A DNA stretch of 64,000 nt from a virus: IMG/VR virus record IMGVR_UViG_3300045136_000054, positions 1 to 64,000 of that record. One strand, given 5' to 3'. Of the stretch, positions 1-64,000 are shown one piece after another (the first letter of the stretch is position 1; every line of letters starts with the position of its first letter). The notes beneath the pieces are model-generated. The model saw nothing but the letters and a program-made list of their open reading frames with translations, was not told the DNA's origin and searched no databases. The position numbers were made by a program, and so were the translations under genes.

Positions 1-107
1 GTGGGCCAAAAGAGGTAGGTGGTGATTTTGATTGTTTAAATAACAATTTTAAATCAGAACCAGATCATTCATTTATTAATATTGGTAGAGAATTTATCTG
101 GAAATGA
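1..107 (+). CDS. Repeat-rich phage protein, C-terminal fragment (cut by window edge)
   Basis: Reading from base 3 gives the tail of a protein that ends FINIGREFIWK, the same conserved ending as the next two genes and the copy near 46.5 kb. It contains one last repeat unit (GPKEVGGDFDC) and the shared FKSEPDHSF segment. Its stop overlaps the next start as ATGA, so this is at least a three-gene tandem array of one family. Function unknown; see the following entries. Confidence 0.8.
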   Translation, partial: GPKEVGGDFDCLNNNFKSEPDHSFINIGREFIWK

Positions 108-952
108 AATTACAAGAATTATTTTTAAAAGAAGAACATAAATTATTAACCAATAAACAAGAAATAGAGGATTGGTTAAAAAAGATGAACATTAAAAATT
201 ATATCATTCATGATAATGGTATAGTTGATGTTAATGGAGATGTTAATATTTCTAATAGAAATTTAACACATATACCAGTCCAATTTGGTGAAGTAGATGA
301 TTATTTTGATTGTTCAAATAATCAATTAACATCATTACAAGGTGCACCAAGAGAAGTGGGTGGTTATTTTATATGTGCACATAATCGTTTAACATCATTG
401 GAAGGTTCTCCAAGAGAAGTAGGTGGTAGTTTTTATTGTTATGGTAATAAATTAACATCATTACAAGGTGGACCAAGAGAAGTTGGTGGTAGTTTTGATT
501 GTCATAATAATCAATTAACATCATTACAAGGTGCTCCAAGAGATGTTGGTGGTTATTTTGATTGTTCACGTAATCAATTAACATCATTACAAGGTGCACC
601 AAGAGAAGTAGATGGTTATTTTGCGTGTACACATAATCGTTTAACATCATTAGAAGGTGCACCAAGAGAAGTAGGTAGTGATTTTGATTGTCATAATAAT
701 CAATTAAAATCATTACAAGGTGGACCAAGAGAAGTAGGTGGCTATTTTGATTGTCATAATAATCAATTAAAATCATTACAAGGTGCACCAAGAGAGGTTG
801 GTGGTTTTTTTGATTGTTCATATAATAAATTAACATCATTAGAAGGTGCACCAAGAGAAGTAGGTCGTGATTTTTATTGTAAATATAATAATTTTAAATC
901 AGAACCAGATCATTCATTTATTGATATTAACGGAAGGTTTATTTGGAAATGA
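104..952 (+). CDS. Repeat protein (20-residue LTSLQGAPREVGG units) with capsid-targeting-like N-terminus
   Basis: 282 residues. The N-terminus MKLQELFLKEEH resembles T4 capsid-targeting peptides. Residues ~20-60 are a non-repeated cap, followed by about nine 20-residue units of the form CxNNQLTSLQGAPREVGGxF and then the constant tail FKSEPDHSF...FIWK. The Leu/Asn spacing resembles leucine-rich-repeat solenoids, so a protein-binding surface is likely, but the target is unknown. Repeats are nearly identical at DNA level (60 bp period), so unequal recombination should change their number. The start overlaps the upstream paralog stop (ATGA) and the stop overlaps the downstream paralog start. Confidence 0.85.
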   Translation: MKLQELFLKEEHKLLTNKQEIEDWLKKMNIKNYIIHDNGIVDVNGDVNISNRNLTHIPVQFGEVDDYFDCSNNQLTSLQGAPREVGGYFICAHNRLTSLEGSPREVGGSFYCYGNKLTSLQGGPREVGGSFDCHNNQLTSLQGAPRDVGGYFDCSRNQLTSLQGAPREVDGYFACTHNRLTSLEGAPREVGSDFDCHNNQLKSLQGGPREVGGYFDCHNNQLKSLQGAPREVGGFFDCSYNKLTSLEGAPREVGRDFYCKYNNFKSEPDHSFIDINGRFIWK

Positions 953-1797
953 AACTACAAGAATTATTTTTAGAAGAACAACATAAATTTTTAACCGATA
1001 AACAAGAAATAGAGAATTGGTTAAATGAAATGTATATTAAAAATTATACAATTCATGATAATGGTATAGTTGATGTTAATGGAGATGTTGATATTTCTTA
1101 TAAAAGATTAACATATATATCAGTTCAATTTGGTAAAGTAGATGGTTATTTTAATTGTTCAAATAATCAATTATTATCATTAGAAGGTGCACCAAGAGAA
1201 GTTGGTGATTATTTTTATTGCGAAAGTAATCAATTATTATCATTAGAAGGTGCACCAAGAGAAGTATTTAGTGATTTTAATTGTTATCATAATCAATTAA
1301 CGTCATTACAAGGTGCACCAAGAGAAGTAGGTGGTGATTTTGTTTGTTCAAATAATAAATTAACATCATTAAAGGGGGGACCAAGAGAAGTAGGTGGTGA
1401 TTTTTATTGTTCAAATAATCAATTAACATCATTACAAGGTTCACCAAGAGAAGTTGGTCGTGATTTTTATTGTTCAAATAATCAATTAACATCATTATAT
1501 GGTTCACCAAGAGAAGTTGGTCGTGATTTTTATTGTTCAAATAATCAATTGACATCATTAGAAGGTGCACCAAGAGAAGTCAATGGCTATTTTAATTGTT
1601 CATATAATAAATTAACATCATTAAAAGGTGGGCCAAGAGAAGTTGGTGGGTTTTTTGATTGTTCATATAATAAATTAACATCATTGGAAGGTGCACCAAA
1701 AGAAGTAGGTGGTGATTTTTATTGTAAATATAATAATTTTAAATCAGAACCAGATCATTCATTTATTGATATTAACGGAAGATTTATTTGGAAATGA
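949..1797 (+). CDS. Repeat protein, tandem paralog of the preceding gene
   Basis: About 282 residues from the ATG at 949, which overlaps the upstream TGA; an in-frame TTG six bases earlier is less likely. Same plan as its neighbour: N-terminus MKLQELFLEEQH, cap, a run of 20-residue LTSLxGAPREVGG units and the tail FKSEPDHSF...FIWK. Unit order and the variable residues after each CxNN differ between the copies, as expected if the array diversifies by recombination. Likely a binding scaffold that may be packaged in the head; partner unknown. Confidence 0.85.
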   Translation: MKLQELFLEEQHKFLTDKQEIENWLNEMYIKNYTIHDNGIVDVNGDVDISYKRLTYISVQFGKVDGYFNCSNNQLLSLEGAPREVGDYFYCESNQLLSLEGAPREVFSDFNCYHNQLTSLQGAPREVGGDFVCSNNKLTSLKGGPREVGGDFYCSNNQLTSLQGSPREVGRDFYCSNNQLTSLYGSPREVGRDFYCSNNQLTSLEGAPREVNGYFNCSYNKLTSLKGGPREVGGFFDCSYNKLTSLEGAPKEVGGDFYCKYNNFKSEPDHSFIDINGRFIWK

Positions 1798-1803
1798 AGT
1801 TCT

Positions 1804-2376
1804 CTATAATAACCCCAAATTTAATAAATGCAATTGTAAAACAATAACTAAACTATAAGCAATAGCATGAGATTTTTTAAAACTAAATCCATTTTCATCT
1901 TTTGCATATAATATTCTTCTTGCCATATCTTTATTAACTAAATATAAATTTAATAATTCTCTTTTTCCCGGTCTAATTAATGCTATAACATCTGCTAATT
2001 CTTCAATACTTTTTGGACGTATTTTTAATAATATATCTAAATGTTTTGATATCTGAAATAATTTATTAACATTAGATGGAACTAATAATAAATTCCAATC
2101 TGGATCAATCTTAAGTAATTCTTCAATTTCTTCTCTAGACTTAAAATTATCATAAACACCAAGATGTAAAAAATCTATTTTAAGATAATTTAACTCTTCA
2201 GCAATATCATATGGAATTGCAGATAATTTTGTAATAGGATCTTGTGGAATATTTTGAAAATAAACACCGCATGGATGAGGAACAATCTCATCATTTTTAA
2301 TAATACATGCTTTAGTTACATTAGGAAATACTTCTAATGGATTAAATGTTGTTGGTGTATCTATATCAATATCCAT
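1804..2376 (-). CDS. DNA polymerase III alpha-like fragment (downstream piece)
   Basis: 190 residues. The motifs SIEELADVIALIRPGKRE and SFKKSHAIAYSLVI match the finger-region signatures of bacterial DnaE (usually ..DI/EALLALYRPGP.. and FxKSHAxAYAxI). The conserved catalytic PDxDxDF block and the PHP and beta-binding regions are absent, so on its own it cannot be a polymerase. A second DnaE-like piece lies at 6325-6837 on the same strand and carries the segment just upstream of the missing catalytic block. It is the last gene of the clamp-loader operon. Possibly a structural or regulatory relic; DnaE ancestry is inferred from the motifs. Confidence 0.6.
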   Translation of the reverse strand: MDIDIDTPTTFNPLEVFPNVTKACIIKNDEIVPHPCGVYFQNIPQDPITKLSAIPYDIAEELNYLKIDFLHLGVYDNFKSREEIEELLKIDPDWNLLLVPSNVNKLFQISKHLDILLKIRPKSIEELADVIALIRPGKRELLNLYLVNKDMARRILYAKDENGFSFKKSHAIAYSLVIVLQLHLLNLGLL

Positions 2377-2380
2377 ATTA

Positions 2381-3091
2381 TTATAAACCTACCTCATCAC
2401 AAATTTTAGAAATATCTTTTACTATTTCTTCGTTAATTTGTAATTTTTCTGACCAATATGTTGGATTAATTAATTGTGAAAGTTCTTGCATATCTTCTTT
2501 ATTTAAAGTATGTAGAAAATCGCCACAAGATTTAGAACAAAATATCAACCATGGAGATAATTTTCTTAATCGTATCAATTCCATAATTCGTTTAATACCT
2601 AAATATTCAAAAATATTTTTGAGATCTATATTATTTTTATTTGAAATATCTATTAATGTTTCTATTGATAATGCAACTTGCTCTAACGGATCAACATTTT
2701 TATCATAATAATGTAAAAATAATGTATAACATTGATCTCTTCTCCATAACATTGGAGATATATCTTTTTCAACCATTAATTTTATAAATGCTAATGGGTC
2801 TGGAATTTTTAATTTATTTACATGTTCAACAAAATTAATAAAAGATCTAAAATATCTAGATGACGCAAAAGTTTCTATTGATGGTGCTTTTCGTTTATTA
2901 TATTTCATCCATTCTGTATAGTATTGATATGCTATTTGGCCATTAATACTACGAAGTTCGTCTAATCTTTCACGTGCAGAACAAATATGCGACATAAAAC
3001 CATCTTCAGTTAAAAATAATTTATTGCAATATCCACATTGCCAAGATGGGTTTTCTGTTCTTCTAAATTTAGCTAATTCTTTTATATTCAT
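2381..3091 (-). CDS. Zinc-finger protein of unknown function in the clamp-loader operon
   Basis: 236 residues with an N-terminal C2H2-like finger (CGYCNKLFLTEDGFMSHIC, residues ~19-37); the rest is mostly helical with no motif I recognise. The start overlaps the gp62-like gene by 4 bp and the stop is 4 bp from the next start, so the four genes gp44, gp62, this and the DnaE-like fragment are cotranscribed and probably translationally coupled. A DNA- or protein-binding accessory of the replisome is plausible from position only. Confidence 0.7.
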   Translation of the reverse strand: MNIKELAKFRRTENPSWQCGYCNKLFLTEDGFMSHICSARERLDELRSINGQIAYQYYTEWMKYNKRKAPSIETFASSRYFRSFINFVEHVNKLKIPDPLAFIKLMVEKDISPMLWRRDQCYTLFLHYYDKNVDPLEQVALSIETLIDISNKNNIDLKNIFEYLGIKRIMELIRLRKLSPWLIFCSKSCGDFLHTLNKEDMQELSQLINPTYWSEKLQINEEIVKDISKICDEVGL

Positions 3092-3549
3092 GTTAATTCT
3101 TTTTTAAGTTTAGCAATTTCATCTTTTTGCCATCCTAATTCATTTGCCATATTTTCATATTCGTCATTATTGATTAATTTTATATTTAATTTTGCTTCTC
3201 TTTCTGAATATCCAAAATATTCTGATAAAATTTTTATTCTATTAGATATTTTATTTGATTTTTTTTGACCCATCCATTGATAATGTTTTTTCTGTTTTGA
3301 GGATGAAATAACTAATAATTTTGACAAAAGTTCTGGATGTTTAGATAATGTAAAAATCATCGTATTCACAAATGTATTTATAAAAACTATTTGTCTATAG
3401 TCGTTACACCCACTCATCCAACGCATTATAATAAGTGGATTAAAATCTTTTTTTTCTTCTTCAGAAAGTTTTTCATAAAATGAAAAATCACCACTATCTA
3501 TTTTATTAAATAGTGAAAATATATCTAATTTATATTTTATATCTTTCAT
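3088..3549 (-). CDS. 62: Probable sliding-clamp loader small subunit (gp62-like)
   Basis: Directly follows the gp44-like ATPase with a TGA/ATG overlap, which favours the start at 3549 (MKDIKYKLD...); an ATG nine codons upstream is also possible. The size (~153 residues) and the PLIIMRWMSG...CN segment followed by a lysine-rich helical C-terminus fit the small non-ATPase clamp-loader subunits of T4-like phages. T4 gp62 forms a complex with four gp44 subunits and loads the gp45 clamp. Assignment relies on gene order plus weak sequence resemblance. Confidence 0.6.
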   Translation of the reverse strand: MKDIKYKLDIFSLFNKIDSGDFSFYEKLSEEEKKDFNPLIIMRWMSGCNDYRQIVFINTFVNTMIFTLSKHPELLSKLLVISSSKQKKHYQWMGQKKSNKISNRIKILSEYFGYSEREAKLNIKLINNDEYENMANELGWQKDEIAKLKKELT

Positions 3550-4472
3550 ATAACCATCGATATTTCTATTAAACATGCTGCAGCATTAATTTCAGGATCC
3601 GCAACAATTGAATGTTTATATAAGTAATTTGAAATAATTACGATAATTGATTCCTGTTTATCAACATTTTTTGTTAATTTATCAACATTCATATATAAAA
3701 ATCTATAAAAATCTTCATATTCATCGCGTGATACACTTGATGCAACTAATTTTCTTGCTGATCTAATATCTTTTTTAACAATAAGATCTAATAATTTAAA
3801 TTTATAATCTATTTCAGATTCATTATTATTTGGAAATTGTAATTTTCCATCTATAGAATTTTGTTGTAAAAGATTAATTATTTTTCTTATGTCTGGATAT
3901 GCTATTGATACATATGTTGATAATACATCAATATCAAAATAAATATTTTCATTTGATAATATTTCACCCATTTTAATTAAAATATCATCTATATTAGGAT
4001 TTTTAAAATGAAAATGTTGCATCCTTGATTTAAGGGCTGGTATTATTTTATTTTCATAATTACATGTACCAATAAATCTACAATTTTCAGAATAATCTTC
4101 CATCATAGTTCTTAATGTTGCTTGCGCATTATGTGTTAAATAATCACATTCTTCTAATTGAACGACTTTAAATTTTCCATGTGCATATGTTTGAGCAAAT
4201 GATTTTATTTTATCACGCATTGAATCCACACCTGTTTCATCTGATGCATTAATACGTAATATATCATTTTTATTAACATTTAGCTCATTTAAAATAATAT
4301 TGGACAGTGTTGTTTTACCAGAACCTTGAACACCTGATAATAATATATGTGGTAAATCATTACTATTAATTATAGAAATTATTTTTTTCTTTAGAAGTTC
4401 ATCATGAAAAATGTATTCATTTATATTCTGAGGTCTATATTTTTCTACCCAAAGTATATTTTTTCTTGACAT
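3546..4472 (-). CDS. 44: Sliding-clamp loader ATPase (gp44 / RFC-small-subunit type)
   Basis: 308 residues of an AAA+ clamp loader: the WVEKYRPQ start typical of RFC subunits, Walker A GVQGSGKTT (~residues 46-54), a DExx-box variant in VQLEECDYL, sensor and SRM (SRC-like) motif PALKSRMQHF. It hydrolyses ATP to open the sliding clamp at primer-template junctions with the gp62-like partner encoded immediately downstream. A TGATATAAT-type -10 with poor -35 lies about 30-60 bp upstream on the minus strand. Confident family call. Confidence 0.93.
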   Translation of the reverse strand: MSRKNILWVEKYRPQNINEYIFHDELLKKKIISIINSNDLPHILLSGVQGSGKTTLSNIILNELNVNKNDILRINASDETGVDSMRDKIKSFAQTYAHGKFKVVQLEECDYLTHNAQATLRTMMEDYSENCRFIGTCNYENKIIPALKSRMQHFHFKNPNIDDILIKMGEILSNENIYFDIDVLSTYVSIAYPDIRKIINLLQQNSIDGKLQFPNNNESEIDYKFKLLDLIVKKDIRSARKLVASSVSRDEYEDFYRFLYMNVDKLTKNVDKQESIIVIISNYLYKHSIVADPEINAAACLIEISMVI

Positions 4473-4534
4473 AAATTTCTCTTTTTATGTAATATTTAAA
4501 TTATATCAATTAATATACAAATATGAAAATGTTA

Positions 4535-5593
4535 TTAGGATATTTTATCTTGATATTTAGATAATAGTTCTCGTTTAACTGGCCTCCAGTTTTCCTCCGG
4601 AAAAACATCAGCCTTTACATAATCTATTGATGATAAACTAGAATTAAATATATTCTCTTCTTGTTTCTCTTCTTGTTTCTCTTCTTGTTTCTGTTCTTGT
4701 TTCTGTTCTTGTTTCTGTTCTTCTGTTATTTCTTTTTCTCTTGATAAAAGTATATTTAATTCTTCATCGGTGTTTATTGTTGGTGATGGTTCTTCAACAT
4801 GTAATTGTTCTTCAAAATCATTTTTTAATTCTACATTTTTTTGAACACTTTCTTTACTATATACTATTTTTCTCTCTCTATATCTATCTAATAAGAAATT
4901 TCCAGAAACAACTAAAACAACAGCTAGTGGGTCAAAAACGAAAATTATCATCAAGATGATATATTTGACAGCATGTTCTAATGGAATATTAAAAGCTTCA
5001 GATACAAAAAGAATTGGTCCAGCATGTGCCTGTACATCTACATTCTGAATTTCTTTATTTAATATTTCTTTTTCTATATCTAATAATCTTTTGTTAATAT
5101 TATTTGATTCATTTAATATGAGTGTAGATTCATCTTTAAATTCATTAATAAGTTTTTGTCTTCCTCTAACAAAATTTGATGGAAGTTCAGCAATCTGTTT
5201 ATCAATTTCATTTTTACGTTTTAATAATTCAGATTTTCTTTCTGTTAGTGTTATTTTTTCTTTTTTAAGAGCTTCAACTTCTACAATTCCGGTTTTTGTT
5301 GGTATTATTGTTTTTTGAAATGCTGCTGATAAATATCCAAATGCTCCTGCTGATGTTATAAACATTGTCACAAAAACTGCCATCAGCATATATGAACGCA
5401 TCAATATATTAAGATTTTTCCACCATTTATAAAGTATTGTGACACTTAATAATTTACCAGCATCTAACGCTGCGGCTAATGCTAAAATAATAGGATCAGA
5501 TCCAAGAAATGCAGATAATCCTATTATTGATACCCATGTACCTAATGATTCAATAAAAAATGCAGATATAAATGTTAATAAAGCTAATAACAC
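4535..5593 (-). CDS. Membrane protein with coiled coil and Glu/Gln/Lys repeat tail
   Basis: 352 residues from a GTG start, since no in-frame ATG fits the hydrophobic N-terminus. Three or four membrane segments lie at residues ~1-30, 30-55 and 65-90, then a charged coiled coil (~100-170), one further membrane segment (~205-230, ILMIIFVFDPLAVVLVV) and an acidic tail with EQKQ/EEKQ repeats (DNA 4668-4725, 15-bp-period slippage-prone). Similar multi-membrane coiled-coil proteins occur in T4-like phages without known role. Remodelling of the host inner membrane is a guess. Confidence 0.75.
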   Translation of the reverse strand: MLLALLTFISAFFIESLGTWVSIIGLSAFLGSDPIILALAAALDAGKLLSVTILYKWWKNLNILMRSYMLMAVFVTMFITSAGAFGYLSAAFQKTIIPTKTGIVEVEALKKEKITLTERKSELLKRKNEIDKQIAELPSNFVRGRQKLINEFKDESTLILNESNNINKRLLDIEKEILNKEIQNVDVQAHAGPILFVSEAFNIPLEHAVKYIILMIIFVFDPLAVVLVVSGNFLLDRYRERKIVYSKESVQKNVELKNDFEEQLHVEEPSPTINTDEELNILLSREKEITEEQKQEQKQEQKQEEKQEEKQEENIFNSSLSSIDYVKADVFPEENWRPVKRELLSKYQDKIS

Positions 5594-5610
5594 GATACAT
5601 TAAATAATAA

Positions 5611-5931
5611 TTAAAATTGAATACACATATTTATATCATCTGTAACAGCCATTACCTTTTTTTCATCTGTTTTCCAAATTTTTATTCCATCATATTCAAA
5701 ACCCTGAGTCCATTGAAGTCCTTCTACGAGAATAAAATCACCAACTGAAACATCTTTTACATCTTTGCCAATTGCTAAAGTTTTACCCCATCTTGGTATT
5801 TTTTGTAAATCAAAGTCTTTTGGTGATTGTGATAACAAAATTCCAGAACGTGTTTTTGATATAAACAATCCATTTGATAAATCATCTATAAATGCAAATA
5901 AAATATAATTTTTTAATGGTTTAAGAGACAT
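5611..5931 (-). CDS. GroES-like co-chaperonin (gp31-type candidate)
   Basis: 106 residues. The opening KPLKNYILFAFID, the mobile-loop-like TRSGILLSQ, then RWGKTLAIGKDVKDVSVGDF and KIWKTDEKKVMAVTDD follow the GroES pattern (P..D.VLV...T.SGI.L....G.V.AVG...V..GD.V....). T4 gp31 and related phage co-chaperonins pair with host GroEL to fold the large major capsid protein. Length fits GroES (~97-111). I infer the family from motif order; a search against GroES profiles would settle it. Confidence 0.7.
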   Translation of the reverse strand: MSLKPLKNYILFAFIDDLSNGLFISKTRSGILLSQSPKDFDLQKIPRWGKTLAIGKDVKDVSVGDFILVEGLQWTQGFEYDGIKIWKTDEKKVMAVTDDINMCIQF

Positions 5932-5937
5932 ATTTAA

Positions 5938-6216
5938 TTAATCCTCCTGTTTATTATTTTTTTTAGTATATTCTTTTTTTGATTCTTCTGCTGACTCAAT
6001 TGCAAGTTTTAATGCTTCAGGTAATTGTGTTTGTTGTTTACTACCATTTTTCAATGGTACACCTTTAATAGTTTTATTTTTATTTTCTTTTTCATCTATA
6101 TACTTTCTTCTAGCATTAACTGTTACAGGAGCAGGTGCTTCTGCTAAAGCCTGTGTAATTGCTATTAAATCAAAATCTACAATTTCACCTCTTGCACTAC
6201 GTGCTCTTTTTGACAT
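5938..6216 (-). CDS. Small basic protein of unknown function
   Basis: 92 residues, Lys/Arg-rich at both ends (MSKRARSARGE..., ...KKEYTKKNNKQED) with a helical middle. A good ribosome-binding site (AAAAGGAGAA) precedes the start. It lies 6 bp upstream of the GroES-like gene in the same direction, so they are probably cotranscribed. No family recognised. Confidence 0.7.
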   Translation of the reverse strand: MSKRARSARGEIVDFDLIAITQALAEAPAPVTVNARRKYIDEKENKNKTIKGVPLKNGSKQQTQLPEALKLAIESAEESKKEYTKKNNKQED

Positions 6217-6324
6217 ATTAAAGTTCTCCTTTTAAAAATTTATTATTTGTTATAAATATAATAATTAGTTGTATTATTATTTATAACACCCGAGTAAAGA
6301 ATATTATTTTTTCAATAATTATTA

Positions 6325-6837
6325 TTAATCATGAAAAAATTCACTCATCGGTATGTTAAATTTTATAGGATCTACACAATGTAATCCTAGAATATATAAA
6401 ATATATGAAGCACAAGATGATCCTCTACCTATTCCCCACACGATATTTTTTTCTTTAAACGTATCTATAATATAGATTATGCATTTAAATAGATTTTGTA
6501 ATTTTCTTTTTCTTATTTCTGCTAATTCATTTTCAACTCTAGCAATTATTCTATCATCATTTACATCTTTTATGAGAGAACGTACATAATTATCAATATC
6601 AATATTTAAATATTTTTCTGGTAAGTTCCAATCAAAATTTAAATCTTTGATATTATCAGAAATTTTTTCTATTTTTATATCTGAACGTAAATTAAATTTT
6701 TCTATATCTTCGTTTATTTCTGTCACACAAATTTGACTCGGATTTAATCCACGAATAATCATTTCTGGAACCATTTCTGGTTCAACTTCAATTACACCGT
6801 CATATCGTAAAGAATATTTTTTATTTTTAGTTCTCAT
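6325..6837 (-). CDS. DNA polymerase III alpha-like fragment (upstream piece)
   Basis: 170 residues. The C-terminal VWGIGRGSSCASYILYIL and VDPIKFNIPMSEFFHD match the palm segment of DnaE (GPGRGSxAxSLVAYxLGITDxDPxxxxLxFERFL). The gene stops exactly where the catalytic PDxDxDF block would follow. The N-terminal half has no PHP motif. Together with 1804-2376 it covers two parts of a DnaE-type core on either side of a missing catalytic centre. The start overlaps the end of the dCMP deaminase gene. Confidence 0.6.
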   Translation of the reverse strand: MRTKNKKYSLRYDGVIEVEPEMVPEMIIRGLNPSQICVTEINEDIEKFNLRSDIKIEKISDNIKDLNFDWNLPEKYLNIDIDNYVRSLIKDVNDDRIIARVENELAEIRKRKLQNLFKCIIYIIDTFKEKNIVWGIGRGSSCASYILYILGLHCVDPIKFNIPMSEFFHD

Positions 6838-7294
6838 TATAATTTATTTTTTCTATTATTACGCCCATATCTTTTAAAAAATTTAATCCATCTTTAATTC
6901 TATATTCTTCTAAATATACAACTCTTTTAATACCAGATTGATAAATCATTTTAGAACATTCATAACATGGTGACAAAGTGATGTAAAGTGTAGAATCAAG
7001 CGTGTTCATAAATCCATACTTTAATAATTTCATTAATGCATTACTTTCAGCATGTAATGTCATTGGATTCGTAATTATATTTCCATTTTCATCTTTATAT
7101 TCTATAAATTCGTTAGGAATTCCTGAAGGTACACCATTCCAACCAAATGAACAAATATTATCATTTTTAACAATTACGGCACCAACTTTTGAACGAGTTG
7201 CAAAAGATTCTTTAGAAACTCTAATTGCTATATCCATGTATAGCCTATCCATTCGTTTTTGTTTTTCAATTTTACGTGTTGTTTGATTATCCAT
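6827..7294 (-). CDS. Deoxycytidylate (dCMP) deaminase
   Basis: 155 residues. The zinc-dependent deaminase signature is complete: THAESNAL (His ligand and catalytic Glu, ~residue 85) and SPCYECSKMI (two Cys ligands, ~108-117). GWNGVPSG is the substrate-binding segment of dCMP deaminases. It makes dUMP from dCMP for thymidylate synthesis, as T4 cd does. Part of the window's nucleotide set with NrdJ and GuaC. Confidence 0.92.
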   Translation of the reverse strand: MDNQTTRKIEKQKRMDRLYMDIAIRVSKESFATRSKVGAVIVKNDNICSFGWNGVPSGIPNEFIEYKDENGNIITNPMTLHAESNALMKLLKYGFMNTLDSTLYITLSPCYECSKMIYQSGIKRVVYLEEYRIKDGLNFLKDMGVIIEKINYNEN

Positions 7295-7456
7295 GTTTAT
7301 TGTTTATAGAAAAATAAGCATACTTAATATGTTATTCTCATATTATATATTTTTAATAAAAATAAAAAATAACATAAAAATAAATTAAAATGAATACAAT
7401 TTTAAATTAGAAGTGAGAATTAATTTAAAAAGAAGATATTTTAATTTTTTTAAAAA

Positions 7457-7567
7457 TTATTTTTTTAATAATTTAGTTTTAATTTTTTCAACGGCAAAAT
7501 TCCACAATTTAATCCAAAATGGCGCAAATGCTGCCCCAATAATAATACCTAAAATAAAATTAAACAT
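7457..7567 (-). CDS. Small single-span membrane peptide
   Basis: 36 residues (MFNFILGIIIGAAFAPFWIK...) with one hydrophobic helix and a basic C-terminus. A strong ribosome-binding site (GAGGAGAAAA) lies within the end of the Nudix gene, whose stop overlaps this start by a few bases, so expression is coupled to it. Function unknown; small one-span peptides are common in phage lysis and inhibition modules. Confidence 0.65.
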   Translation of the reverse strand: MFNFILGIIIGAAFAPFWIKLWNFAVEKIKTKLLKK

Positions 7568-8009
7568 ATTGATTTTCTCCTCGGTTTTTAATTATATTTT
7601 TATTTATAATGGATGATATTTTTCTGTGTACATTATAAACAGCATACAGATGTAATTTTCTTCCGTATTGTTTAAATTCATCTAAAGTCATCCATTTAGT
7701 TTCAGAAGTTTCATATTCTGGTTCATCAAAATCATCTTTAGAATAAACTTCTACAGCATAGATACAAATACCTTTCATAAAATTTCCTACAAATATTGGT
7801 TGACTTTTGATATTATCAATACGTAATCCTAATTCTTCTTTTGCTTCTTTAATAGCTGTTTCTAATTCTGAATATCCGGATTCTATTTTTCCTTTTGAAA
7901 TTTGAAAATCTGGTCCACCAAAATCTGGATTTGATGGTTTCATAAATAACATATAAATTTTGTTATTTGTATCTATCCAATAAGGTATTAATCCTGCGCG
8001 ATGAGCCAT
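7560..8009 (-). CDS. Nudix hydrolase (NudB/dATPase-like), degenerate Nudix box
   Basis: 149 residues. Nudix box GKIESGYSELETAIKEAKEELG at ~residues 40-62 keeps the EExG core (KEAKEELG) but has Tyr where the first conserved Glu is usual and Lys for Arg. The RAGLIPYW start and DFQISKGK context resemble diadenosine/NTP Nudix enzymes. Likely hydrolyses a nucleoside diphosphate derivative; substrate cannot be read from sequence. A second Nudix gene is at 45.4 kb. Confidence 0.8.
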   Translation of the reverse strand: MAHRAGLIPYWIDTNNKIYMLFMKPSNPDFGGPDFQISKGKIESGYSELETAIKEAKEELGLRIDNIKSQPIFVGNFMKGICIYAVEVYSKDDFDEPEYETSETKWMTLDEFKQYGRKLHLYAVYNVHRKISSIINKNIIKNRGENQYV

Positions 8010-8090
8010 TGTATTAATTTTTCATATATATTAAACACATATTTTATTATAAACCGTTAATTTTAAAATGTAAATAATTTTATAGGATAA

Positions 8091-8585
8091 TTATCTAATT
8101 TTTTTTCTAGAAAAATTTTTAAGATATTTAAGATCATAATCATCTTCTTCTAAAATAGCCTTTTTACCTCCATTTAATGATATTTCATTAAAATCATTAT
8201 CATCATAATAATATTTAGAATTATAATTTTGATTTATATTATTATTAAATCTTCCAGCAGTATATTTTGAATATGCTTCTATAGAACCAACATATAATAA
8301 ATATAATCCAAAAATTTCCCAAGTTATTTTTCCTGTTAATGTAAGTTTAATAACTATCCATGTACCAACAATGCCTCCTATGAAATTAAGAAGTTTTGTT
8401 AATGAGACACTATTTGTACCTTTTGCTTTTATTATATCTGTCCAATCTAATTTTTCTTCTTTTTGTGCACGCCAAAAAGCTATAATAAAAAACAAAAATA
8501 TAAACATTAAAATGATTCCAAAAAATTCATCAGAACCCATTAATGAAACCCAAGCTGATAATTTTTCTAACATTTTATTTACCAT
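8091..8585 (-). CDS. Small multi-span membrane protein beside the endolysin
   Basis: 164 residues with hydrophobic segments at ~20-40, ~62-82 and ~88-105, and a charged, Asn-rich cytoplasmic-type tail. It is divergently oriented from the endolysin gene at 8675, sharing the ~90 bp between them. Position and size would allow a holin, but the long acidic/basic tail and opposite strand are not typical. Call it a membrane protein with a possible lysis role. Confidence 0.6.
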   Translation of the reverse strand: MVNKMLEKLSAWVSLMGSDEFFGIILMFIFLFFIIAFWRAQKEEKLDWTDIIKAKGTNSVSLTKLLNFIGGIVGTWIVIKLTLTGKITWEIFGLYLLYVGSIEAYSKYTAGRFNNNINQNYNSKYYYDDNDFNEISLNGGKKAILEEDDYDLKYLKNFSRKKIR

Positions 8586-8674
8586 ATGATTTAATAATAG
8601 ATAAATATTATTTATAGTATAGTTTAATATTATTTAATAAATATATAAAAATTAATATGTAGGAGATTCTTAAA

Positions 8675-9244
8675 ATGTTTCCACAAGAATTCATAGATGC
8701 ATTTAATCATGTTATGTTATATGAAGTTGGCCCATTTTGGGATCCATCAGATCCAGATGTAATTAAAGGAAATGTTAATACAAAAGAACAAAAAATAAAA
8801 GTTGGTTATGTCAATAATCGATATGATAGAGGTGGAGAAACAAAATTTGGTATAGCACAAAATAGTACAAAAGTACGTGTTATTGATATGACATTAGAAG
8901 ATGCTATGGTTCATTATTTTAATCATTACTGGCTAGCAGCAAATTGTAATGAAATGCCAAGAAAAGTAGCATTAATTCATTTTGATGGTTGTGTTAATCA
9001 TGGAATTAAACAAGCTGCGAAATTTCTTCAAAGGGCATTAGGTGTTGAGGATGATGGTATAGTTGGTATTATAACATTAAATAGTTTGTCACAAGCAAAT
9101 CAAATAGATGTCATCAATAGTATAGCCGATCAAAGAGAAGCATTTTATAAACGTTTAGCTGAAAAAAATCCATCACAAAAAATATTTTTAAATGGTTGGT
9201 TAAAAAGAATTACTAATGTGCGACAATATGCTTTAGCATATTAA
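8675..9244 (+). CDS. Endolysin, GH108-type muramidase with peptidoglycan-binding domain
   Basis: 189 residues. The segment YVNNRYDRGGETKFGIAQ matches the GH108 signature (..GGYVNDPxDxGGxTxxGIT..); the catalytic Glu would be the one in MLYEVGPFWD near residue 16. The C-terminal VALIHFDGCVNHGIKQAAKF...VEDDGIVG...LN resembles the PG_binding_3 module that follows GH108 domains. It cleaves murein glycan strands at lysis. Ribosome-binding site AGGAG ~9 bp upstream; no signal peptide, so a holin is needed. Confidence 0.88.
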   Translation: MFPQEFIDAFNHVMLYEVGPFWDPSDPDVIKGNVNTKEQKIKVGYVNNRYDRGGETKFGIAQNSTKVRVIDMTLEDAMVHYFNHYWLAANCNEMPRKVALIHFDGCVNHGIKQAAKFLQRALGVEDDGIVGIITLNSLSQANQIDVINSIADQREAFYKRLAEKNPSQKIFLNGWLKRITNVRQYALAY

Positions 9245-9750
9245 GGAATTATATCACCAACAGCTTTATTACCAATAAATTTATAAAGATCATATGGCGT
9301 TAATATTACCATTATATCTATTTCTTTTTCATTTGTGTTTATTGAACCGACAGGATGACATAAACCAGTACCTTTATTTAATAAAGGATGAACTAGTGAT
9401 TTATGATCACAATAATCAACTATTTTTATTTCTGCAGTTCTTAATGTAAAATCATTCGGTGACATAATATATGCCAACGTTTTTTTATTCGCACAAGATG
9501 AAATAGGAACAGTATCTAATTGCCAAGTATCATTATCTGTAATGAGAATATTCCAATGTGCAGGAACATCAAATTTTAATTTATTTATTTCAACAGTAAT
9601 AGATGGTCCTGTTGTTTCTTCTAAATATTGAATAGGAGATAATGTAAAATCCAACATATGTCCAGAAAATATCCAATAATATTTAGGAACAACAGGACTA
9701 GTTAAACTTTCTATTAAATATGGTTTATTGAAATCTGTATATATTAGCAT
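9241..9750 (-). CDS. Conserved phage protein of unknown function
   Basis: 169 residues, convergent with and overlapping the endolysin stop by 4 bp. Features seen: VPAHWNILITDNDTWQLDTVP, two Cys (SSCANKK, VDYCDHK), and TGLCHPVG followed by LTPYDLYKFIGNKAVGD. Similar proteins occur in T4-like phages as far as I recall, but I know no function. Soluble, no signal peptide. Confidence 0.7.
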   Translation of the reverse strand: MLIYTDFNKPYLIESLTSPVVPKYYWIFSGHMLDFTLSPIQYLEETTGPSITVEINKLKFDVPAHWNILITDNDTWQLDTVPISSCANKKTLAYIMSPNDFTLRTAEIKIVDYCDHKSLVHPLLNKGTGLCHPVGSINTNEKEIDIMVILTPYDLYKFIGNKAVGDIIP

Positions 9751-9925
9751 GATTTAATTTTCCTTTTGTGGCATTAGAATATCTATAATAATATTATTTA
9801 GTATATAATTTTATTTATTTTTGCTTTTAAACAGTTTCATTTTTATAATTCATCATAGTGTAAAAATCCAGTAAAAATTGATTTTCATTTTGGTTTTATT
9901 TTTTAAGTTTATAAATATGATCTCC

Positions 9926-11335
9926 TTATTTAATTTTTACTGTAATTGGTTTACTACAATTATAATTAGCTTCTTTATAGTATTTAATTCTTTCATTCAT
10001 ATGTTTTCTTGACCACCTTAAATCTGCACCTATATCGACAACATGAACTTTATTTTTATCTTTAGCCTTTCGTAAACCTCTTCCACAAGCTTGAATAGCT
10101 TTAATAAAAGATTTACCAGCATCTATCATAATTAAACAAAATACTCTATCTATGGATATACCAGTTGATGCAATCCCTGATGAAGCGATAACTATAACAT
10201 TATCTTTCTCTTCAAACGCATCATAATGTAATTTACGTTCTGATTTTTCGCTTATTCCATATAAAAATACTGTATCTTTAATCATTTTTTGAAGTTGTTC
10301 TCCAAATTTTATTGAATTGACTAAAACTAAAGTATTACCATATTGTTCACATTTTGAAATAATGAGATCTGCGATATAGTCCATTCTTTTAGGTGATCTA
10401 CAAATATAGGAACGTTCAGATTTATAATCTGGAAAATCTCCATCTGTAAATACAGTATCTTTTGTTCTAATACATTCAATTTCAATTTCAGCTAAATAAC
10501 CATTATCTATTAACCATCTAGCTGGTATTTCTTTTATGATTGAACCTATAGCAACTTTAAGAGAAATTACATCTGCTTTTGGCTTTGGGAATGTTCCTGT
10601 ACACCCAAATCTAAATGGTATATGTTTGCCGTAATCACAAATAAGCTTTTGTGCTACTGAAGCTTTTACTCCTTGTGCTTCATCCCAAATAAATACTTGA
10701 AATTGTTTCATTAAATGTGGATTATTTTGAATAGCTTGCCATGTTCCAACAACATGTTGTTTATTAAGCTCTTTATTAACACCACTATATTCACCAACAT
10801 CCATACCACATAATTTATACCAATCAGCAGTTTGAGAAACTAAATCAGATGATGGTACAATAGTAATTGTTTTATATCCAACTTTTCCATATGCATCGCA
10901 TATACCTGCGCATATTAAAGATTTACCTCCACCAGTTCCAACAATAATAAATCCATTACTTTCAGATAATGCAACATTAATTGATTCTACTTGATATGGA
11001 CGAAGTTCTATTCCATATTTAATAAAATTATCATGTTTAATAAATTCTGGAAATGTTTTTATTGGGATTCGTTCATCTTTTAATTCTATTTCATATCCCC
11101 ATTTTTCTAAAAATGGTAATATTTCATCTAATAAACGAATATATGTTTTACCTGTTTTTTCAAAAAAACGAATTTTACCATCCCATCTTCCTAATTTATA
11201 TTGCGGCATATGAAAATAACCTTCAACAAAAATACCATATTTTTCCCACAAAAATTCAATATCACTAGGCTGAAGCCCAGATAATGTACAATATACTTCG
11301 TCTTTGACGCGTATGTAACATTTTTTTGTTGTCAT
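9926..11335 (-). CDS. uvsW: UvsW-like superfamily 2 helicase
   Basis: 469 residues. Walker A GTGGGKSLICAGI (~residues 129-141), DEAQ box (IWDEAQGV), motif III GCTGTFP, and motifs V-VI ASTGISID and ACGRGLRKAKDKN. The N-terminal ~90 residues match the small DNA-binding domain of UvsW-type helicases. T4 UvsW unwinds D-loops, R-loops and branch-migrates recombination intermediates, moving replication from origin to recombination mode. It sits downstream of uvsX and uvsY as in T4. A confident call. Confidence 0.9.
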   Translation of the reverse strand: MTTKKCYIRVKDEVYCTLSGLQPSDIEFLWEKYGIFVEGYFHMPQYKLGRWDGKIRFFEKTGKTYIRLLDEILPFLEKWGYEIELKDERIPIKTFPEFIKHDNFIKYGIELRPYQVESINVALSESNGFIIVGTGGGKSLICAGICDAYGKVGYKTITIVPSSDLVSQTADWYKLCGMDVGEYSGVNKELNKQHVVGTWQAIQNNPHLMKQFQVFIWDEAQGVKASVAQKLICDYGKHIPFRFGCTGTFPKPKADVISLKVAIGSIIKEIPARWLIDNGYLAEIEIECIRTKDTVFTDGDFPDYKSERSYICRSPKRMDYIADLIISKCEQYGNTLVLVNSIKFGEQLQKMIKDTVFLYGISEKSERKLHYDAFEEKDNVIVIASSGIASTGISIDRVFCLIMIDAGKSFIKAIQACGRGLRKAKDKNKVHVVDIGADLRWSRKHMNERIKYYKEANYNCSKPITVKIK

Positions 11336-11338
11336 TTT

Positions 11339-11452
11339 CTACCAATGCCGCCAAACACCAGCAATAATATGAAAACATGTAATAACTTCTAAAATTCTAA
11401 TTATCCACCATACAAAATTTGTGTGGATTTCTACCTTTGATTTTAATTTCAT
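11339..11452 (-). CDS. Small membrane-associated peptide (uvsW leader gene)
   Basis: 37 residues, MKLKSKVEIHTNFVWWIIRI..., with one hydrophobic stretch and several Trp. It lies between uvsY and uvsW in the same direction and ends 4 bp before the uvsW start. A conventional Shine-Dalgarno is not evident. Function unknown. Confidence 0.5.
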   Translation of the reverse strand: MKLKSKVEIHTNFVWWIIRILEVITCFHIIAGVWRHW

Positions 11453-11473
11453 TTAGTTACTATTCTATTTTTT

Positions 11474-11932
11474 TTATAATATTGTATCTTGGAGTTCATG
11501 TATACGTAATTCAACAATATTTTTTAAACTCCAACCCATTTGTTCTAATGCTTTTACAACACTAGAAAATTGTTCTTTTAATAATTTTACTTCTAATATA
11601 AGCTCTGTTATTGACACAATTTCTGGTTCACCTGCGATATAAGCTTGAATATCACGTTGTGACAATTGTCTAGAATATTTTTCATTATATTTTTTCCATA
11701 ATGGAGACATAATAATTTCTTTTTTCTTTTCTAAAAATTCTTCTAAAACTTTAAGTTCATTATACATTTCATCATATCTAGCTAAATATCCAGGCAAAGT
11801 CCTATTAATATGTTCTAATTTTTTACCTTCTAATTCAAATAGAGAAGGCGCCTCACTTAATGCCTTCTCATATTTTTCAAGATAATTTAAAACATTTGTT
11901 AAATCAGTAGATGCTTCAGAAATTATTGTCAT
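11474..11932 (-). CDS. uvsY: UvsY-like recombination mediator
   Basis: 152 residues, predicted all-helical. The C-terminal pattern SSVVKALEQMGWSLKNIVEL resembles the end of T4 UvsY (..ALDAIKSRGFAIKHIQDMR). UvsY loads UvsX recombinase on gp32-coated ssDNA. Length (T4 UvsY 137) and placement between uvsX and uvsW support the call, made on weak similarity plus synteny. Confidence 0.75.
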   Translation of the reverse strand: MTIISEASTDLTNVLNYLEKYEKALSEAPSLFELEGKKLEHINRTLPGYLARYDEMYNELKVLEEFLEKKKEIIMSPLWKKYNEKYSRQLSQRDIQAYIAGEPEIVSITELILEVKLLKEQFSSVVKALEQMGWSLKNIVELRIHELQDTIL

Positions 11933-12121
11933 TTATTCTTCTATAGTTAATTTAAATTCATTGAGTAATTCTGAAACAAATTTGATTGCTTTACGTGGTG
12001 AATTTACAACAGATCGTCTATATTTTAGAACTCCATCTTCTTGCATATATGGTGATGTAATAATAAAACCACCTTCTACAATTTCAATATTTACATTAAT
12101 ATTCATATCTCTCAAATCCAT
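11933..12121 (-). CDS. Small protein between uvsX and uvsY
   Basis: 62 residues from the ATG at 12121, chosen because TAAAAAGGAGAAAAAT precedes it; the longer frame would overlap uvsX by 65 bp. The protein (MDLRDMNINVNIEIVEGGF...) looks like a small beta-rich domain with a helical C-terminus. The stop abuts the uvsY start. T4-like phages often have an unnamed small gene here. Function unknown. Confidence 0.7.
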   Translation of the reverse strand: MDLRDMNINVNIEIVEGGFIITSPYMQEDGVLKYRRSVVNSPRKAIKFVSELLNEFKLTIEE

Positions 12122-12137
12122 AATATTTTTCTCCTTT

Positions 12138-13238
12138 TTACTGTGATTGTCTATTACGACGTGATTTACTTTCTTGCTCATCTTCATTATCTTCAACATC
12201 ATTAGATAATTCTAACATAAGTTTTTCTACTGTCTTTTCTTCTTCCTGAATACGTGGATCTTGGAGCATTTCATTAACTAATTCTTCTGTTAAATTTTTT
12301 GCCTGAAATTTTATTGTTTCTCCATCTTTTTTGGTATATGAATACCAAGCCCCACCTTTTGTGATAATTTTATTTTCTTCCATCATATCTAAAAATCCAG
12401 AATATGGATCCATACCACGATCATATGGAACTTCTATTTCTATTTTAGAACCAAGTTTTGCAAAACGTGATTTATAACATTCAACTCTCATACGAATTCC
12501 TATAATATCTGTTCCTTCTTTAAGTTTAAGTTTTGTAATCAACATAATCTGAGATGCTGAATATCTAATAGCATTATTAATTATCCACATACCTTCACCA
12601 TTTAATAGATCAGTATTAGGATAAACTTGATGTGTTACTATAAAAGATATTGGAAGACGTTTTATTCTTGATACTACTGTTTTAAGCATATGTTTTGCTT
12701 GCTTTGCACGTTGTCCTTGATCTCCTTTTTGAACACCAGAAATGAAATTCTCATTTTCATTATCTGTTAAAAGCATATCTAATGAATCTAAAAACATAAC
12801 AACAGGTGGGGAATCAGGATTATTTTTACCATATTGTTTTTCATATGTTGTCAAAAATTCAGAAAGAACTTTAACAACATCACTAAATAATGTGACACCA
12901 ATATATAACAATTTTGATGGTGATGTATCAATACCAACAGCTTCCATAAAATTTTTATCTAATGCATTTTCAGAGTCTAATATGACTATGAAGGCACCCG
13001 TATCTTGTGCGTGCTTAAGAATATTACACCCCAAAAATGATTTACCAGAACCTGACGGTCCGGCAAGACATGTTATACGTGATTCAGGTATACCACGTAA
13101 AAAACTACCAGACATTACTTTATTTAAGGCATAATTTCCTGTCGAATACCATTTTTTAGGTGGTCCAAAATCCATATAAACAGTTTCTATTTTTTCTAAC
13201 TGTTTATTGATAGTTTTTATAAAATCTACGTTTATCAT
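12138..13238 (-). CDS. uvsX: UvsX recombinase (RecA family)
   Basis: 366 residues. Walker A GPSGSGKSF (~residues 59-67), Walker B VVMFLDSLDML, and the conserved SFIVTHQVYPN segment are typical of UvsX/RecA. It polymerises on ssDNA and drives strand exchange for recombination-dependent replication and repair. The acidic C-terminal tail (SNDVEDNEDEQESKSRR) fits UvsX. Ribosome-binding site AAGGAGTGA. First gene of the uvsX-small-uvsY-uvsW set and just downstream of fabI. Confidence 0.93.
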   Translation of the reverse strand: MINVDFIKTINKQLEKIETVYMDFGPPKKWYSTGNYALNKVMSGSFLRGIPESRITCLAGPSGSGKSFLGCNILKHAQDTGAFIVILDSENALDKNFMEAVGIDTSPSKLLYIGVTLFSDVVKVLSEFLTTYEKQYGKNNPDSPPVVMFLDSLDMLLTDNENENFISGVQKGDQGQRAKQAKHMLKTVVSRIKRLPISFIVTHQVYPNTDLLNGEGMWIINNAIRYSASQIMLITKLKLKEGTDIIGIRMRVECYKSRFAKLGSKIEIEVPYDRGMDPYSGFLDMMEENKIITKGGAWYSYTKKDGETIKFQAKNLTEELVNEMLQDPRIQEEEKTVEKLMLELSNDVEDNEDEQESKSRRNRQSQ

Positions 13239-13244
13239 TATATT

Positions 13245-14006
13245 TCACTCCTTAATTATTGTTGATTGCATAATATTATACCCAGAATCAACATCTAATA
13301 TAGAACCCGTAATGCCTGATGATAAATCACTTAACAAAAAAACCGTTGCATTTGATATATCATCATATGTTGTTGGTCTTTTTAATGGTGACGCATTTAT
13401 AACATCATTAATAGATTTATTAACTTTTATTTTTGCACTAGATACTGTTTTTATTGGACCAGCAGCCACACCATTTACACGTATTTTTTTAATTCCACCC
13501 AATTCATATGCTAATTCTCTAACTGAAGCATCTAATGCTGCTTTTGCTACACCCATCACATTATATCCTGGCCTTATTCTTCTTCCACCCAAATATGACA
13601 TTGTAACTATTGAAGCGTTATCATTTAATAATGGTAATACTTCTTTAACCAAGGCAACAAAACTCCATACTGAAGATAACATAGTTGAATTCCATTGCTC
13701 AATAGTAATATCATAAAATGGTTGTTCAAAACATTCTCTAGGTGCTTTAGCAACAGAATGAACAATAAAATCTAATTTATTATAACACAAATTTTCAGTA
13801 ATTTTAATTAATGATTCCTTAGATGTTAAATCTAAATTGAAACATTTATCAAATGTTTTAGAAACATAGTCTTTATTACGATCAGAATGCCATGTAACGA
13901 TAACATCAGCACCTTCATTTAAACATGTTTTAGCAATATGGTTGCCGATGCTCCATTTATTAGAGACACCGACAACCAATCCCCTTTTACCAGATAAAAT
14001 ACCCAT
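13245..14006 (-). CDS. fabI: Enoyl-[acyl-carrier-protein] reductase (FabI type)
   Basis: 253 residues. The SDR-fold FabI hallmarks are present: LSGKRGLVVGVSNKWSIG at the NAD(P)H site, VHSVAKAP, and SYLGGRRIRPGYNVMGVAKAAL with the FabI-type Tyr-x6-Lys pair (Y..MGVAK), then LAYELGGIKKIRVNGVAAGPI. FabI makes the last reduction of each fatty-acid elongation cycle. Length matches bacterial FabI (~260). It sits between ssb and uvsX with no sign of recent transfer (same AT-rich codon use). See also fabF at 61.5 kb and the MaoC-like gene at 40.7 kb. Confidence 0.93.
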   Translation of the reverse strand: MGILSGKRGLVVGVSNKWSIGNHIAKTCLNEGADVIVTWHSDRNKDYVSKTFDKCFNLDLTSKESLIKITENLCYNKLDFIVHSVAKAPRECFEQPFYDITIEQWNSTMLSSVWSFVALVKEVLPLLNDNASIVTMSYLGGRRIRPGYNVMGVAKAALDASVRELAYELGGIKKIRVNGVAAGPIKTVSSAKIKVNKSINDVINASPLKRPTTYDDISNATVFLLSDLSSGITGSILDVDSGYNIMQSTIIKE

Positions 14007-14037
14007 TATTAATAATAAAAATAGTGAATTTTATTTA

Positions 14038-14895
14038 TTAGTTATTTTTGGCTAAATTTTTATTACGTAAACGCTCTAATACGGCTTGAGCTTTACTACT
14101 AATAACAGGTTTAGAAGTTGTGGTATCATCACCTTCATTTTTTTCATTTTCATTGTTTAAAGTATTTTGTGTTGTATTATTATTTTTAGTATCATCAGAC
14201 GTTTCTTCTTCAAAATTTGAACCTGTTTGATCTGCTAATAACATTGCTTCCAATGTTGGCCTATCAACATATTTTGTTCTATAATCTGAAAGATTATATA
14301 ATTCAATAGAATCAATAACATCATCAGAAATATCAGATCTTTTTGGTGCAAAGCTTGATGTTCCATAATCTGCCCATTTACCAGATTGTGTTTTCTTTAT
14401 TCTAAAGTTATAACCATCTTTTAGATTGTAAGGAATACTTTCTAAATCTCCAGATGAAAATGCTGATTGAATTTGTTTGAAAATTTTTGGGCCAATTTCA
14501 ATAAGCTTAACTAATGGTTCATGATCATATTCAAATGGACATTCAATTACTAAAACTTGACCAATATATGATTTTTTCTTATAATATTTTTTACCCATTT
14601 CATCATTTCCTTCATCATAATAACGTCTTGATAATTCACAAATTGGACAACTTTCACCATACATAGTAAGACATGGGACTTTCTTTTTTTCACCATTAAT
14701 AATTAATTCGTGTGTTAAATTTTCTACCAAAAAGCCAAGTGGATTATCTTCATCTAAATCTGGTAAAAATCTAACAACAACTTGTGTTTCGTTATCCATT
14801 TTCCAAAATGGAAAGAATTTTTTCCAGTCTGAATTTTCTCCGCTTGATGTTTTTGAATTAAATGCATTTCTGAGTTGGTCTAAAGTTAATGACAT
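14038..14895 (-). CDS. 32: gp32-like single-stranded DNA-binding protein
   Basis: 285 residues from the ATG at 14895, preceded by TAAGGAGATTTT; the frame extends further only through repeat sequence. The N-terminus (MSLTLDQLRNAFN), aromatic-rich core (FFPFWKMDNETQVVVRFLPD), Zn-site region CLTMYGESCPICELSRRYY, and an acidic Asn/Thr-rich tail ending in KAQAVLERLRN fit T4 gp32 architecture (cooperativity arm, OB-fold with zinc, acidic C-tail for partner binding). The leader carries an unusual U-rich repeat (next entry). Confidence 0.88.
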   Translation of the reverse strand: MSLTLDQLRNAFNSKTSSGENSDWKKFFPFWKMDNETQVVVRFLPDLDEDNPLGFLVENLTHELIINGEKKKVPCLTMYGESCPICELSRRYYDEGNDEMGKKYYKKKSYIGQVLVIECPFEYDHEPLVKLIEIGPKIFKQIQSAFSSGDLESIPYNLKDGYNFRIKKTQSGKWADYGTSSFAPKRSDISDDVIDSIELYNLSDYRTKYVDRPTLEAMLLADQTGSNFEEETSDDTKNNNTTQNTLNNENEKNEGDDTTTSKPVISSKAQAVLERLRNKNLAKNN

Positions 14896-14909
14896 ATAAA
14901 ATCTCCTTA

Positions 14910-15005
14910 TAAACAAACAAACGATAAACAAACAAACAATAAACAAACAATAAACAAACAATAAACAAACAAACAATAAACAAACAATAAACAAACAAAC
15001 AATAA
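14910..15005 (-). promoter_or_regulatory. U/G repeat leader of the gp32-like mRNA, candidate autoregulatory operator
   Basis: On the transcript strand the ~95 bases just upstream of the ssb ribosome-binding site are tandem copies of TTGTTTGTTTA-like units with no A/C able to form hairpins. An unstructured, repetitive leader immediately before the Shine-Dalgarno is what gp32 uses in T4 to repress its own translation (cooperative binding to unstructured leader RNA). That this repeat is the binding site here is inference. Confidence 0.6.
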
Positions 15006-15190
15006 AAAATATGGATATTATTCTTCCATACATTTTTATTTATATTCAACATGTGTAAAATTGGAATAGTTTCTACCTATAACAAGGAACTTTAATTATG
15101 TCTTTATTTAATATTAAGGTTGAAGATATTATAATTGATAAATCTATATAAATATTTTTAAATAATTTTTTATTTTAAAGGAAAAATAAT

Positions 15191-15397
15191 ATGCCAATTT
15201 TTGATTATCAATGTCAAAAATGTAATTTTCTTGAAGAAGTAATTCAGAAATATACTGATCAACTTGACAAAAAATGTCCTAAATGTAATGAAAAAATGGT
15301 TAAATTAATTAGTAAATCTTCATTTAGGTTAAATGGTTCAGGATGGTATAAAACTGATTTTGCCACAACAAGTAAATCTTCTAAGCAGTCTTCTTAA
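15191..15397 (+). CDS. FmdB-type zinc ribbon protein
   Basis: 68 residues: MPIFDYQCQKCNFLEEV at the start and KKCPKCNEKMVK form the CxxC...CxxC ribbon of the FmdB/regulatory zinc-ribbon family, which nearly always begins MPxYxYxCxxC. Followed by the usual SSFRLNGSGWY tail. Role in phages unknown. Ribosome-binding site AAAGGAAAA. The 3' end overlaps the convergent gene by 17 bp. Confidence 0.85.
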   Translation: MPIFDYQCQKCNFLEEVIQKYTDQLDKKCPKCNEKMVKLISKSSFRLNGSGWYKTDFATTSKSSKQSS

Positions 15398-15809
15398 GTT
15401 TAATTTCTACACATTCAGGAATAGGAATAACTCTTCTTCGTTTTATTTTTTTTGTTGCCATATTAAAAAAGAATGGACAACCAATAACACGTGAAACAAA
15501 ACTTATATCAAATGTTTTAATAATTTTACCTATTTTATGAGTTAAATCATGTTTAGCAATTTCTACTGAAAATGGATGTTTATTAGAATTTTTATAATAC
15601 CATAAGTTTGCAATACTTAAGAATTCTTTAATATTTATTCCTTCTTGTTCAGCATAATCTAAAACAAATGCTGTAATTTCATTATCTGAAATATTATCAA
15701 TAATTGTTAAATAATTTTCTAATTTATATTCTATAACACTTAAATAGATTAAATTAGATCGATCTTGAACTATTTCAAATTGTAATGGTGGTATTTTTTT
15801 CTTTGTCAT
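15381..15809 (-). CDS. Conserved phage protein of unknown function
   Basis: 142 residues, no recognised domain. Aromatic-rich middle (ANLWYYKNSNKHPF) and a basic C-terminus (KKIKRRRVIPIPECVE). Convergent with the zinc-ribbon gene. T4-like phages carry similarly sized late-transcription proteins, but I see no gp33 or gp55 signature. Confidence 0.65.
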   Translation of the reverse strand: MTKKKIPPLQFEIVQDRSNLIYLSVIEYKLENYLTIIDNISDNEITAFVLDYAEQEGINIKEFLSIANLWYYKNSNKHPFSVEIAKHDLTHKIGKIIKTFDISFVSRVIGCPFFFNMATKKIKRRRVIPIPECVEIKLKKTA

Positions 15810-15909
15810 TATTTATGTTTATCCTTTTAAATATAAATATATAGATCTTTTATATTTATTTTATACAATTAATATGTTATAATAAACTATCTAAGTTTTT
15901 AAGATTTTT

Positions 15910-16275
15910 ATGCAAAAAATATTAATTAATACTGCTATTGGTGGATATTCACTATCTTCTGAATTAATTAAAGCATATTTAGATGTAAAAAATATAGAAT
16001 ATGATGAACATTTAGAAACTATATTTGGTGAAAAAGAAATATTTTTTATGGATAAAAATAATCCAGAACATTGTTATAATTATTATGTTATAAATGAAGT
16101 TCCTAGAGATGATCCTACTTTAATTAAATTAGTTGAAAAACTAGGCATTAAACGTTCTTCTGGTAATTTTGCCTCTCTTAAAATAGTAGAAATTCCTGAT
16201 GATGTTAAATGGGGAATTTATTGCAGTGAAACTGGTGAAGAACATGTTTATGAACAACATAGAATATGGAGATAA
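15910..16275 (+). CDS. Conserved phage protein of unknown function
   Basis: 121 residues. Recognisable segments are INTAIGGYSLSSELIKAYL at the start and WGIYCSETGEEHVYEQHRIW at the end, which recur together in T4-like phage proteins in my memory but without a known role. A TGTTATAAT extended -10 at 15875-15883 with a TTTATT -35 lies just upstream. The stop lies 3 bp before the ligase start. Confidence 0.7.
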   Translation: MQKILINTAIGGYSLSSELIKAYLDVKNIEYDEHLETIFGEKEIFFMDKNNPEHCYNYYVINEVPRDDPTLIKLVEKLGIKRSSGNFASLKIVEIPDDVKWGIYCSETGEEHVYEQHRIWR

Positions 16276-16277
16276 TT

Positions 16278-17528
16278 ATGAAATCATTTGTTGATGCTAT
16301 TATTAATGCCGAAAAATATTCTACTAAAGAAGGAAAGTTTAAAGCGTTATCAAATTTGAGTGATGTAGGTAAACGATTAATGGTTGAAGCTCTTTCACCA
16401 TATCGTGTTTTTGGAGTAAAAAAATATAAAGAACCAAAAGTTTATGATACGTCTGATGCTTCACCAGAGATGTTTTTTGAACTTTTAGATATGTTGCATT
16501 CACGTCAACTTACAGGAAATGCAGCACGTGACATGGTCACAAGAATACTTTCTAATTATACTGAAGAAACTGCAAAAATTTTAAAACGTGTACTAAATAA
16601 AGATCTTAAAGCTGGCTTTTCAGAAACAACATTAAATAAAATCTATCCAAATTTAATTCCAACATTTGATGTTATGCTTGCACAGAAAAAAGAAGATGAT
16701 ACAGAAATTTTCTATCCATGTATTGCCGAAGTAAAATATGATGGACAACGTACTATAGCAATTATTGAAAAAAATAATGTTACATATTATGGTAGATCCG
16801 GAAAAATTTCTTTTCAATGGGAAGGTTTATTTGATAATGAATTAATTAAAATGAGAAATCATCTTAACGAAGATATTGTTGTTGATGGTGAAGTAATGGG
16901 TGATTCATATATTGAAACAATGAATGCAAAATCAGAAGATAACATTTTAGCTAAAGAGAAACTTAAATTTTTCGCTTTTGATATTATGACATTAAAAGAG
17001 TGGAAATCTGAAATTAGTAATAAAACACAAATAAATCGTTCAAAAGAATTAGAAAATTTAATTAATCAACTCAAACTTGAAAAGGTTAAAAAGTCAGAAT
17101 GGTTAATATGTGATACACCAAAAGATTTAAATAATTTTTATGAAAATGTTGTAAATAATGGTGGAGAGGGTCTCATTATTAAAGATCTAAATGGTAAATA
17201 TGAATGGAAACGTTCTAAACTTTGGTTAAAATATAAACCTGTTTATACATATGATGGAATAATTACAGGATTTTATCCAGGTAAATTAAACTCAAAATAT
17301 GAAAATACTCTTGGTGGTATTGAAATTGAAGGTGAAGATGAGAATGGTCGTAAATTTAAATCTTCTGTTGGTTCAGGTTTTTCAGATGAATTAAGAGATG
17401 AAATTTGGAATAATCAAAAATCATATTTAGGAAAAATGGTTGAAGTTGAGGCTCAAGAAATTAGTCAATCAAATAACGAGTATAGTTTAAGGTTTCCAGT
17501 TTTTAAATGTTTTAGGAATGATAAATGA
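16278..17528 (+). CDS. 30: ATP-dependent DNA ligase (T4 gp30-like)
   Basis: About 416 residues from the ATG at 16278, chosen for the GGAGATAATT ribosome-binding site; an ATG 12 bp earlier overlaps the previous gene. Motif I EVKYDGQRT with the adenylated Lys, motif III FAFDIMTL, motif IV EGLIIKD and motif V WLKYKP are in order. Seals nicks in replication and repair. Size is shorter than T4 gp30 (487) but normal for phage ligases. Confidence 0.93.
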   Translation: MKSFVDAIINAEKYSTKEGKFKALSNLSDVGKRLMVEALSPYRVFGVKKYKEPKVYDTSDASPEMFFELLDMLHSRQLTGNAARDMVTRILSNYTEETAKILKRVLNKDLKAGFSETTLNKIYPNLIPTFDVMLAQKKEDDTEIFYPCIAEVKYDGQRTIAIIEKNNVTYYGRSGKISFQWEGLFDNELIKMRNHLNEDIVVDGEVMGDSYIETMNAKSEDNILAKEKLKFFAFDIMTLKEWKSEISNKTQINRSKELENLINQLKLEKVKKSEWLICDTPKDLNNFYENVVNNGGEGLIIKDLNGKYEWKRSKLWLKYKPVYTYDGIITGFYPGKLNSKYENTLGGIEIEGEDENGRKFKSSVGSGFSDELRDEIWNNQKSYLGKMVEVEAQEISQSNNEYSLRFPVFKCFRNDK

Positions 17529-17998
17529 ACAACATAATTCCATATGTTAAAGGTGAAATTATAACAATTTTACCAGAATTTTTAGATCGTGCGTATAAAA
17601 AATTTAAGAACGTTAATGTTAAACGTGAGCAAAAAATATATGGATTTGCGTGTCAATGGCAAGTTGAACACGACATCATTACTAATATGAACATTAATAC
17701 TGTCAAAGATGATAAATCAGAAATAACTGATTATTCACCTTTTGATTTTCGTATAGGTGATGTATATTATGATGTTAAAACATCACAAAAAGGAAATAGT
17801 ATTACCATATCAGATAGAGAAATTACATTTGCTGAAAAACATAATACAACATTTATATGTTTAAAACATAGACAAGATTTAGGTGAAGATATATTTGAAT
17901 ATTTAACATGTATAACATTTGAAGAAATTCTTGAAAATGATTTATTGAATAAATCTAATTATATGGATGGTTATTATATATTCACATCAAAATTATAA
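17525..17998 (+). CDS. Putative PD-(D/E)xK-type nuclease-like protein
   Basis: 157 residues, start overlapping the ligase stop (ATGA). Contains SPFDFRIGDVYYDVKTSQ, which fits a D-x(n)-(D/E)xK nuclease core (Asp, then DVK), flanked by REQKIYGFACQWQVEHDI, an alpha-helix with conserved-looking Glu. Restriction-endonuclease-fold proteins of this size occur in phages. Catalysis is inferred from the motif only. Confidence 0.55.
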   Translation: MNNIIPYVKGEIITILPEFLDRAYKKFKNVNVKREQKIYGFACQWQVEHDIITNMNINTVKDDKSEITDYSPFDFRIGDVYYDVKTSQKGNSITISDREITFAEKHNTTFICLKHRQDLGEDIFEYLTCITFEEILENDLLNKSNYMDGYYIFTSKL

Positions 17999-18028
17999 TA
18001 TGTTGATTTTATTAATAAAATATAACAG

Positions 18029-18057
18029 TTTACATTTATTATTATTTATGTTATAAT
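18029..18057 (+). promoter_or_regulatory. Sigma70-like promoter (TTTACA - 17 bp - TATAAT, extended -10)
   Basis: TTTACA at 18029-18034, 17-bp spacer ending TGT, TATAAT at 18052-18057. Matches the -35/-10 spacing seen repeatedly in this window and lies upstream of the metallophosphoesterase at 18089. Confidence 0.8.
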
Positions 18058-18088
18058 AAACTATAAATTGTTGATGGATTTAAATATA

Positions 18089-18862
18089 ATGCAGATTCGA
18101 TTCATTACAGACATTCATTGGGAATCAGGTCCTTTTAATCTTCAAAAAACAGAAGAAGATAAGGATAGAATTCTTGCTATTACTGGTGATCTTGCTATCA
18201 ATGATAAAATCATTGAGGCACTTCTTTCTGTTGCCCCAGGTTTTAAATCTGTTCTTTACGTTCTTGGTAACCACGAATACGAGGGTGCTAATATTTCTGA
18301 TGCTTGTACTCAATTAGAACTTGAAATTTCTAAATATCCTGAGCTCAGTCATGTTCATATTTTAGACAATAATTATATTATCATTGATGGTGTTCGTTTT
18401 ATTGGAGCAACTCTTTGGAGTGATTTCAATAATTCTGACTGGTTTGCTATTCATGCCGCTAAAGATAAAGTATCTGATTTTGAATTTATTCAAATTGGAA
18501 AAATTACACAAAGAAAATTTCATCCGGCAGATGCTATTAAACTTCACAAAGAACATAAACGTTTTATTGAAAAAATGTGTCATACTCCGTTTAATGGCCC
18601 AACTGTAGTGATGACTCACCATGCTCCAAGTTTTAAGAGCATGGATTCAACAGCAGAGACTTGGCTTGGTACTGTGCGTTATATTTTTGCTTCTAACATG
18701 GACAGTACTGTCAATTATAGTGGTGCTAAATATTGGTTACATGGTCATGTTCATTCGAGTAAAGATTATATGATTGGTAACACTCGAGTTATTTGTAATC
18801 CTCGTGGTACTGTTATTTGTGAAAATAAAAATTTCGATCCTAATCTAATTTTGGATGTATGA
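18089..18862 (+). CDS. Calcineurin-like metallophosphoesterase
   Basis: About 257 residues from ATG 18089 (MQIRFITDIHW..); ATG 18074 is an alternative. Metal-binding motifs in order: D-x-H (TDIH), GDxx (TGDLA), GNHE (LGNHEYEG), H (MTHHAPSF) and GHxH (WLHGHVHS). A paralog is at 33307. Substrate unknown; phage members act on nucleotides or nucleic acid ends. Codon use is slightly richer in GC than neighbours. Confidence 0.88.
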   Translation: MQIRFITDIHWESGPFNLQKTEEDKDRILAITGDLAINDKIIEALLSVAPGFKSVLYVLGNHEYEGANISDACTQLELEISKYPELSHVHILDNNYIIIDGVRFIGATLWSDFNNSDWFAIHAAKDKVSDFEFIQIGKITQRKFHPADAIKLHKEHKRFIEKMCHTPFNGPTVVMTHHAPSFKSMDSTAETWLGTVRYIFASNMDSTVNYSGAKYWLHGHVHSSKDYMIGNTRVICNPRGTVICENKNFDPNLILDV

Positions 18863-18872
18863 AATTATTAAA

Positions 18873-18947
18873 ATGATATACAATAAAACTGAAATAATTA
18901 TTGCATTATTTCTTATTATTATTATTTTATCTGAATGTTCAATATAA
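18873..18947 (+). CDS. Possible 24-residue membrane peptide
   Basis: A short frame MIYNKTEIIIALFLIIIILS.. with a single hydrophobic helix, 10 bp after the phosphoesterase stop. Ribosome-binding site is poor. Only a possible gene. Confidence 0.3.
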   Translation: MIYNKTEIIIALFLIIIILSECSI

Positions 18948-18972
18948 AAATAAGTTGAATAAATTAATTTAA

Positions 18973-19215
18973 ATGTCTCAAACTCGTCTTCAAAGTTTTA
19001 TAGAATCAATTATTAATGTTTTATCTGGGTGGATAACAGCATTAATTTTACAATTAATTATTTTTCCGTTGTATGGAATAAATATATCATTTTCAAATAA
19101 TATTGAAATATCTTTCATATTTACTATAGTTGCTATATTGCGTAGTTATTTAATTAGGAGATATTTTAATAATAGAATTCAAGAATTTACTAAATCATTT
19201 GACAGTAATAAATAG
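18973..19215 (+). CDS. Small two-span membrane protein (DUF7220-like)
   Basis: 80 residues: MSQTRLQSFIESIINVLSG, two hydrophobic segments (~18-35 and ~45-62) and IVAILRSYLIRRYFNNR. This pattern recurs in many phages and prophages (I recall it as DUF7220). Function unknown. Confidence 0.75.
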   Translation: MSQTRLQSFIESIINVLSGWITALILQLIIFPLYGINISFSNNIEISFIFTIVAILRSYLIRRYFNNRIQEFTKSFDSNK

Positions 19216-19247
19216 AAATATGATGTACGTTATAAAGGATAATAAAA

Positions 19248-19430
19248 ATGAAAGCAAAAATTTACAATTTTGAATATTTTTATAAAAAGAAAAAAGCAGA
19301 TGATATTGCACAATCTATTGTCGATACATTTAACAATTCTGAGCCATGTGATATAATTAAAATTAAAAAATTTTTTAAAGAATGGTTAGATGTTACTATG
19401 TATTTAGTAGATAAAAGAAATATTGCATAA
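19248..19430 (+). CDS. Small protein of unknown function
   Basis: 60 residues, Lys-rich, ribosome-binding site AAAGGATAAT. Its stop overlaps the next start (TAATG). No recognised motif. Confidence 0.6.
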   Translation: MKAKIYNFEYFYKKKKADDIAQSIVDTFNNSEPCDIIKIKKFFKEWLDVTMYLVDKRNIA

Positions 19431-19843
19431 TGTCAGTTATAGATATTCAAGAATATAAGAAAAAGTTGAAACAAAATAAATCGACGTTAGATATTAAATC
19501 TATTTTTATTAATGTTGCAGATGAATTAATTGTTACATGGGAATATTTTGCTAAAAGAAAAGCTATTAATGAATTATTAATTGATGAACTTAAATTAGAT
19601 GAAAAAAAAGATTATTTAAACGATTTGAATAATATAGCTGATCTAGAAAAGAAAATAGGAATTGTTTATGTATGTTTTTCACCTAGGTCTTTGCATAAAG
19701 ACCAGACGGGATATGTAGCAGGATTTAGTATAGATGATGAATCATTTGCTGGTCCAGAAATGATTTCTGAATCTTATGCTAGAGCTTTTAATATTCTTTT
19801 ATTTTCATATTTTATGAAAGTTTTAAAGGATATTAAAAAGTAA
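19430..19843 (+). CDS. Protein of unknown function
   Basis: 137 residues, translationally coupled to the upstream small gene. N-terminal helix MSVIDIQEYKKKLKQNK and a YVCFSPRSLHKDQTGYVAGF segment. No family recognised. Confidence 0.6.
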   Translation: MSVIDIQEYKKKLKQNKSTLDIKSIFINVADELIVTWEYFAKRKAINELLIDELKLDEKKDYLNDLNNIADLEKKIGIVYVCFSPRSLHKDQTGYVAGFSIDDESFAGPEMISESYARAFNILLFSYFMKVLKDIKK

Positions 19844-19877
19844 GTTGTTTTTTTAACTTTTTATTAAGGAGAAAAAA

Positions 19878-20168
19878 ATGGATGTAGAATCTGTGAATAA
19901 AGATAATGAACTTTCTGTTAAGCAACATTTTTATGCTGTTAAAACTCGTTCTGGAAAATATTTTGCTGGATTTAATACAGAAACAAATTCACCAAATTTG
20001 GTCGATGATATTAAATCAGCAAAACTTTTTTCAAATAAATTTGATATTAAACTTAGACCTGGTGAATATATTGTTGATATTGGAGTTGTTTTAACAGATT
20101 CAAATATTTCTGTTTCCAAGCCATTTAGACCACGTAAAAAAACTGTTAAAAATACGTCAAATAAATAA
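19878..20168 (+). CDS. Protein of unknown function
   Basis: 96 residues, strong ribosome-binding site (TTAAGGAGAAAAA). Contains FYAVKTRSGKYFAGFNTE and a basic C-terminus (FRPRKKTVKNTSNK). Followed by a stable hairpin at 20192, likely the transcript end. Confidence 0.65.
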   Translation: MDVESVNKDNELSVKQHFYAVKTRSGKYFAGFNTETNSPNLVDDIKSAKLFSNKFDIKLRPGEYIVDIGVVLTDSNISVSKPFRPRKKTVKNTSNK

Positions 20169-20191
20169 ATATTAAGAAAATATTTATTGTT

Positions 20192-20214
20192 GGTGTGGGG
20201 CTTAGCCCCACACC
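20192..20214 (+). terminator. Stable 10-bp hairpin, probable terminator
   Basis: GGTGTGGGGC / GCCCCACACC with a TTA loop, far more GC-rich than its surroundings. No clear U-tract follows on the plus strand (ATAAATTAAT), so it may act as an RNA stabiliser rather than a strict intrinsic terminator. Confidence 0.6.
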
Positions 20215-20237
20215 ATAAATTAATTAAAAGGAGAAAA

Positions 20238-20726
20238 ATGCGTTTTATATTATTAATTTTGTCATTTATTACATTAAATGTAAATGCAGAGACATTTACT
20301 GGAAGTATTTTAAGTGTTAATCAACAAATAAATTATAAGATTAAAGAAAAATTTTATTCTTGGAAAGTTGTAAAAGTTATTGATGGCGATACTTTAGAAG
20401 TTATTATTCCTAGTTTTCCAGATGAATTAAATCCAGTAAAAATTCGTGTTAAGGGGATTGATACACCAGAAAAATTACGCTCATTAGCAAAATGTGAAAA
20501 TGAAATTATTTTAGCAAAACAAGCAACCGAATTTACAAAAATAGTTATTTTTAAAGCTATAGATCAAAATCGTCCAATTATGTTTTCTAATATATCATGG
20601 GACAAATATGGTAGAAGAATAGATGCTGATGTTTATATTGAGAATTCTAAATTGTCAGATATGTTAATTAAAAACGGTTTTGCAAAACCATATAATGGAA
20701 ATAAGAAAATTAATTGGTGTAATTAA
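20238..20726 (+). CDS. Secreted thermonuclease-like (SNase) protein
   Basis: 162 residues from ATG 20238 (AAAAGGAGAAAA upstream). Signal peptide MRFILLILSFITLNVNA, then the staphylococcal-nuclease core: VVKVIDGDTLEV, KIRVKGIDTPEK, WDKYGRR and NGFAKPYN. The catalytic Arg/Asp/Glu positions of SNase are matched by IRVKGIDTPE and YGRR. Export to the periplasm suggests attack on incoming DNA or nucleotide scavenging; this is inference. Confidence 0.88.
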   Translation: MRFILLILSFITLNVNAETFTGSILSVNQQINYKIKEKFYSWKVVKVIDGDTLEVIIPSFPDELNPVKIRVKGIDTPEKLRSLAKCENEIILAKQATEFTKIVIFKAIDQNRPIMFSNISWDKYGRRIDADVYIENSKLSDMLIKNGFAKPYNGNKKINWCN

Positions 20727-20770
20727 CTTCACTTTAATAAATATATCTATATTGGGAAATATAATTTATT

Positions 20771-20953
20771 ATGGTTTATTTTTCAATTAAAAATAAAGAT
20801 ATAAATTATCTCATAAAAGTTTCAGAATATTTAAGAAACTTTTATGATAAAAAAAATATAAAATTTACTATGTCAGAAATTGAATCTTCACCAGACGGTG
20901 ATTGGTACATAACTGTCTCTAGAGAAGGAAATATAAATGCATATAATCTTTAA
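20771..20953 (+). CDS. Small protein of unknown function
   Basis: 60 residues (MVYFSIKNKDINYLIKVSEY...), overlapping the next gene by 17 bp. No recognised domain. Confidence 0.55.
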   Translation: MVYFSIKNKDINYLIKVSEYLRNFYDKKNIKFTMSEIESSPDGDWYITVSREGNINAYNL

Positions 20954-21347
20954 AAAAAGAATTGCAAAATTATCAGGAATAAAATTAAAAGAAGATATAG
21001 ATGAAAATAAACTTAATGATGAAATAATTCTATTATTTTCAAAAAAAATTCCAAAAGAGGACGATGTTCATGCTTTAGCATCAAAATTAAATTTATCAGT
21101 TGATGATGTAGAAAATGAAATATTTAAACTTCTTCATTCATTTCTTAAAAAATTAGGAAAACATAATCAAGTACCAGATGATAAATTCGATCCTAAGGAA
21201 CTGGAAATTGGTCGTAAAGTAGAATTAGAACATACAAATAATAAATGGATAGCAGAATTGATCGCTAAAGATCATTTAATGGAATTTCCAGATTATTATA
21301 CACGACTTACTAAAATGGAAAAAGAAGCAGAATCTGAAGAAAAATAA
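20937..21347 (+). CDS. DUF5661-like protein
   Basis: 136 residues. The C-terminal half has FDPKELEIGRKVELEHTNN, AELIAKDHLMEFPDYYTRL and ends KMEKEA, a pattern I associate with DUF5661 (GxxVExEHTxxxxxAxxIAxDHLxExPDYYxxL). Found in phages; function unknown. Ribosome-binding site AGAAGGAAA inside the previous gene. Confidence 0.75.
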   Translation: MHIIFKKRIAKLSGIKLKEDIDENKLNDEIILLFSKKIPKEDDVHALASKLNLSVDDVENEIFKLLHSFLKKLGKHNQVPDDKFDPKELEIGRKVELEHTNNKWIAELIAKDHLMEFPDYYTRLTKMEKEAESEEK

Positions 21348-21409
21348 TTATTGTTTATTTTTAACTTCAAATAATATATAATGTTTTTATTATCATTAAG
21401 AGAATACAG

Positions 21410-21556
21410 ATGAAACGTTTATTCGGTTTAACACTTATTGAGGTCATGATTGTTATTGCAATTATTGGTATTCTTACTAGTATTATTGTTCCAATATTTA
21501 ATAATAAATTAGATCAAGATCTACCAACTCATCAAGGTTCTCAATCAAAATTTTAA
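21410..21556 (+). CDS. Miniature type IV prepilin-like peptide
   Basis: 48 residues. MKRLFG then LTLIEVMIVIAIIGILTSII reproduces the class III signal of type IV prepilins: short basic leader, Gly(-1), Glu(+5) and the long hydrophobic N-terminal helix. It stops about 20 residues after the helix, so the globular pilin domain is missing. If processed by the host prepilin peptidase it could enter or jam the type IV pilus or secretion machinery. The ribosome-binding site is weak (TAAGAGAA). The next gene encodes a membrane protein. Confidence 0.75.
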   Translation: MKRLFGLTLIEVMIVIAIIGILTSIIVPIFNNKLDQDLPTHQGSQSKF

Positions 21557-21562
21557 TATATT

Positions 21563-22705
21563 ATGTTAGCATATTTTTTGGTTGTATTAATACTGTCATC
21601 CATTACTGCTGTCCTATGGTATTTTTTGGGCATAAAAAATATCTATAATTATAAATTCATTATAATTAGTATTATTGGCTCATTAATATTATCTATAATG
21701 ATTTATGGTATTGGATATTCAAATAAAATAATAGATCAAGAAATATATAATGGTGAAGTAACAGGAAAAGAAAAAATTCGTGTAAGTTGTGAACATTCAT
21801 ATTCGTGTAACTGCAGAGAATCGTGCTCAGGTTCGGGTAGTAATAGATCATGTAGTACAACGTGTGATACGTGTTATGAGCATTCATATGATGTTGATTG
21901 GCGTGTAAAAACAACAGTAAAAGAATTTAATATCCAACGAATTGACCGCCAAGGAACTCAAGAACCACCACGTTGGACAAAAGTAACAATTGGACAACCA
22001 ACCGCATTTGTTTATAAATTTACAAATTATATTATGGGTGTCGATGCTTCATTATTTAATTTTAATAATAATGTAAACACATCATTAGACAAATATGTTC
22101 CAGCATATCCACTGAATGTTTATGATTATCATTATTTAGACCGCGTATTACCTGTAAATATACCAGCAAATCAGATTAAAGATTTAGATAAATGGAATTA
22201 TCAATTAGCATTAAAACTGAGAAAATTAGGTCCTCAAAAACAATGTAATATTATAATCATGTTAGTAAAACTTGATGATCCTAATTTTGAGTATAATGTT
22301 AAAAAAATGTGGTTAGGTGGTAAAAAGAATGATATAATAGTAATGTTAGGTATACCAAATTATCCAGAAACTGAAATTAGTTGGGTAAGAATTTTATCAT
22401 GGACAGATAGAGAAGATTTTAAGGTTAATTTGCGTGATGCATTATTTGATCTTAAAAATTTAGAAATGAATTCTGTTTTAAATGTTATAGAAGAACATGT
22501 TTCTAAAAATTTTGTAAGAAAACGTATGAGAGATTTTGAATATTTAAAATATGAAATACAATTATCAGATGAATTATATATTTTTGGAATATTGATTGGT
22601 CCATTATTAATTTCAATATTCTCAGTATTTTTATTATTTCAATATAAAAAAAATCAAAGAAGAAGTATATTTAATGGACGTTTTTCAAGTAGTAAATTTC
22701 GTTAA
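21563..22705 (+). CDS. Membrane protein with Cys-rich exported segment
   Basis: 380 residues. Hydrophobic segments at ~3-22, ~28-50 and ~340-362 bracket a large loop. The loop begins with a Cys cluster (CEHSYSCNCRESCSGSG...) and contains PPRWTKVTIGQPTAFVYKFTNY. It seems a two-end-anchored periplasmic domain. Similar membrane proteins occur in T4-like phages; function unknown. Seven bases downstream of the prepilin-like gene and upstream of a LemA-like gene, so the three may act together in the envelope. Confidence 0.75.
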   Translation: MLAYFLVVLILSSITAVLWYFLGIKNIYNYKFIIISIIGSLILSIMIYGIGYSNKIIDQEIYNGEVTGKEKIRVSCEHSYSCNCRESCSGSGSNRSCSTTCDTCYEHSYDVDWRVKTTVKEFNIQRIDRQGTQEPPRWTKVTIGQPTAFVYKFTNYIMGVDASLFNFNNNVNTSLDKYVPAYPLNVYDYHYLDRVLPVNIPANQIKDLDKWNYQLALKLRKLGPQKQCNIIIMLVKLDDPNFEYNVKKMWLGGKKNDIIVMLGIPNYPETEISWVRILSWTDREDFKVNLRDALFDLKNLEMNSVLNVIEEHVSKNFVRKRMRDFEYLKYEIQLSDELYIFGILIGPLLISIFSVFLLFQYKKNQRRSIFNGRFSSSKFR

Positions 22706-22727
22706 TTTTTAATTAAGGAGCAATATA

Positions 22728-23300
22728 ATGAAGATTAATATTAGTAATGGTGCTAAAATTGCTATCACTCTTGTAGGTGTATTAGTTTTTTTACTTGTTA
22801 TGCTTATGTTAGCATACATTAATGCTGTTAACTATGGTGTTACTATGGAGAAAAAACTTGATGCACAATATATTAATAACCAAAATATTCTAGCACAATA
22901 TTCACAAAAAATTGGTGAAGTTGCACAAGTCCCTGAAATGTACAAGAATGACGTAAAAGAAGTTGTAACTGCTGCAATTTCTGGGCGTTATGGTACTGAA
23001 GGAAGTAAAGCGGTGTTTCAATGGTTAAAAGAACAAAATCCACAGCTTGATAGTAAAGTTTATGTTAAACTTCAACAAATAATCGAGGCTGGTAGAAATG
23101 AATTTCAAAATGCCCAAACACAAATGATTGATACTCGTCGTAGTTATGAAACTAATCTTGGTTATGTTTGGACAGGATTTTGGCTTCGAATGGCAGGTTA
23201 TCCAAAAACTGATTTGACAAAATATTCACCTATCATTACCGATAAGGTCGAAAAGATTTTCAAAAATGGTAAAGAGGAAGGACCTATTAAATTAAGGTAA
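22728..23300 (+). CDS. LemA-like membrane-anchored protein
   Basis: 190 residues: N-terminal membrane helix (GVLVFLLVMLMLAYINAVNYG), then a long helical domain with NQNILAQYSQKIGEVAQVP and RNEFQNAQTQMIDTRRSYE, matching the LemA pattern (YNxLVxLRxxV...A...I..R..YN..V). LemA proteins are inner-membrane anchored coiled coils of unclear role. Strong ribosome-binding site TTAAGGAGC. Confidence 0.75.
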   Translation: MKINISNGAKIAITLVGVLVFLLVMLMLAYINAVNYGVTMEKKLDAQYINNQNILAQYSQKIGEVAQVPEMYKNDVKEVVTAAISGRYGTEGSKAVFQWLKEQNPQLDSKVYVKLQQIIEAGRNEFQNAQTQMIDTRRSYETNLGYVWTGFWLRMAGYPKTDLTKYSPIITDKVEKIFKNGKEEGPIKLR

Positions 23301-23357
23301 ATTGCTAATAATAAATAAAATTGTAATTTAAAATTTTATTAAATGTAAAGAGAAATA

Positions 23358-23756
23358 ATGACATCAAATAGGATTTCTAAAATATCAGAAGGTGATAAAC
23401 ATATTTTCTATAAGGCTGAATGTGCTTGTTCATTACCAAATCATTCTCATATCATAGAAATATCTGATAGTATGTCAGATCTTGGAATTTTAGAAATGAC
23501 GTTTTATTCAACACAAGTTGATAAAGATTGGTGGAAAATTCCAGATAAAGATCACCCACATGCATTAAAAAACATGTGGTGGGCATTTAAAAGAAGAATT
23601 GTTTGTGCATTTAATATTTTATTTAAAGGTTATTATGAAACTGAAGTTGATTTTATGCTTCAAGGAGAAGAACAAATAAGAGATTATATTAATGCATTGG
23701 AAGAAGGTTTAGCTAAAATTAAAAATGAAAAGCAAAAAACACCTAAATCTAATTAA
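23358..23756 (+). CDS. Conserved phage protein of unknown function
   Basis: 132 residues with CACSLPNHSHIIEISD near the start and WWAFKRRIVCAFNILFKGYYE in the middle, a combination seen in other phage proteins I recall but without function. About 200 bp after it hold no gene; that stretch contains an imperfect CTTCTTC/GAAGAAG hairpin near 23855. Confidence 0.65.
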   Translation: MTSNRISKISEGDKHIFYKAECACSLPNHSHIIEISDSMSDLGILEMTFYSTQVDKDWWKIPDKDHPHALKNMWWAFKRRIVCAFNILFKGYYETEVDFMLQGEEQIRDYINALEEGLAKIKNEKQKTPKSN

Positions 23757-23953
23757 ATATGTTGTCAATTATATTTTAACTGTTATATAATTAAAAATAT
23801 ATTGGATCAAAAAATGGTAGACGTTTAAGTTATGATATTTTATTAGAGTGATTTATTACTTCTTCATTGTGTAATTACAAGAAGAAGAGTAAGTATGTTT
23901 AATTAATTGATTAGTAATGAAAAAATAATTAAGGATGAAGGAAAGAAAAATAA

Positions 23954-24643
23954 ATGTTAAATAGAGAAAACAGTAAAGGTTCTGCATACTTATCTGGAGG
24001 TATGCAATTTGCAAGAAATTTGGGAGCAGACTGGAGAATAAAATGCTCTAAAAATTTGATTGAACGTGGATATTATCCTATCGATATTTGTCAACTAGAT
24101 AAAGAATATACAAAAAAATATGGTCAGCTATATTTTCCAGAAAACGAATCAAATCATCTTCAATATAAGGCAAATTTTAGACAACATTTTATTTATGCAG
24201 ATTTAGAATTAATTAAAAATGATACAGATTTTTTAATTATTCTTTATGATGAATCTGCACGTAGAGGTGCAGGAACAATTAGTGAAGCACAATATGCATA
24301 TTTAAATAATATACCTATTTTTTTAATATCAATGTATAAAGATTGGTATAAAGAAGTTCCTGGATGGTTACAAGGTTTATGTACAAGAATATTTACAAGT
24401 TTTGATGAATTTTATGATTATTTAGATAAACTTCCAGTTGGAATTTTAAAGAAGGATAAATATGGTAACCATGGTGTAAATGGTGAATATTTATGCAGCT
24501 TGTGTGGTAATGTATTTAAAAAACACAAACATTTTTTTGTATCTACGGTTATTCCATTATTGTGTAACAATTGTGTTGACCTTACAACAAAAACATTTGA
24601 GGGTCACGTAGATAGATATAAATTTATAAAAGAAATTTTATAA
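23954..24643 (+). CDS. Nucleoside 2-deoxyribosyltransferase-like protein with C-terminal zinc ribbon
   Basis: 229 residues. GSAYLSGGMQFARNLGADWR and RRGAGTISEAQYAYLNNIPIFLI match the nucleotide-binding start and the catalytic Glu region of the nucleoside deoxyribosyltransferase/DUF4406 fold. The C-terminus adds a CSLCGNVF...LCNNCVD zinc ribbon. Possible roles are base exchange or hydrolysis of modified nucleotides. In line with nearby guaC. Confidence 0.7.
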   Translation: MLNRENSKGSAYLSGGMQFARNLGADWRIKCSKNLIERGYYPIDICQLDKEYTKKYGQLYFPENESNHLQYKANFRQHFIYADLELIKNDTDFLIILYDESARRGAGTISEAQYAYLNNIPIFLISMYKDWYKEVPGWLQGLCTRIFTSFDEFYDYLDKLPVGILKKDKYGNHGVNGEYLCSLCGNVFKKHKHFFVSTVIPLLCNNCVDLTTKTFEGHVDRYKFIKEIL

Positions 24644-24657
24644 GGAGGTAACATAAA

Positions 24658-25017
24658 ATGCCATATATTTATTCATATGATAGAAAAAGAATAGATGATT
24701 CGATTCAAACGTTAGTCGACAAACTTATTGATGTAGAAAAAGATAAAGGAATTTCATACTTAAAAGGTGTGATAAATTATACATTAACTAAAATTCTTAA
24801 AAGTATTTATGCTCAAGAAATAGGAACAAATAAATTATCATATAGTAATATAAATGATGCAATTGGTATTTTAGAATGTGTAAAACTTGAGTTATATAGA
24901 GAAGTTGCTGCACCATATGAAGATGAAAAAAAGAATATGAATGGTTCTGTAGAACCATTTGTTGTTAATAGAGAAATTAAATTAGGTGATATTTGGGAGT
25001 TTCAAGAATGCGAATAA
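24658..25017 (+). CDS. Protein of unknown function
   Basis: 119 residues, perfect ribosome-binding site (TAAGGAGGTAAC). Mostly helical, no motif recognised. Its end overlaps guaC by 10 bp and supplies the guaC ribosome-binding site, so the two are coupled. Confidence 0.65.
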
Positions 25018-26072
25018 TCGATGATATTAAACTAGATTTTAAAGATGTACTTATTTTACCAAAACGATCAACACTAAACAGTAGAAGTGAGGTTTCATTA
25101 ATTAGAGATTTTAAATTTAAATATTCTAAGTATACGTGGTCTGGTATTCCCATCATTGCTTCAAATATGGACACTGTTGGCACATTTGAAATGGCCTTTA
25201 AACTTGATGAATTTAAAATGTTGACGTGTATTCATAAACATTATAATGAAGAAGATTGGAAAAACTTTTTGGAAAAAAGTTCATTATCTACAGAAAATAT
25301 TATATATAGTTTAGGTTCTAGTTTAGAAGATTTTGAGAAATTTAAAAAAATTTATGAAATATCAAAAAATTATAAACAAATTAAATGGGTGTGTTTAGAT
25401 ATTGCAAATGGATATAGTCAGCATTTTCTAAAAAGTATTCAAAGACTTAGAAATTTAGAAAATTTAATTATCATTGCTGGAAATGTGGTAACACCTGAGA
25501 TGACCGAGGCACTTATCCTAGAAGGTGCAGATTTAATTAAGGTAGGCATAGGTGGAGGGTCGGTGTGTACCACTCGTATTAAGACGGGTGTTGGATATCC
25601 ACAATTATCAGCTGTTATTGAATGTGCTGATGCCGCACATGGTTTAGGTGGACATATTATTAGTGATGGTGGTTGTGTAGTTCCTGGAGATATTGCAAAA
25701 GCATTTGGTGGTGGTGCCGATTTTGTTATGTTAGGTAGTATGTTAGCTGGGCATAAAGAAGCAGGAGAAGAAAATTTGGTATATGATAAAGATGGAAATA
25801 TTAAAGGTGTCTATTTTTATGGTATGAGTTCATCTACTGCAATGGAAAAATATTATGGTGGTGTTAACAATTATCGATCAAGTGAAGGAAAAAAAGTATT
25901 GCTTCCATATAAAGGTGAAGTTAAAAACACTGTTCTAGATTTTTTGGGTGGATTACGTAGCGCATGTACTTATACAGGAAGTAAATCGATTAAAGAGCTT
26001 CCTAAACGCACAACATTCATTCGTGTTAATCAACAACATAATCCAGTATATGATCGTTATGAAATAAAATAA
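25008..26072 (+). CDS. guaC: GMP reductase
   Basis: 354 residues from ATG 25008, which gives the canonical start [20 protein letters not shown]. Signatures: [16 protein letters not shown], the IMPDH/GMPR loop [20 protein letters not shown] with catalytic Cys and Thr, [17 protein letters not shown], and [12 protein letters not shown]. The CxTTR form with no CBS domains points to GMP reductase over IMPDH. It converts GMP to IMP with NADPH, redirecting host guanine nucleotides toward adenine, which suits an AT-rich genome. Full length. Confidence 0.93.
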
Positions 26073-26152
26073 ATTTAAAAGGTTTTATGTTATAATTATT
26101 CATTTTGTAAAGAATATATCAATTAGGAAATTATAAACATAAAATATTTAAA

Positions 26153-26710
26153 ATGAATATTTTCTTTTTTAATAAAGATCCAAAAATATGTGCACAACAA
26201 CATTGTGATAAACACTGTATTAAAATGATTATAGAATATGCACAATTATTATCAACAGCACATAGAGTTTTAGATGGTGTATTAGAAATACGTGATCAAA
26301 AAAATAGGAAACAAAAATATTTTAAATTAATAGATGTTGATATGGAATCAAATTTATATAAAGCAACACATATTAATCATCCATCGGCAAAATGGGTTAG
26401 ACAATCAGATTCTAATTATATGTGGCTTTATACATTGTGGATAAATTTATTAGATGAATATTCTAAAAGATATAATAAAATTCATTCATGTTCTAGATTG
26501 ATTCCATATTTAAAAAATGTTCCATTTTCAATACCAAAAAATTTATTTACAAGTCCATTTAGAGCAATGCCAATTGAATATAAATTAGATAAATCTGAAA
26601 TTGATTATTGCGAAAAATCATATCAACTATATTTTAATTCTACTAAACAACATATTGCTAAATGGAAACATGGATTGATACCATCGTGGTATCAAAAAAT
26701 AGAGATATGA
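26153..26710 (+). CDS. Conserved T4-like phage protein of unknown function
   Basis: 185 residues. MNIFFFNKDPKICAQQHCDK, IEYAQLLSTAHRVLDG and HINHPSAKWVRQSDSNYMWL are strongly patterned and recur in T4-like phages and cyanophages in my memory. His/Cys content (QQHCDKHC) suggests metal binding. Catalytic role unproven. The stop is 1 bp before the NADAR gene, so the two are coupled. Confidence 0.75.
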   Translation: MNIFFFNKDPKICAQQHCDKHCIKMIIEYAQLLSTAHRVLDGVLEIRDQKNRKQKYFKLIDVDMESNLYKATHINHPSAKWVRQSDSNYMWLYTLWINLLDEYSKRYNKIHSCSRLIPYLKNVPFSIPKNLFTSPFRAMPIEYKLDKSEIDYCEKSYQLYFNSTKQHIAKWKHGLIPSWYQKIEI

Positions 26711-26711
26711 T

Positions 26712-27206
26712 ATGAGAGAGACAGATAAATTTATTTTCTTTTTTGGTGAAAAAGATTGGTTATCGCAATGGTATCCATCTAAATTTATTGTAAATGGAAT
26801 AACGTTTCCAACAGCAGAGCATTTCATGATTCACAGAAAAGCAACAACATTTGAAGATTTAAAATCTGCAGAAAAAATTTTAAAAGCTAAAACATCTAAA
26901 GAGGCTAAAGCAATAGGTAGAAAAATCAAAAATTTTGATTCATCATATTGGGATAAAATTAAAGAAGCTGTAGTCATTCAAGGCAATATCAATAAATTTA
27001 ATCAAAATGAAAAATTAAAAGAAAAACTTTTGGCAACTGGAGACAAAATTTTAGTTGAAGCTAGTCCATATGATAAAATTTGGGGAATTGGTATTGGTGA
27101 AAATAATATAGATGCTACTAATCCAGATCGATGGCGTGGTCAGAACTTATTAGGAAAATGTATTATGGAAGTTCGTTTTATTATTAAAAACATAAATGGA
27201 GGTTAA
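26712..27206 (+). CDS. NADAR domain protein (YbiA-like N-glycosidase/ADP-ribosyl hydrolase)
   Basis: 164 residues. FFFGEKDWLSQWYPSKFIVNG, FPTAEHFMIHRKA, PYDKIWGIGIGENN and NPDRWRGQNLLGK are the conserved blocks of the NADAR family. Characterised NADAR proteins cleave N-glycosidic bonds and some remove ADP-ribose from guanine in DNA, so this enzyme may undo DarT-like defence or handle NAD derivatives. Function beyond family is inferred. Confidence 0.9.
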   Translation: MRETDKFIFFFGEKDWLSQWYPSKFIVNGITFPTAEHFMIHRKATTFEDLKSAEKILKAKTSKEAKAIGRKIKNFDSSYWDKIKEAVVIQGNINKFNQNEKLKEKLLATGDKILVEASPYDKIWGIGIGENNIDATNPDRWRGQNLLGKCIMEVRFIIKNINGG

Positions 27207-27207
27207 T

Positions 27208-27420
27208 ATGACTGATAGATTTGAATTAGAACAAAAAATTATGGAATGTTGGAACATTACGTCAGATATAAATTCATTAATTGAAGGAATTAGTGATAAA
27301 AATTTATCAAACGATGAAATAGTAAATATACTTTTAGGAATAAAAGGTTTATATGATCTTAAATTTGACCAAATGTTTTATATTTTTGAGACGTTAATTA
27401 AAGAGAAAAAAATATTATAA
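27208..27420 (+). CDS. Small acidic protein of unknown function
   Basis: 70 residues from ATG 27208 (TGGAGGTTAAT upstream), overlapping nothing after that choice. Helical, acidic. Probably last gene of the NADAR operon. Confidence 0.6.
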   Translation: MTDRFELEQKIMECWNITSDINSLIEGISDKNLSNDEIVNILLGIKGLYDLKFDQMFYIFETLIKEKKIL

Positions 27421-27497
27421 ATTTGTTGAATTATGTGTAGTGGTATAGGAAATAAATTTTTAAATAATATATTATATTAAATTCTTATATTTCTATA

Positions 27498-28580
27498 TTA
27501 TAATGTACTATAAATTTTATTAAGTTCTAATTTCCAGGTAGGTATTACATTATCACAATATTGTTTTAATGCGCGTTTATTATCTAGATAAATCATATCA
27601 TTATCTTTATTATCAAATATAAAAAACATTTTATTTAATAAATCGTCATAGTTGGTTGGTTCTACTTTAAATTTATTATCTGCCCAATAAATTTCGTTTG
27701 ATACTATTGTTGGAACGTTTCTGTTAACACTATCTGCTGCAATAATATTAAATGTTTCAGTTAAACTAATTTGTAGTGAAATATCTAAATTTGAAATAAT
27801 ATCTAAAAATGTTGAATGATCCATCCAATAATGTGAAATTAAATTATGTCTTTTATTATGCTCAAATAAATTTTTAATATTTTTAATTACAGATTCTGAT
27901 TTACCCTCTATTCTTGTAGCATTAATATGAAAATTTAATGTTTTTCCTAATTTATCAGCAATTTCAATTGCAGCAAATGCTTGAAAAAGTTGATTTTTAA
28001 GATTTCTAATTGCTCCAAAGCACCCAATGTTTAAAATATTTCTATCATCTAAATTTCTAATTTTTGGTTTTTCATTATATTCATCCAGTGGATAATAATT
28101 AGGAAGATATAATAATTTATCTTTTGTCACAAAATGCTTTAATGATGAAAACATTCTTTGACTATTACAACTTATAAACATATTTTTAATATTTAAATAT
28201 TGAAAAAACCATTGTGTAAAAATTCCCTCATTTGCAATAAACGGTAAATCACTATGTAATCTTAATACCCACTTAATATTTGGATATATCTTTGATAATT
28301 CTACAAATTTGGCTGGCATTGCCCATAATGCTTCTATTATAACAACTTTAGGTTTATATTTGTTTATTTCTTTGTATATATAATTACTATCAATAACATG
28401 CTCATAAGCACATGTTATCCCAACATCTATTAATGCATTTTTTAAAAAGTTTAAACTATTAAATAATCCAGAAGATAATAATTTATTTTTAGGATTAATA
28501 GTTCTTGGATCTTCCCATTTTGATTTTGATTCTCTATACTTAGAAATAAATAAAATATCTATCATTTTAATCAAAAACAT
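27498..28580 (-). CDS. Glycosyltransferase (GT4-like)
   Basis: 360 residues; a start five codons in (MIDILFISKYRES) is equally likely. C-terminal half reads like a GT-B fold: NIGCFGAIRNLKNQ, HYWMDHSTFLDIISNLDISLQISLTETFNIIAADSVNRNVPTIVS in pieces, with the Glu of the ETFN element at the nucleotide-sugar site. Upstream on the minus strand is TATAAATA, a T4 late-promoter octamer. Divergent from manC, so both may modify a sugar on virion or host surface. Confidence 0.75.
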   Translation of the reverse strand: MFLIKMIDILFISKYRESKSKWEDPRTINPKNKLLSSGLFNSLNFLKNALIDVGITCAYEHVIDSNYIYKEINKYKPKVVIIEALWAMPAKFVELSKIYPNIKWVLRLHSDLPFIANEGIFTQWFFQYLNIKNMFISCNSQRMFSSLKHFVTKDKLLYLPNYYPLDEYNEKPKIRNLDDRNILNIGCFGAIRNLKNQLFQAFAAIEIADKLGKTLNFHINATRIEGKSESVIKNIKNLFEHNKRHNLISHYWMDHSTFLDIISNLDISLQISLTETFNIIAADSVNRNVPTIVSNEIYWADNKFKVEPTNYDDLLNKMFFIFDNKDNDMIYLDNKRALKQYCDNVIPTWKLELNKIYSTL

Positions 28581-28736
28581 TATTTATGAATAAAATTATT
28601 TATAAACGTTTTTGCGTGTTTTAAATAAAAATTATTTTTATATATAAATATTCCAAAATTCATTTTAGATTGAATCAATTTTAAAAATATTTTTTATATT
28701 AAATAAAAAATAGTCACATGTTTTTAAATATAAAGT

Positions 28737-30164
28737 ATGCAAAATTATCCTTTAATTCCAATTATATTATGTGGTGGTGTTGGTTCTAGATTATGGCCAA
28801 TTTCACGTGAAATGTACCCAAAACCGTTTATTAAATTAAATGATGGTCAAAGTTTATTACAAAAAGCATTTTTTAATGCATCAATAATTCCTAATATTTC
28901 TAAAATATTTACTATTACTAATAGAGAATTATTATTTAAAATAAAGGATGAATATAAAAATATTAACTATAATAAAATACCACTATCATTTATATTAGAG
29001 CCATTTGGTCGTGGCACAGCAGCAGCAATAGCTGCAGCAACGTTATATTTAATTAAAGAAAATGAAAATTCAATTTTAATTATTTTAAATTCTGATCATT
29101 TAATTCAAAATAAAATAAATCATATTGATGCAATCAAACGCGCAATTACATTAGCAGAATAAGATAATTTAGTATTATTTGGAATTAAACCAGATAGTCC
29201 AAAAACTGAATATGGTTATATTGAAGTAAATGAAGAAAATAATAAAGTAATACGTTTTATAGAAAAACCAGATATTCTTACAGCAACATCTTTTATAAAA
29301 AACGATAATTTTTTATGGAATTCCGGAATGCTGTGTTTTAAAGCATCTATTATGTTTGAAGAGATGAATAAATATTGTCCTATAATATTAGAAACAGTAA
29401 ATGAATGTTTGATAAATTCAAAAATTATTCAGGATGAAAATTTTACATTTTGCGAACTCGATAGTGAAAATTTTAATAAAGTTCCAGAAAATTCTATTGA
29501 TTACGCTATTTTGGAAAAAACACAAAAAGCAACTGTCATTAAATGCGATATTGGTTGGCAAGACGTAGGTTCTTGGGCAGAATTTAGTAGTTTAGTTGAC
29601 CGTGATGTAAATGGTAATCAAATTGTTGGAGAAGTTATATTAGATAATGTTGAAAACTGTTATTTTAACAGTGAAAATAAACTAATAGCAGCTATTGGTA
29701 TTGAAAATCTTATAGTTGTAGATACACAAGATGCATTATTAATTACATCTAAAAGTAAATCGCAAAACGTCAAAAAAATTTATAATGAACTTAAATCAAG
29801 AGGACATGAAACTTATAAATTTCATAGAACTATACATAGACCGTGGGGTACATATTCTATTTTATTAGAAAATAATAATTATAAAGTAAAACAACTTATT
29901 ATTAAACCTGGTGAATCATTAAGTTTGCAAAAACATAATTATCGTAGTGAACATTGGGTTGTTGTACAGGGCACTGCTAAAATAATTAAAGGTGATAAAG
30001 AATTTTTTTTAAATAAAAATGAATCTATATTTGTTCCTATAGGTGAAATTCATTGTCTTAGTAACTCAGGTTCGTCTGATCTTATTATAATTGAAATTCA
30101 AATGGGTGAATATCTTGGTGAAGATGATATTATTCGTTTTAAAGACATTTATTACAGAAAATAA
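28737..30164 (+). pseudogene. manC: Mannose-1-phosphate guanylyltransferase / mannose-6-phosphate isomerase with in-frame TAA
   Basis: One frame of 475 codons with a single TAA at 29160-29162. Before it: PIILCGGVGSRLWPISRE (GDP-mannose pyrophosphorylase signature), FILEPFGRGTAAAIA, LNSDHLI. After it, in the same frame: LFGIKPDSPKTEYGYIE, FIEKPD, LWNSGMLCF, KCDIGWQDVGSW, and the cupin isomerase domain (HRPWGTYSI, KPGESLSLQKHNYRSEHWVV). All domains are intact apart from the stop, between LAE and DNLVLFG. The two parts might be expressed separately (ATG 29328) or by readthrough; no TTA-anticodon tRNA is present. Confidence 0.85.
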
Positions 30165-30179
30165 TATATATAAAAATAC

Positions 30180-30401
30180 GTGAAATACATATTATTACTT
30201 TATTCTATCATTATGACTATTTTTGTTTATCTTCTCAATGAAGAAAGACAAGAATTAATTGCTAATAATAATGAATTGTCACGCTTAATAGTTGAATATG
30301 ATGAAAGATATAATGATTTAATAAATGCTAATAAGAAAATTAGAAAATTAGAAATTCAATTAGATAAATATAAAAACATGTGTAATAATTCAAGAGAATA
30401 A
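30180..30401 (+). CDS. Membrane-anchored coiled-coil small protein
   Basis: 73 residues from GTG 30180: one N-terminal membrane helix (YILLLYSIIMTIFVYLL) and a long charged coiled coil ending in CNNSRE. This is the shape of inner-membrane spanins (Rz), but no partner overlaps it; a small lipoprotein at 63616 could be unrelated. Low-confidence role. Confidence 0.5.
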   Translation: MKYILLLYSIIMTIFVYLLNEERQELIANNNELSRLIVEYDERYNDLINANKKIRKLEIQLDKYKNMCNNSRE

Positions 30402-30482
30402 AACAAATAAAAGCAAATAAAAACAAAGTTAAAATTTTATGAAGAATATATAGAGGATTTAAATTTAGATTGGGTATTAAAA

Positions 30483-31298
30483 ATGATTAATTTTTTAATG
30501 TGTTGGAATAATTCATATCAGGTGAATTATGATATTAATCCATGGATGCATAATCAACAACATAATGTTGATACAGAAAAAGCATATAATGAATTTATCA
30601 CTCTTCGTTCTAAATTAGAAAATTCTGGCGCAGAAATATATTATTTTAACATATATGATAATGTTATACCAGATATTGTTTTTACCGCAAATTATGGTAT
30701 AGTTAAAAATAAAAAATGTTTATTATCTAATTTCTTCTTTGAAGAACGAACTAGAGAAATTCCACATATAAAGAAGATGATAAATGACGTTGGATATTCA
30801 ATTTATGAAATTCCAGAAAACATAAAATTTGAAGGTGCTGGAGATTGTTTACTAGATCCGTTTAGACCTATAGCATGGTTAGGTTTTGGTTTTCGTTCAT
30901 CTATTAATGCAAAAAAATATGTAGAAGAATTTTATGGTGATGAAATAACAGTTAGACAATTAAGATTAATTAAAGATAATTTTTATCATTTAGATACATG
31001 TTTTTGCCCACTACAATCTGGTCATGTGGTATATTATGATAAAGCTTTTGATGATTATTCTAATTATATTATTGATTTAATTTTTGGAGATAAAGCAATT
31101 TGCGTTAATGATGAAGACGCTTATAATTTCGTATGTAACGCTGTTGAAGTGAATAATAATATTATAGTTAATTCAGGTTGTTCTAAATATTTTAAACAAA
31201 AAATGTCAGATATAGGTTATAATATAGTAGAAACTTCATTGTCTGAATTTATGAAGGCTGGTGGAAGTGCTAAATGTTTAACACTACGTTTAGATTAA
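30483..31298 (+). CDS. Arginine-deiminase-superfamily (DDAH-like) guanidino hydrolase
   Basis: 271 residues. Conserved blocks PDIVFTANYG, FEGAGDCLL (Glu/Asp of the active site), FYHLDTCFCPLQSG (catalytic His) and the C-terminal GGSAKCLTLRL (nucleophilic Cys) match dimethylarginine dimethylaminohydrolase / amidinotransferase relatives. It would hydrolyse arginine or a methylarginine to citrulline or similar. Phage purpose unknown; full length. Confidence 0.88.
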   Translation: MINFLMCWNNSYQVNYDINPWMHNQQHNVDTEKAYNEFITLRSKLENSGAEIYYFNIYDNVIPDIVFTANYGIVKNKKCLLSNFFFEERTREIPHIKKMINDVGYSIYEIPENIKFEGAGDCLLDPFRPIAWLGFGFRSSINAKKYVEEFYGDEITVRQLRLIKDNFYHLDTCFCPLQSGHVVYYDKAFDDYSNYIIDLIFGDKAICVNDEDAYNFVCNAVEVNNNIIVNSGCSKYFKQKMSDIGYNIVETSLSEFMKAGGSAKCLTLRLD

Positions 31299-31310
31299 AT
31301 AATAAATTTT

Positions 31311-31739
31311 ATGAATAATAATATTTTTGAAGAATTTGACATAAACCCATTTGATGAAGAAAATAAAATTGTTTGTAAAATTATTGAAAGAATAAAGGAT
31401 AATCCTAAAGAATTTAAAAAAGTTTCAAATAGAGCCATCGAACTTGGTGTTGTTGAAAAATTATCAGAAAAAGGATATATTCAAGCAATACAAAATGTTG
31501 CCTATAAAATTTTTGTATTAAGTTTAACAATGAATTTAATTAATATTCCAATTGAAACTGATTCAAGAGAATATTATAATTATGATAAAATTGGTGATGA
31601 AATAAAACAATTAGATGAAATTATTAATATTATTTCTTTCGCAAGTGGACGACATTGGGATTATGTTAGCAATGACATAGATTTGTGGATTTATTATTAT
31701 AATGAAAAATTTTATCAAAATATCAAAAATTTATTATAA
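31311..31739 (+). CDS. Protein of unknown function
   Basis: 142 residues, 12 bp downstream of the DDAH-like gene. Helical and acidic N-terminus, FASGRHWDYVSNDIDLWIYY near the end. No family recognised. Confidence 0.6.
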   Translation: MNNNIFEEFDINPFDEENKIVCKIIERIKDNPKEFKKVSNRAIELGVVEKLSEKGYIQAIQNVAYKIFVLSLTMNLINIPIETDSREYYNYDKIGDEIKQLDEIINIISFASGRHWDYVSNDIDLWIYYYNEKFYQNIKNLL

Positions 31740-31796
31740 ATAATAGTAAAATTTTAGAAATTAATATAAGTTACTTAATAAAAAAGGAAATAATAT

Positions 31797-32483
31797 ATGT
31801 CTAGAATATGGAATTTTCCAGAATATCAATTATCTTCATATGAAGATCAAATATGGGCAACGCATAAAAGTTATCCAAAAATAGATTTAATGGATATTGT
31901 TAATTACGCAAAAGTAACACCACAACGTGCTATTAAAGTAAAAACTAATTTAGGTTATGCAATTATAAATGTGTCACCCGATAAATGGCAAATTTTACCA
32001 AAAGGCTTAACAAAATCATATGTTAAAGATGGTAATGTTCGTAAGATGGTATGGATGATAAAAGGAAAATCACCATCTGGAAAAAATGCAGAATGGTTTT
32101 ACGACGAAGATTTATCAAAATCAGAAGATATGCAAAAATATGCTAAAGAAATTAAAGATGCACAAACTAAATTTTATGATGATTATTTTAAAAAAATAGC
32201 AATAGATTTAGAAAAACGTTTACCACCTGCAGCTAAAAAAGCAATTAAAGATAATTTAGCACAATTAATACATGATAAAAAAACAAAAGAATTAAGACAA
32301 TGGTTTATTGATAATAAGTTTGAAAATGTTCCAGATGAAAATGATTTTGAGAAAATGGTTAATTTGTCGGGATTTATTAAATCTTCTAAACCAGATAGTT
32401 GGGGACACTCAACAGGTACTGCAGTAAATATTGATTGGGTAAACAAAAAATTTACTACATATGAATGGTCATCAGACGATTAA
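31797..32483 (+). CDS. Protein of unknown function
   Basis: 228 residues, ribosome-binding site AAAAGGAAA. Lys-rich helical middle; N-terminal YEDQIWATHKSYPK and C-terminal DSWGHSTGTAVNIDWVNKKF. No recognised domain. Possibly a virion-associated protein, but nothing in the sequence proves it. Confidence 0.6.
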   Translation: MSRIWNFPEYQLSSYEDQIWATHKSYPKIDLMDIVNYAKVTPQRAIKVKTNLGYAIINVSPDKWQILPKGLTKSYVKDGNVRKMVWMIKGKSPSGKNAEWFYDEDLSKSEDMQKYAKEIKDAQTKFYDDYFKKIAIDLEKRLPPAAKKAIKDNLAQLIHDKKTKELRQWFIDNKFENVPDENDFEKMVNLSGFIKSSKPDSWGHSTGTAVNIDWVNKKFTTYEWSSDD

Positions 32484-32503
32484 TTTTTAAAGAGGATTTA
32501 ATT

Positions 32504-32617
32504 ATGTTATTAAAAGAATTTGTTAATGATGTAGAAAATAATATTAAAAAAGTTATAATGAACATGTCTAGTTCTCAACTAGAAAAAGCGTTAGAAGAAA
32601 TGGTTTTAAACCAGTAG
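32504..32617 (+). CDS. Small helical protein (37 residues)
   Basis: MLLKEFVNDVENNIKKVI... with ribosome-binding site AGAGGATTT. The N-terminus MLLKEFVND is loosely like the capsid-targeting peptides elsewhere in the window. Lies just upstream of the tmRNA promoter. Confidence 0.5.
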   Translation: MLLKEFVNDVENNIKKVIMNMSSSQLEKALEEMVLNQ

Positions 32618-32630
32618 CAGAATTTTAATA

Positions 32631-32659
32631 TTTACATTTTGATTTTTTTGTATTATAAT
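32631..32659 (+). promoter_or_regulatory. Sigma70-like promoter of the tmRNA gene (TTTACA - 17 - TATAAT)
   Basis: TTTACA 32631-32636 and TATAAT 32654-32659 separated by 17 bp, about 35 bp before the first structured element of the tmRNA acceptor segment. Confidence 0.8.
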
Positions 32660-32679
32660 AATATAAATATAACAAATAA

Positions 32680-33000
32680 AGAACACAAATTGGCGTTTGT
32701 GTAAATGTAGTAAAACAGCGTAAACCTTTTATAAGGGAAAGTTATTGCGGACGCGGGTTCGATTCCCGCCCACTCCACCAATAGATTAAAATTTTAATAT
32801 GGGGTGGTATATGGTTTCGACGTGGTAACGATTAGTACTAATAAAAGGCGCTCGGCAATGTCTAAAGCCGTTATTGAGAAGACAAAACTAAAATAAATGC
32901 AGCAAATGATGAATATTTTGGAGAGATGCGCCTAGCAGCGTAATCACCACGAGGTTTCGCAAGCTGTCCTTGTCATCAAATCAGCTTGCATTTTATTTTA
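32680..33000 (+). ncRNA. ssrA: Circularly permuted two-piece tmRNA
   Basis: The acceptor piece comes first: a T-arm GCGGGTTCGATTCCCGC then CACTCCACCA ending at 32780. After a 20-base AT-rich intervening segment the coding piece starts at 32801 with GGGGTGG, which pairs with CCACTCC, and TGGTTTCGACG, the conserved tmRNA D-loop analog. A CGGC/GCCG hairpin (pseudoknot 1 position) precedes the tag reading frame at 32899-32943, which encodes AANDEYFGEMRLAA then TAA. The 3' end has GCAAGCTG/CAGCTTGC followed by a T-rich run, a probable terminator. The boundaries of the mature pieces are estimates. Two-piece permuted tmRNAs are known from alphaproteobacteria and some cyanobacteria and betaproteobacteria; the gene would tag stalled nascent proteins for proteolysis. 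Confidence 0.9.
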
Positions 33001-33101
33001 ACTATCTTTATTAAAAAAATTAATAATATTAAATAAATATTTTATATACTTTTCTTTATTTTTGTGTTATAATGTCAATATTAACCCATATACCATAGGC
33101 G

Positions 33102-33317
33102 ATGATGAATATCGAAACGTTTAAGGCTGTTAAACATGCTTATAATACTGCTAAGGATGAACTTTTGAAAAGTGACTATACTTGGCAGGATCTTGTTCAC
33201 GCTGGTCTTAAAGTTGAAGCTGTTTTGAAACATTACAAAACCTTTAACGTTTCTTTGACCGAATCTAAAAAGATTATTGACGAATATTGTAGCTTGATGG
33301 AAAAACATGTTAATTAA
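33102..33317 (+). CDS. Small helical protein of unknown function
   Basis: 71 residues with GC-richer codons than average, upstream of and overlapping the second phosphoesterase by 11 bp. An extended -10 TGTTATAAT lies at 33065-33073. No motif recognised. Confidence 0.6.
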   Translation: MMNIETFKAVKHAYNTAKDELLKSDYTWQDLVHAGLKVEAVLKHYKTFNVSLTESKKIIDEYCSLMEKHVN

Positions 33318-34113
33318 ACCATTATCAGATATTCATTTAGAATTTGGTGATTTTATTATTCCAAATTCTCAAGAAGACAAAAATACAATTCTAGTTTTGG
33401 CTGGAGATACTGGTATTGTTCATAAAGATAATCATCTTCATGAAAGATTTTTACCATTTATTTCGCGCTGTGCAAATCAATTTAAACACGTTGTTATGAT
33501 TTTTGGTAACCATGAACATTATTATGGTGCATTTCAATTAACAGAAGAAAAATTTAGAAATGCATGGAATCATTATAACATTTATAACGTTTCTATTTTA
33601 GAAAAATCATCAATTGTTATTGATAATGTTGCTTTCATTGGTGCAACATTATGGACTGATTGTGATAAAAAGAATCCATCTGCCCATATTTTATGGCAAC
33701 AAACAATGACAGATGCACGTGTTATTAGAAATGGTAATTTTGCTTTTGAGCGTAAATTTTTAGCTGAAGATACATGGAATGATCATGAATTAGCCAAAAA
33801 TTTTATTTGGTCTGAAGTTGATAAATTTAAAAAAGATGGAAAGAAAACCGTCGTTGTTGTCCATCATGGTGTGTCAAATAAATCAATTCATCCAATATAC
33901 AAGGAAAATAAACTTAATATGTTCTTTTCTTCTGAAATGACAGAAGAAATTCTTAAACATGAGCCAGATATTATCATTCACGGTCATACACATATGTCAT
34001 GTGAATATACTATTGGTAATACTCATGTTGTTTGTAACCCACGTGGATATGAAGGATATGAAACAGATCCAATAACACGAGGATTTGATATTAATAAATT
34101 GATTAATATTTAA
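33307..34113 (+). CDS. Calcineurin-like metallophosphoesterase (second copy)
   Basis: 268 residues. MLIKPLSDIH, LAGDTG, FGNHEHYYG, VVHHG and HGHTH give the complete metal-binding set. It shares layout with the gene at 18089, including the closing GNTHVVCNPRG versus GNTRVICNPRG, so the two are diverged paralogs about 15 kb apart. Substrate unknown. Confidence 0.88.
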   Translation: MLIKPLSDIHLEFGDFIIPNSQEDKNTILVLAGDTGIVHKDNHLHERFLPFISRCANQFKHVVMIFGNHEHYYGAFQLTEEKFRNAWNHYNIYNVSILEKSSIVIDNVAFIGATLWTDCDKKNPSAHILWQQTMTDARVIRNGNFAFERKFLAEDTWNDHELAKNFIWSEVDKFKKDGKKTVVVVHHGVSNKSIHPIYKENKLNMFFSSEMTEEILKHEPDIIIHGHTHMSCEYTIGNTHVVCNPRGYEGYETDPITRGFDINKLINI

Positions 34114-34190
34114 TATAAAATAACTTTATAATTATAAAGATCAAATGTATATAAATATAATTTATTGATTTATATACATATTTTTATATA

Positions 34191-34219
34191 TTTACTTTTT
34201 ACTAAAAATGTGATATTAT
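34191..34219 (+). promoter_or_regulatory. Sigma70-like promoter (TTTACT - 17 - TATTAT, TG-extended)
   Basis: TTTACTTTTT at 34191 and TGATATTAT with -10 at 34214-34219. Same form as the tRNA operon promoters; drives the small genes from 34258. Confidence 0.75.
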
Positions 34220-34257
34220 ATATTCATATAAATCAATGATGAAAGGAGATATTAATT

Positions 34258-34455
34258 ATGCGAGACCTGGTCGATGATTGTCCAGAAGGAGAATATTATT
34301 GTGGAGAAGATCGCCCTAAAGCAGAAGCAATTGGACCTAACGTGTTTGTAGGCAATAATTTGATTATGCGTTTTGATCCACAATCTGATGATTACGCATT
34401 TACTCATGCTCGTGAATATGCAGAAATGTGGAATAAGATGAATGGATTGATTTAA
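34258..34455 (+). CDS. Small protein of unknown function
   Basis: 65 residues, ribosome-binding site GAAAGGAGATA. Acidic, with CPEGEYYCGED near the start. No family recognised. Confidence 0.6.
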   Translation: MRDLVDDCPEGEYYCGEDRPKAEAIGPNVFVGNNLIMRFDPQSDDYAFTHAREYAEMWNKMNGLI

Positions 34456-34502
34456 TAAATAAATTTAAGTGAATTATTTTAACACGTAAAGGAGTATATA
34501 AA

Positions 34503-35042
34503 ATGAAAATTTTCACATTTATCACATTGATGATTTTGTTTGTTTCCACAACACTAGCACAAACATATACCCGTAGAATTTCAGGTGATGTTATTCAGAC
34601 AACACCAAGTTTTGTAAGACAGGTCAATCAATGTTGGGTTGAAAATGTTCCAATTCAACAACCACAATATGGCTATAACCAATATCAACAAGAACATTCA
34701 TATACCGGTGCAATTACTGGAGGTGTTATTGGTGCACTAGTTGGTAGCAGATTTGGTAAAGGTTCCGGAAAAGCTGCTGCAACTGGTGCGGGCGCGATCG
34801 CCGGATCAGTAATTGGTGATACTATTAGTAGCAATAATCATCCTCAATATCAGTATGTACCTCCATCAATGCAATATACACAACGTCAAGTTTGTTCTCA
34901 ACGAATGGTTCAAATGTATAATGTATATGTTCGTGATTCGACTGGGCAAACAGAGGTGATTGCTAGTTCAACTATTCCATTTGCACCTGGTCAACGTGTA
35001 ATTGTTGTATTTTATCCTAATGGTGAAGTTGTAATTGAATAA
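34503..35042 (+). CDS. Glycine-zipper 2TM envelope protein (17-kDa-antigen-like)
   Basis: 179 residues. Signal peptide MKIFTFITLMILFVSTTLA, then a Pro/Gln/Tyr-rich stretch, and a Gly-rich hairpin (ITGGVIGALVGSRFGKGSG...GAIAGSVIGD) typical of the glycine-zipper 2TM domain of bacterial SlyB/17-kDa surface antigens. C-terminal beta domain with YNVYVRDSTGQTE. No lipobox Cys. Probably targeted to the host envelope. Confidence 0.8.
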   Translation: MKIFTFITLMILFVSTTLAQTYTRRISGDVIQTTPSFVRQVNQCWVENVPIQQPQYGYNQYQQEHSYTGAITGGVIGALVGSRFGKGSGKAAATGAGAIAGSVIGDTISSNNHPQYQYVPPSMQYTQRQVCSQRMVQMYNVYVRDSTGQTEVIASSTIPFAPGQRVIVVFYPNGEVVIE

Positions 35043-35044
35043 AA

Positions 35045-35158
35045 ATGTTAGAAAATGTTGATGTAATTACAATTTTGATTATTGGTTTTATGGTTGCACC
35101 AACAATTTCTTTATTAATTAATGATCTTTTTAAGGAAAAAAATGATGACAGCAATTAA
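35045..35158 (+). CDS. Small one-span membrane peptide
   Basis: 37 residues (MLENVDVITILIIGFMVAPT...) with one hydrophobic helix. The stop codon is inside a hairpin CAGCAATTAA/TTAATTGCTG that continues to 35179, possibly a terminator before tRNA-Arg. Confidence 0.5.
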   Translation: MLENVDVITILIIGFMVAPTISLLINDLFKEKNDDSN

Positions 35159-35199
35159 AAAACTTAATTGCTGTTATAGCAAAAGTGTTTAATAATATT

Positions 35200-35276
35200 C
35201 TGCCCATAGCTCAGTCCGGAAGAGCAATAGCCTTCTAAGCTATTGGTCGGGGGTTCGAATCCCTCTGGGCAGGCCA
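35200..35276 (+). tRNA. tRNA-Arg (anticodon TCT)
   Basis: Acceptor CTGCCCA/TGGGCAG, D-arm with GG, anticodon stem ATAGC/GCTAT, loop CTTCTAA, T-loop TTCGAAT, encoded GCCA end. Reads AGA, a frequent Arg codon in AT-rich genomes. Canonical structure, stands apart from the three large tRNA operons. Confidence 0.93.
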
Positions 35277-35300
35277 ATAATTGAAACGGAATATAAAATT

Positions 35301-35519
35301 ATGATAAACGAATACGAATATGAATACGAAGATGAAATCTATACAATAGAAGATTTCCATAATTTAATTATGTGTGGAGCCATTACAGATGATGATGGTT
35401 ATGGAGAATTTATTAAAAATGATAAAAAGTTTGGAAAAGTTTTACCATCAAACTGGAAAGAATGTTTACAAAAATGTAAATCTGAAAATATCTTTCATAT
35501 AGTTTGGTATAATAGATAA
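35301..35519 (+). CDS. Small acidic protein of unknown function
   Basis: 72 residues, Tyr/Glu-rich start (INEYEYEYEDEIYTIEDF). Ends with FHIVWYNR. No motif recognised. Confidence 0.6.
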   Translation: MINEYEYEYEDEIYTIEDFHNLIMCGAITDDDGYGEFIKNDKKFGKVLPSNWKECLQKCKSENIFHIVWYNR

Positions 35520-35533
35520 ATTGGAGAATTAAA

Positions 35534-35845
35534 ATGTCATCTATTGATCTCAGTAAGAAATACGAAAAGCGTTGGCAAGCAGTTAAAAAATTTGTCGAAA
35601 CTAAAATTAATCCTATTCTTATAGATGAACAATATGTTGCTGCTTTGGATGGCGAAATAATTAATGTTCATCAGCAATTAGAGATTGATAATGAAGCAAA
35701 AGAAATTATAATGAGAGATCGTAATTGTTCACATGTAATTTATAATTGCAATCCTAAATATGATGAAGGTGCACATACTCCAATAAGAGAATCGATTAAA
35801 GAACTTAAACAAAGAATTCAAATTTTTAAAAAGGTAAAATATTAA
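35534..35845 (+). CDS. Protein of unknown function
   Basis: 103 residues, ribosome-binding site TTGGAGAAT, helical. No recognised domain. Confidence 0.6.
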   Translation: MSSIDLSKKYEKRWQAVKKFVETKINPILIDEQYVAALDGEIINVHQQLEIDNEAKEIIMRDRNCSHVIYNCNPKYDEGAHTPIRESIKELKQRIQIFKKVKY

Positions 35846-35931
35846 TTATAGATGATTTAGAATAAATTGGATAAACGGTGAACACCATTACAACTATTAG
35901 CTATTCAAATTCTTTAAACTGACACAGTAAT

Positions 35932-36117
35932 ATGAATACTTGCAAAACTTGTAATCATAAGAAAAATCCAGATGGTGGACATTGCTATATGTTGTTTAAG
36001 AACGAGCTATCTGAAAGATGTATGCAACATACTGGATTTCATTCTTTAAAACGACAATTTTCTGATAAGGCATTAACTAAAATATTATTTGATATTTATG
36101 ATATAATAAAACATTAA
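35932..36117 (+). CDS. Small Cys-rich protein, probable zinc binder
   Basis: 61 residues: MNTCKTCNHKKNPDGGHCYM and ERCMQH provide Cys/His ligands for a small zinc site. Function unknown. Confidence 0.6.
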   Translation: MNTCKTCNHKKNPDGGHCYMLFKNELSERCMQHTGFHSLKRQFSDKALTKILFDIYDIIKH

Positions 36118-36134
36118 TAATAGGTAATTATAAA

Positions 36135-36323
36135 ATGAGATTTTTATATTTTTATGTATCGTGTATTTTTTGTTTCATTCTAGGCTTTATATTTAACACA
36201 AATTGGTGCCAATTGATGGGGTGCAACGAACTTTATAAAGCAGATTGGTATACAATTGGGGTTATAATATTGATAATGATTCTATTTCCAATTAATGCAT
36301 ATTTAAATATTACTAAACGATAA
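36135..36323 (+). CDS. Small two-span membrane protein
   Basis: 62 residues, hydrophobic helices at ~3-21 and ~38-56 flanking TNWCQLMGCNELYKADW. Seven bases upstream of the interrupted tRNA-Met. Confidence 0.6.
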   Translation: MRFLYFYVSCIFCFILGFIFNTNWCQLMGCNELYKADWYTIGVIILIMILFPINAYLNITKR

Positions 36324-36372
36324 ATAAATGGGTCTTTAGCTCAGCGGTGAGAGCGGCGGACTCCTATATAAT

Positions 36373-36380
36373 TATAAATA
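36373..36380 (+). promoter_or_regulatory. T4-type late promoter octamer (TATAAATA)
   Basis: Exact TATAAATA 25 bp before the endonuclease start, placed after the tRNA 5' half. T4 homing endonuclease genes often use late promoters, so this may give the gene its own late expression. Other exact copies: 44439-44446, 48130-48137 and 48140-48147, each upstream of a candidate packaged-protein gene. Confidence 0.6.
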
Positions 36381-36404
36381 GCATATAAAAGGAGGGTAGA
36401 TATT

Positions 36405-37073
36405 ATGCTATTATGTAATTTTTGTTATAAAGAATGTAAGAATTCTAATTCACTAAAAAATCATGAGAGACGTTGTAAAAATAATCCTAATAGACAAGTA
36501 CCAAGACCAAGTGATAAATGGTATGAAAGTATGCATTCTAGAAAAGGACATGGTTCTAATCAATTCACAAAAGCTAAAGAAACTGGAATTCCTGTTTTCA
36601 TTAGTGATGAATCAAGAGCAAAGATGGGTAAAAGTGGAAAAAATAGAATATGGACAAAAGCTCTTAGAGAACAACATTCTAGGGCAATGAAGTTGGCTGT
36701 TAAAAATAATCCAGAATCATACACATCTTCTAATAGAGGAAGAGCAAAACAAATAACAAAATATGGTTTAAAATTTATTGGAAAATGGGAACTTGAGTTT
36801 TATGAATATTGCTTAAATAAATCTATAATTATAGAAAGGTGTTTTAATTCATTTGAATATGAATGGAATGGAATTAGACAGTACTATCCAGATTTTTATT
36901 TACCACAATTGGATGTATTTATTGAGGTTAAAGGATACGAAACAGACAGAGATAGAGCAAAATGGCAACAATTTCCAAGAAAATTAATAGTTATTAAGAA
37001 AAAAGAAATCGCCGAAATACGAAATGGAACATATGCGGGTTTGCAATTTAATGATAAAATACCGAACTCATAA
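36405..37073 (+). CDS. Homing-endonuclease-like protein (Vsr/PD-(D/E)xK type) with N-terminal zinc finger
   Basis: 222 residues. N-terminal finger CNFCYKECKNSNSLKNHERR-C, a basic middle, then FEYEWNGIRQYYPDFYLP and LDVFIEVKGYE, which gives PD...ExK as in Vsr-like phage endonucleases. Strong ribosome-binding site AAAAGGAGGG and late promoter octamer upstream. It sits inside a tRNA-Met gene and its stop overlaps the anticodon loop, consistent with a mobile endonuclease that targets that tRNA sequence. Confidence 0.8.
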   Translation: MLLCNFCYKECKNSNSLKNHERRCKNNPNRQVPRPSDKWYESMHSRKGHGSNQFTKAKETGIPVFISDESRAKMGKSGKNRIWTKALREQHSRAMKLAVKNNPESYTSSNRGRAKQITKYGLKFIGKWELEFYEYCLNKSIIIERCFNSFEYEWNGIRQYYPDFYLPQLDVFIEVKGYETDRDRAKWQQFPRKLIVIKKKEIAEIRNGTYAGLQFNDKIPNS

Positions 37074-37203
37074 TTCGAAATATGTCGGTTCAAATCCGAG
37101 AGGGCCCACCAAACACAAAGGAAGATATAATGGGAAATAATCTACATTGGAGATAATTTGAAGGTGAATATGGAATGTGTGAAGTTTACGAATGGAGGAA
37201 ATA

Positions 37204-37371
37204 ATGAATAATATGGTACGAGTATTAATGAAACGTGAAGATATGACAGAGCAGGAAGTCATTCAGTGGATCAAAGATGCAACAAAAGATATGTCTGATC
37301 CAGAAGAGCTTCTTTATGAAGAATTTGGTTTAGAACCAGATTATATTTTTGATTTGTTGGAGTTTGTATAA
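37204..37371 (+). CDS. Small acidic protein of unknown function
   Basis: 55 residues with ribosome-binding site TGGAGGAAATA. Acidic (KRED...DPEELLYEEFGLEPD), helical. Stop is 2 bp before the next start, so coupled. Confidence 0.6.
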   Translation: MNNMVRVLMKREDMTEQEVIQWIKDATKDMSDPEELLYEEFGLEPDYIFDLLEFV

Positions 37372-37373
37372 TT

Positions 37374-37616
37374 ATGAAACATATACCTATTAATAGAGAA
37401 TTAGTTAAAGAATCATGGAAAGGATCTTCAGATCCAAATGATTTATCTGGTATTGCTACGTTTGTAGTAAATAGTCAAGAATTTAGTTTTAAGTTAGAAA
37501 ACTTTAATGATTTTCAGAAAATAGGAACTATATTAGATATTGTTTCAGATATGATTAGTTATAGAATTAAATCACGTATTTTAAATAAAATTGAAAAAGT
37601 TATTAAAGAAAATTAA
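37374..37616 (+). CDS. Small protein of unknown function
   Basis: 80 residues, contains GIATFVVNSQEFSFKLENF and a helical C-terminus. No recognised family. Confidence 0.6.
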   Translation: MKHIPINRELVKESWKGSSDPNDLSGIATFVVNSQEFSFKLENFNDFQKIGTILDIVSDMISYRIKSRILNKIEKVIKEN

Positions 37617-37637
37617 AATTATTGAAGGAGATATATT

Positions 37638-37910
37638 ATGAGTGGTGGTGTATTTGATTATGCATATATGTATGTGTCTAGATTTGCTGATGAGTTGGAA
37701 TTGAAAATAGAAAATAGAAAAACAGCAAATGAATGGGGTGAAACGTATTATGATTATTCAGATGAAGTTATCAATAAACTGAATGAAATTTTAAAAGATG
37801 CAAGACGTATTTCTTCTCTAATGAAAGAAGTGGAGTGGCTTTATTCTGGTGACACAGGTGAAGACACATTTTTAGAAAGAGTTAATAGGATTGAGAAAAA
37901 TGGATTTTAG
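37638..37910 (+). CDS. Conserved phage protein of unknown function
   Basis: 90 residues, ribosome-binding site GAAGGAGATAT. Begins MSGGVFDYAYMYVSRFADEL and ends ...EWLYSGDTGEDTFLERV, a pattern I recall from many phage and bacterial proteins of this length but without function. Overlaps the next gene by 11 bp. Confidence 0.7.
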   Translation: MSGGVFDYAYMYVSRFADELELKIENRKTANEWGETYYDYSDEVINKLNEILKDARRISSLMKEVEWLYSGDTGEDTFLERVNRIEKNGF

Positions 37911-38223
37911 AACTGAATCGCAATATATTCAAGAATTAGAAGAATTATGGCAATTATTGAATTTGTATAAACAACATGCATTACGATATGCTTGGTTGAG
38001 AAATCGATTACAAGTACGACATGAGAAAATGCCATTATCTGGAAAAAAACGTGTTCGTTTAGTTATACGTAAAGGTTATGAATTTATTGATGGAGATGAC
38101 CCATCTGAATCAAAATTTATAGATCAAAAACTTTTTGATGAATCTGAACGTGTAGCAGTCGATGCTGTTATTGATTCTGCTATTAAAGCTTCTATTGATA
38201 AAGTAATGATAAAATCAAAATAA
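37900..38223 (+). CDS. Helical protein of unknown function
   Basis: 107 residues from ATG 37900. Basic middle (RLQVRHEKMPLSGKKRVRLV). Two bases before the radical-SAM-like gene. No family recognised. Confidence 0.6.
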   Translation: MDFRTESQYIQELEELWQLLNLYKQHALRYAWLRNRLQVRHEKMPLSGKKRVRLVIRKGYEFIDGDDPSESKFIDQKLFDESERVAVDAVIDSAIKASIDKVMIKSK

Positions 38224-38225
38224 AA

Positions 38226-39380
38226 ATGAAAACTGCTAAAATTTTTGAGAATGATACCATTAAGAGTCTTATCTCTGACGATTATAACTTTAGATTTAAT
38301 AAAGTGTCAGGTTATTTTGCACGTTGGGGTAAAACGTTTGATGATGATCCAAAATGGTCTCCATTTGGTCCGGAAATCCTAGATCTAGAAGTATCCACGG
38401 TCTGCTCTGGTACAGATCAAGGTCCATGTAAACATTGTTATAAATCAAATACCCCAAAGGGTGAGTACATGTCTTTTGAAACATTTAAATCTATTTTAGA
38501 TAAAATGCCAAAGACATTGACGCAAATTGCATTTGGTATTGGTGATATGGATAGTTGTCCTGATCTTGTTAAGATGTTTGAATATTGTAGAGAAAATGGA
38601 ATTATTCCAAATATTACTATTAATGGTTATGGTTTGACAGATGAATGGGTTTCTATCCTTGCTAAATATTGTGGTGGAATTGCTGTTAGTTTATATCATG
38701 ATAAGGATGTTTGTTATAACGCAATTGCTAAACTGAATGAAGCAGGTATTGTTCAATGTAATATTCACCAAGTTGTTGCTGAAGAAACATTAGAAAAATG
38801 TCATCACCTAATTGAAGATGCTGCTAATGATGAACGACTTAAAAATCATCTAAAAGCAGTAATGTTCCTAACTCTTAAACCAAAAGGTAAACGTAATGGA
38901 ATGAACATTGTTAAAGACGTTGCAAAATATAAAGGTTTAATTGATCATGCATTAGATATGGGAGTACAGATTGGTTTCGATTCATGTTCTGCTCCAATTT
39001 TTCTACAAGCAATGAAGTATGATAAGAATTTTGATAAGTATGTCCAAATGGTTGAGTCATGTGAAAGTGGATTGTTCTCAAGCTATATTAACGTAGATGG
39101 AGTGTATTGGCATTGTTCATTTACTGAAGATCAACCAGGTTGGGAAGGTATTAACGTACTTGAAGCAGAAGATTTTGTCAAAGATGTTTGGATGGCAAAT
39201 GAGACACGTAAATTTAGGGATAAATTAATCAAACAAGACAATTCACATATTTGCAACGATTGTCGTTTGTGTCCAGTTTATGATTTGTATAATTCTGATA
39301 TCGGTAATGCATCTAATACAACATATCATCAAATTAGAGAAATTAAAGCCGAACAAAGAATTGAATTTAGAGCTAAATGA
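38226..39380 (+). CDS. Radical-SAM-like protein with C-terminal Cys cluster (SPASM/Twitch-like)
   Basis: 384 residues. VSTVCSGTDQGPCKHCYKS gives a Cx7Cx2C arrangement, a widened version of the Cx3Cx2C [4Fe-4S] motif, followed by QIAFGIGDMDS (GGE-like region). The C-terminal WHCSFTEDQPG...CNDCRLCPVYD supplies Cys for an auxiliary cluster. Such enzymes often modify peptides. An 18-codon ORF and two proteins with the FVSNSSSSSF N-terminus follow directly. Better GC-ending codon use than neighbours. Confidence 0.8.
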   Translation: MKTAKIFENDTIKSLISDDYNFRFNKVSGYFARWGKTFDDDPKWSPFGPEILDLEVSTVCSGTDQGPCKHCYKSNTPKGEYMSFETFKSILDKMPKTLTQIAFGIGDMDSCPDLVKMFEYCRENGIIPNITINGYGLTDEWVSILAKYCGGIAVSLYHDKDVCYNAIAKLNEAGIVQCNIHQVVAEETLEKCHHLIEDAANDERLKNHLKAVMFLTLKPKGKRNGMNIVKDVAKYKGLIDHALDMGVQIGFDSCSAPIFLQAMKYDKNFDKYVQMVESCESGLFSSYINVDGVYWHCSFTEDQPGWEGINVLEAEDFVKDVWMANETRKFRDKLIKQDNSHICNDCRLCPVYDLYNSDIGNASNTTYHQIREIKAEQRIEFRAK

Positions 39381-39409
39381 CACGGAGCCACAAACAGAGA
39401 GGATACACA

Positions 39410-39466
39410 ATGAAAGTATACGAACGAATCTTCCTGAAAGATTGGCATATTGAAGAAGAAAAATGA
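39410..39466 (+). CDS. 18-residue peptide downstream of the radical-SAM gene
   Basis: MKVYERIFLKDWHIEEEK, with ribosome-binding site AGAGGATACACA. Position 29 bp after a radical-SAM-like enzyme would suit a modified-peptide precursor, but such a short frame can occur by chance. Confidence 0.4.
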   Translation: MKVYERIFLKDWHIEEEK

Positions 39467-39533
39467 TAACAAGCATGAAAAATATACTTAATATATGATA
39501 TTGTACTAGAATATTAATAAGGAGAAATTAAAA

Positions 39534-40004
39534 ATGAAAATCAGAGCAGGATTTGTGAGCAATAGTTCATCATCAAGTTTTATTGTTATCAATTCTGATA
39601 AAATAGACAATTTTAATCCAAAAATTTTTAAATGGGATGGAGATCATATTGTCGTCGATGATGACTTTGGTGAAACAGAATTTGGTTGGCAAGAGAAAAT
39701 ATATAATGATGTTGGAAGTAAAGTAATATTTTCATATTTACAAGCATTGTATTCAGGAGAACTTAGTGATCAAAGAGTACAGATGTTAGAAAATGTACTT
39801 AAAGAATATACAGGTGCTAAAGGTATTATTTGGAAAATTAGTATTCATGATGATGAACAATCAGGCCTTATATATAGTTATATAGATCATCAATCAAATG
39901 CAACTGAAGATATGAATACAGAAATGTTTGATAGTAATGAACATCTAAAATCATTTTTATTTAATGATAAGTCATTTATACATAATGACAATGATAATCA
40001 TTAA
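39534..40004 (+). CDS. FVSNSSSSSF-motif protein A
   Basis: 156 residues starting MKIRAGFVSNSSSSSFIVIN. This N-terminal motif also opens the next gene and occurs in bacterial and phage proteins I recall, without known role. The remainder is acidic (CFNP-like metal sites absent). Strong ribosome-binding site AAGGAGAAA. Adjacent to the radical-SAM-like gene. Confidence 0.75.
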   Translation: MKIRAGFVSNSSSSSFIVINSDKIDNFNPKIFKWDGDHIVVDDDFGETEFGWQEKIYNDVGSKVIFSYLQALYSGELSDQRVQMLENVLKEYTGAKGIIWKISIHDDEQSGLIYSYIDHQSNATEDMNTEMFDSNEHLKSFLFNDKSFIHNDNDNH

Positions 40005-40054
40005 TCTAATGATAGAATATTTAACAAACATTGTTAAAATAGGAGAGATGTCTA

Positions 40055-40612
40055 ATGAAGATTAGAATGGGTTTTGTTAGTAATAGTTCTAGTTCTAGTT
40101 TTATAGTTGCTGTTCCTAAAAACATGGAATTAAATGTAGAAAATGTTATTTTTATGTTGTGGCCAGATGTTAAGGATCATAATAATTTAAAATTTAATTA
40201 TTATTCTGAAAATAGCGTAAATGCTATTGATGTAGCTATAAGAGTTTTAGATGATTTAAAGTTGGCCGAAAAAGATAAAAATAACGAAAAAATGATTAAA
40301 GAATCTTTAAATGGATTGTATTATAAAAATAACATTCTTTTTAAAGATGTTGGCTCACCTCCAACAATTACAGATGATTTATACAAATTGCCAGTTGAGG
40401 AATTTAAAAATATTTTAGATAAATTTGAAAAGGATAGAGATGAATTTAATAGTAAAATTTATGATATATTTTTAAAACATAATTCAGATTGTGATATTTA
40501 CGTTTTAAATTATAGTGATAATAATGGTGAATTTGAAACTATTATGGAACACGGCGGAATATTTGATGATATGATAAAACGTGGGAATGCATTAATGATA
40601 AATAATCACTAA
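40055..40612 (+). CDS. FVSNSSSSSF-motif protein B
   Basis: 185 residues starting MKIRMGFVSNSSSSSFIVAV. Outside the first 18 residues it shows little similarity to protein A, so the N-terminal motif behaves like a shared tag or processing signal. Ribosome-binding site AGGAGAGATG. Confidence 0.75.
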   Translation: MKIRMGFVSNSSSSSFIVAVPKNMELNVENVIFMLWPDVKDHNNLKFNYYSENSVNAIDVAIRVLDDLKLAEKDKNNEKMIKESLNGLYYKNNILFKDVGSPPTITDDLYKLPVEEFKNILDKFEKDRDEFNSKIYDIFLKHNSDCDIYVLNYSDNNGEFETIMEHGGIFDDMIKRGNALMINNH

Positions 40613-40729
40613 GGAGAAAATATCTGAATAATCATGTTGATATAAAAATGTTTATTAATGAACTAAAAGTATGATATAACATTAATATTATTAATGAATA
40701 AATAAAATTAAAAAATGAGGTAGCATAAT

Positions 40730-41194
40730 TTGAAAACTAAAATATTATTTAAAGATTATGAAGAATTAAAAAATTATGTAGGTAAAGAAATAGGAAAAAG
40801 TGAACAATTTCTAATAACACAGAAATTTGTAAACGATTTTGCATTTGCTGTATATGATACTCAATGGATACATATTGATCCAGAAAGATGTGAAAAAGAA
40901 TCTCCATTTGGATCAAAACCAGTTATGCATGGATTATTAGGAATTGCTTTATTAACACATCTTTATAAAGAAACGCTTGAATTACCACCATTTTCTGCAC
41001 AAATAAATTGTGCAATTGAAGATGCTAAATTTTTAAAACCCGTATTTGTTGGTGATGTTGTTTATGGAACGTTTAAATTGCAAAAATTGGGAATAAGAAA
41101 AACTTTTTCACAATTAACATGGTTAAATAGTTTATACAATCAGAAAAATGAATTATGTTTATATGCTGTTATGTTAAATAGACGTTATCATTAA
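40730..41194 (+). CDS. MaoC-like (R)-specific hydratase/dehydratase
   Basis: 154 residues from TTG 40730 (AATGAGGTAGC upstream). The hydratase-2 signature is clear: [20 protein letters not shown] (D-x4-H catalytic pair) and [17 protein letters not shown]. MaoC-type enzymes hydrate/dehydrate enoyl-CoA or enoyl-ACP; with FabI and FabF encoded in this window it may serve as the dehydration step of an elongation cycle. Its stop is 2 bp before the CCA-adding enzyme. Confidence 0.9.
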
Positions 41195-41196
41195 AA

Positions 41197-42273
41197 ATGA
41201 AAATTTATTCTGTTGGTGGAGCCGTTAGAGATAAACTTCTAGGTTTTGATTCCAAAGATCGCGATTGGGTTATTGTTGGTGCTACTGAACAAGATATTTT
41301 AACTCTTGAATCCCAAGGTTATACTCGTGTTGATACTGACTTTCCAGTTTATCTTCACCCTGAAACTAAAGAAGAATATGCTCTAGCTAGGCGAGAGCGA
41401 AAAAATGGGATAGGTTATAATGGATTTTCTTGGTCAACTGAAAATGTGTCACTTGAAGAAGACCTATCTAGGCGTGATCTTACGATCAATGCTATGGCTA
41501 TCTGTCCTAATACCGGTGAGATTATTGACCCATTTGGTGGTCAAAAAGATCTAAAAGATGGTATTCTTAGACATGTATCAGCAGCATTTGCTGAAGATCC
41601 TTTACGTGTACTTAGAGTTGCACGATTTGCTGCTCGTTATGGATTCAGTGTAGATCCTGATACTATGTCTCTAATGTCACGTATGGTGACAATGGGTGAA
41701 CTTGATCATCTAACACCTGAAAGAGTTTGGAAAGAATTAGAAAAACTACTTCTTGAAAATGATATGATTTGGGGACTTGAAATTCTTGACCAATGTGGTG
41801 CTCTTAATCGACTTTTTGGATTTGAATTATTAGACACTGATAAAAAATTACTAGATAAAGCGATGTTAACAGATGCACCTATTGAATCACTTTGTACTGT
41901 TCTTTTTAGAAACTGTGATATCAATAAACTAGAAACGATTATAAAATTTCCATCTTCTGTTAAAGAAACAATAGAACTTTATCAAAAATATCATGATTTT
42001 ATTATTGTTTTTGATAGACTTTTATCAAAAGAAAAAATTGATATTCTTAAAAATATAGGTGCTTTAAGGCAATCATTAACTTTTAAATATTTAATGATTG
42101 CCTGCGCTATAACATCTTCTTTTAGAGATGCTATGATAGATATTGAACAATCGATTATACTTTTAAAAAATATCAATTATGAAAAGCTTCTTAAGAATGT
42201 TCCAAATTCAGAAAAAGCTAAAGTTGTATTTAATAAACAGTTAACTATATTGGAAAATAAATATGTTATTTGA
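41197..42273 (+). CDS. cca: CCA-adding enzyme (tRNA nucleotidyltransferase)
   Basis: 358 residues. Class II nucleotidyltransferase head: [23 protein letters not shown] (the DxD metal site), [10 protein letters not shown], ..[20 protein letters not shown]. It restores 3' CCA on tRNAs. Most tRNA genes here encode CCA, but tRNA-Ser(GGA) and tRNA-Asn at 60407 do not, so the enzyme has direct targets. GC-richer codons in the first two thirds than in the last third, which reads more like the rest of the phage. Confidence 0.93.
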
Positions 42274-42445
42274 AATTTTTCATCAAAAACCAACAGAAAC
42301 ATTAATAAATTTTCTTGAGCTTAATCTTTTAGATTTAGTTGATGATTTAATAAATAAAGGTATTATTAACAATAATAATATTGATTATGTATATGATAAA
42401 ATTTATCAAATTTTAAATGATTTTGATGAAAATATGTATATTTAA
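42263..42445 (+). CDS. Small acidic protein of unknown function
   Basis: 60 residues, overlapping the cca stop by 11 bp. Acidic, helical. No recognised domain. Confidence 0.5.
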
Positions 42446-42509
42446 TAATATTTTTTACATTTTTAATAAATAAAATTAAATATTTTATTAATACGTAGGG
42501 TAAAACAAA

Positions 42510-42782
42510 ATGAAAAAAACATTTAAACAGTTTATTAATGAATCTTATTTAACTAAGCTATTTACAAAAGCTGAAGCTAAAGAGATTTTTGATTATCTAA
42601 CAAATGGGACTGAACCAAGTGAATCTGCTGAAGAAAAATTATATCTTTATTTAGAAGATGAAATGCCATATTCAGTCAAAAAGGCTAGAGATAGTACACC
42701 AGAAGAATTTTATACTAAATATTTTAGTAAAATGTCAGAAAAAGAAATTAGAGATTGGATTAATGAACGTACAGAAAAATAA
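42510..42782 (+). CDS. Candidate packaged protein, N-terminus MKKTFKQFINES
   Basis: 90 residues. MKKTFKQFINE closely matches the T4 internal-protein capsid-targeting sequence (MKTYQEFINE/A in IPI-IPIII), with the protease cut expected after the Glu. The mature part would be an acidic 79-residue helical protein. First of a run of such genes between 42.5 and 49 kb. Confidence 0.7.
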   Translation: MKKTFKQFINESYLTKLFTKAEAKEIFDYLTNGTEPSESAEEKLYLYLEDEMPYSVKKARDSTPEEFYTKYFSKMSEKEIRDWINERTEK

Positions 42783-42795
42783 AGGAGATTAAATA

Positions 42796-43302
42796 ATGAA
42801 ACTTAAAGAACTTTTAAAAGAAGTATATAATATTGATGAATTGTCAAGTCATGCATCAAAATCTAAAAAAACTATTCAAAAAGTACGTGAAGTAACATCG
42901 AAAAAAGAAAATGTTATTGTTGATGATAAAGAATATAAAGTTGTACGTTCTTTACAACATTCAGAATTAAAAAAGGGAATGATTGTTTTAGCAACATATA
43001 ATGCGTATAATCAAGGTGCTGAAGTTTATGAAATTTTAGGTTTAACAGATGATGATGAAAAATATGGTGAAGGTGGTATAAAATTTGATTCTGTTAGAGA
43101 ATTATTAAAAAATAAAAATGCAAAATCGTTAAAAGAGTTAGAAGATATTCAATCAAAAAATAAATATGGTTATCATTCCTATTTATATGTTCGTGATTTA
43201 AACGATAAAGAAGAGGGTCCATGGTTTTATCTTTATAATGGATTTTGGTCACGCGGAAGTGGTGCAGAAAAATTATCATTCTGGTTATTAGAAGAGGTTT
43301 AA
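42796..43302 (+). CDS. Candidate packaged protein, N-terminus MKLKELLKE
   Basis: 168 residues, ribosome-binding site AAAGGAGATT. Start MKLKELLKEVYN resembles the capsid-targeting family. Middle contains YKVVRSLQHSELKKGMIVLA, a small beta domain; end has GPWFYLYNGFWSRGSGAEK. No known fold recognised. Confidence 0.65.
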   Translation: MKLKELLKEVYNIDELSSHASKSKKTIQKVREVTSKKENVIVDDKEYKVVRSLQHSELKKGMIVLATYNAYNQGAEVYEILGLTDDDEKYGEGGIKFDSVRELLKNKNAKSLKELEDIQSKNKYGYHSYLYVRDLNDKEEGPWFYLYNGFWSRGSGAEKLSFWLLEEV

Positions 43303-43318
43303 TAAAGAAATATAAATT

Positions 43319-43439
43319 ATGAAAATATCAGAATTATTATTTTGATAGACGTTCAATAGTAAATGGTTTAACAAAAAATGAAGCTATTTATTATCAAAAA
43401 CGCGAATGGGAAAGATTAGCTAAAAATAAACGAACATGA
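43319..43439 (+). pseudogene. Frameshifted remnant of a capsid-targeting-type gene
   Basis: ATG at 43319 gives MKISELLF then stops; a shift at the T run resumes a frame ending GLTKNEAIYYQKREWERLAK. The N-terminus is of the same MKxSELLx class as its neighbours, so this looks like a decayed member. Confidence 0.5.
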
Positions 43440-43483
43440 AATTATTATAAATATTTTTAATATTTAAATATAGGAAATAACTG

Positions 43484-43512
43484 TTTACTTTTTAGAAAAA
43501 TCTATATATAAT
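43484..43512 (+). promoter_or_regulatory. Promoter of tRNA operon 1 (TTTACT - 17 - TATAAT)
   Basis: TTTACT 43484-43489, TATAAT 43507-43512, 17 bp spacing. Transcription would start near 43519, 31 bp before the leader ORF. Confidence 0.85.
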
Positions 43513-43549
43513 ACCAATATAGTAAATTTTTAATAGGAGCAAGCAATAA

Positions 43550-43639
43550 ATGTTTAACATTACTTCAATCTCAATCATGACTATTCGGGTTACCGGAACA
43601 GGTCGTGTTGATCGCGATGAACGCGGGGAGGATATTTAA
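43550..43639 (+). CDS. Leader peptide 1 of the Gly/Glu/Asp/Arg tRNA operon
   Basis: 29 codons with ribosome-binding site ATAGGAGCAAG, placed between a sigma70-like promoter and an intrinsic terminator that precedes the tRNA cluster. Codons 13-28 encode R V T G T G R V D R D E R G E D: 12 of 16 are Arg, Gly, Asp or Glu, exactly the four amino acids of the downstream tRNAs. It uses CGG, CGT, CGC, GGA, GGG, GGT, GAA, GAG and GAT, several rare in this AT-rich genome. Role as an attenuator leader is inferred. Confidence 0.75.
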   Translation: MFNITSISIMTIRVTGTGRVDRDERGEDI

Positions 43640-43643
43640 TGTG

Positions 43644-43686
43644 AGCTCTAAGTTAAGATTTTTTATCTAAACTTAGGGCTTTTTTA
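43644..43686 (+). terminator. Intrinsic terminator / attenuator of tRNA operon 1
   Basis: AGCTCTAAGTTAAGAT pairs with ATCTAAACTTAGGGCT (one G-U and one mismatch), loop of T, followed by TTTTTT. It starts 4 bp after the leader stop and lies 25 bp before tRNA-Gly, so readthrough is needed for cluster expression. I found no strong alternative pairing partner inside leader 1. Confidence 0.85.
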
Positions 43687-43711
43687 AAAGAAGCCCTAAA
43701 TTGTTTTATAT

Positions 43712-43786
43712 GCGTGGTAAGTGTCATTGGTTACACGTCTGGCTTCCAACCAGAAATAAGGAGTTCGATTCTCCTACCCCGCACCA
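43712..43786 (+). tRNA. tRNA-Gly (anticodon TCC)
   Basis: Acceptor GCGTGGT/ACCCCGC with a U4-C69 mismatch, D-arm GTGT..ACAC with GG, anticodon stem TCTGG/CCAGA, loop CTTCCAA, T-loop TTCGATT, CCA encoded. Reads GGA/GGG. First tRNA of operon 1. Confidence 0.9.
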
Positions 43787-43819
43787 AATGTGTTAAGTTC
43801 TTTTACAATTTAGAGAAAT

Positions 43820-43890
43820 ATCCCATGAGGCAGCTAGTGACGCCATTGGGCCTCAAAAGGGACCGGGGGCAGAACTGGTACGGGATACCA
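43820..43890 (+). other. Degenerate tRNA-like sequence in operon 1
   Basis: 71 bases ending GGGATACCA with acceptor ATCCCAT/ACGGGAT (one mismatch), short D-stem GGC/GCC with an AG-type D-loop, and T-stem ACCGG/CTGGT whose loop is GGGCAGAA, similar to the altered T-loops of other tRNAs here. I could not draw a normal anticodon stem, so it is either a decayed tRNA or an unusual RNA. Confidence 0.4.
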
Positions 43891-43898
43891 AAAATATG

Positions 43899-43972
43899 GA
43901 CCGTGAGCAGCTGGCGCAGGCGACCAGACCTTCAATCTGGGAAGAGGAGTTCGAATCTCCTACGGTCTACCA
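43899..43972 (+). tRNA. tRNA-Glu (anticodon TTC)
   Basis: Acceptor GACCGTG/TACGGTC, anticodon stem CCAGA/TCTGG, loop CCTTCAA, T-arm AGGAG TTCGAAT CTCCT, encoded CCA. The D-arm is irregular, as in many Glu tRNAs. Confidence 0.88.
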
Positions 43973-43981
43973 ATATGTTAT

Positions 43982-44058
43982 GCGTGTATAGTGTTTAATG
44001 GTTAGCACGAAACGTTGCCAACGTTTAAGTCCCAGTTCGAATCTGGGTACCCGCACCA
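43982..44058 (+). tRNA. tRNA-Gly (anticodon GCC)
   Basis: Acceptor GCGTGTA/TACCCGC with the same U4-C69 mismatch as tRNA-Gly(TCC), anticodon stem AAACG/CGTTT, loop TTGCCAA, T-loop TTCGAAT, CCA encoded. Confidence 0.9.
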
Positions 44059-44070
44059 AATTTTTTATTA

Positions 44071-44145
44071 GGTCTATTCGTATATGGGTTATTATGGTGG
44101 CTTGTCACGCCATTGAACCGGGTTCGAGTCCCGGATAGACCGCCA
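44071..44145 (+). tRNA. tRNA-Asp (anticodon GTC)
   Basis: Acceptor GGTCTAT/ATAGACC, anticodon stem GTGGC/GCCAT, loop TTGTCAC, T-arm CCGGG TTCGAGT CCCGG, G73 and CCA encoded. Canonical. Confidence 0.92.
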
Positions 44146-44150
44146 TCTGA

Positions 44151-44226
44151 ACCACCATAGTGTTAATAATGAGCATAATAGACTGTCAATCTATAAGGAT
44201 GGGAGCATGACCCTTTGGTGGTGCCA
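44151..44226 (+). tRNA. tRNA-Asp-like (anticodon GTC) with altered T-loop
   Basis: Acceptor ACCACCA/TGGTGGT (perfect), anticodon stem ATAGA/TCTAT, loop CTGTCAA, GCCA end. The T-loop is AGCATGA in place of TTCRANN, flanked by TGGG/CCC. C56 and a purine 57 are kept while 54/58 are A/T, the reverse of the usual T/A. The D-loop lacks GG. Second Asp isoacceptor next to a normal one. Confidence 0.8.
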
Positions 44227-44227
44227 T

Positions 44228-44307
44228 CTCGATGTATACCCTCTGGCTACGAACCAGTTGAAAGGTTAATTGGAAACATGCAGGTTCGAATCCTGTCATC
44301 GAGGCCA
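44228..44307 (+). tRNA. tRNA-Arg (anticodon ACG), no conventional D-arm
   Basis: Acceptor CTCGATG/CATCGAG, T-arm GCAGG TTCGAAT CCTGT, GCCA end. Anticodon hairpin CTGG CTACGAA CCAG. Where a D-arm should be there is only TATACCCT, and 22 bases with GG lie between anticodon arm and T-arm. ACC before and GGT after the anticodon hairpin can pair. The next tRNA has the same plan with compensating changes. Confidence 0.75.
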
Positions 44308-44310
44308 ATT

Positions 44311-44389
44311 CCGGAAGTATCTCCTCAGTCTTCGAAACTGTAGAAAGAGTAATGGAATCATGTAGGTTCAAATCCTATCTTCCGGACCA
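44311..44389 (+). tRNA. tRNA-Arg (anticodon TCG), no conventional D-arm
   Basis: Acceptor CCGGAAG/CTTCCGG, A73 and CCA, T-arm GTAGG TTCAAAT CCTAT. Anticodon hairpin CAGT CTTCGAA ACTG. Same unusual layout as tRNA-Arg(ACG): TATCTCCT in place of the D-arm, CTC/GAG flanking the hairpin, and a GG-containing segment after it. Last tRNA of operon 1. Confidence 0.75.
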
Positions 44390-44485
44390 TCTTTATTTCA
44401 ATTTTATTTAATTTTGTTTAAAAAAATTAAAAATATATTATAAATATATTAATTAATTATTATGTAAAATATAAGGAATTCCATT

Positions 44486-44902
44486 ATGAAGGTAAGTGAA
44501 CTTTTAAATTTAAATGAACAATTAACAATACAATATACAATAATGCCAGATAGTTCTTTTAAAAAGATTGGTTATAAAGGAAAATTTAATTCTAAATATG
44601 AAGCAAATGTAGCATTACAAAAAGAAAAGAAAAAATATGGTAAGTCACCAATTGATCTTAAAATTGTTCATATTAGACCTGGAATGAAAATATTCGAAAA
44701 ACTTAATCATTGGATAAGCAAATATTCAAAAGGTATAGATAAATTTATTTTATGGCAAGATGGACCTTATTATTATACCTTAAGACGTTCATTTCAATCT
44801 CCAAAAAGTGGTAAATTTGAAACAATTAAAACATTCAACGATATGAGTTTAGATGAAGTTGAGAATTGGTTAAGTAGTTCTGGGTATAAAAAAGAAAAAT
44901 AA
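44486..44902 (+). CDS. Candidate packaged protein, N-terminus MKVSELLNLNE
   Basis: 138 residues, ribosome-binding site ATAAGGAAT and TATAAATA late octamer at 44439. After the targeting-like start, the body is basic with SYLRR-type aromatic clusters (WQDGPYYYTLRRSF). No recognised domain. Confidence 0.65.
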   Translation: MKVSELLNLNEQLTIQYTIMPDSSFKKIGYKGKFNSKYEANVALQKEKKKYGKSPIDLKIVHIRPGMKIFEKLNHWISKYSKGIDKFILWQDGPYYYTLRRSFQSPKSGKFETIKTFNDMSLDEVENWLSSSGYKKEK

Positions 44903-44921
44903 ACATTGGAGGGTAATAAAA

Positions 44922-45413
44922 ATGAAAGTATCTGAAATATTTGAATCTAAAAGTTATTATTTACCAAGTTATAAAAAAGAATTAGGAATTGTACGTGGTG
45001 CTGTTACTGACTGGTTAAATAGACTTGGTATCGAACAGGGCGATTTATCATTTTTTAATGAAGCTCTTGATAAATTAAAGAAAACGCAAACTTGGAAAGA
45101 TGCATTAGAGTTAGGATTAGAATTTAATTCAACTGATAGGGAATTGCAAAATGGTACTTTATCATTTAAACAGAATATTAAATATTCTAATGGTAAAGAT
45201 ACTAATGATAACTATGTTTATAAAATTTATGGAAATGGTCAAATTAGACAACAGTCAAACCCAAATTATTTTACTGGTAAAATAGTACCATATAGACTTA
45301 AATCACCAAAACCAAAAATTGTTGCAGGAAATCCATTAAAAACAATGGTGTCATTGTGGGAAAATGCTCTTAAAGAAGTAATTAATAAATTTGAAAAAAA
45401 ATTAAATAAGTAA
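44922..45413 (+). CDS. Candidate packaged protein, N-terminus MKVSEIFES
   Basis: 163 residues, ribosome-binding site TGGAGGGTAA. MKVSEIFES start, then SYYLPSYKKELGIVRGAVTDW and a basic C-terminus. No recognised fold. The stop is 1 bp before the Nudix gene start. Confidence 0.65.
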   Translation: MKVSEIFESKSYYLPSYKKELGIVRGAVTDWLNRLGIEQGDLSFFNEALDKLKKTQTWKDALELGLEFNSTDRELQNGTLSFKQNIKYSNGKDTNDNYVYKIYGNGQIRQQSNPNYFTGKIVPYRLKSPKPKIVAGNPLKTMVSLWENALKEVINKFEKKLNK

Positions 45414-45414
45414 C

Positions 45415-45828
45415 ATGTTTAAAAAAACATTTAAACAATTTATTTTAGAGAAAAAAAATATTAAATCGGTTTGGGTAATTCTTTACACTAAAGATAAAAT
45501 TATATTAGGTAAAAGATCTCCATCTGTTAATAATCCAAATCAATGGAATTTTTTTGGTGGTAGTGTTGATGATGGTGAATCACCTATTGATGCTGCTATT
45601 AGAGAATTAAAAGAAGAAACAGGTTATGTAATATCACCATCAAATCTTAAAGAAATAGCTATTATTGATAATTCTATATATTATGCTGCAAAGATAAATG
45701 ATCCACAAAATGTTAAAACATCAAAAGAAACTAGTAAAGTTAAAAGTTTTAAATTAATAGATTTACCAAATAATTTACATTCTAAAACTGAAAACTTTTT
45801 TGATAGATTAGATAAGATTTTAGAATAA
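45415..45828 (+). CDS. Nudix hydrolase with capsid-targeting-like N-terminus
   Basis: 137 residues. MFKKTFKQFILEK is almost the T4 targeting peptide. Residues ~16 on are a Nudix domain: GKRSPSVNNPNQWNFFGGSV and the Nudix box GGSVDDGESPIDAAIRELKEETG in two pieces with intact RELKEETG. If packaged and ejected, the enzyme would act on host nucleotides at the start of infection. The stop overlaps the next start (TAATG). Confidence 0.85.
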   Translation: MFKKTFKQFILEKKNIKSVWVILYTKDKIILGKRSPSVNNPNQWNFFGGSVDDGESPIDAAIRELKEETGYVISPSNLKEIAIIDNSIYYAAKINDPQNVKTSKETSKVKSFKLIDLPNNLHSKTENFFDRLDKILE

Positions 45829-45885
45829 TGAAATTACTCGAATTATTTGAACAAAAATTATTAATCTAATTTTATCTGGAAATGA
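45828..45885 (+). pseudogene. Deleted repeat-family gene: targeting peptide joined to old C-terminal end
   Basis: ATG 45828 reads MKLLELFEQKLLI then TAA; right after it comes ..TTTATCTGGAAATGA, the typical FIWK end of the repeat family, followed by the next family member. This looks like a member reduced to its two ends by deletion. Confidence 0.5.
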
Positions 45886-46521
45886 AATTACAAGAACTAT
45901 TTTTAAAAGAAGAAGAACATAAAGTATTAACCAATAAACAAGAAATAAAGGATTGGTTAAAAAAGATGAACATTAAAAATTATATAATTCATGATAATGG
46001 TATAGTTGATGTTAATGGAGATGTTAATATTTCTAATAGAAATTTAACACATATACCAGTCCAATTTGGTGAAGTAGATGGTAATTTTTATTGTCAACGT
46101 AATAAATTAACATCATTAAAAGGTGCTCCAAGAGAAGTAGGTGGTAGTTTTGATTGTTATGGTAATAAATTAACATCATTACAAGGTGGACCAAGAGAAG
46201 TTGGTGGTAGTTTTGATTGTCATAATAATCAATTAAAATCATTACAAGGTGGACCAAGAGAAATTGGTGGTTATTTTGATTGTCATAATAATCAATTAAA
46301 ATCATTACAAGGTGGACCAAGAGAAATTGGTGGTTATAAAATTATTACAAGGTGGACCAAAAAAAGTTGGTGGTAATTTTGATTGTTCAGATAATCAATT
46401 AACATCATTACAAGGTGCACCAAGAGAAGTAGGTGGTAGTTTTTATTGTAAAAATATCAAATTTAAATCAGAATCAGATCATTCATTTATTAATATTGGT
46501 GGAGAATTTATTTGGAAATAA
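45882..46521 (+). pseudogene. Repeat-family gene with internal deletion and frameshift
   Basis: Starts MKLQELFLKEEEH and runs like the genes at 0-1.8 kb for about 150 residues. At ~46336 about 26 bases of a 60-bp unit are lost (GGY is followed directly by the KSLQGG-coding bases in another frame), giving a stop at 46376. The correct frame continues to 46521 and ends in the family tail FIWK. A shortened protein may still be made. Confidence 0.75.
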
Positions 46522-46575
46522 CATTAATTAAAGAGAAATTATTAATTATTTTTGAATAGGCGATTTAAAAAATAG

Positions 46576-46603
46576 TTTACTTTTTTGAAAAACATGATAT
46601 TAT
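46576..46603 (+). promoter_or_regulatory. Sigma70-like promoter (TTTACT - 16 - TATTAT, TG-extended)
   Basis: TTTACTTTTTT at 46576 and TGATATTAT with -10 at 46598-46603. It is a near-duplicate of the promoter 80 bp downstream, about 45 bp of which is repeated; both read toward leader 2. Confidence 0.75.
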
Positions 46604-46657
46604 TATAAATATGATGTAAATACAGCTTAATTTTTTAAAAAATTTAGGAAAAAATAG

Positions 46658-46686
46658 TTTACTTTTTTGAAAAAACGTGATATTAT
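46658..46686 (+). promoter_or_regulatory. Promoter of tRNA operon 2 (TTTACT - 17 - TATTAT, TG-extended)
   Basis: TTTACT 46658-46663, TGA then TATTAT 46681-46686, 17 bp spacing. Start near 46693 gives a ~40-base leader before the leader ORF. Confidence 0.82.
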
Positions 46687-46734
46687 TATAAATATAACAT
46701 AGATACAATTTAATTAAAAGGAATTTTAAAGTAA

Positions 46735-46830
46735 ATGAAACAAGCAACTTATTGGTTACCATCATTATGTACAATGCTTCTAGTGAGCTTTAGTTCATAT
46801 GCGCCTATGCGACTAAAGGAGCTCGGTTAA
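46735..46830 (+). CDS. Leader peptide 2 of the 16-tRNA operon
   Basis: 31 codons, ribosome-binding site AAAAGGAATTT. Residues 4-25 contain only Ala, Thr, Tyr, Trp, Leu, Pro, Ser, Cys, Met, Val and Phe (for example ATYWLPSLCTM), all eleven present, and these are exactly the eleven amino acids served by the downstream tRNAs (Met, Trp, Ala, Phe, Val, Tyr, Pro, Ser, Thr, Cys, Leu). The last codons GAG CTC GGT and the stop (GGAGCTCGGTT, 46818-46828) mimic the 3' arm of the following terminator. This is the design of a translation-sensing attenuator; the mechanism is inferred. Confidence 0.8.
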   Translation: MKQATYWLPSLCTMLLVSFSSYAPMRLKELG

Positions 46831-46895
46831 AAGAGATAAATATCTCATGAAATTTAAAAACCGGGCTCCATAAAAAGGAGCCCGGTTTGATTTTA
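46818..46895 (+). promoter_or_regulatory. Attenuator of tRNA operon 2: antiterminator and terminator
   Basis: Terminator: AACCGGGCTCC (46859-46869) with GGAGCCCGGTT (46877-46887), 11 bp, then TTTGATTTT. Antiterminator: GGAGCTCGGTT at the end of the leader ORF (46818-46828) can pair with the same AACCGGGCTCC through 11 bp with one G-U. The two are mutually exclusive. A ribosome at the leader stop would mask the first strand and favour termination; one stalled upstream would leave it free. Confidence 0.85.
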
Positions 46896-46909
46896 AGGAG
46901 ATATTAAAA

Positions 46910-47026
46910 ATGAAGAAAAGTATAGTATCAAAAGATTTAAGAACACCAAAATATAAAATGCGTGTTTTTAAATCTAAAAAAGGAAAAGGTTCTTTTAAAA
47001 GAACTAAAAGAGTAGTTATAGATTAA
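46910..47026 (+). CDS. arfA: ArfA-like ribosome rescue peptide
   Basis: 38 residues, basic. DLRTPKYKMRVFKSKKGKG followed by SFKR aligns with the functional part of E. coli ArfA (LHDPLFRQRVEKNKKGKG followed by SYMR). ArfA enters the empty mRNA channel of stalled ribosomes and recruits RF2 as backup to tmRNA. Ribosome-binding site TTAAGGAGATA. The stop codon is directly followed by the first base of tRNA-Met, so 5' processing of that tRNA leaves an mRNA ending at its stop. Lies between the attenuator and the tRNAs. Confidence 0.75.
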   Translation: MKKSIVSKDLRTPKYKMRVFKSKKGKGSFKRTKRVVID

Positions 47027-47101
47027 CGTCACTTGGCAGAGAAGTTATGCACTTCGCTCATAACGAAGACTAGATAGGGGCAGTACCTATAGTGACGACC
47101 A
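47027..47101 (+). tRNA. tRNA-Met (anticodon CAT) with altered elbow
   Basis: Acceptor CGTCACT/AGTGACG, anticodon stem CTTCG/CGAAG, loop CTCATAA, T-stem ATAGG/CCTAT, A73 and CCA. T-loop is GGCAGTA (54G, 55G, 56C, 57A, 58G) and the D-loop has AG where GG is usual. All stems are perfect, so it is not simply decayed. Starts on the base after the ArfA stop codon. Confidence 0.88.
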
Positions 47102-47107
47102 ATAAGT

Positions 47108-47226
47108 AATACGTGCATATATACGCAACGAGGGTGTTGTTCAGCACGTTAAAAAAGAACTAAACGGGCGGCGGCGAGGATGAAACCGAAAGGGAGTAAA
47201 ATTCGTCAGTGTTGAGACAGTCAACA
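47108..47226 (+). other. Structured spacer between tRNA-Met and tRNA-Trp
   Basis: No gene seen. ACGTGC pairs with GCACGT around a CAAC/GTTG hairpin (47111-47150), and GTGTTGA/TCAACAC closes a hairpin near 47208-47226. The middle (GGGCGGCGGCGAGG) is far more GC-rich than the genome. Might be a small RNA, processed tRNA remnant or spacer. Confidence 0.35.
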
Positions 47227-47235
47227 CATAAAAAC

Positions 47236-47309
47236 GGGTTGCTAGTTCAGTGGTAGAATGGATGTCTCCAAAACATCAGATCAGGGTTCGATTCCTTGGC
47301 AGCCCGCCA
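47236..47309 (+). tRNA. tRNA-Trp (anticodon CCA)
   Basis: Acceptor GGGTTGC/GCAGCCC, D-loop AGTGGTA with GG, anticodon stem GATGT/ACATC, loop CTCCAAA, T-loop TTCGATT, G73 and CCA encoded. Canonical. Confidence 0.94.
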
Positions 47310-47319
47310 AAAACATAAT

Positions 47320-47399
47320 GGGCTTCGGGAATGCTTGGGGTGTTCGCCGCACTTGCAATGCGGATATTCAGCAGGGTTCAAATCCCTGGAGGTCCACCA
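47320..47399 (+). tRNA. tRNA-Ala (anticodon TGC)
   Basis: Acceptor GGGCTTC/GAGGTCC (two G-U), anticodon stem CCGCA/TGCGG, loop CTTGCAA, variable region 8 nt, T-arm CAGGG TTCAAAT CCCTG, A73 and CCA. The bacterial G3-U70 Ala identity pair is present. Confidence 0.92.
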
Positions 47400-47520
47400 A
47401 TTATTAAATAATCTCGCCTAGTTGACGAACTAGGGAATGATTACACTAATCTGTGGCCACTGGTAGACAATAATAATGTAATAATAGTGCTGTGCAATTG
47501 ATACGAGGTAGTTGAAATAT

Positions 47521-47599
47521 GCAAGGTGAGCTAGTCTGGTGATTTCAGCGACTGCCTGAAGAGCAGTAAAACCAGGTTCGATTCCTGGACCTTGCACCA
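47521..47599 (+). tRNA. tRNA-Phe (anticodon GAA)
   Basis: Acceptor GCAAGGT/ACCTTGC, anticodon stem ACTGC/GCAGT, loop CTGAAGA, T-loop TTCGATT, A73, CCA. The preceding ~120 bases (47400-47520) hold no gene, but CCTAGTT/AACTAGG and CTCG/CGAG can form hairpins. Confidence 0.92.
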
Positions 47600-47750
47600 G
47601 AGTATTAGGGAACAAATTGGTGTGTCCGCCTGCTTGATCGACCAAAGCGTTAACGTAATCTCAATTTACAAGTATGGACAACTTGTATAATCAAATTGAG
47701 AGGACATATCTATGAAGTCCTTAAACCCATGTGTCGATTAATACTCTTTT
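47599..47750 (+). ncRNA. Candidate structured RNA between tRNA-Phe and tRNA-Val
   Basis: AGAGTATTA (47599-47607) pairs with TAATACTCT (47739-47747), followed by TTT. Inside lie TTGGT/ACCAA, a TCTCAATTT/AAATTGAGA stem capped by ACAAGT/ACTTGT with a 7-nt loop, and AGGAC/GTCCT. Such a closed, branched structure without an ORF suggests a small RNA of ~150 nt cut out by tRNA processing on both sides. No known family recognised. Confidence 0.5.
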
Positions 47751-47754
47751 AAAT

Positions 47755-47829
47755 GCCTCGTTAGCTCAATAGTAGAGCATTCGCCTTACAAGCGAAGGGT
47801 AGAAGGAGCGTAACCTTCACGAGGCACCA
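47755..47829 (+). tRNA. tRNA-Val (anticodon TAC) with altered elbow
   Basis: Perfect stems: GCCTCGT/ACGAGGC, GCTC/GAGC, TTCGC/GCGAA, GAAGG/CCTTC. Anticodon loop CTTACAA. T-loop AGCGTAA (A54, G55, C56, G57, T58) and D-loop AATAGTA (A18, G19) replace the usual TTCRANN and GG. A73, CCA. Confidence 0.9.
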
Positions 47830-47840
47830 AATGATTATAT

Positions 47841-47924
47841 GGGGTATTAGAGTGTTAAGGAGACACTGGAGTCTGTAAAACTTATGCTTCGGCCAGCTAG
47901 GATCGTTACCTAGATACCCCACCA
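47841..47924 (+). tRNA. tRNA-Tyr (anticodon GTA), reversed 54-58 pair
   Basis: Acceptor GGGGTAT/ATACCCC, anticodon loop CTGTAAA, longer variable arm with GCTTCGGC, T-stem CTAGG/CCTAG, loop ATCGTTA (A54, T55, C56, G57, T58). D-loop keeps GG, matching T55. A73, CCA. Confidence 0.88.
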
Positions 47925-47944
47925 AAATATTATATGTAAAAAAT

Positions 47945-48019
47945 AACCAAGTAGCTCAGAGGAAGAGCGTTTGCATGACATGCAAAAGGTCGAGATTTCG
48001 AAATTCTTCTTGGTTACCA
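47945..48019 (+). tRNA. tRNA-Val (anticodon GAC)
   Basis: Acceptor AACCAAG/CTTGGTT, D-arm GCTC AGAGGAA GAGC, anticodon stem TTTGC/GCAAA, loop ATGACAT, T-loop TTCGAAA with a weak stem (GAGAT/TTCTT), A73? then CCA. Reads GTC/GTT. T-stem pairing is the weakest of the set. Confidence 0.85.
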
Positions 48020-48025
48020 GTTAAT

Positions 48026-48113
48026 GCAGCAGCGGGGGAGTTTAGAGAGCCTCACCGGACTGTAAATTCGGCGCCTTAGTGCTGAGTAGGTGCAAATCCT
48101 ACCTGCTGCACCA
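48026..48113 (+). tRNA. second tRNA-Tyr (anticodon GTA), G55/A18 type
   Basis: Acceptor GCAGCAG/CTGCTGC, anticodon stem CCGGA/TTCGG, loop CTGTAAA, long variable arm, T-stem GTAGG/CCTAC, loop TGCAAAT (T54, G55, C56, A57, A58). D-loop has no GG but contains AGAG. So it keeps the T54-A58 pair and changes only 18/55, complementary to the other Tyr tRNA. Confidence 0.88.
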
Positions 48114-48183
48114 AAATATGTTATAATTCTATAAATACTTATAAATATTAACATATTAATTGTTCTAGTAATGGAGATATAGA

Positions 48184-48861
48184 ATGAAAGTATCTGAATT
48201 ATTTGAAGCTTCAAAACCAGGTAGAGCATGGAATAATAAATTATCAAAAATTGATAAATTAATGGCATGGATGTATGATAAAAATATTTTATCAAAAACA
48301 GATAAAGAAAGAAAAGATAGAGTTTTTTATCAGTACTACAAATATTATAATGATGGAGTGATACCTGGATATTTAAAAAATAAAGGATTTAGCAAATATT
48401 CAAATAAAAACGAATTAGAAACAGAATTAGAAAAACATCTTGAAGATTTTATTAAAGAAATGCTTTCTAAATATCTTCCAAAAGTAGATAGAAAAGATTT
48501 TAGAATTGACAATACTATTGATATATTAAATCGTATTTTAGAATCAGCTGAAAATCATGATCCTCATGGATTAATAACTTATTGGTATAAGAAATATAAA
48601 AAATACGATGAAGGATTTTTAAATCAAATAGATGAAATACGAAAAAAATATGACATTGTTAAATCAAAATTAGATTCTGAAAGTCCAGATACATCAAATA
48701 TGGTTTTATCATATCGTGTAGATAAAATGAAAAAAGATAAAACAATAACACCAGAATCTAAAAAACTTGTTAATGATTTATATATGTCAATGGATTCTTT
48801 AGGTGTCTATGTTAAGAATCTAATTAGATCATTAGAAGATATTAAAAATAATTTAGTTTAA
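48184..48861 (+). CDS. Candidate packaged protein, N-terminus MKVSELFEAS
   Basis: 225 residues inside tRNA operon 2. Two TATAAATA octamers at 48130 and 48140 and a ribosome-binding site TGGAGATA give it late expression independent of the tRNAs. MKVSELFEA/S fits the targeting class; the body is very rich in Lys, helical, with a conserved-looking NHDPHGLITYWYKKY segment. No known domain. Confidence 0.7.
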   Translation: MKVSELFEASKPGRAWNNKLSKIDKLMAWMYDKNILSKTDKERKDRVFYQYYKYYNDGVIPGYLKNKGFSKYSNKNELETELEKHLEDFIKEMLSKYLPKVDRKDFRIDNTIDILNRILESAENHDPHGLITYWYKKYKKYDEGFLNQIDEIRKKYDIVKSKLDSESPDTSNMVLSYRVDKMKKDKTITPESKKLVNDLYMSMDSLGVYVKNLIRSLEDIKNNLV

Positions 48862-48883
48862 AATTAAAATTTTTAAATTTTTT

Positions 48884-48961
48884 CGGTGTGTAGGCTAGCT
48901 CGGTTAAGTCGCCTGCTTTGGGAGCAGGAAACCGCAGGTTCGAATCCTGCCACACCGACCA
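48884..48961 (+). tRNA. tRNA-Pro (anticodon TGG)
   Basis: Acceptor CGGTGTG/CACACCG, anticodon stem CCTGC/GCAGG, loop TTTGGGA, D-loop with GG, T-loop TTCGAAT, A73, CCA. C1-G72 start typical of bacterial Pro tRNA. Confidence 0.93.
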
Positions 48962-48988
48962 TTAAAAAAGATATTATATTAAAATTTT

Positions 48989-49076
48989 GGAAGTTTGCCA
49001 GAGAGGCCTATTGGGACTGTTTGCTAAACAGATCGACCGAAAGGTCACAGAGGTTCGAATCCTCTAACTTCCGCCA
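48989..49076 (+). tRNA. tRNA-Ser (anticodon GCT)
   Basis: Acceptor GGAAGTT/AACTTCC, class II variable arm (CGACCGAAAGGTC), anticodon loop TTGCTAA, T-loop TTCGAAT, G73, CCA. Confidence 0.93.
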
Positions 49077-49086
49077 TTATGTAAAA

Positions 49087-49195
49087 GAAGTTGCCTAGCC
49101 GAAATGCTAGGTGGAGTGTGCAAGCACGTAGTAAATCTTGCCTTTGGCGCCGGACCATTGCTCCTACTCGGATGAGTATCCGGCAAGAACAAAAT
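49087..49195 (+). other. Structured spacer between two Ser tRNAs
   Basis: CCTAGC/GCTAGG hairpin, GTGC/GCAC, then CTTGCC pairing with GGCAAG around CCGGA/TCCGG and TACTC GGAT GAGTA. About 110 nt, GC-richer than coding DNA, no ORF. Candidate small RNA released by tRNA processing; no family recognised. Confidence 0.4.
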
Positions 49196-49291
49196 GGAGA
49201 TGTGACTGAGTCTGGCTTAAGGTACTTGTCTTGAAAACAATGGGTCCTCCAAAAAAAGGACACGTAGGTTCGAATCCTACCATCTCCGCCA
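49196..49291 (+). tRNA. tRNA-Ser (anticodon TGA)
   Basis: Acceptor GGAGATG/CATCTCC, anticodon loop CTTGAAA, class II variable arm (GGGTCCTCC..AGGAC), T-loop TTCGAAT, G73, CCA. Confidence 0.92.
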
Positions 49292-49354
49292 AAAAAATTT
49301 AACATTATATTCTGGGCCATAAGAAGATAGAGTAAGAATTAATAATAAAAATAT

Positions 49355-49442
49355 GGAAGGTTCCTCTAGCGGCTATGAGAACTGCCTCGAAAGCAGTAGA
49401 CCAGCAATGGTCTCGTGGGTTCGAGTCCCACACCTTCCGCCA
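49355..49442 (+). tRNA. tRNA-Ser (anticodon CGA)
   Basis: Acceptor GGAAGGT/ACCTTCC, anticodon stem ACTGC/GCAGT, loop CTCGAAA, variable arm GACCAGCAATGGTC, T-loop TTCGAGT, G73, CCA. Nearly identical to tRNA-Ser(GGA) at 50430. Confidence 0.93.
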
Positions 49443-49444
49443 TT

Positions 49445-49520
49445 GCTCCTGTAGTATATTGGTGTAATACACATCTTTGGTAAAGATGAAAAGAAAGTTC
49501 GATTCTTTCCTGGAGCACCA
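49445..49520 (+). tRNA. tRNA-Thr (anticodon GGT)
   Basis: Acceptor GCTCCTG/CTGGAGC with one T-T mismatch, D-arm GTAT..ATAC with GG, anticodon stem CATCT/AGATG, loop TTGGTAA, T-loop TTCGATT, A73, CCA. Confidence 0.9.
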
Positions 49521-49526
49521 AAATTG

Positions 49527-49600
49527 ACGAGGTGGTATAGTGGTTGTGCCTGGGTCTGCAAAACCCAAGAGGTGGGTTCGATTCCCGCCCTCGTTTCCAA
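49527..49600 (+). tRNA. tRNA-Cys (anticodon GCA)
   Basis: Acceptor GACGAGG/CCTCGTT (G1-U72), anticodon stem TGGGT/ACCCA, loop CTGCAAA, T-loop TTCGATT, U73 as in Cys tRNAs, CCA encoded. Confidence 0.92.
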
Positions 49601-49610
49601 ACAAAAATTG

Positions 49611-49692
49611 CCCTCATGGCTTAGTTAAATTGGCACAGACGACTGGCTCAAACCCAGAGCTTTTACAGGTTCGAATCCTGTTGAGGGCACCA
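49611..49692 (+). tRNA. tRNA-Leu (anticodon CAA)
   Basis: Acceptor GCCCTCA/TGAGGGC, anticodon stem ACTGG/CCAGA, loop CTCAAAC, T-loop TTCGAAT, A73, CCA. Variable arm shorter than usual for Leu. Confidence 0.9.
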
Positions 49693-49697
49693 TTAAT

Positions 49698-49782
49698 GCG
49701 TAGGTGGTGGAACTGGAATACACTCTGGTCTTAGAAGCCAGCGCCGAAAGGATTGAGGGTTCGACTCCCTCCCTACGCACCA
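49698..49782 (+). tRNA. tRNA-Leu (anticodon TAG)
   Basis: Acceptor GCGTAGG/CCTACGC, anticodon stem CTGGT/GCCAG, loop CTTAGAA, class II variable arm, T-loop TTCGACT, A73, CCA. Last tRNA of operon 2. Confidence 0.93.
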
Positions 49783-49882
49783 AAATATTTCCTAAATATA
49801 TGTAACTTTTCTCTCCTAGGAGTATTAATTATATAGATACAGATAATTCCGTTTGTATCTAATTAATATAAGGAGATCTAAT

Positions 49883-50107
49883 ATGAAAAATTCACTTCTA
49901 GTTTCAGCTTTAGTCATCACATTTGGTATTTCTTCAGTTTTAGCAGCTGATGCACCTAAGACTGCTCCTGCTGTTCCTGCTGCTTCTACAGCTGTCGCAC
50001 CTACACCAGCAAAAGCTGAGCCAGTAAAGAAAGCTGTTAAAAAATCTGCTAGTAAAAAAACTAACACTAAAAGTAAAGCAAAAGTCGAAGCTAAGCCAGC
50101 TAAATAA
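49883..50107 (+). CDS. Exported Ala/Pro/Lys-rich small protein
   Basis: 74 residues from ATG 49883 (ATAAGGAGATC upstream). Signal peptide MKNSLLVSALVITFGISSVLA, then a low-complexity AAP/TAP stretch (DAPKTAPAVPAASTAVAP) and a Lys-rich tail (PVKKAVKKSASKKTNTKSK). A periplasmic, positively charged, unstructured peptide. Codon use is GC-richer than neighbours. Function unknown. Confidence 0.75.
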   Translation: MKNSLLVSALVITFGISSVLAADAPKTAPAVPAASTAVAPTPAKAEPVKKAVKKSASKKTNTKSKAKVEAKPAK

Positions 50108-50300
50108 TAGAATTATTTTTTTATTAACTGGTACAAACAATCAAGAATTAAATGATATAGATATAGATTTTGATGTTTTGTTACAATCTAAATCTATACG
50201 ATTAGTTAAACATAGAGAAGAATTAGATGATATTATTAAGATAAGATTGTTTTTAGCTAGAATAAATGCGTTAAAACTATACGATAAAAAGTATGGTTGA
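50108..50300 (+). other. Possible remnant reading frame without start codon
   Basis: An open frame ending at TGA 50300 reads LLTGTNNQELNDIDIDFDVL..., but I find no ATG, GTG or TTG with a ribosome-binding site at its beginning. Protein-like composition suggests a truncated gene. Confidence 0.3.
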
Positions 50301-50303
50301 GAT

Positions 50304-50337
50304 AAAAAGCGAACTTGTAGTTCGCTTTTTATTTTTT
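50304..50337 (+). terminator. Intrinsic terminator
   Basis: AAAAAGCGAAC / GTTCGCTTTTT with TTGTA loop, followed by ATTTTTT. Ends the 49.9-50.3 kb transcript; it also precedes tRNA-Ser(GGA). Confidence 0.88.
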
Positions 50338-50429
50338 AAATTTAGTATATAAATAATGCTATAGAATGATATATAATATTAATACTGGGTTGGTTTGAGA
50401 GGTTAGACATCTCCTTTATTTTGTAAAAT

Positions 50430-50514
50430 GGAAGGTTCCTCTAGCGGCTATGAGAACTGCCTGGAAAGCAGTGGACCAGCAATGGTCTCGTGGGTTCGAG
50501 TCCCACACCTTCCG
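50430..50514 (+). tRNA. tRNA-Ser (anticodon GGA), CCA not encoded
   Basis: Same sequence as tRNA-Ser(CGA) at 49355 except the anticodon loop (CTGGAAA) and one or two other bases. G73 is followed by CCCCC, not CCA, so maturation needs CCA addition. A recent duplicate whose anticodon moved from TCG to TCC/TCT reading. Confidence 0.92.
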
Positions 50515-50560
50515 CCCCCGAAAGTAAAATTATGTGAATTATTTAGGAGAAGGAATTAAA

Positions 50561-50821
50561 ATGTCAGAACAAATACAAAATCAAAATCAACTACCAACAA
50601 AAACAATTAGAAAAAATATTATTGTTGTTACACTTTTATATTGTTGGTCACTTATAACATGGTTAATAATAAATGGAGAACCAACAAATTCATTACATAC
50701 ATCTGCATTAACATGGGCTTTTAGTATTTCATTAACTGTTACTATGGCATATGTATTTGGTGTAATAATTGATAATTTTAATATTTTAAAATCAGGAAAA
50801 AATATTCAATTACATGAATAA
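50561..50821 (+). CDS. Small two-span membrane protein
   Basis: 86 residues from ATG 50561 (TTAGGAGAAGGAA upstream). Two hydrophobic helices (IIVVTLLYCWSLITWLII; WAFSISLTVTMAYVFGVII). No recognised family. Confidence 0.65.
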   Translation: MSEQIQNQNQLPTKTIRKNIIVVTLLYCWSLITWLIINGEPTNSLHTSALTWAFSISLTVTMAYVFGVIIDNFNILKSGKNIQLHE

Positions 50822-50890
50822 AACGATAATTATATAATTTTAATTATTCAAAGTATATATTTATTACCTATTATAATAGGAGACAAAATT

Positions 50891-51778
50891 ATGAGAGTTT
50901 CATATTGGAGTTGTTCTAAATTTTCTAATTGGTTAAAAAAATTGGGAGGTATTGATCCTAAACCTTTAGCAGCAGACGCAAAAGGTTGGAAAGAATATCA
51001 TAAAAAAGCTAAAGAAAAAAATAAATTTTTATATTGGTTATCTGAAGATGGTTTAGATTTACTTCAAGATATAGTCTATTGGCCAAAAGATAAATTAGAT
51101 AATTTTGCATATTGGTTTAACTTACGTTTTATTTCACCATCTCATATAATTAATACTCGTTTATCAAAAGGTTCATGGCATGAAACAGAAGAAAAAATGT
51201 TACATGGAATGTTTGAACTTTTAGTAGATTTTGTTGAAATTGAAAAAGCTAGTTTAAATATGTGGTGTGATAATTCTAAAAAACCATGGTATGTCAAATA
51301 TTTACCATATTTTATACATAAATTTATTCCTATTAGAAGTCAACAATTAGGCGTCGATTATCTTTTATGGGAAACAAAATTATTAAAAGATGATAATTGG
51401 TTTGGTTATACTTGGTTGGAAGAAAAAGAAGGAAAAGATGTAGTAGATGAAAAAAGAAAAAATAATCCTGAATATATGAAACCAACACATCAGGCTGAAG
51501 CTGCATTAGAAATTCTTGATCTTTATGTTTGGTGGAAATTTATTCGACCAATGAGAAAAGATCCAATGGATGAATCTGGATATACTGAGTATTATAATTC
51601 AAAATACAAAAATGGAAAAAATAGTATCATTGATATGATAGAAGATAATGATGAAAAAATAGATGAAGAATGGAAAAAATGTCAAGATAAAATGATTGAA
51701 ATAGAAGAATCTTATATTAAAGAAGATGATGAAATGTTAGAACGTTTAATTAAAATACGTCGATATTTATGGACATAA
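50891..51778 (+). CDS. Conserved phage protein of unknown function
   Basis: 295 residues, ribosome-binding site ATAGGAGAC. Trp/Tyr/Lys-rich (MRVSYWSCSKFSNWLKKLGG; WYVKYLPYFIHKFIPIR). Similar Trp-rich proteins with this start appear in other large phages as I recall; no function known. No membrane segments. Confidence 0.7.
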   Translation: MRVSYWSCSKFSNWLKKLGGIDPKPLAADAKGWKEYHKKAKEKNKFLYWLSEDGLDLLQDIVYWPKDKLDNFAYWFNLRFISPSHIINTRLSKGSWHETEEKMLHGMFELLVDFVEIEKASLNMWCDNSKKPWYVKYLPYFIHKFIPIRSQQLGVDYLLWETKLLKDDNWFGYTWLEEKEGKDVVDEKRKNNPEYMKPTHQAEAALEILDLYVWWKFIRPMRKDPMDESGYTEYYNSKYKNGKNSIIDMIEDNDEKIDEEWKKCQDKMIEIEESYIKEDDEMLERLIKIRRYLWT

Positions 51779-51851
51779 ATTATTTTTAAATTTTAATAGT
51801 TTATGTCTATTTCTTTTTGATAATTTATATTGTCTATTTTTTATATAAATT

Positions 51852-52196
51852 ATGAAAGCTTACTTGATTATTGAATGTAAAACTAAAGATAATAATTTAC
51901 ACACAATTAATTTTTCATTTGATTTTTCAGATGATAATGAAAGGGGAGAATTTGTTGTAATTGCATTAAGATTAATGAAAGGTGGATATGTTTCTTTAAT
52001 AGAAACTTCTAAACAAATAGCAAAATTTTCAGAAGGTAAAATTATTATTAATCCTATTCATATTAATACGGTAGAGACATATTGTCTTTTTGATAATGAA
52101 AAATATACTCTTTCTAAAATGTTAAAAATTGCTGGGGAATGTGATATGCGAAAATTTAACAAAATAGATTGGGTTAAAATTAGAAAAAGTATATAA
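51852..52196 (+). CDS. Protein of unknown function
   Basis: 114 residues, beta-rich start (MKAYLIIECKTKDNNLHTIN), no clear ribosome-binding site. No motif recognised. Confidence 0.55.
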   Translation: MKAYLIIECKTKDNNLHTINFSFDFSDDNERGEFVVIALRLMKGGYVSLIETSKQIAKFSEGKIIINPIHINTVETYCLFDNEKYTLSKMLKIAGECDMRKFNKIDWVKIRKSI

Positions 52197-52308
52197 TCCA
52201 GAGACACTAGGATGATCTCAGAGACTCCTAGAATATTATTCTTATATAGTAATTTTAAATATATAAAATCTATTTATTAATTAATAAAAATATTTATCAA
52301 AATAACTG

Positions 52309-52337
52309 TTTACTTTTTGTTTGATATTAGATATAAT
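52309..52337 (+). promoter_or_regulatory. Promoter of ncRNA / tRNA operon 3 (TTTACT - 17 - TATAAT)
   Basis: TTTACT 52309-52314, TATAAT 52332-52337. Start near 52344, about 13 bp before the structured RNA below. Confidence 0.85.
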
Positions 52338-52356
52338 ATCTACATATTTTAAATAA

Positions 52357-52478
52357 AAACTCTGTCGCTAAGGGCCGACAAAAAATTGAGTATCTCCCAG
52401 TACTCAATTCAACAAATCGGCCGCTGTGGGAGCAGAAATCGGAGCGACTATAACTTTACAGCTTCGGGGGCAGAGTTT
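52357..52478 (+). ncRNA. Candidate structured small RNA upstream of tRNA operon 3
   Basis: Nested helices: AAACTCTG/CAGAGTTT (outer, 8 bp), GTCGCT/AGCGAC, GGCCGA/TCGGCC, and a TTGAGTA/TACTCAA hairpin. A small CTG/CAG hairpin sits in the 3' half and GGGGGCAG near the end. It follows a strong promoter and contains no ORF, so it is probably an RNA gene of ~120 nt. Not a tRNA, tmRNA, RNase P or T-box as far as I can see. Confidence 0.65.
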
Positions 52479-52597
52479 AAAAATACAGTTCATACTCAAT
52501 TGCAGTTTGACTTATGGTCGTGATGATAATGAATGACTAAAGGATAGGTGTGATAAAGACCTTGTTGTGGGAAAATCAATATTATAATCACTTTTAA

Positions 52598-52626
52598 TAA
52601 AAACCTTATTTTAGGGTTTTTATTAA
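52598..52626 (+). terminator. Hairpin, probable terminator or attenuator
   Basis: AATAAAAACC / GGGTTTTTATT around TTATTTTA. Lies between the ncRNA and leader 3. Confidence 0.65.
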
Positions 52627-52678
52627 AAATTTTTGAAATATCAATAAATAGATTTATGTTTAAATGGAGTAATATAAA

Positions 52679-52783
52679 ATGGCTTTTATGATTAATACAA
52701 ATAGAAAACAGACAGTGCAGATTAAAACTGCACAGGTCACTATTCGCACTATTGATCATAAACAAAATAGGGAATGGCCCTAA
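52679..52783 (+). CDS. Leader peptide 3 of the Asn/Lys/Ile/Gln/His tRNA operon
   Basis: 34 codons, ribosome-binding site ATGGAGTAAT. Contains Ile x4, Asn x3, Lys x3, Gln x4 and His x1, the five amino acids of the downstream tRNAs (15 of 34), along with Thr x5 and others; enrichment is real but weaker than in leaders 1 and 2. The last codons and stop, GCCCTAAAT (52777-52785), can pair with ATTTAGGGT of the terminator, the same arrangement as in leader 2. Confidence 0.7.
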   Translation: MAFMINTNRKQTVQIKTAQVTIRTIDHKQNREWP

Positions 52784-52855
52784 ATAATATTATTCTCTTA
52801 AACACAAAAAATATATTTAGGGTCAAAACGAAAGTTTAGACCCTAAGTTGTTTTA
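52777..52855 (+). promoter_or_regulatory. Attenuator of tRNA operon 3: antiterminator and terminator
   Basis: Terminator TTTAGGGTC (52816-52824) with GACCCTAAG (52839-52847), then TTGTTTT. Alternative: GCCCTAAAT at the leader end pairs with ATTTAGGGT (52815-52823) through 9 bp including one G-U. Mutually exclusive helices as expected for attenuation. Confidence 0.8.
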
Positions 52856-52969
52856 TAATACTGGTAAAAATGGTAACGAGAGCCAAAATCCACCAGATTA
52901 AAAATGGATTTAAATAGGCGGAAATCTGGAGAAGCTGCACGAGATGCAGATCAAAAGATTAAAAATAGA

Positions 52970-53059
52970 TGTCCAGTGACCGGAGTTGGTAACGGCCCCG
53001 CCTGTTAAGCGGAGAGAGTAGAGATACTTACGCAGGTTCGATCCCTGCCTGGACAGCCA
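52970..53059 (+). tRNA. tRNA-Asn (anticodon GTT) with long variable arm
   Basis: Acceptor TGTCCAG/CTGGACA, D-arm CCG..CGG with GG, anticodon stem CCGC/GCGG, loop CTGTTAA, T-arm GCAGG TTCGATC CCTGC, G73, CCA. The variable region is about 19 nt with a GTA GAGA TAC hairpin, unusual for Asn. About 110 bases before it (52860-52969) show CCAGATT/AATCTGG and CTGCA/TGCAG pairing but no gene. Confidence 0.88.
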
Positions 53060-53092
53060 ATCATAATGTTACAATTGAAAATGGAAAGCATT

Positions 53093-53167
53093 CGGCCCAT
53101 GATGAAATTGGTATCATAATTGACTTTTAATCAATCTTTCTCAGTTCGAATCTGGGTGGGCCGACCA
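53093..53167 (+). tRNA. tRNA-Lys (anticodon TTT)
   Basis: Acceptor CGGCCCA/TGGGCCG, D-arm ATGA..TCAT with GG, anticodon stem ATTGA/TCAAT, loop CTTTTAA, T-loop TTCGAAT, A73, CCA. Confidence 0.92.
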
Positions 53168-53225
53168 AAAATACAAAAAATGATGGAGGACAGGGGCAGT
53201 ACTCTGCAGCCCCATCAAAATTTAT

Positions 53226-53299
53226 TGTTCCTTAGCTCAAAAGTAGAGCGCACGACTGATAATCGTGAGACGAAGGAGCGTTACCTTCAGGAACAACCA
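53226..53299 (+). tRNA. tRNA-Ile (anticodon GAT) with altered elbow
   Basis: Perfect stems TGTTCCT/AGGAACA, GCTC/GAGC, CACGA/TCGTG, GAAGG/CCTTC; loop CTGATAA. T-loop AGCGTTA (A54, G55, C56, G57, T58) and D-loop AAAAGTA (A18, G19). Same altered set as tRNA-Val(TAC). A73, CCA. A GC-rich hairpin (GGGGCAG/CTGC-GCCCC) lies just upstream at 53190-53212. Confidence 0.9.
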
Positions 53300-53368
53300 A
53301 AGACACTAACAACAATTAAAAATTTTAAACTTTTATCATCTTTGAAAAGAAAAATGTGTTTTGACAAT

Positions 53369-53443
53369 TGGGGTCTGGTGTAATTGGCAGCACCTCACTC
53401 TTTGACAGTGATAGTCTCAGTTCGAATCTGGGGGCCCTAGCCA
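53369..53443 (+). tRNA. tRNA-Gln (anticodon TTG)
   Basis: Acceptor TGGGGTC/GGCCCTA (U1-A72 as in bacterial Gln tRNA), D-arm GTGT..GCAC with GG, anticodon stem TCACT/AGTGA, loop CTTTGAC, T-loop TTCGAAT, G73, CCA. Confidence 0.92.
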
Positions 53444-53478
53444 AGTTATTAAAATCTGATATAAAAAGTAAATTTTTA

Positions 53479-53500
53479 ACTCTAGAGAAAACTAGAGTTT
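53479..53500 (+). terminator. Hairpin between tRNA-Gln and tRNA-His
   Basis: AACTCTAG / CTAGAGTT around AGAAAA followed by TCTAT. Could be a weak terminator or processing signal. Confidence 0.5.
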
Positions 53501-53504
53501 CTAT

Positions 53505-53594
53505 GGTGTATGAAGAGCAAAGTGGTCGCGCCCTGTGTCTGTGAAACACAGTTCCTAAAGGATATAGCCGGTTCGAGTCCGGCCATACACCCCA
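53505..53594 (+). tRNA. tRNA-His (anticodon GTG)
   Basis: G-1 facing C73 (the His identity pair), acceptor GTGTATG/CATACAC, anticodon loop CTGTGAA, T-arm GCCGG TTCGAGT CCGGC, CCA. Long variable region. Last tRNA of operon 3. The ~250 bases after it hold no supported gene (only a 13-codon frame at 53656). Confidence 0.9.
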
Positions 53595-53850
53595 AAAAAT
53601 TTTAAATAATATGTATTAAATAATTTGTATATTATTATAATTATATATTATTAAACATGTATTCCAACCAACCAAATACTACTTACGATACCGAATGAAC
53701 GAAATCTTGTTCCTAATGAGATTCTAATATCAAGGTTTGATTCTTGTTGTTGATACTAATTAAAATAGTAATTAAATTTTAATGTATAAAAAAATTAATT
53801 AATTTAATAAATAATTAAGAGTATTTTTATAAATTTATGGAGAAATTATC

Positions 53851-54108
53851 ATGAAATTAATAAAAGAATTATTATCTGAGAAAATGTGGTCTGGTGATGT
53901 AGAAACAAAAAAGCATCCTCCCGAAAATTTATTTGCTAATGGTTCAGCTGAAGATATAGCATCTTGGTTAAAAAGTTCACACAAAGACTTAAAATCTGCC
54001 ATGAGTGCATTGAATTTCTATATTAATAGAGCTGGTAAAAATTTAAGTACAGAAAGAAGATCAATATTAGAAAAAACAAAAGATATTTTGAGAAAAAAAT
54101 TTGAATAA
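53851..54108 (+). CDS. DUF3175-like protein with capsid-targeting-like N-terminus
   Basis: 85 residues, ribosome-binding site ATGGAGAAAT. Start MKLIKELLSEK is of the targeting class; the rest (MWSGDVETKKHPPENLF, SAMSALNFYINRAGKNLS, RSILEKTKDILRKKF) follows DUF3175, a small bacterial family of unknown function. The stop overlaps the next start (TAAATG spacing 0), so coupled to the nucleotidyltransferase-like gene. Confidence 0.75.
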   Translation: MKLIKELLSEKMWSGDVETKKHPPENLFANGSAEDIASWLKSSHKDLKSAMSALNFYINRAGKNLSTERRSILEKTKDILRKKFE

Positions 54109-55122
54109 ATGAAAATTATTAAATCTTTTTTATCTTTATTAGAAGGTGGTTGGGGCACAACACTCAATCAAAATACAAAATTGACTCCACCATTAGTTCG
54201 TAAAGTATTACATTTAACTGAAAAATTTTTTGATAAATATAATAAGTATGCAAAAAAAGAAGGTTTCAATGAAATAGAATTTATTGGTCCTGTTGGTTCA
54301 GTATCATATTATGATAAAGATGATCCTGAAAAAGAATATGGTGATATTGATTGTTTAATTAGTATACCAAAAGATGAATCAAAATCAGATTATAAAAATG
54401 TAAAAATAAATTATGACAATATTTTAAATTTTGTTGAAAAATCAAATTTACCATATATTGTCCCAGTTCCAGAATCAAAAACAGCTGGACAATTTATCAT
54501 GATTAAAGATGGTGATAATTATGTTCAAGTTGATTTAATCTTTACTTTTACACATACAAAAGATTGGGCAAAAGCTAGATATAAACCTGAACATGGTGTT
54601 AAAGGTGCATTATATGGAAATTTATTATCATCATTAGCAGAAATTCTTAATTTATCAATTCAGGGTTATGGAGTACAACAAAAAACAAAAGATGGAATAG
54701 TTGTTCCTTTCAGAACACAAAAAGCAGATTTAAAAACTATTAGTATTAATCCTAAAGAATTTTTAATAGATATATTAATTAATATTGTTGGTAAAAATGC
54801 AAAAATTCATAATGATTTAAAAAAATATTCTGGTTTTAATCTTGAGAATGTTAAAATAGAAGATATTGCGAGAGGAATAAAAGGATTAGCAAAATCATTT
54901 ACGTTAAATGATGCATATAATAAAGGTCAACTTAGAAATATTTCAGATGAAAATGATTTTTTAGAAAAAGTTGCATCAATATATAGAAAGAAAATGGATA
55001 AAGCAATAACAGCAACAAAATTTGATAAAGTTACATCAGAATACGGAAAAGAAAAAGCACAAAAGGTTAAACAACAATTTGATGAAGTATCAAAAAAGAT
55101 AATAGATTTTCTTAAATCATAA
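54109..55122 (+). CDS. Nucleotidyltransferase-fold protein with capsid-targeting-like N-terminus
   Basis: 337 residues. MKIIKSFLSLLEGG offers a gp21-type cut after LLE. Residues ~60-150 carry the Pol-beta-type NTase core: IGPVGSVSYY, then YGDIDCLISI (DxD metal pair) and YVQVDLIF (third acid). Central domain of unknown specificity, Lys-rich helical C-terminus. Could transfer a nucleotide to a protein, RNA or DNA end after ejection; target not readable from sequence. Confidence 0.75.
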   Translation: MKIIKSFLSLLEGGWGTTLNQNTKLTPPLVRKVLHLTEKFFDKYNKYAKKEGFNEIEFIGPVGSVSYYDKDDPEKEYGDIDCLISIPKDESKSDYKNVKINYDNILNFVEKSNLPYIVPVPESKTAGQFIMIKDGDNYVQVDLIFTFTHTKDWAKARYKPEHGVKGALYGNLLSSLAEILNLSIQGYGVQQKTKDGIVVPFRTQKADLKTISINPKEFLIDILINIVGKNAKIHNDLKKYSGFNLENVKIEDIARGIKGLAKSFTLNDAYNKGQLRNISDENDFLEKVASIYRKKMDKAITATKFDKVTSEYGKEKAQKVKQQFDEVSKKIIDFLKS

Positions 55123-55202
55123 AAGGATATATTGTATTTAAATTCACATTTCAATCAACAACCATAAAATTCCTATAAAAATTATATAGAAGCGATGATC
55201 AA

Positions 55203-56575
55203 AGATCTTATTTGTATAAATAAATATATGGTTAGGAAGTTCTTAGGCGGAACTCCAACCTCAGCTACAGGTGAACTGGGCTGTCCCATACAATTTTATT
55301 TATACAGAGCAAAATGATTCTTATGGCATACAAGTATCGGTTATATCCAACCAAAGAACAAGAGCAGTTCTTGTTGCAGAACTTTGGTGCAGTTCGTTTT
55401 GTCTGGAATCAACTGGTAGCTAACTTCAATTCTTGGTCTAAAGATGGACCAAACCAAACGGTCACAGAAAAGACCTTGAAAGATGATCCCAGATATCCTT
55501 GGTTGAACGAAGCCATCAGCTATGCACTTCAGCAAAAGCGAATGGACTTTGATGAAACCAAAAAGCAATTCTTCAACAAGAAACGAGCAGTTAAACTTGG
55601 GCGAATGAAGTTCAAACGTAAAGGTAAATCACGAGATTCATTCAAAATTCCCGCGGCATCATTGGGTGGAATGAAGGCGTTTGATTTAAATGCTGGAACA
55701 ATCAAGCTCACAAAAATGACACCAATGAAAATGGTTGTTGATCGAAAGTTCCGTGGAGCGCCCAAATCAGTAACAGTTTCGAAAAACAAAGCAAACCAGT
55801 ATTTTGTAAGCGTTCTGGTGGAAGAAGCAAAACCAGAACCTTTACCAAATACCTATCGTGCTGTAGGTATTGATCTTGGGTTGAAAGATTTGGCTGTTCT
55901 CAGTGACGGTCACAAACTAGCAAATCCAAGGTGGTTTAGAGAAAGCCAATCTAAACTAAAAAGAGCACAACAGCATTTGAGTCGGAAGCAAAAAGGTAGC
56001 AATCGCCGCAAGCAGCAACAGTTGAAGGTCAATCGCATATATTTGAAAATTTCTAATCAGCGAGAACACCTACAACATGAGTTTTCTAAATGGCTTGTCA
56101 AGAATTATGACTACATCTATCTTGAGGATCTAGCTATCCAAGGTATGATGCAGTCTAAGAACAAGACTCGAAACAAGAACATTGCGGATGCGAGTTGGTC
56201 TTCATTGGTATCTAAAATTGAGTACAAAGCAAATTGGTATGGCAAGGAATTTGCCAAGGTTGATCGCTACTTTGCTTCTAGTCAAATTTGTTCTACTTGT
56301 GGTCATCATGATGGTAAAAAATCGCTTGATGCCCGTCGTTGGACATGTCCCGTCTGTGGTGTAGTGCATGATCGAGACTTGAATGCTGCTAAGAACATCG
56401 AACAAGAAGCCTCTAGAGATCTTGTCAATTGGATTAAAAGAGGTGCAAGAGAATTAAACTCGGCCGAATCAGTCGAGAACAGACACAGAGAGGTCATAAG
56501 TCCAGTGGTCGGTACGACATTGGCTGCTTCGTTGAAGTGTCCAGTGGTTTTATAGAATTTTGTGAAATCACATGA
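55203..56575 (+). mobile_element. Lone-TnpB element (IS605/IS607-type, no TnpA)
   Basis: GC content rises to about 42% from just before tnpB to shortly after it, unlike flanking AT-rich DNA. The left side has an imperfect hairpin GGTTAGGAAGTTC/GGAACTCCAACC at 55229-55260; the right side repeats GTCCAGTGG twice (56500 and 56538) around the tnpB end, where omega RNA would end. No tyrosine transposase is present, so movement needs one in trans. Boundaries are estimates. Confidence 0.7.
55314..56555 (+). CDS. tnpB: TnpB RNA-guided endonuclease
   Basis: 413 residues (ATG 55323 is an alternative start). AYKYRLYPTKEQEQFLLQNF start, RuvC Asp in AVGIDLGLKDLAVLSDG, Glu in YDYIYLEDLAIQGM, zinc ribbon CSTCG...WTCPVCG and final RuvC Asp in HDRDLNAAKNI. 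All catalytic residues are intact and length is normal for IS605 TnpB. It would use an omega RNA from its 3' end to cut at donor sites. Confidence 0.93.
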   Translation: MILMAYKYRLYPTKEQEQFLLQNFGAVRFVWNQLVANFNSWSKDGPNQTVTEKTLKDDPRYPWLNEAISYALQQKRMDFDETKKQFFNKKRAVKLGRMKFKRKGKSRDSFKIPAASLGGMKAFDLNAGTIKLTKMTPMKMVVDRKFRGAPKSVTVSKNKANQYFVSVLVEEAKPEPLPNTYRAVGIDLGLKDLAVLSDGHKLANPRWFRESQSKLKRAQQHLSRKQKGSNRRKQQQLKVNRIYLKISNQREHLQHEFSKWLVKNYDYIYLEDLAIQGMMQSKNKTRNKNIADASWSSLVSKIEYKANWYGKEFAKVDRYFASSQICSTCGHHDGKKSLDARRWTCPVCGVVHDRDLNAAKNIEQEASRDLVNWIKRGARELNSAESVENRHREVISPVVGTTLAASLKCPVVL

Positions 56576-56583
56576 TTATGAAT

Positions 56584-56811
56584 AATAGGAGAAAAGATGG
56601 ATTTCAATACACTTAAACAAAAACTTCAAAAAAAATATTCAACAAAATTTCAAGATCAATTTTCAGAAGAAATATGGCAAACAACATACAAAGATTAAAT
56701 AGGAGAAAAGATGGATTTCAATACACTTAAACAAAAACTTCAAAAAAAATATTCAACAAAATTTCAAGATCAATTTTCAGAAGAAATATGGCAAACAACA
56801 TACAAAGATTA
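56584..56811 (+). repeat. 114-bp direct tandem duplication at the start of nrdJ
   Basis: 56584-56697 is repeated exactly as 56698-56811, including ribosome-binding site (AATAGGAGAAAAG), start codon and first ~33 codons of nrdJ. The upstream copy ends in TAA at 56696, giving a 33-residue decoy peptide. It lies 10-30 bp downstream of the TnpB element, suggesting damage or repair at that site. Confidence 0.92.
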
Positions 56812-58048
56812 TAATGATAAAACAATAGATGATACTCTTTTTAGAGTCGCAAAAACAATAGCATCAGCAGAAGAAACTGAAGAAAAGCGTATCGAGTGGA
56901 CCGAAAAATTTTATGATATGCTTAGTGAATTTAAAGTTACTGCTGGTGGTAGAATTTATGCAAATGCTGGGACAGAATGGAAAGGTACAACATTTATTAA
57001 TTGCTTTGTTGCACCTAGAGCAAATAATGATATAGACTCATTAAGTAATATTATTAAAACATTAAATGATCAAGCACAAACACTCAAAAGTGAGGGTGGA
57101 TGGGGAGAAAATTTTAGTTGGATAAGACCGCGTGGTGCTTTTATTTATGGGATTGGCGTTGAAACGCCAGGTGCTGTAAAATATATGGAATTATTTGATA
57201 AATCATCTGATATTATTACTTCTGGTTCAGGTAAAAAATCAACACATGTAAAAGCGAAAGGTAAAATTAGAAAGGGCGCGATGATGGCAGTATTAGATGT
57301 TTGGCACCCTGATATTATAGAATTTATTACAGCAAAACAATCATCAGGAAGATTGACAAAATTTAATATGTCAGTAAATTGTTCAGATGAATTTATGTCA
57401 AAGGTTATAAAAGCATTAGAATTACAAAAACAAATTGATTCATTATCAGATGATGATGAAAATAAACAAATTTTAATTAAAGAAAAAGAAGAAATTGATA
57501 AATGGAATTTACGTTTCCCAGACACAAGTCATCCAAAATATAAAAAAGAATGGAAAGGTGACATTAAGCAATGGGAATCAGCTGGGTATCCAACAATAGT
57601 GTATCAAACAGTATCAGCAACTTGGCTATGGAATTTAATTATGGAATCAACATATAATCGCGCAGAGCCAGGTGTTTTATTTTTAGATCGTGCAAATTAT
57701 TTTAATCCATTAAATTATGCTGAAACAATTTATTCGACAAATCCATGTTTAACTGGTGATACTTTAGTCACGACAGATAAGGGTGAAATATCATTTTTTG
57801 AGTTGGCCAAAAGGTTTAAATCTGGTGAAAGCTTCAAAGTATTAACAATGAATATTGACACACAAAATACAGAATTTGAAGATATAACTTTTGTCGACAA
57901 AACACGTAATAATGCTAATGTTATCGAATTAGAATTAGAAGATTCTACAGTCATTAAATTAACACCAGATCATAAAGTCTATACTGAAAATCGTGGGTAT
58001 GTTAATGCATCTGACTTAACAACAGACGATATTTTAATAGGTATTTAA
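56711..58048 (+). CDS. nrdJ: Class II ribonucleotide reductase, N-terminal part fused to N-intein
   Basis: 445 residues. Residues 1-345 are reductase: GGRIYANAGTEWKG, FINCFVAPRANNDI (first redox Cys), GWGENFSWIRPRG, ending YSTNP. From 57746 a 100-residue N-intein begins CLTGDTLVTTDKGEISF, with the B-block TPDHKVYTENRGYV, and ends DDILIGI with a stop. The break falls directly before the catalytic Cys of NPCGEQ, so activity requires protein trans-splicing with the next gene. Duplicate start upstream (repeat entry). Confidence 0.93.
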   Translation: MDFNTLKQKLQKKYSTKFQDQFSEEIWQTTYKDYNDKTIDDTLFRVAKTIASAEETEEKRIEWTEKFYDMLSEFKVTAGGRIYANAGTEWKGTTFINCFVAPRANNDIDSLSNIIKTLNDQAQTLKSEGGWGENFSWIRPRGAFIYGIGVETPGAVKYMELFDKSSDIITSGSGKKSTHVKAKGKIRKGAMMAVLDVWHPDIIEFITAKQSSGRLTKFNMSVNCSDEFMSKVIKALELQKQIDSLSDDDENKQILIKEKEEIDKWNLRFPDTSHPKYKKEWKGDIKQWESAGYPTIVYQTVSATWLWNLIMESTYNRAEPGVLFLDRANYFNPLNYAETIYSTNPCLTGDTLVTTDKGEISFFELAKRFKSGESFKVLTMNIDTQNTEFEDITFVDKTRNNANVIELELEDSTVIKLTPDHKVYTENRGYVNASDLTTDDILIGI

Positions 58049-58163
58049 AATGTCACATAGGTTTATAACTTCCATAGATGTTAAAAAAAGAACAAGATAT
58101 ACCAATTATTATAATTGACAACATTAATGATTATTGTGAAAGTTACAAAAAGGAAAAAGCTAT

Positions 58164-59882
58164 ATGGAAACAAACAACAACCTCCGCAAATTAAAAATTA
58201 AATCTATAAAAATAACTGAAAATCAAGATGTTTTTGATTTAACTACTACCAAAAATCATAATTTTTTTGCAAATGGAATTTTAGTTCATAATTGTGGTGA
58301 ACAAATGTTGGCTCCAGGTGGTATTTGTTGTTTATCTTCATTAAATTTAACTCAATTTATTAATGAAGATTGTACAGATTTTGATTATAAAAAAATAGCA
58401 AAATATACAGGTTATCTTGTTCGTTTCTTAGATAATGTTAATACTTTATCTAATGCACCACTTCCTGAATATGAATATTCAATGAAAAATAAGCGTCGCA
58501 TTGGTATTGGTATTCTTGGTTGGGCATCATCATTATTTATGTTGAAAATAAAATTTGGTTCTGATAAATCACATGAATTGCGTGAAAAGGTTATGTCTAC
58601 CATAGCTAGAAGTGCATATATGTCATCTATTGATTTAGCAGAAGAAAAAGGAATGTTTAAATTATGTGACCCACAAAAACATTCTGAAAATCCATTTATT
58701 CAATCATTAGGTCTATCAAAATCATATATGGAAAAATTAAAAACTGTTGGAATTAGGAATAGTTCATTATTATCGATACAACCAACAGGAAATACTTCTA
58801 TATTAGCAAATGTTGTATCTAGTGGATTAGAACCAATATTTATGCCAGAATATATAAGAACGGTTATTGTTCCATCTATTCCAGAAGATATGATTGAAGA
58901 AACACCTAAATGGTACGATGGTGAGTGGCATGAAACAAAAATTTTTAAATTCACAAAAGAAGGTGATGAAGAAATTCTTAAAGGAAAACATAATGGTATA
59001 GTTTATAAAATCGATAAAAATAGAGGATTGACTAAAGAGGTTACGTGTTCTGATTATGGTGTTAGATATTTAAAAGAAAAAAATGAATGGAATCCAAAAG
59101 CACCATGGGCTGTTACTGCATTGAATGGATTGACTGTTGAAGATCATGTTAATGATTTAGTTGGATTTGCAAGATGGGTTGACAGTGCTATGTCAAAAAC
59201 TGTCAATGTTCCACATGAATATCCATTTGATGATTTTAAAAATGTTTATTTAGATGTTTATAAATCTGGATATGTTAAAGGTGTAACAACATACAGAACA
59301 GGTACAATGACAGCTGTACTATCTTCAAAAGAAACAGATAAAAATGGTTATGATGAGGAAATTATTTTAGATGATGTAATTCTTCCAGAAACTGCAGAAG
59401 CATCAATGAAAACTTTACGTGCTGAAGGAAGAAAATGGTATCTAACTGTTGTTTGGAATGAAACACGCACTAGACCATTTGCATTATTTGTTCATACAAA
59501 TCATCATGAAAAAAATGTTATAACATTAGATGCTATTGATAAATTGACAGAATTAGCAAAAAGAAAAAATATTAAACAAGAGCATATAGATAAAGTGTTA
59601 GAAAAAATTAAATCAAATGATAATGCTTCTAAAATTGCTAGAATGATTTCTTTAAATCTTAGACATGGAGTATTAATCAAAAATATTGTTGCAACACTTG
59701 ATAGCATTAAAGATGTTTATGTTGGAAGTTTTATTTTCCAGATTAAAAAATTTCTAGCATCATTTATTAAAGATGGTGAAATAGTTGAAGGTGCAAAATG
59801 TACAGAATGTGGAAGTGAAAAGGTTGTATATCAAGAAGGATGTCATAAATGTATGCAATGTGGTTCTAGTAAATGTGGATAA
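58164..59882 (+). CDS. nrdJ: C-intein fused to C-terminal part of class II ribonucleotide reductase
   Basis: 572 residues with its own ribosome-binding site AAAAGGAAAAAGC. Residues 1-43 are the C-intein (block F DVFDLTTTKNHNFFANG, block G ILVHN). From 58293 the C-extein starts CGEQMLAPGGICC, with the thiyl-radical Cys as +1 residue. Later IQPTGNTSILANV, ...GVTTYRTG and a C-terminal zinc-ribbon/redox tail CTECGSEKV...CHKCMQCGSSKCG identify NrdJ (adenosylcobalamin-dependent). The spliced enzyme would be about 874 residues. The 115 bp between the halves hold no endonuclease. Confidence 0.93.
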   Translation: METNNNLRKLKIKSIKITENQDVFDLTTTKNHNFFANGILVHNCGEQMLAPGGICCLSSLNLTQFINEDCTDFDYKKIAKYTGYLVRFLDNVNTLSNAPLPEYEYSMKNKRRIGIGILGWASSLFMLKIKFGSDKSHELREKVMSTIARSAYMSSIDLAEEKGMFKLCDPQKHSENPFIQSLGLSKSYMEKLKTVGIRNSSLLSIQPTGNTSILANVVSSGLEPIFMPEYIRTVIVPSIPEDMIEETPKWYDGEWHETKIFKFTKEGDEEILKGKHNGIVYKIDKNRGLTKEVTCSDYGVRYLKEKNEWNPKAPWAVTALNGLTVEDHVNDLVGFARWVDSAMSKTVNVPHEYPFDDFKNVYLDVYKSGYVKGVTTYRTGTMTAVLSSKETDKNGYDEEIILDDVILPETAEASMKTLRAEGRKWYLTVVWNETRTRPFALFVHTNHHEKNVITLDAIDKLTELAKRKNIKQEHIDKVLEKIKSNDNASKIARMISLNLRHGVLIKNIVATLDSIKDVYVGSFIFQIKKFLASFIKDGEIVEGAKCTECGSEKVVYQEGCHKCMQCGSSKCG

Positions 59883-59950
59883 AATATTATTGATTAATAT
59901 TATAAAAAATAATTAACACTTTTTATTGATTTTATGATATAATATTTTCA

Positions 59951-60251
59951 TTGTTTTTCCTATATTTAGAGGATATAATTAGAGATGATAAAATTTTTTA
60001 CAAAGGAAAAGAAATTCACGGTTCTTTAATAAAAAATGTTATCAATATTAAAAATGGGTTTTGACGTATCGCGATACGTAAAATTTTTAGAGTTGCTAAT
60101 ACAAAATCCAAGTTCTTCATCTGTCAATGAATTATGGGATTTTATGGAAAATAATAATTTACCAATTTCAGAAGACGGACATCTTTTAGCATATAAAAAA
60201 GTTAGATTTGATTTCAAAGATATTTACACAAAATCTAAAGTGTTATCATAG
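59951..60251 (+). pseudogene. rIIB: rIIB remnant
   Basis: Two frames joined by a shift near 60062: FYKGKEIHGSLIKNVINIKN, then VSRYVKFLELLIQNPSSSSV and NNLPISEDGHLLAYKKVRFD. These align with the C-terminal half of T4 rIIB (..FLENLLENPSQKAVSRLFDFL..EITEDGYFYAWKVVR). Both the N-terminal half and the final part are missing. It may be a decayed relic displaced by the tRNA/RNase P cassette that follows. A TGATATAAT -10 at 59935-59943 lies at its start. Confidence 0.65.
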
Positions 60252-60260
60252 TAAAACGTA

Positions 60261-60289
60261 TTTACTTTTTAATAAAACTATGATATAAT
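60261..60289 (+). promoter_or_regulatory. Promoter of the tRNA-Thr / tRNA-Asn / RNase P RNA unit
   Basis: TTTACTTTTT at 60261 and TGATATAAT with TATAAT 60284-60289, 17 bp spacing. Start about 60296, 30 bp before tRNA-Thr. Confidence 0.87.
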
Positions 60290-60326
60290 ATTCTCTGTTA
60301 AGAATAAAGATTAATAAATATATAAT

Positions 60327-60402
60327 GCTGCCTTAGCTCAATTGGTAGAGCAACTGATTTGTAATCAGTAGGTTGTCAGTTCAAGTCCGACAGGCAGCAC
60401 CA
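60327..60402 (+). tRNA. tRNA-Thr (anticodon TGT)
   Basis: Acceptor GCTGCCT/AGGCAGC, D-arm GCTC AATTGGTA GAGC, anticodon stem ACTGA/TCAGT, loop TTTGTAA, T-loop TTCAAGT, A73, CCA. Canonical. Confidence 0.94.
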
Positions 60403-60406
60403 AAGA

Positions 60407-60479
60407 TCCTCGGTAGCTCAGCTGGTAGAGCGACGGACTGTTAATCCGTGTGTCCCTGGTTCGAACCCAGGCCGAGGAG
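60407..60479 (+). tRNA. tRNA-Asn (anticodon GTT), CCA not encoded
   Basis: Acceptor TCCTCGG/CCGAGGA, D-arm GCTC AGCTGGTA GAGC, anticodon stem ACGGA/TCCGT, loop CTGTTAA, T-arm with TTCGAAC, G73 then CAA. Very like ordinary bacterial tRNA-Asn and GC-richer than most tRNAs here, so probably a later acquisition from a bacterium. Second Asn isoacceptor. Confidence 0.93.
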
Positions 60480-60487
60480 CAAATGAA

Positions 60488-60706
60488 TTGATTAACTAGA
60501 GTATAGCGGTGGGTTTTTAAAACCCGTTGAGGAAACTCAGGACACACTTGGAACTAATGGGAGACTAATAGTCGTTTGTACCATTAATAAATCGAAAGAT
60601 TGAGTGTGCAACACAAATAGATCGAGGTAAGTTCCATCCTATGAGATCGGGTTGTGGCATAGATAAATTATACTCCTAGACAGAATCCTGGTTATCGGTT
60701 AATCAA
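60488..60706 (+). ncRNA. rnpB: Compact RNase P RNA
   Basis: P1 TTGATTAAC/GTTAATCAA, P2 CTAGAGTATA/TATACTCCTAG, P3 hairpin GGGTTT/AAACCC, then GAGGAAACTCAGGA (conserved region I) and ACAGAATCCTGGTTA (region V). P4 can be drawn as GAAACTCAGGA with TCCTGGTTA, keeping the bulged U of bacterial P4 while several base pairs are exchanged on both strands. AGGTAAG (60625) fits the GGTAAG of region IV, and an AATCGAAAGATT hairpin sits in the P8 position. Length ~219 nt is well below the usual 350-400. It starts 9 bp after tRNA-Asn in the same transcript. No RNase P protein gene is visible in the window. Confidence 0.87.
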
Positions 60707-60737
60707 TAATAATATATAATTGGAGATCTATAATAAT

Positions 60738-61121
60738 ATGATATTTGAAAAAAAGGGTGAGTTTATTTGGGGTAATGAGGTAATACCAACTTCTGAATTT
60801 CCAGAAATTATTCCATCTGATGAAACACCTATTGAACCAGTGACATTATTTAAAAAACCACCTAATGATTTAGAAGAAGTATTTAATGCCGCTGATTTAA
60901 TTAAGGATAAATATCCTCGTATTTTTGAAAAAATTGAACTTACGTGGGGTAGTATTGAATTAGATTCATATTTTAATAAATTAATTATTGATGATAGAGG
61001 AAATAGAAATGGATTTCCTAAGGATGTATTTAATGCATTATTGATATTAGCAAAAGCAAATAAAAAAGAATTACCAAAACAAACAGATAAAGATTTATGG
61101 TCAACATTTAATTATAAATAA
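60738..61121 (+). CDS. Protein of unknown function
   Basis: 127 residues from ATG 60738 (TTGGAGATC upstream). Acidic and Pro-rich N-terminal third (EIIPSDETPIEPVTLFKKPP), helical C-terminal part with ELTWGSIELDSYFNKLIID. No family recognised. Confidence 0.65.
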   Translation: MIFEKKGEFIWGNEVIPTSEFPEIIPSDETPIEPVTLFKKPPNDLEEVFNAADLIKDKYPRIFEKIELTWGSIELDSYFNKLIIDDRGNRNGFPKDVFNALLILAKANKKELPKQTDKDLWSTFNYK

Positions 61122-61175
61122 TAAATATACAGTAGAAATATTTTATTACATTATTTTATTTAAAGGAGAAATACT

Positions 61176-61490
61176 ATGTTTAAAGTTACTAGAACAATCA
61201 TAAGACAATCACCAACAGATCCAGGTTTAATAAATAGTGATACAATTTCAAATTTACATAATAATTTGATTTCTTTATTAAATCAATTACCACCAGATAA
61301 ATTTATAGGTGTTGAAACTAATCACATTGATGATGTAACATCAACTATTACTTATATTTGGGCTGATGAGTCATATAGAAATGAATTTTTAAGTCAAAAT
61401 CAAACATTAATTAATGATTTACAAAATGCTATTGATACTTATACTGCACAACATAATATTACTACTTATGTAACGACAGAAACTGTTTAA
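61176..61490 (+). CDS. Small protein of unknown function
   Basis: 104 residues, strong ribosome-binding site (TAAAGGAGAAA). Beta-alpha pattern (MFKVTRTIIRQSPTDPG; TSTITYIWADESYRNEFL) resembles small phage proteins of about 100 residues seen near virion genes. Five bases before fabF. Confidence 0.6.
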   Translation: MFKVTRTIIRQSPTDPGLINSDTISNLHNNLISLLNQLPPDKFIGVETNHIDDVTSTITYIWADESYRNEFLSQNQTLINDLQNAIDTYTAQHNITTYVTTETV

Positions 61491-61495
61491 AAATA

Positions 61496-62692
61496 ATGAG
61501 ATTTGTAATAACAGGTATTGGTATCCATGATTCATTAGGATCTGATCCCAGTGAATGTTTTAATAATATTATTACAAATAATCAAAACTTAACATCCACG
61601 TCTAATATAGACTCATTAAAAAATAAAAACATAAAAACAAAATTCTGTTTTTTAGAAAAACAAATAGTTCCAGATTTAACAAAATATGGATATACTGAAA
61701 AAGAGTTAAGAAGATTAACTAATAATTCTAAAATTGCTTTAGGTGTTGTTGAACATGCTATTAAAGATGCAAACATAAATATTCACGGTAAAGAAGTTCC
61801 AGTTGTTTTTAGTTCTTCTACAAGAAATATAGCATTAGATTATTTAGATTATATTAATAATACCTTTGGGCGATTAAATCCTTTCATAGCATTAAATTAT
61901 AGTTCAGATTTTATTTCAAATTGTATACAAACTAGATATAATTTAACAGGTCAGTCTTTAACATTATCTGCTGCATGTTCAACGGGTTTTTATAGTATAG
62001 ATTATGCTTTGAAGATAATGAGTGAAAATAATCTTCAATGTACTATAGTTGGAACATCAAGTAATGGTTGTAACTATTTAGATATTACATGGTTTGAAAA
62101 TTTAGGTGCATTATCTAAAAAAGAAATATCTAGACCATTTGATAAAAATAGAGATGGTTTTATGATTGCTAATGGACATGCATGTTTAATTATAGAAACA
62201 TTAGAACATGCTGAAAAAAGAAATGCTAAAATTTATGCAGAAATTATTGGTTTAGGTTTTCAAAATGATGGAAATAATTTAACAGCACCAGATAAAGAAA
62301 TGAAAAGTTCAAGAATTGCTTTAGAAAGATGTTTGAAAAATTTTAATGGACAAATAGATTATATAAATGCACATGCAACATCTACTCCAGTTGGTGATGA
62401 TATAGAAGCTAGTTTAATGGAAAAATATTTTCCAGGTGTATCAATAAGTAGTAATAAAGGACATATAGGACATTGTATTCATTCATCAAACATTGTTGAA
62501 TTAATATATACTATTATGGCTATGAAACATTCATTAATCCCACATACGATGAACTTAAACGACCCATTAGACGCTAACCTAGATTTCGTAATGCATAAAC
62601 CTAAAGAAAAACAGATTAGATATGCTCTCAAAAATTCATTTGGATTCGGTGGTAGGAATGGATTTATATTATTAAAAAATTGCATGTTATAA
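61496..62692 (+). CDS. fabF: 3-oxoacyl-[acyl-carrier-protein] synthase II (FabF type)
   Basis: 398 residues. Catalytic triad complete: Cys in SAACSTGFYSIDYA (~residue 160), His in NAHATSTPVGDDIEA and His in SNKGHIGHC, with the glycine-rich end SFGFGGRNG. Typical KAS II length (~410). It condenses malonyl-ACP with acyl-ACP for chain elongation. AT-rich like its neighbours, so resident in the phage for a long time. Pairs in function with fabI at 13.2 kb and the MaoC-like gene at 40.7 kb. Confidence 0.93.
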   Translation: MRFVITGIGIHDSLGSDPSECFNNIITNNQNLTSTSNIDSLKNKNIKTKFCFLEKQIVPDLTKYGYTEKELRRLTNNSKIALGVVEHAIKDANINIHGKEVPVVFSSSTRNIALDYLDYINNTFGRLNPFIALNYSSDFISNCIQTRYNLTGQSLTLSAACSTGFYSIDYALKIMSENNLQCTIVGTSSNGCNYLDITWFENLGALSKKEISRPFDKNRDGFMIANGHACLIIETLEHAEKRNAKIYAEIIGLGFQNDGNNLTAPDKEMKSSRIALERCLKNFNGQIDYINAHATSTPVGDDIEASLMEKYFPGVSISSNKGHIGHCIHSSNIVELIYTIMAMKHSLIPHTMNLNDPLDANLDFVMHKPKEKQIRYALKNSFGFGGRNGFILLKNCML

Positions 62693-62732
62693 ATATATCA
62701 TTATAATATAATGATATTAAAATTTTATAAAC

Positions 62733-63548
62733 ATGCCGTTTTTAACACCTGGTAAATGGGAACTAAATAAGTTTGTAAATTATCAAAAATCAATACCAAA
62801 TACTATAATTCCATTATATGATTTGGATGTATATCATCATTTTCAACAACAACATTGGTTATTTAACAGACTTTATATTTGTGAATCATTAGGATATTTA
62901 TGTGCTCCACATGGAATTGTTCCCCAAACATTTCCTGTTTTTAGTCGTCCTATTTACAATATTGATTGTGATTATTTTGATTGTGATATATGGAAATCTA
63001 TAGATGATGTAAAATTTAAACCTGGATATTTTTGGTTCTCTCATTTTAATGGAGATTATATTAGAACAGATACACTAATTTTAAATAATGAAATTTTATG
63101 GTCAGCAAGTGTAAAAGCAACTTTAAATGAAGATGGTAGATTTATGATGTGGGAAACATTGCCAAACTTGTCTATAAAAAACTTTCCATCAATAATAAAC
63201 TTTGTTGAGAGAAAGGTATATCGTTCATATTATGGTGCAATGTCATTTAATACAATTAATGGAAATATTATTGATGTTCAATCTAGAATAACTACACAAT
63301 TTTTAGATTTTTATCCTAATAAAATTTATGATGCGTTGATAAAATTATATAGAGATATGAATGATAAACCGGCTAGATTATTAAAAATAGCATATAAAGG
63401 TTATTCTAAAAATTTTTGGTCAAAACATCCTAATCTTTTTCTTGATATTGGAGATATAATGTATAATACTAAAGACAGTATTAATAAAAATTATAAAATG
63501 AAATGGTATAGAGTTGGTTATACTAATGAAATTTTAAATATTTCCTAG
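62733..63548 (+). CDS. Protein of unknown function downstream of fabF
   Basis: 271 residues, rich in aromatic residues (QQQHWLFNRLYICESLGYL, FWFSHFNGDYIRTDTLIL). The alternating pattern suggests an alpha/beta enzyme, but I recognise no motif. Its start follows fabF by 40 bp, so a role in the same pathway is possible. Confidence 0.65.
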   Translation: MPFLTPGKWELNKFVNYQKSIPNTIIPLYDLDVYHHFQQQHWLFNRLYICESLGYLCAPHGIVPQTFPVFSRPIYNIDCDYFDCDIWKSIDDVKFKPGYFWFSHFNGDYIRTDTLILNNEILWSASVKATLNEDGRFMMWETLPNLSIKNFPSIINFVERKVYRSYYGAMSFNTINGNIIDVQSRITTQFLDFYPNKIYDALIKLYRDMNDKPARLLKIAYKGYSKNFWSKHPNLFLDIGDIMYNTKDSINKNYKMKWYRVGYTNEILNIS

Positions 63549-63554
63549 GATTTA

Positions 63555-63583
63555 TTTACATTTTTTAATATTTGATATATAAT
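63555..63583 (+). promoter_or_regulatory. Sigma70-like promoter (TTTACA - 17 - TATAAT)
   Basis: TTTACA 63555-63560 and TATAAT 63578-63583, 17 bp spacing, upstream of the lipoprotein gene. Confidence 0.82.
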
Positions 63584-63615
63584 TTCAACATTAATTTAAA
63601 ATTTAGATAAATAAA

Positions 63616-63795
63616 ATGTTTATTCGAAATATTTTTTTATTTTTATTATTTTCATTATTATTAAGTGGATGTGTACTAATAATTAATAATAAAGATACAA
63701 AAATAGAAAAAGATTATATTCAACAAGAAAAGAAATATTTTGAACGTTCTTTAGTTATGAAAGGACTGCATAATGAAAAGAGTTTATATTCTTAA
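63616..63795 (+). CDS. Small lipoprotein
   Basis: 59 residues with a type II signal: FLFLLLFSLLLSGC lipobox at residues ~7-20, then a short charged helix. Lipoprotein shape and size would fit an outer-membrane spanin subunit or an exclusion lipoprotein, with no direct evidence for either. Overlaps the next gene by 23 bp. Confidence 0.75.
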   Translation: MFIRNIFLFLLFSLLLSGCVLIINNKDTKIEKDYIQQEKKYFERSLVMKGLHNEKSLYS

Positions 63796-63979
63796 AACAC
63801 GTCCTGAAATTCAATTTGATGTCGAAAATCAAGGTCATAGATTAGCATTTGCCAATTTTTTGAGAAATAGAGCATGGGGTGATTCACCGCGATTTTATTT
63901 AGAAGAAGGATATTCTTGTATTCCAGAAATGATTAAAGATAAATTGTTACATTATTATATTAATAAAGAATTTAATTAA
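63773..63979 (+). CDS. Small conserved phage protein of unknown function
   Basis: 68 residues: MKRVYILKTRPEIQFDVENQ, HRLAFANFLRNRAWGDSPRF, then LEEGYSCIPEMIKDKL. A compact basic domain seen in other phages as I recall; no function known. Confidence 0.65.
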   Translation: MKRVYILKTRPEIQFDVENQGHRLAFANFLRNRAWGDSPRFYLEEGYSCIPEMIKDKLLHYYINKEFN

Positions 63980-64000
63980 TTGTTTTATTTTTAAAAAATA

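Follow-up and report, generated by a model that had tools for sequence, protein, structure and literature searches.

The window analysed here, that is, the whole stretch of 64,000 nucleotides of viral DNA (positions 1 to 64,000 of IMG/VR record IMGVR_UViG_3300045136_000054, which is 92,872 bp long), contains three units, A, B and C, in each of which a leader ORF matches the tRNA operon that follows it. It is very probable that these units act as ribosome-mediated attenuators of transcription, each governing one tRNA operon of the phage, and the phage probably makes these tRNAs only when ribosomes are short of them. The initial annotation had proposed for unit A an attenuator that samples the tRNAs of its own operon, and this proposal is now strongly supported by the two sister units, by about 30 units elsewhere, and by tests of composition and geometry. 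The elements by which an attenuator is recognized were found as follows: a promoter and then a short ORF, supplied with a ribosome-binding site, ahead of the operon, enrichment of the leader in codons cognate to the operon product, an intrinsic terminator between the leader and the first structural gene (in unit A, either of two hairpins), an antiterminator mutually exclusive with the terminator, and, by computation, control codons so placed that a stall frees the antiterminator arm and completion of the ORF masks it.

The features of unit A are as follows.
43484..43512, plus strand: promoter of operon A, TTTACT-17-TATAAT, a member of the tRNA-operon promoter motif
43535..43539, plus strand: Shine-Dalgarno sequence AGGAG of leader A, read from the sequence
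43550..43639, plus strand: leader peptide A, with Gly/Arg/Asp/Glu control codons at 13-28
43643..43681, plus strand: hairpin h1, putative antiterminator, -18.3 kcal/mol, followed by T6 and able in principle to terminate by itself
43644..43654, plus strand: antiterminator arm A, AGCTCTAAGTT, pairing over 11 bp with 43670-43680, with one G-U
43673..43699, plus strand: hairpin h2, putative terminator, -13.8 kcal/mol, with a tail (ATTGTTTTAT) resembling that in operon C
43712..44389, plus strand: tRNA operon A, with Gly(TCC), a tRNA-like element, Glu(TTC), Gly(GCC), Asp(GTC), Asp(GTC)-like, Arg(ACG)-like and Arg(TCG)

The promoter that had been noted before leader A was found again here. Its motif (GTTTACTTTTT..TATAAT) occurs in 5 copies in the window, vs 0.13 expected, at about 34190, 43483, 46657, 52308 and 60260. 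Four of these five copies precede tRNA operons (A, B, C and Thr/Asn), and the sharing of the motif suggests a tRNA-specific promoter class.

Leader A is an ORF of 29 codons from ATG to TAA, MFNITSISIMTIRVTGTGRVDRDERGEDI. As the initial annotation had stated, exactly 12 of its residues 13-28 are Gly, Arg, Asp or Glu. Against the phage's own usage, in which these four amino acids make up 22.3% of 10,762 codons, the binomial P for 12 in a stretch of 16 residues is 1.1e-5, and this composition was unique among the window's 492 ORFs that begin with ATG and span 15-60 codons. The use of GC-rich codons that the phage otherwise avoids also held when codon frequencies were compared: CGG, CGC, GGG and GAG account for 5 of 28 codons in leader A vs 1.1% of phage codons (P = 1.5e-5). 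All four Arg codons of the leader belong to the CGN box, which is read by the Arg tRNAs of operon A (P 0.026), and the AGA-reading Arg(TCT) tRNA lies outside this operon, at 35200. The further claim that the leader samples the anticodons of the operon holds for the amino acids and for the Arg CGN box. Because the codon-box test of Leu, Ser and Arg over the leaders gave mixed results, for example AGT codons before TCN-reading tRNAs, we claim a match at the codon level only for CGN in leader A. A region identical to that of leader A is present in a 184-kb contig.

The tRNA content given earlier for operon A (Gly twice, Glu, Asp twice and Arg twice) agrees with our calls. ARAGORN called Gly(TCC), Glu(TTC), Gly(GCC) and Asp(GTC), and Rfam added tRNAs at 44151-44223 (36.7 bits) and 44311-44386 (33.1 bits); the remaining one, at 44227-44304, has a sub-threshold tRNA-class match only. 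Judging from the anticodon loops, these three read as Asp (44151-44223), Arg(TCG) (44311-44386) and Arg(ACG) (44227-44304), and all are somewhat degenerate. Between tRNAs of the window there are also tRNA-like or compact structured elements (43820-43893, 47033-47103, 52350-52480 and 53174-53219), which share a GGGGCAG motif, and some of which end in or near CCA; a search of Rfam gave no match to them. The tRNA region of T5 is also described as holding a "tRNA-like stable RNA with unknown functions".

Hairpins h1 and h2 are mutually exclusive, and both lie 3' of the leader A stop. Arm A is located directly 3' of this stop; its partner is AACTTAGGGCT at 43670-43680, and their pairing competes with the hairpin TTAGGGCTTTTTTAAAAGAAGCCCTAA (43673-43699). 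The terminator that had been placed just after the stop corresponds to a real hairpin (43643-43681), but by analogy with units B and C, h1 is more likely the antiterminator than the terminator. The remark that an antiterminator partner is not obvious was mistaken, since arm A has such a partner.

The sign of regulation in unit A alone could nevertheless be reversed, because T6 follows h1, whose U-tract scores better (4.1-5.0) than that of h2 (3.2). That is, h1 would be the terminator, a ribosome finishing the leader would mask its 5' arm, and the tRNAs would be made when they are plentiful. The high stability of h1, together with the result that no stable pairing partner was found for it upstream in the leader, would fit such a reversal. 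We consider it unlikely, however, because the released state forms h2, of which the tail (TTGTTTTAT) and the place are like those of terminator C, because B, C and the relatives are all ordered as antiterminator arm, terminator 5' arm and 3' arm, and because A would be left as the sole unit with positive feedback. We therefore favour h2 as the terminator of A, on the basis of the arm order and the tail shared with C. When unit A was folded at equilibrium, h2 formed if a ribosome at the stop masked the arm, and h1 won otherwise.

The two sister units have the following features.
46658..46686, plus strand: promoter of operon B, carrying the motif, with a near-copy at 46576-46603
46735..46830, plus strand: leader peptide B, an ORF, MKQATYWLPSLCTMLLVSFSSYAPMRLKELG
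46818..46828, plus strand: antiterminator arm B, GGAGCTCGGTT, 11 bp with one G-U
46858..46888, plus strand: terminator B, -22.5 kcal/mol
46910..47026, plus strand: ArfA-like ribosome-rescue factor, the first gene of operon B (Pfam PF03889, E 3.5e-6, above cut-off)
47236..50517, plus strand: putative tRNA operon B, with Trp, Ala, Phe, Val, Tyr, Val, Tyr, Pro, Ser, Ser, Ser, Thr, Cys, (Leu-like), Leu and Ser
52309..52337, plus strand: promoter of operon C, carrying the promoter motif
52679..52783, plus strand: leader peptide C, an ORF, MAFMINTNRKQTVQIKTAQVTIRTIDHKQNREWP
52775..52786, plus strand: antiterminator arm C, TGGCCCTAAATA, 12 bp with one G-U
52815..52848, plus strand: terminator C, -16.5 kcal/mol
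52970..53594, plus strand: tRNA operon C, with Asn, Lys, Ile, Gln and His

The residues of leader B match the Trp, Ala, Phe, Val, Tyr, Pro, Ser, Thr, Cys and Leu tRNAs behind it, where coding genes interrupt the putative operon, and those of leader C match the Asn, Lys, Ile, Gln and His tRNAs of operon C. In all three units an arm at or just past the leader end can form 11-12 bp, one of them G-U, with the 5' arm of a hairpin, and none of 200 dinucleotide shuffles of each leader gave a pairing as good. The ArfA-like factor consists of 38 amino acids and lies directly behind attenuator B, so that ribosomes which stall might induce a factor for their own rescue. A tmRNA (32688-33034) with the tag AANDEYFGEMRLAA is likewise encoded by the phage.

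The nascent RNA was folded as far as the loop of the terminator, so that the 3' arm was absent, with a ribosome placed on each codon in turn. In most leaders the terminator 5' arm was sequestered at stalls on control codons and freed near the end of the ORF. The sequestration fell from about 0.7 to 0.1 at the stop in A and from 0.8-0.9 to 0 in B, and in C from about 0.7 to 0.3-0.5 only. In equilibrium folding with ribosome masking, the terminator won in most leaders whatever the position of the ribosome, and the switch must therefore be kinetic, as in known attenuators.

The ORFs, the hairpins with their exclusive pairings, the match in composition and the location of the matching codons are computational results; from them we infer the translation of the leaders, the stalling, the direction of regulation and its biological trigger, and the proposed course of events would be as follows. 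RNA polymerase would start at the tRNA promoter, and a ribosome would follow on the leader ORF. When all the sampled tRNAs are charged and available, the ribosome would reach the end of the ORF and mask the antiterminator arm, the terminator 5' arm would pair with its own 3' arm, and transcription would stop before the tRNAs. When a sampled tRNA is scarce, whether through consumption, lack of charging or cleavage by an anticodon nuclease of the host, the ribosome would stall a few codons upstream, the free antiterminator arm would capture the terminator 5' arm, and the tRNA operon would be transcribed. In operon A the antiterminator would be formed by 43643-43681 and the terminator by 43673-43699, and in operon B antitermination would also turn on the ribosome-rescue gene arfA.

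In order to evaluate the match between leaders and operons, we used a scan blind to amino acids, which takes a hairpin with a T-run, an ATG ORF of 12-60 codons ending nearby and a tRNA at most 900 nt downstream. The scan was run on LR756502 and LR756501, on relatives found via the ribonucleotide reductase, on further megaphages and on Lak-A1. Over all 50 leader/operon pairs the summed match z was 107.9, vs a mean of 0.3 and an sd of 9.1 in permuted pairings; the true match lies 12 sd above, and the maximum among 100,000 permutations was 47.1, none reaching 107.9. In an earlier set of 32 pairs the match was 66.2 vs an sd of 7.4, and the eight positive phages alone, a subset picked after the results were seen, also gave 12 sd. 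The complementarity of the leader end with the terminator 5' arm exceeded that of dinucleotide shuffles (median P 0.012, combined P about 1e-25) in a subset for which a minimum pairing score of 7 was required, which is a mild selection.

These values bear on chance as an explanation, by which a GC-rich small ORF would happen to stand before GC-reading tRNAs and the ordinary terminator of an upstream transcript. A single leader is indeed modestly supported, since in the whole of leader A 12 of 28 residues match, with P 0.012 when no stretch is chosen. However, such units number three in the window and about 30 elsewhere, none came from the seven unrelated tRNA-rich phages, and coincidence is already refuted by the permutation of the blind scan and by the tests of arm pairing and geometry; we regard it as extremely improbable.

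The position of the matching residues was also characteristic. They are most frequent 4-13 codons ahead of the antiterminator arm and drop to background beyond it. The share of matches was 0.55-0.66 at 6-12 codons upstream of the arm, with the peak of 0.64-0.66 at 6-8 codons, 0.40 at 4 and 0.23 at 2, and inside or after the arm it was 0.06-0.19, compared with 0.165 in permuted clusters. With amino-acid sets defined by hand, 239 of 415 residues matched before the last permissive codon and 35 of 140 after it (Fisher P 1.6e-11). This geometry is what the footprint of a ribosome demands, and it would be produced neither by chance nor by a peptide with a function. Some distant leaders have the arm 27-43 nt before the ORF end, and the details of masking may thus differ in them. 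If the short ORFs instead encoded peptides with a function, or decoys for binding or consuming tRNAs, the match would reflect the role of the peptide, and composition alone would fit such a role. But the matches break off abruptly where the antiterminator arm begins, every leader runs up to an intrinsic terminator with a pairable 5' arm, and the leaders have no evident shared sequence beyond an MK(T/N)-type start, so that we consider a peptide role very unlikely and retain the attenuator.

The phage records that the ribonucleotide reductase matches most closely are LR756502 (642-kb) and LR756501 (735-kb), both uncultured, which have 50 and 66 tRNAs, respectively, clustered by amino acid and with leaders before many clusters. 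In the window, a ribonucleotide reductase large subunit (56711-59882) is split into two ORFs (56711-58048 and 58164-59882), and a TnpB/IS605 OrfB-like gene (55314-56555) lies just before it. The window also carries phage genes of fatty-acid type, a beta-ketoacyl synthase (61496-62692) and a MaoC-like dehydratase (40730-41194), and two adjacent paralogues (39534-40004 and 40055-40612) that both start with the motif MKIR.GFVSNSSSSSFIV.

The same architecture was found in seven further large phages, namely metagenomic phages of 642, 735, 636 and 462 kb, Lak-A1 and two IMG/VR contigs, with leaders altered to suit each operon. By our count, about 32 leaders in eight phages, those of the window included, match their own operon. 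The following are leaders from these phages.
MTTSFQQQQQQQINRTD, before tRNA-Gln x4
MKTTIKNTSSRSRSSKSGEVRLYS, before Arg Ser Ser Ser Arg
MNNILHINLLNSLCLLGIKLIG, before Leu x5
MKTIAMIIRMRIIRPKMLG, before Arg Ile Met
MKAMILSLCLSLSLSLQKLG.., before Leu2 Ser Cys Ser2 Leu2
MLFNSNISVKFTPAPAVAFRRGTGTGTGTCVPAGCGFEGMNG, before Arg/Pro/Ala/Thr/Val/Gly
MKTVNTNIAIVEIAVIGGAEEGVMGVYC.., before Glu/Ala/Ile/Val/Gly
MRTILIIKKKKR.., before Lys x3
MKNLTNIFWHFHFKATRRLG.., before His/Phe
MKAISVHIIHIWEHLLEEV.., before His/Glu/Val/Trp
MKTLNMTYGMHPVCGMVHMFPCGGGRPM.., of Lak-A1, before His/Pro/Arg/Gly/Cys/Met

Apart from the start mentioned above, no common sequence is evident among the leaders. The tRNA operons of megaphages are grouped by amino acid (Leu; Ser/Arg; Gln) in LR756502 (L013-L016), LR756501 (L019-L024) and LR756504 (L158-L165), and this grouping is consistent with amino-acid regulons. 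In the seven unrelated control phages (Vibrio phage 2.275.O, XaC1, GAP32, Sinorhizobium phage Phosso with 59 tRNAs, Mildred21 with 46, SYP and T5), the scan gave three weak matches, which had neither matching composition nor strong pairing. No convincing leaders were found at the tRNA clusters of the relatives G006, G007, G009, G013 and G022 or of the megaphages LR756511 and LR756508, and those of G010 gave one ambiguous candidate. Queries of viral contigs with the CCA enzyme and the radical-SAM protein returned only an identical strain (L005/L011) and relatives without tRNA clusters. The conservation in related genomes that the initial annotation had asked for holds in part: the design recurs in at least seven other large phages, but the trait is patchy, because several relatives and two other megaphages have tRNA clusters without leaders.

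In E. coli, trpL, hisL, thrL, ilvL, leuL and pheA are leader-peptide transcription attenuators of amino-acid operons. Like the phage units, these attenuators have a translated short leader rich in codons for the operon product, an antiterminator set against an intrinsic terminator, and control codons just upstream of the antiterminator. Unlike them, the phage units have tRNA genes and not biosynthetic enzymes as their output, one leader samples up to ten amino acids, and the units are located in phages, where about 32 leaders have only the type of start in common. The E. coli pheM-pheST system is an attenuator of an aminoacyl-tRNA synthetase operon; it shares with the phage units leader-peptide attenuation of an operon of the translation apparatus, but it is cellular, responds to a single amino acid and controls a synthetase instead of tRNA genes. 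T-box riboswitches also sense tRNA charging and antiterminate tRNA-related genes, but they bind the uncharged tRNA directly and have no leader peptide. A T-box was rejected for this part of the window, where Rfam gave no T-box match at the gathering score or at E<=1.

Phage-encoded tRNAs have been reported to act against defences that cleave tRNAs (van den Berg 2023, PMC10264068), and work on Retron Ec78, as cited in PMC10264068, concerns tRNA supply as a counter-defence. Such a use of tRNA supply is a likely reason for the phage units to sense depletion. The paper covers tRNA sequence and resistance and does not mention attenuation or leaders. By analogy with that system, the benefit of the attenuators is likely the replacement of tRNAs destroyed by host defences. 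Our search of the literature, in which many subscription papers were beyond reach, found no paper on attenuation of phage tRNA operons, and neither the huge-phage paper (PMC7162821) nor a 2026 phage-tRNA preprint mentions it. As far as the papers searched show, the parts and the logic are known from trp, his and ilv, and their use on phage tRNA operons is previously undescribed.

It has long been asked why phages carry so many tRNAs, and codon compensation and the replacement of destroyed host tRNAs have been considered. We tentatively propose, as an idea that may be right but that we hold somewhat on the doubtful side, that some huge phages keep amino-acid-specific tRNA regulons behind multi-amino-acid attenuators, which would act as a codon-resolved shortage sensor and release no tRNAs but those in short supply (along with the rescue factor in the case of operon B), chiefly against anticodon nucleases or other tRNA-depleting defences. 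If stalling at cognate codons switches the operons on, the tRNAs would be an on-demand repair kit, and the leaders would reveal which shortages the phages evolved to meet. The leaders offer testable predictions and a way of annotating tRNA operons in metagenomic phages, and they would constitute a natural set of multi-amino-acid sensors of tRNA shortage.
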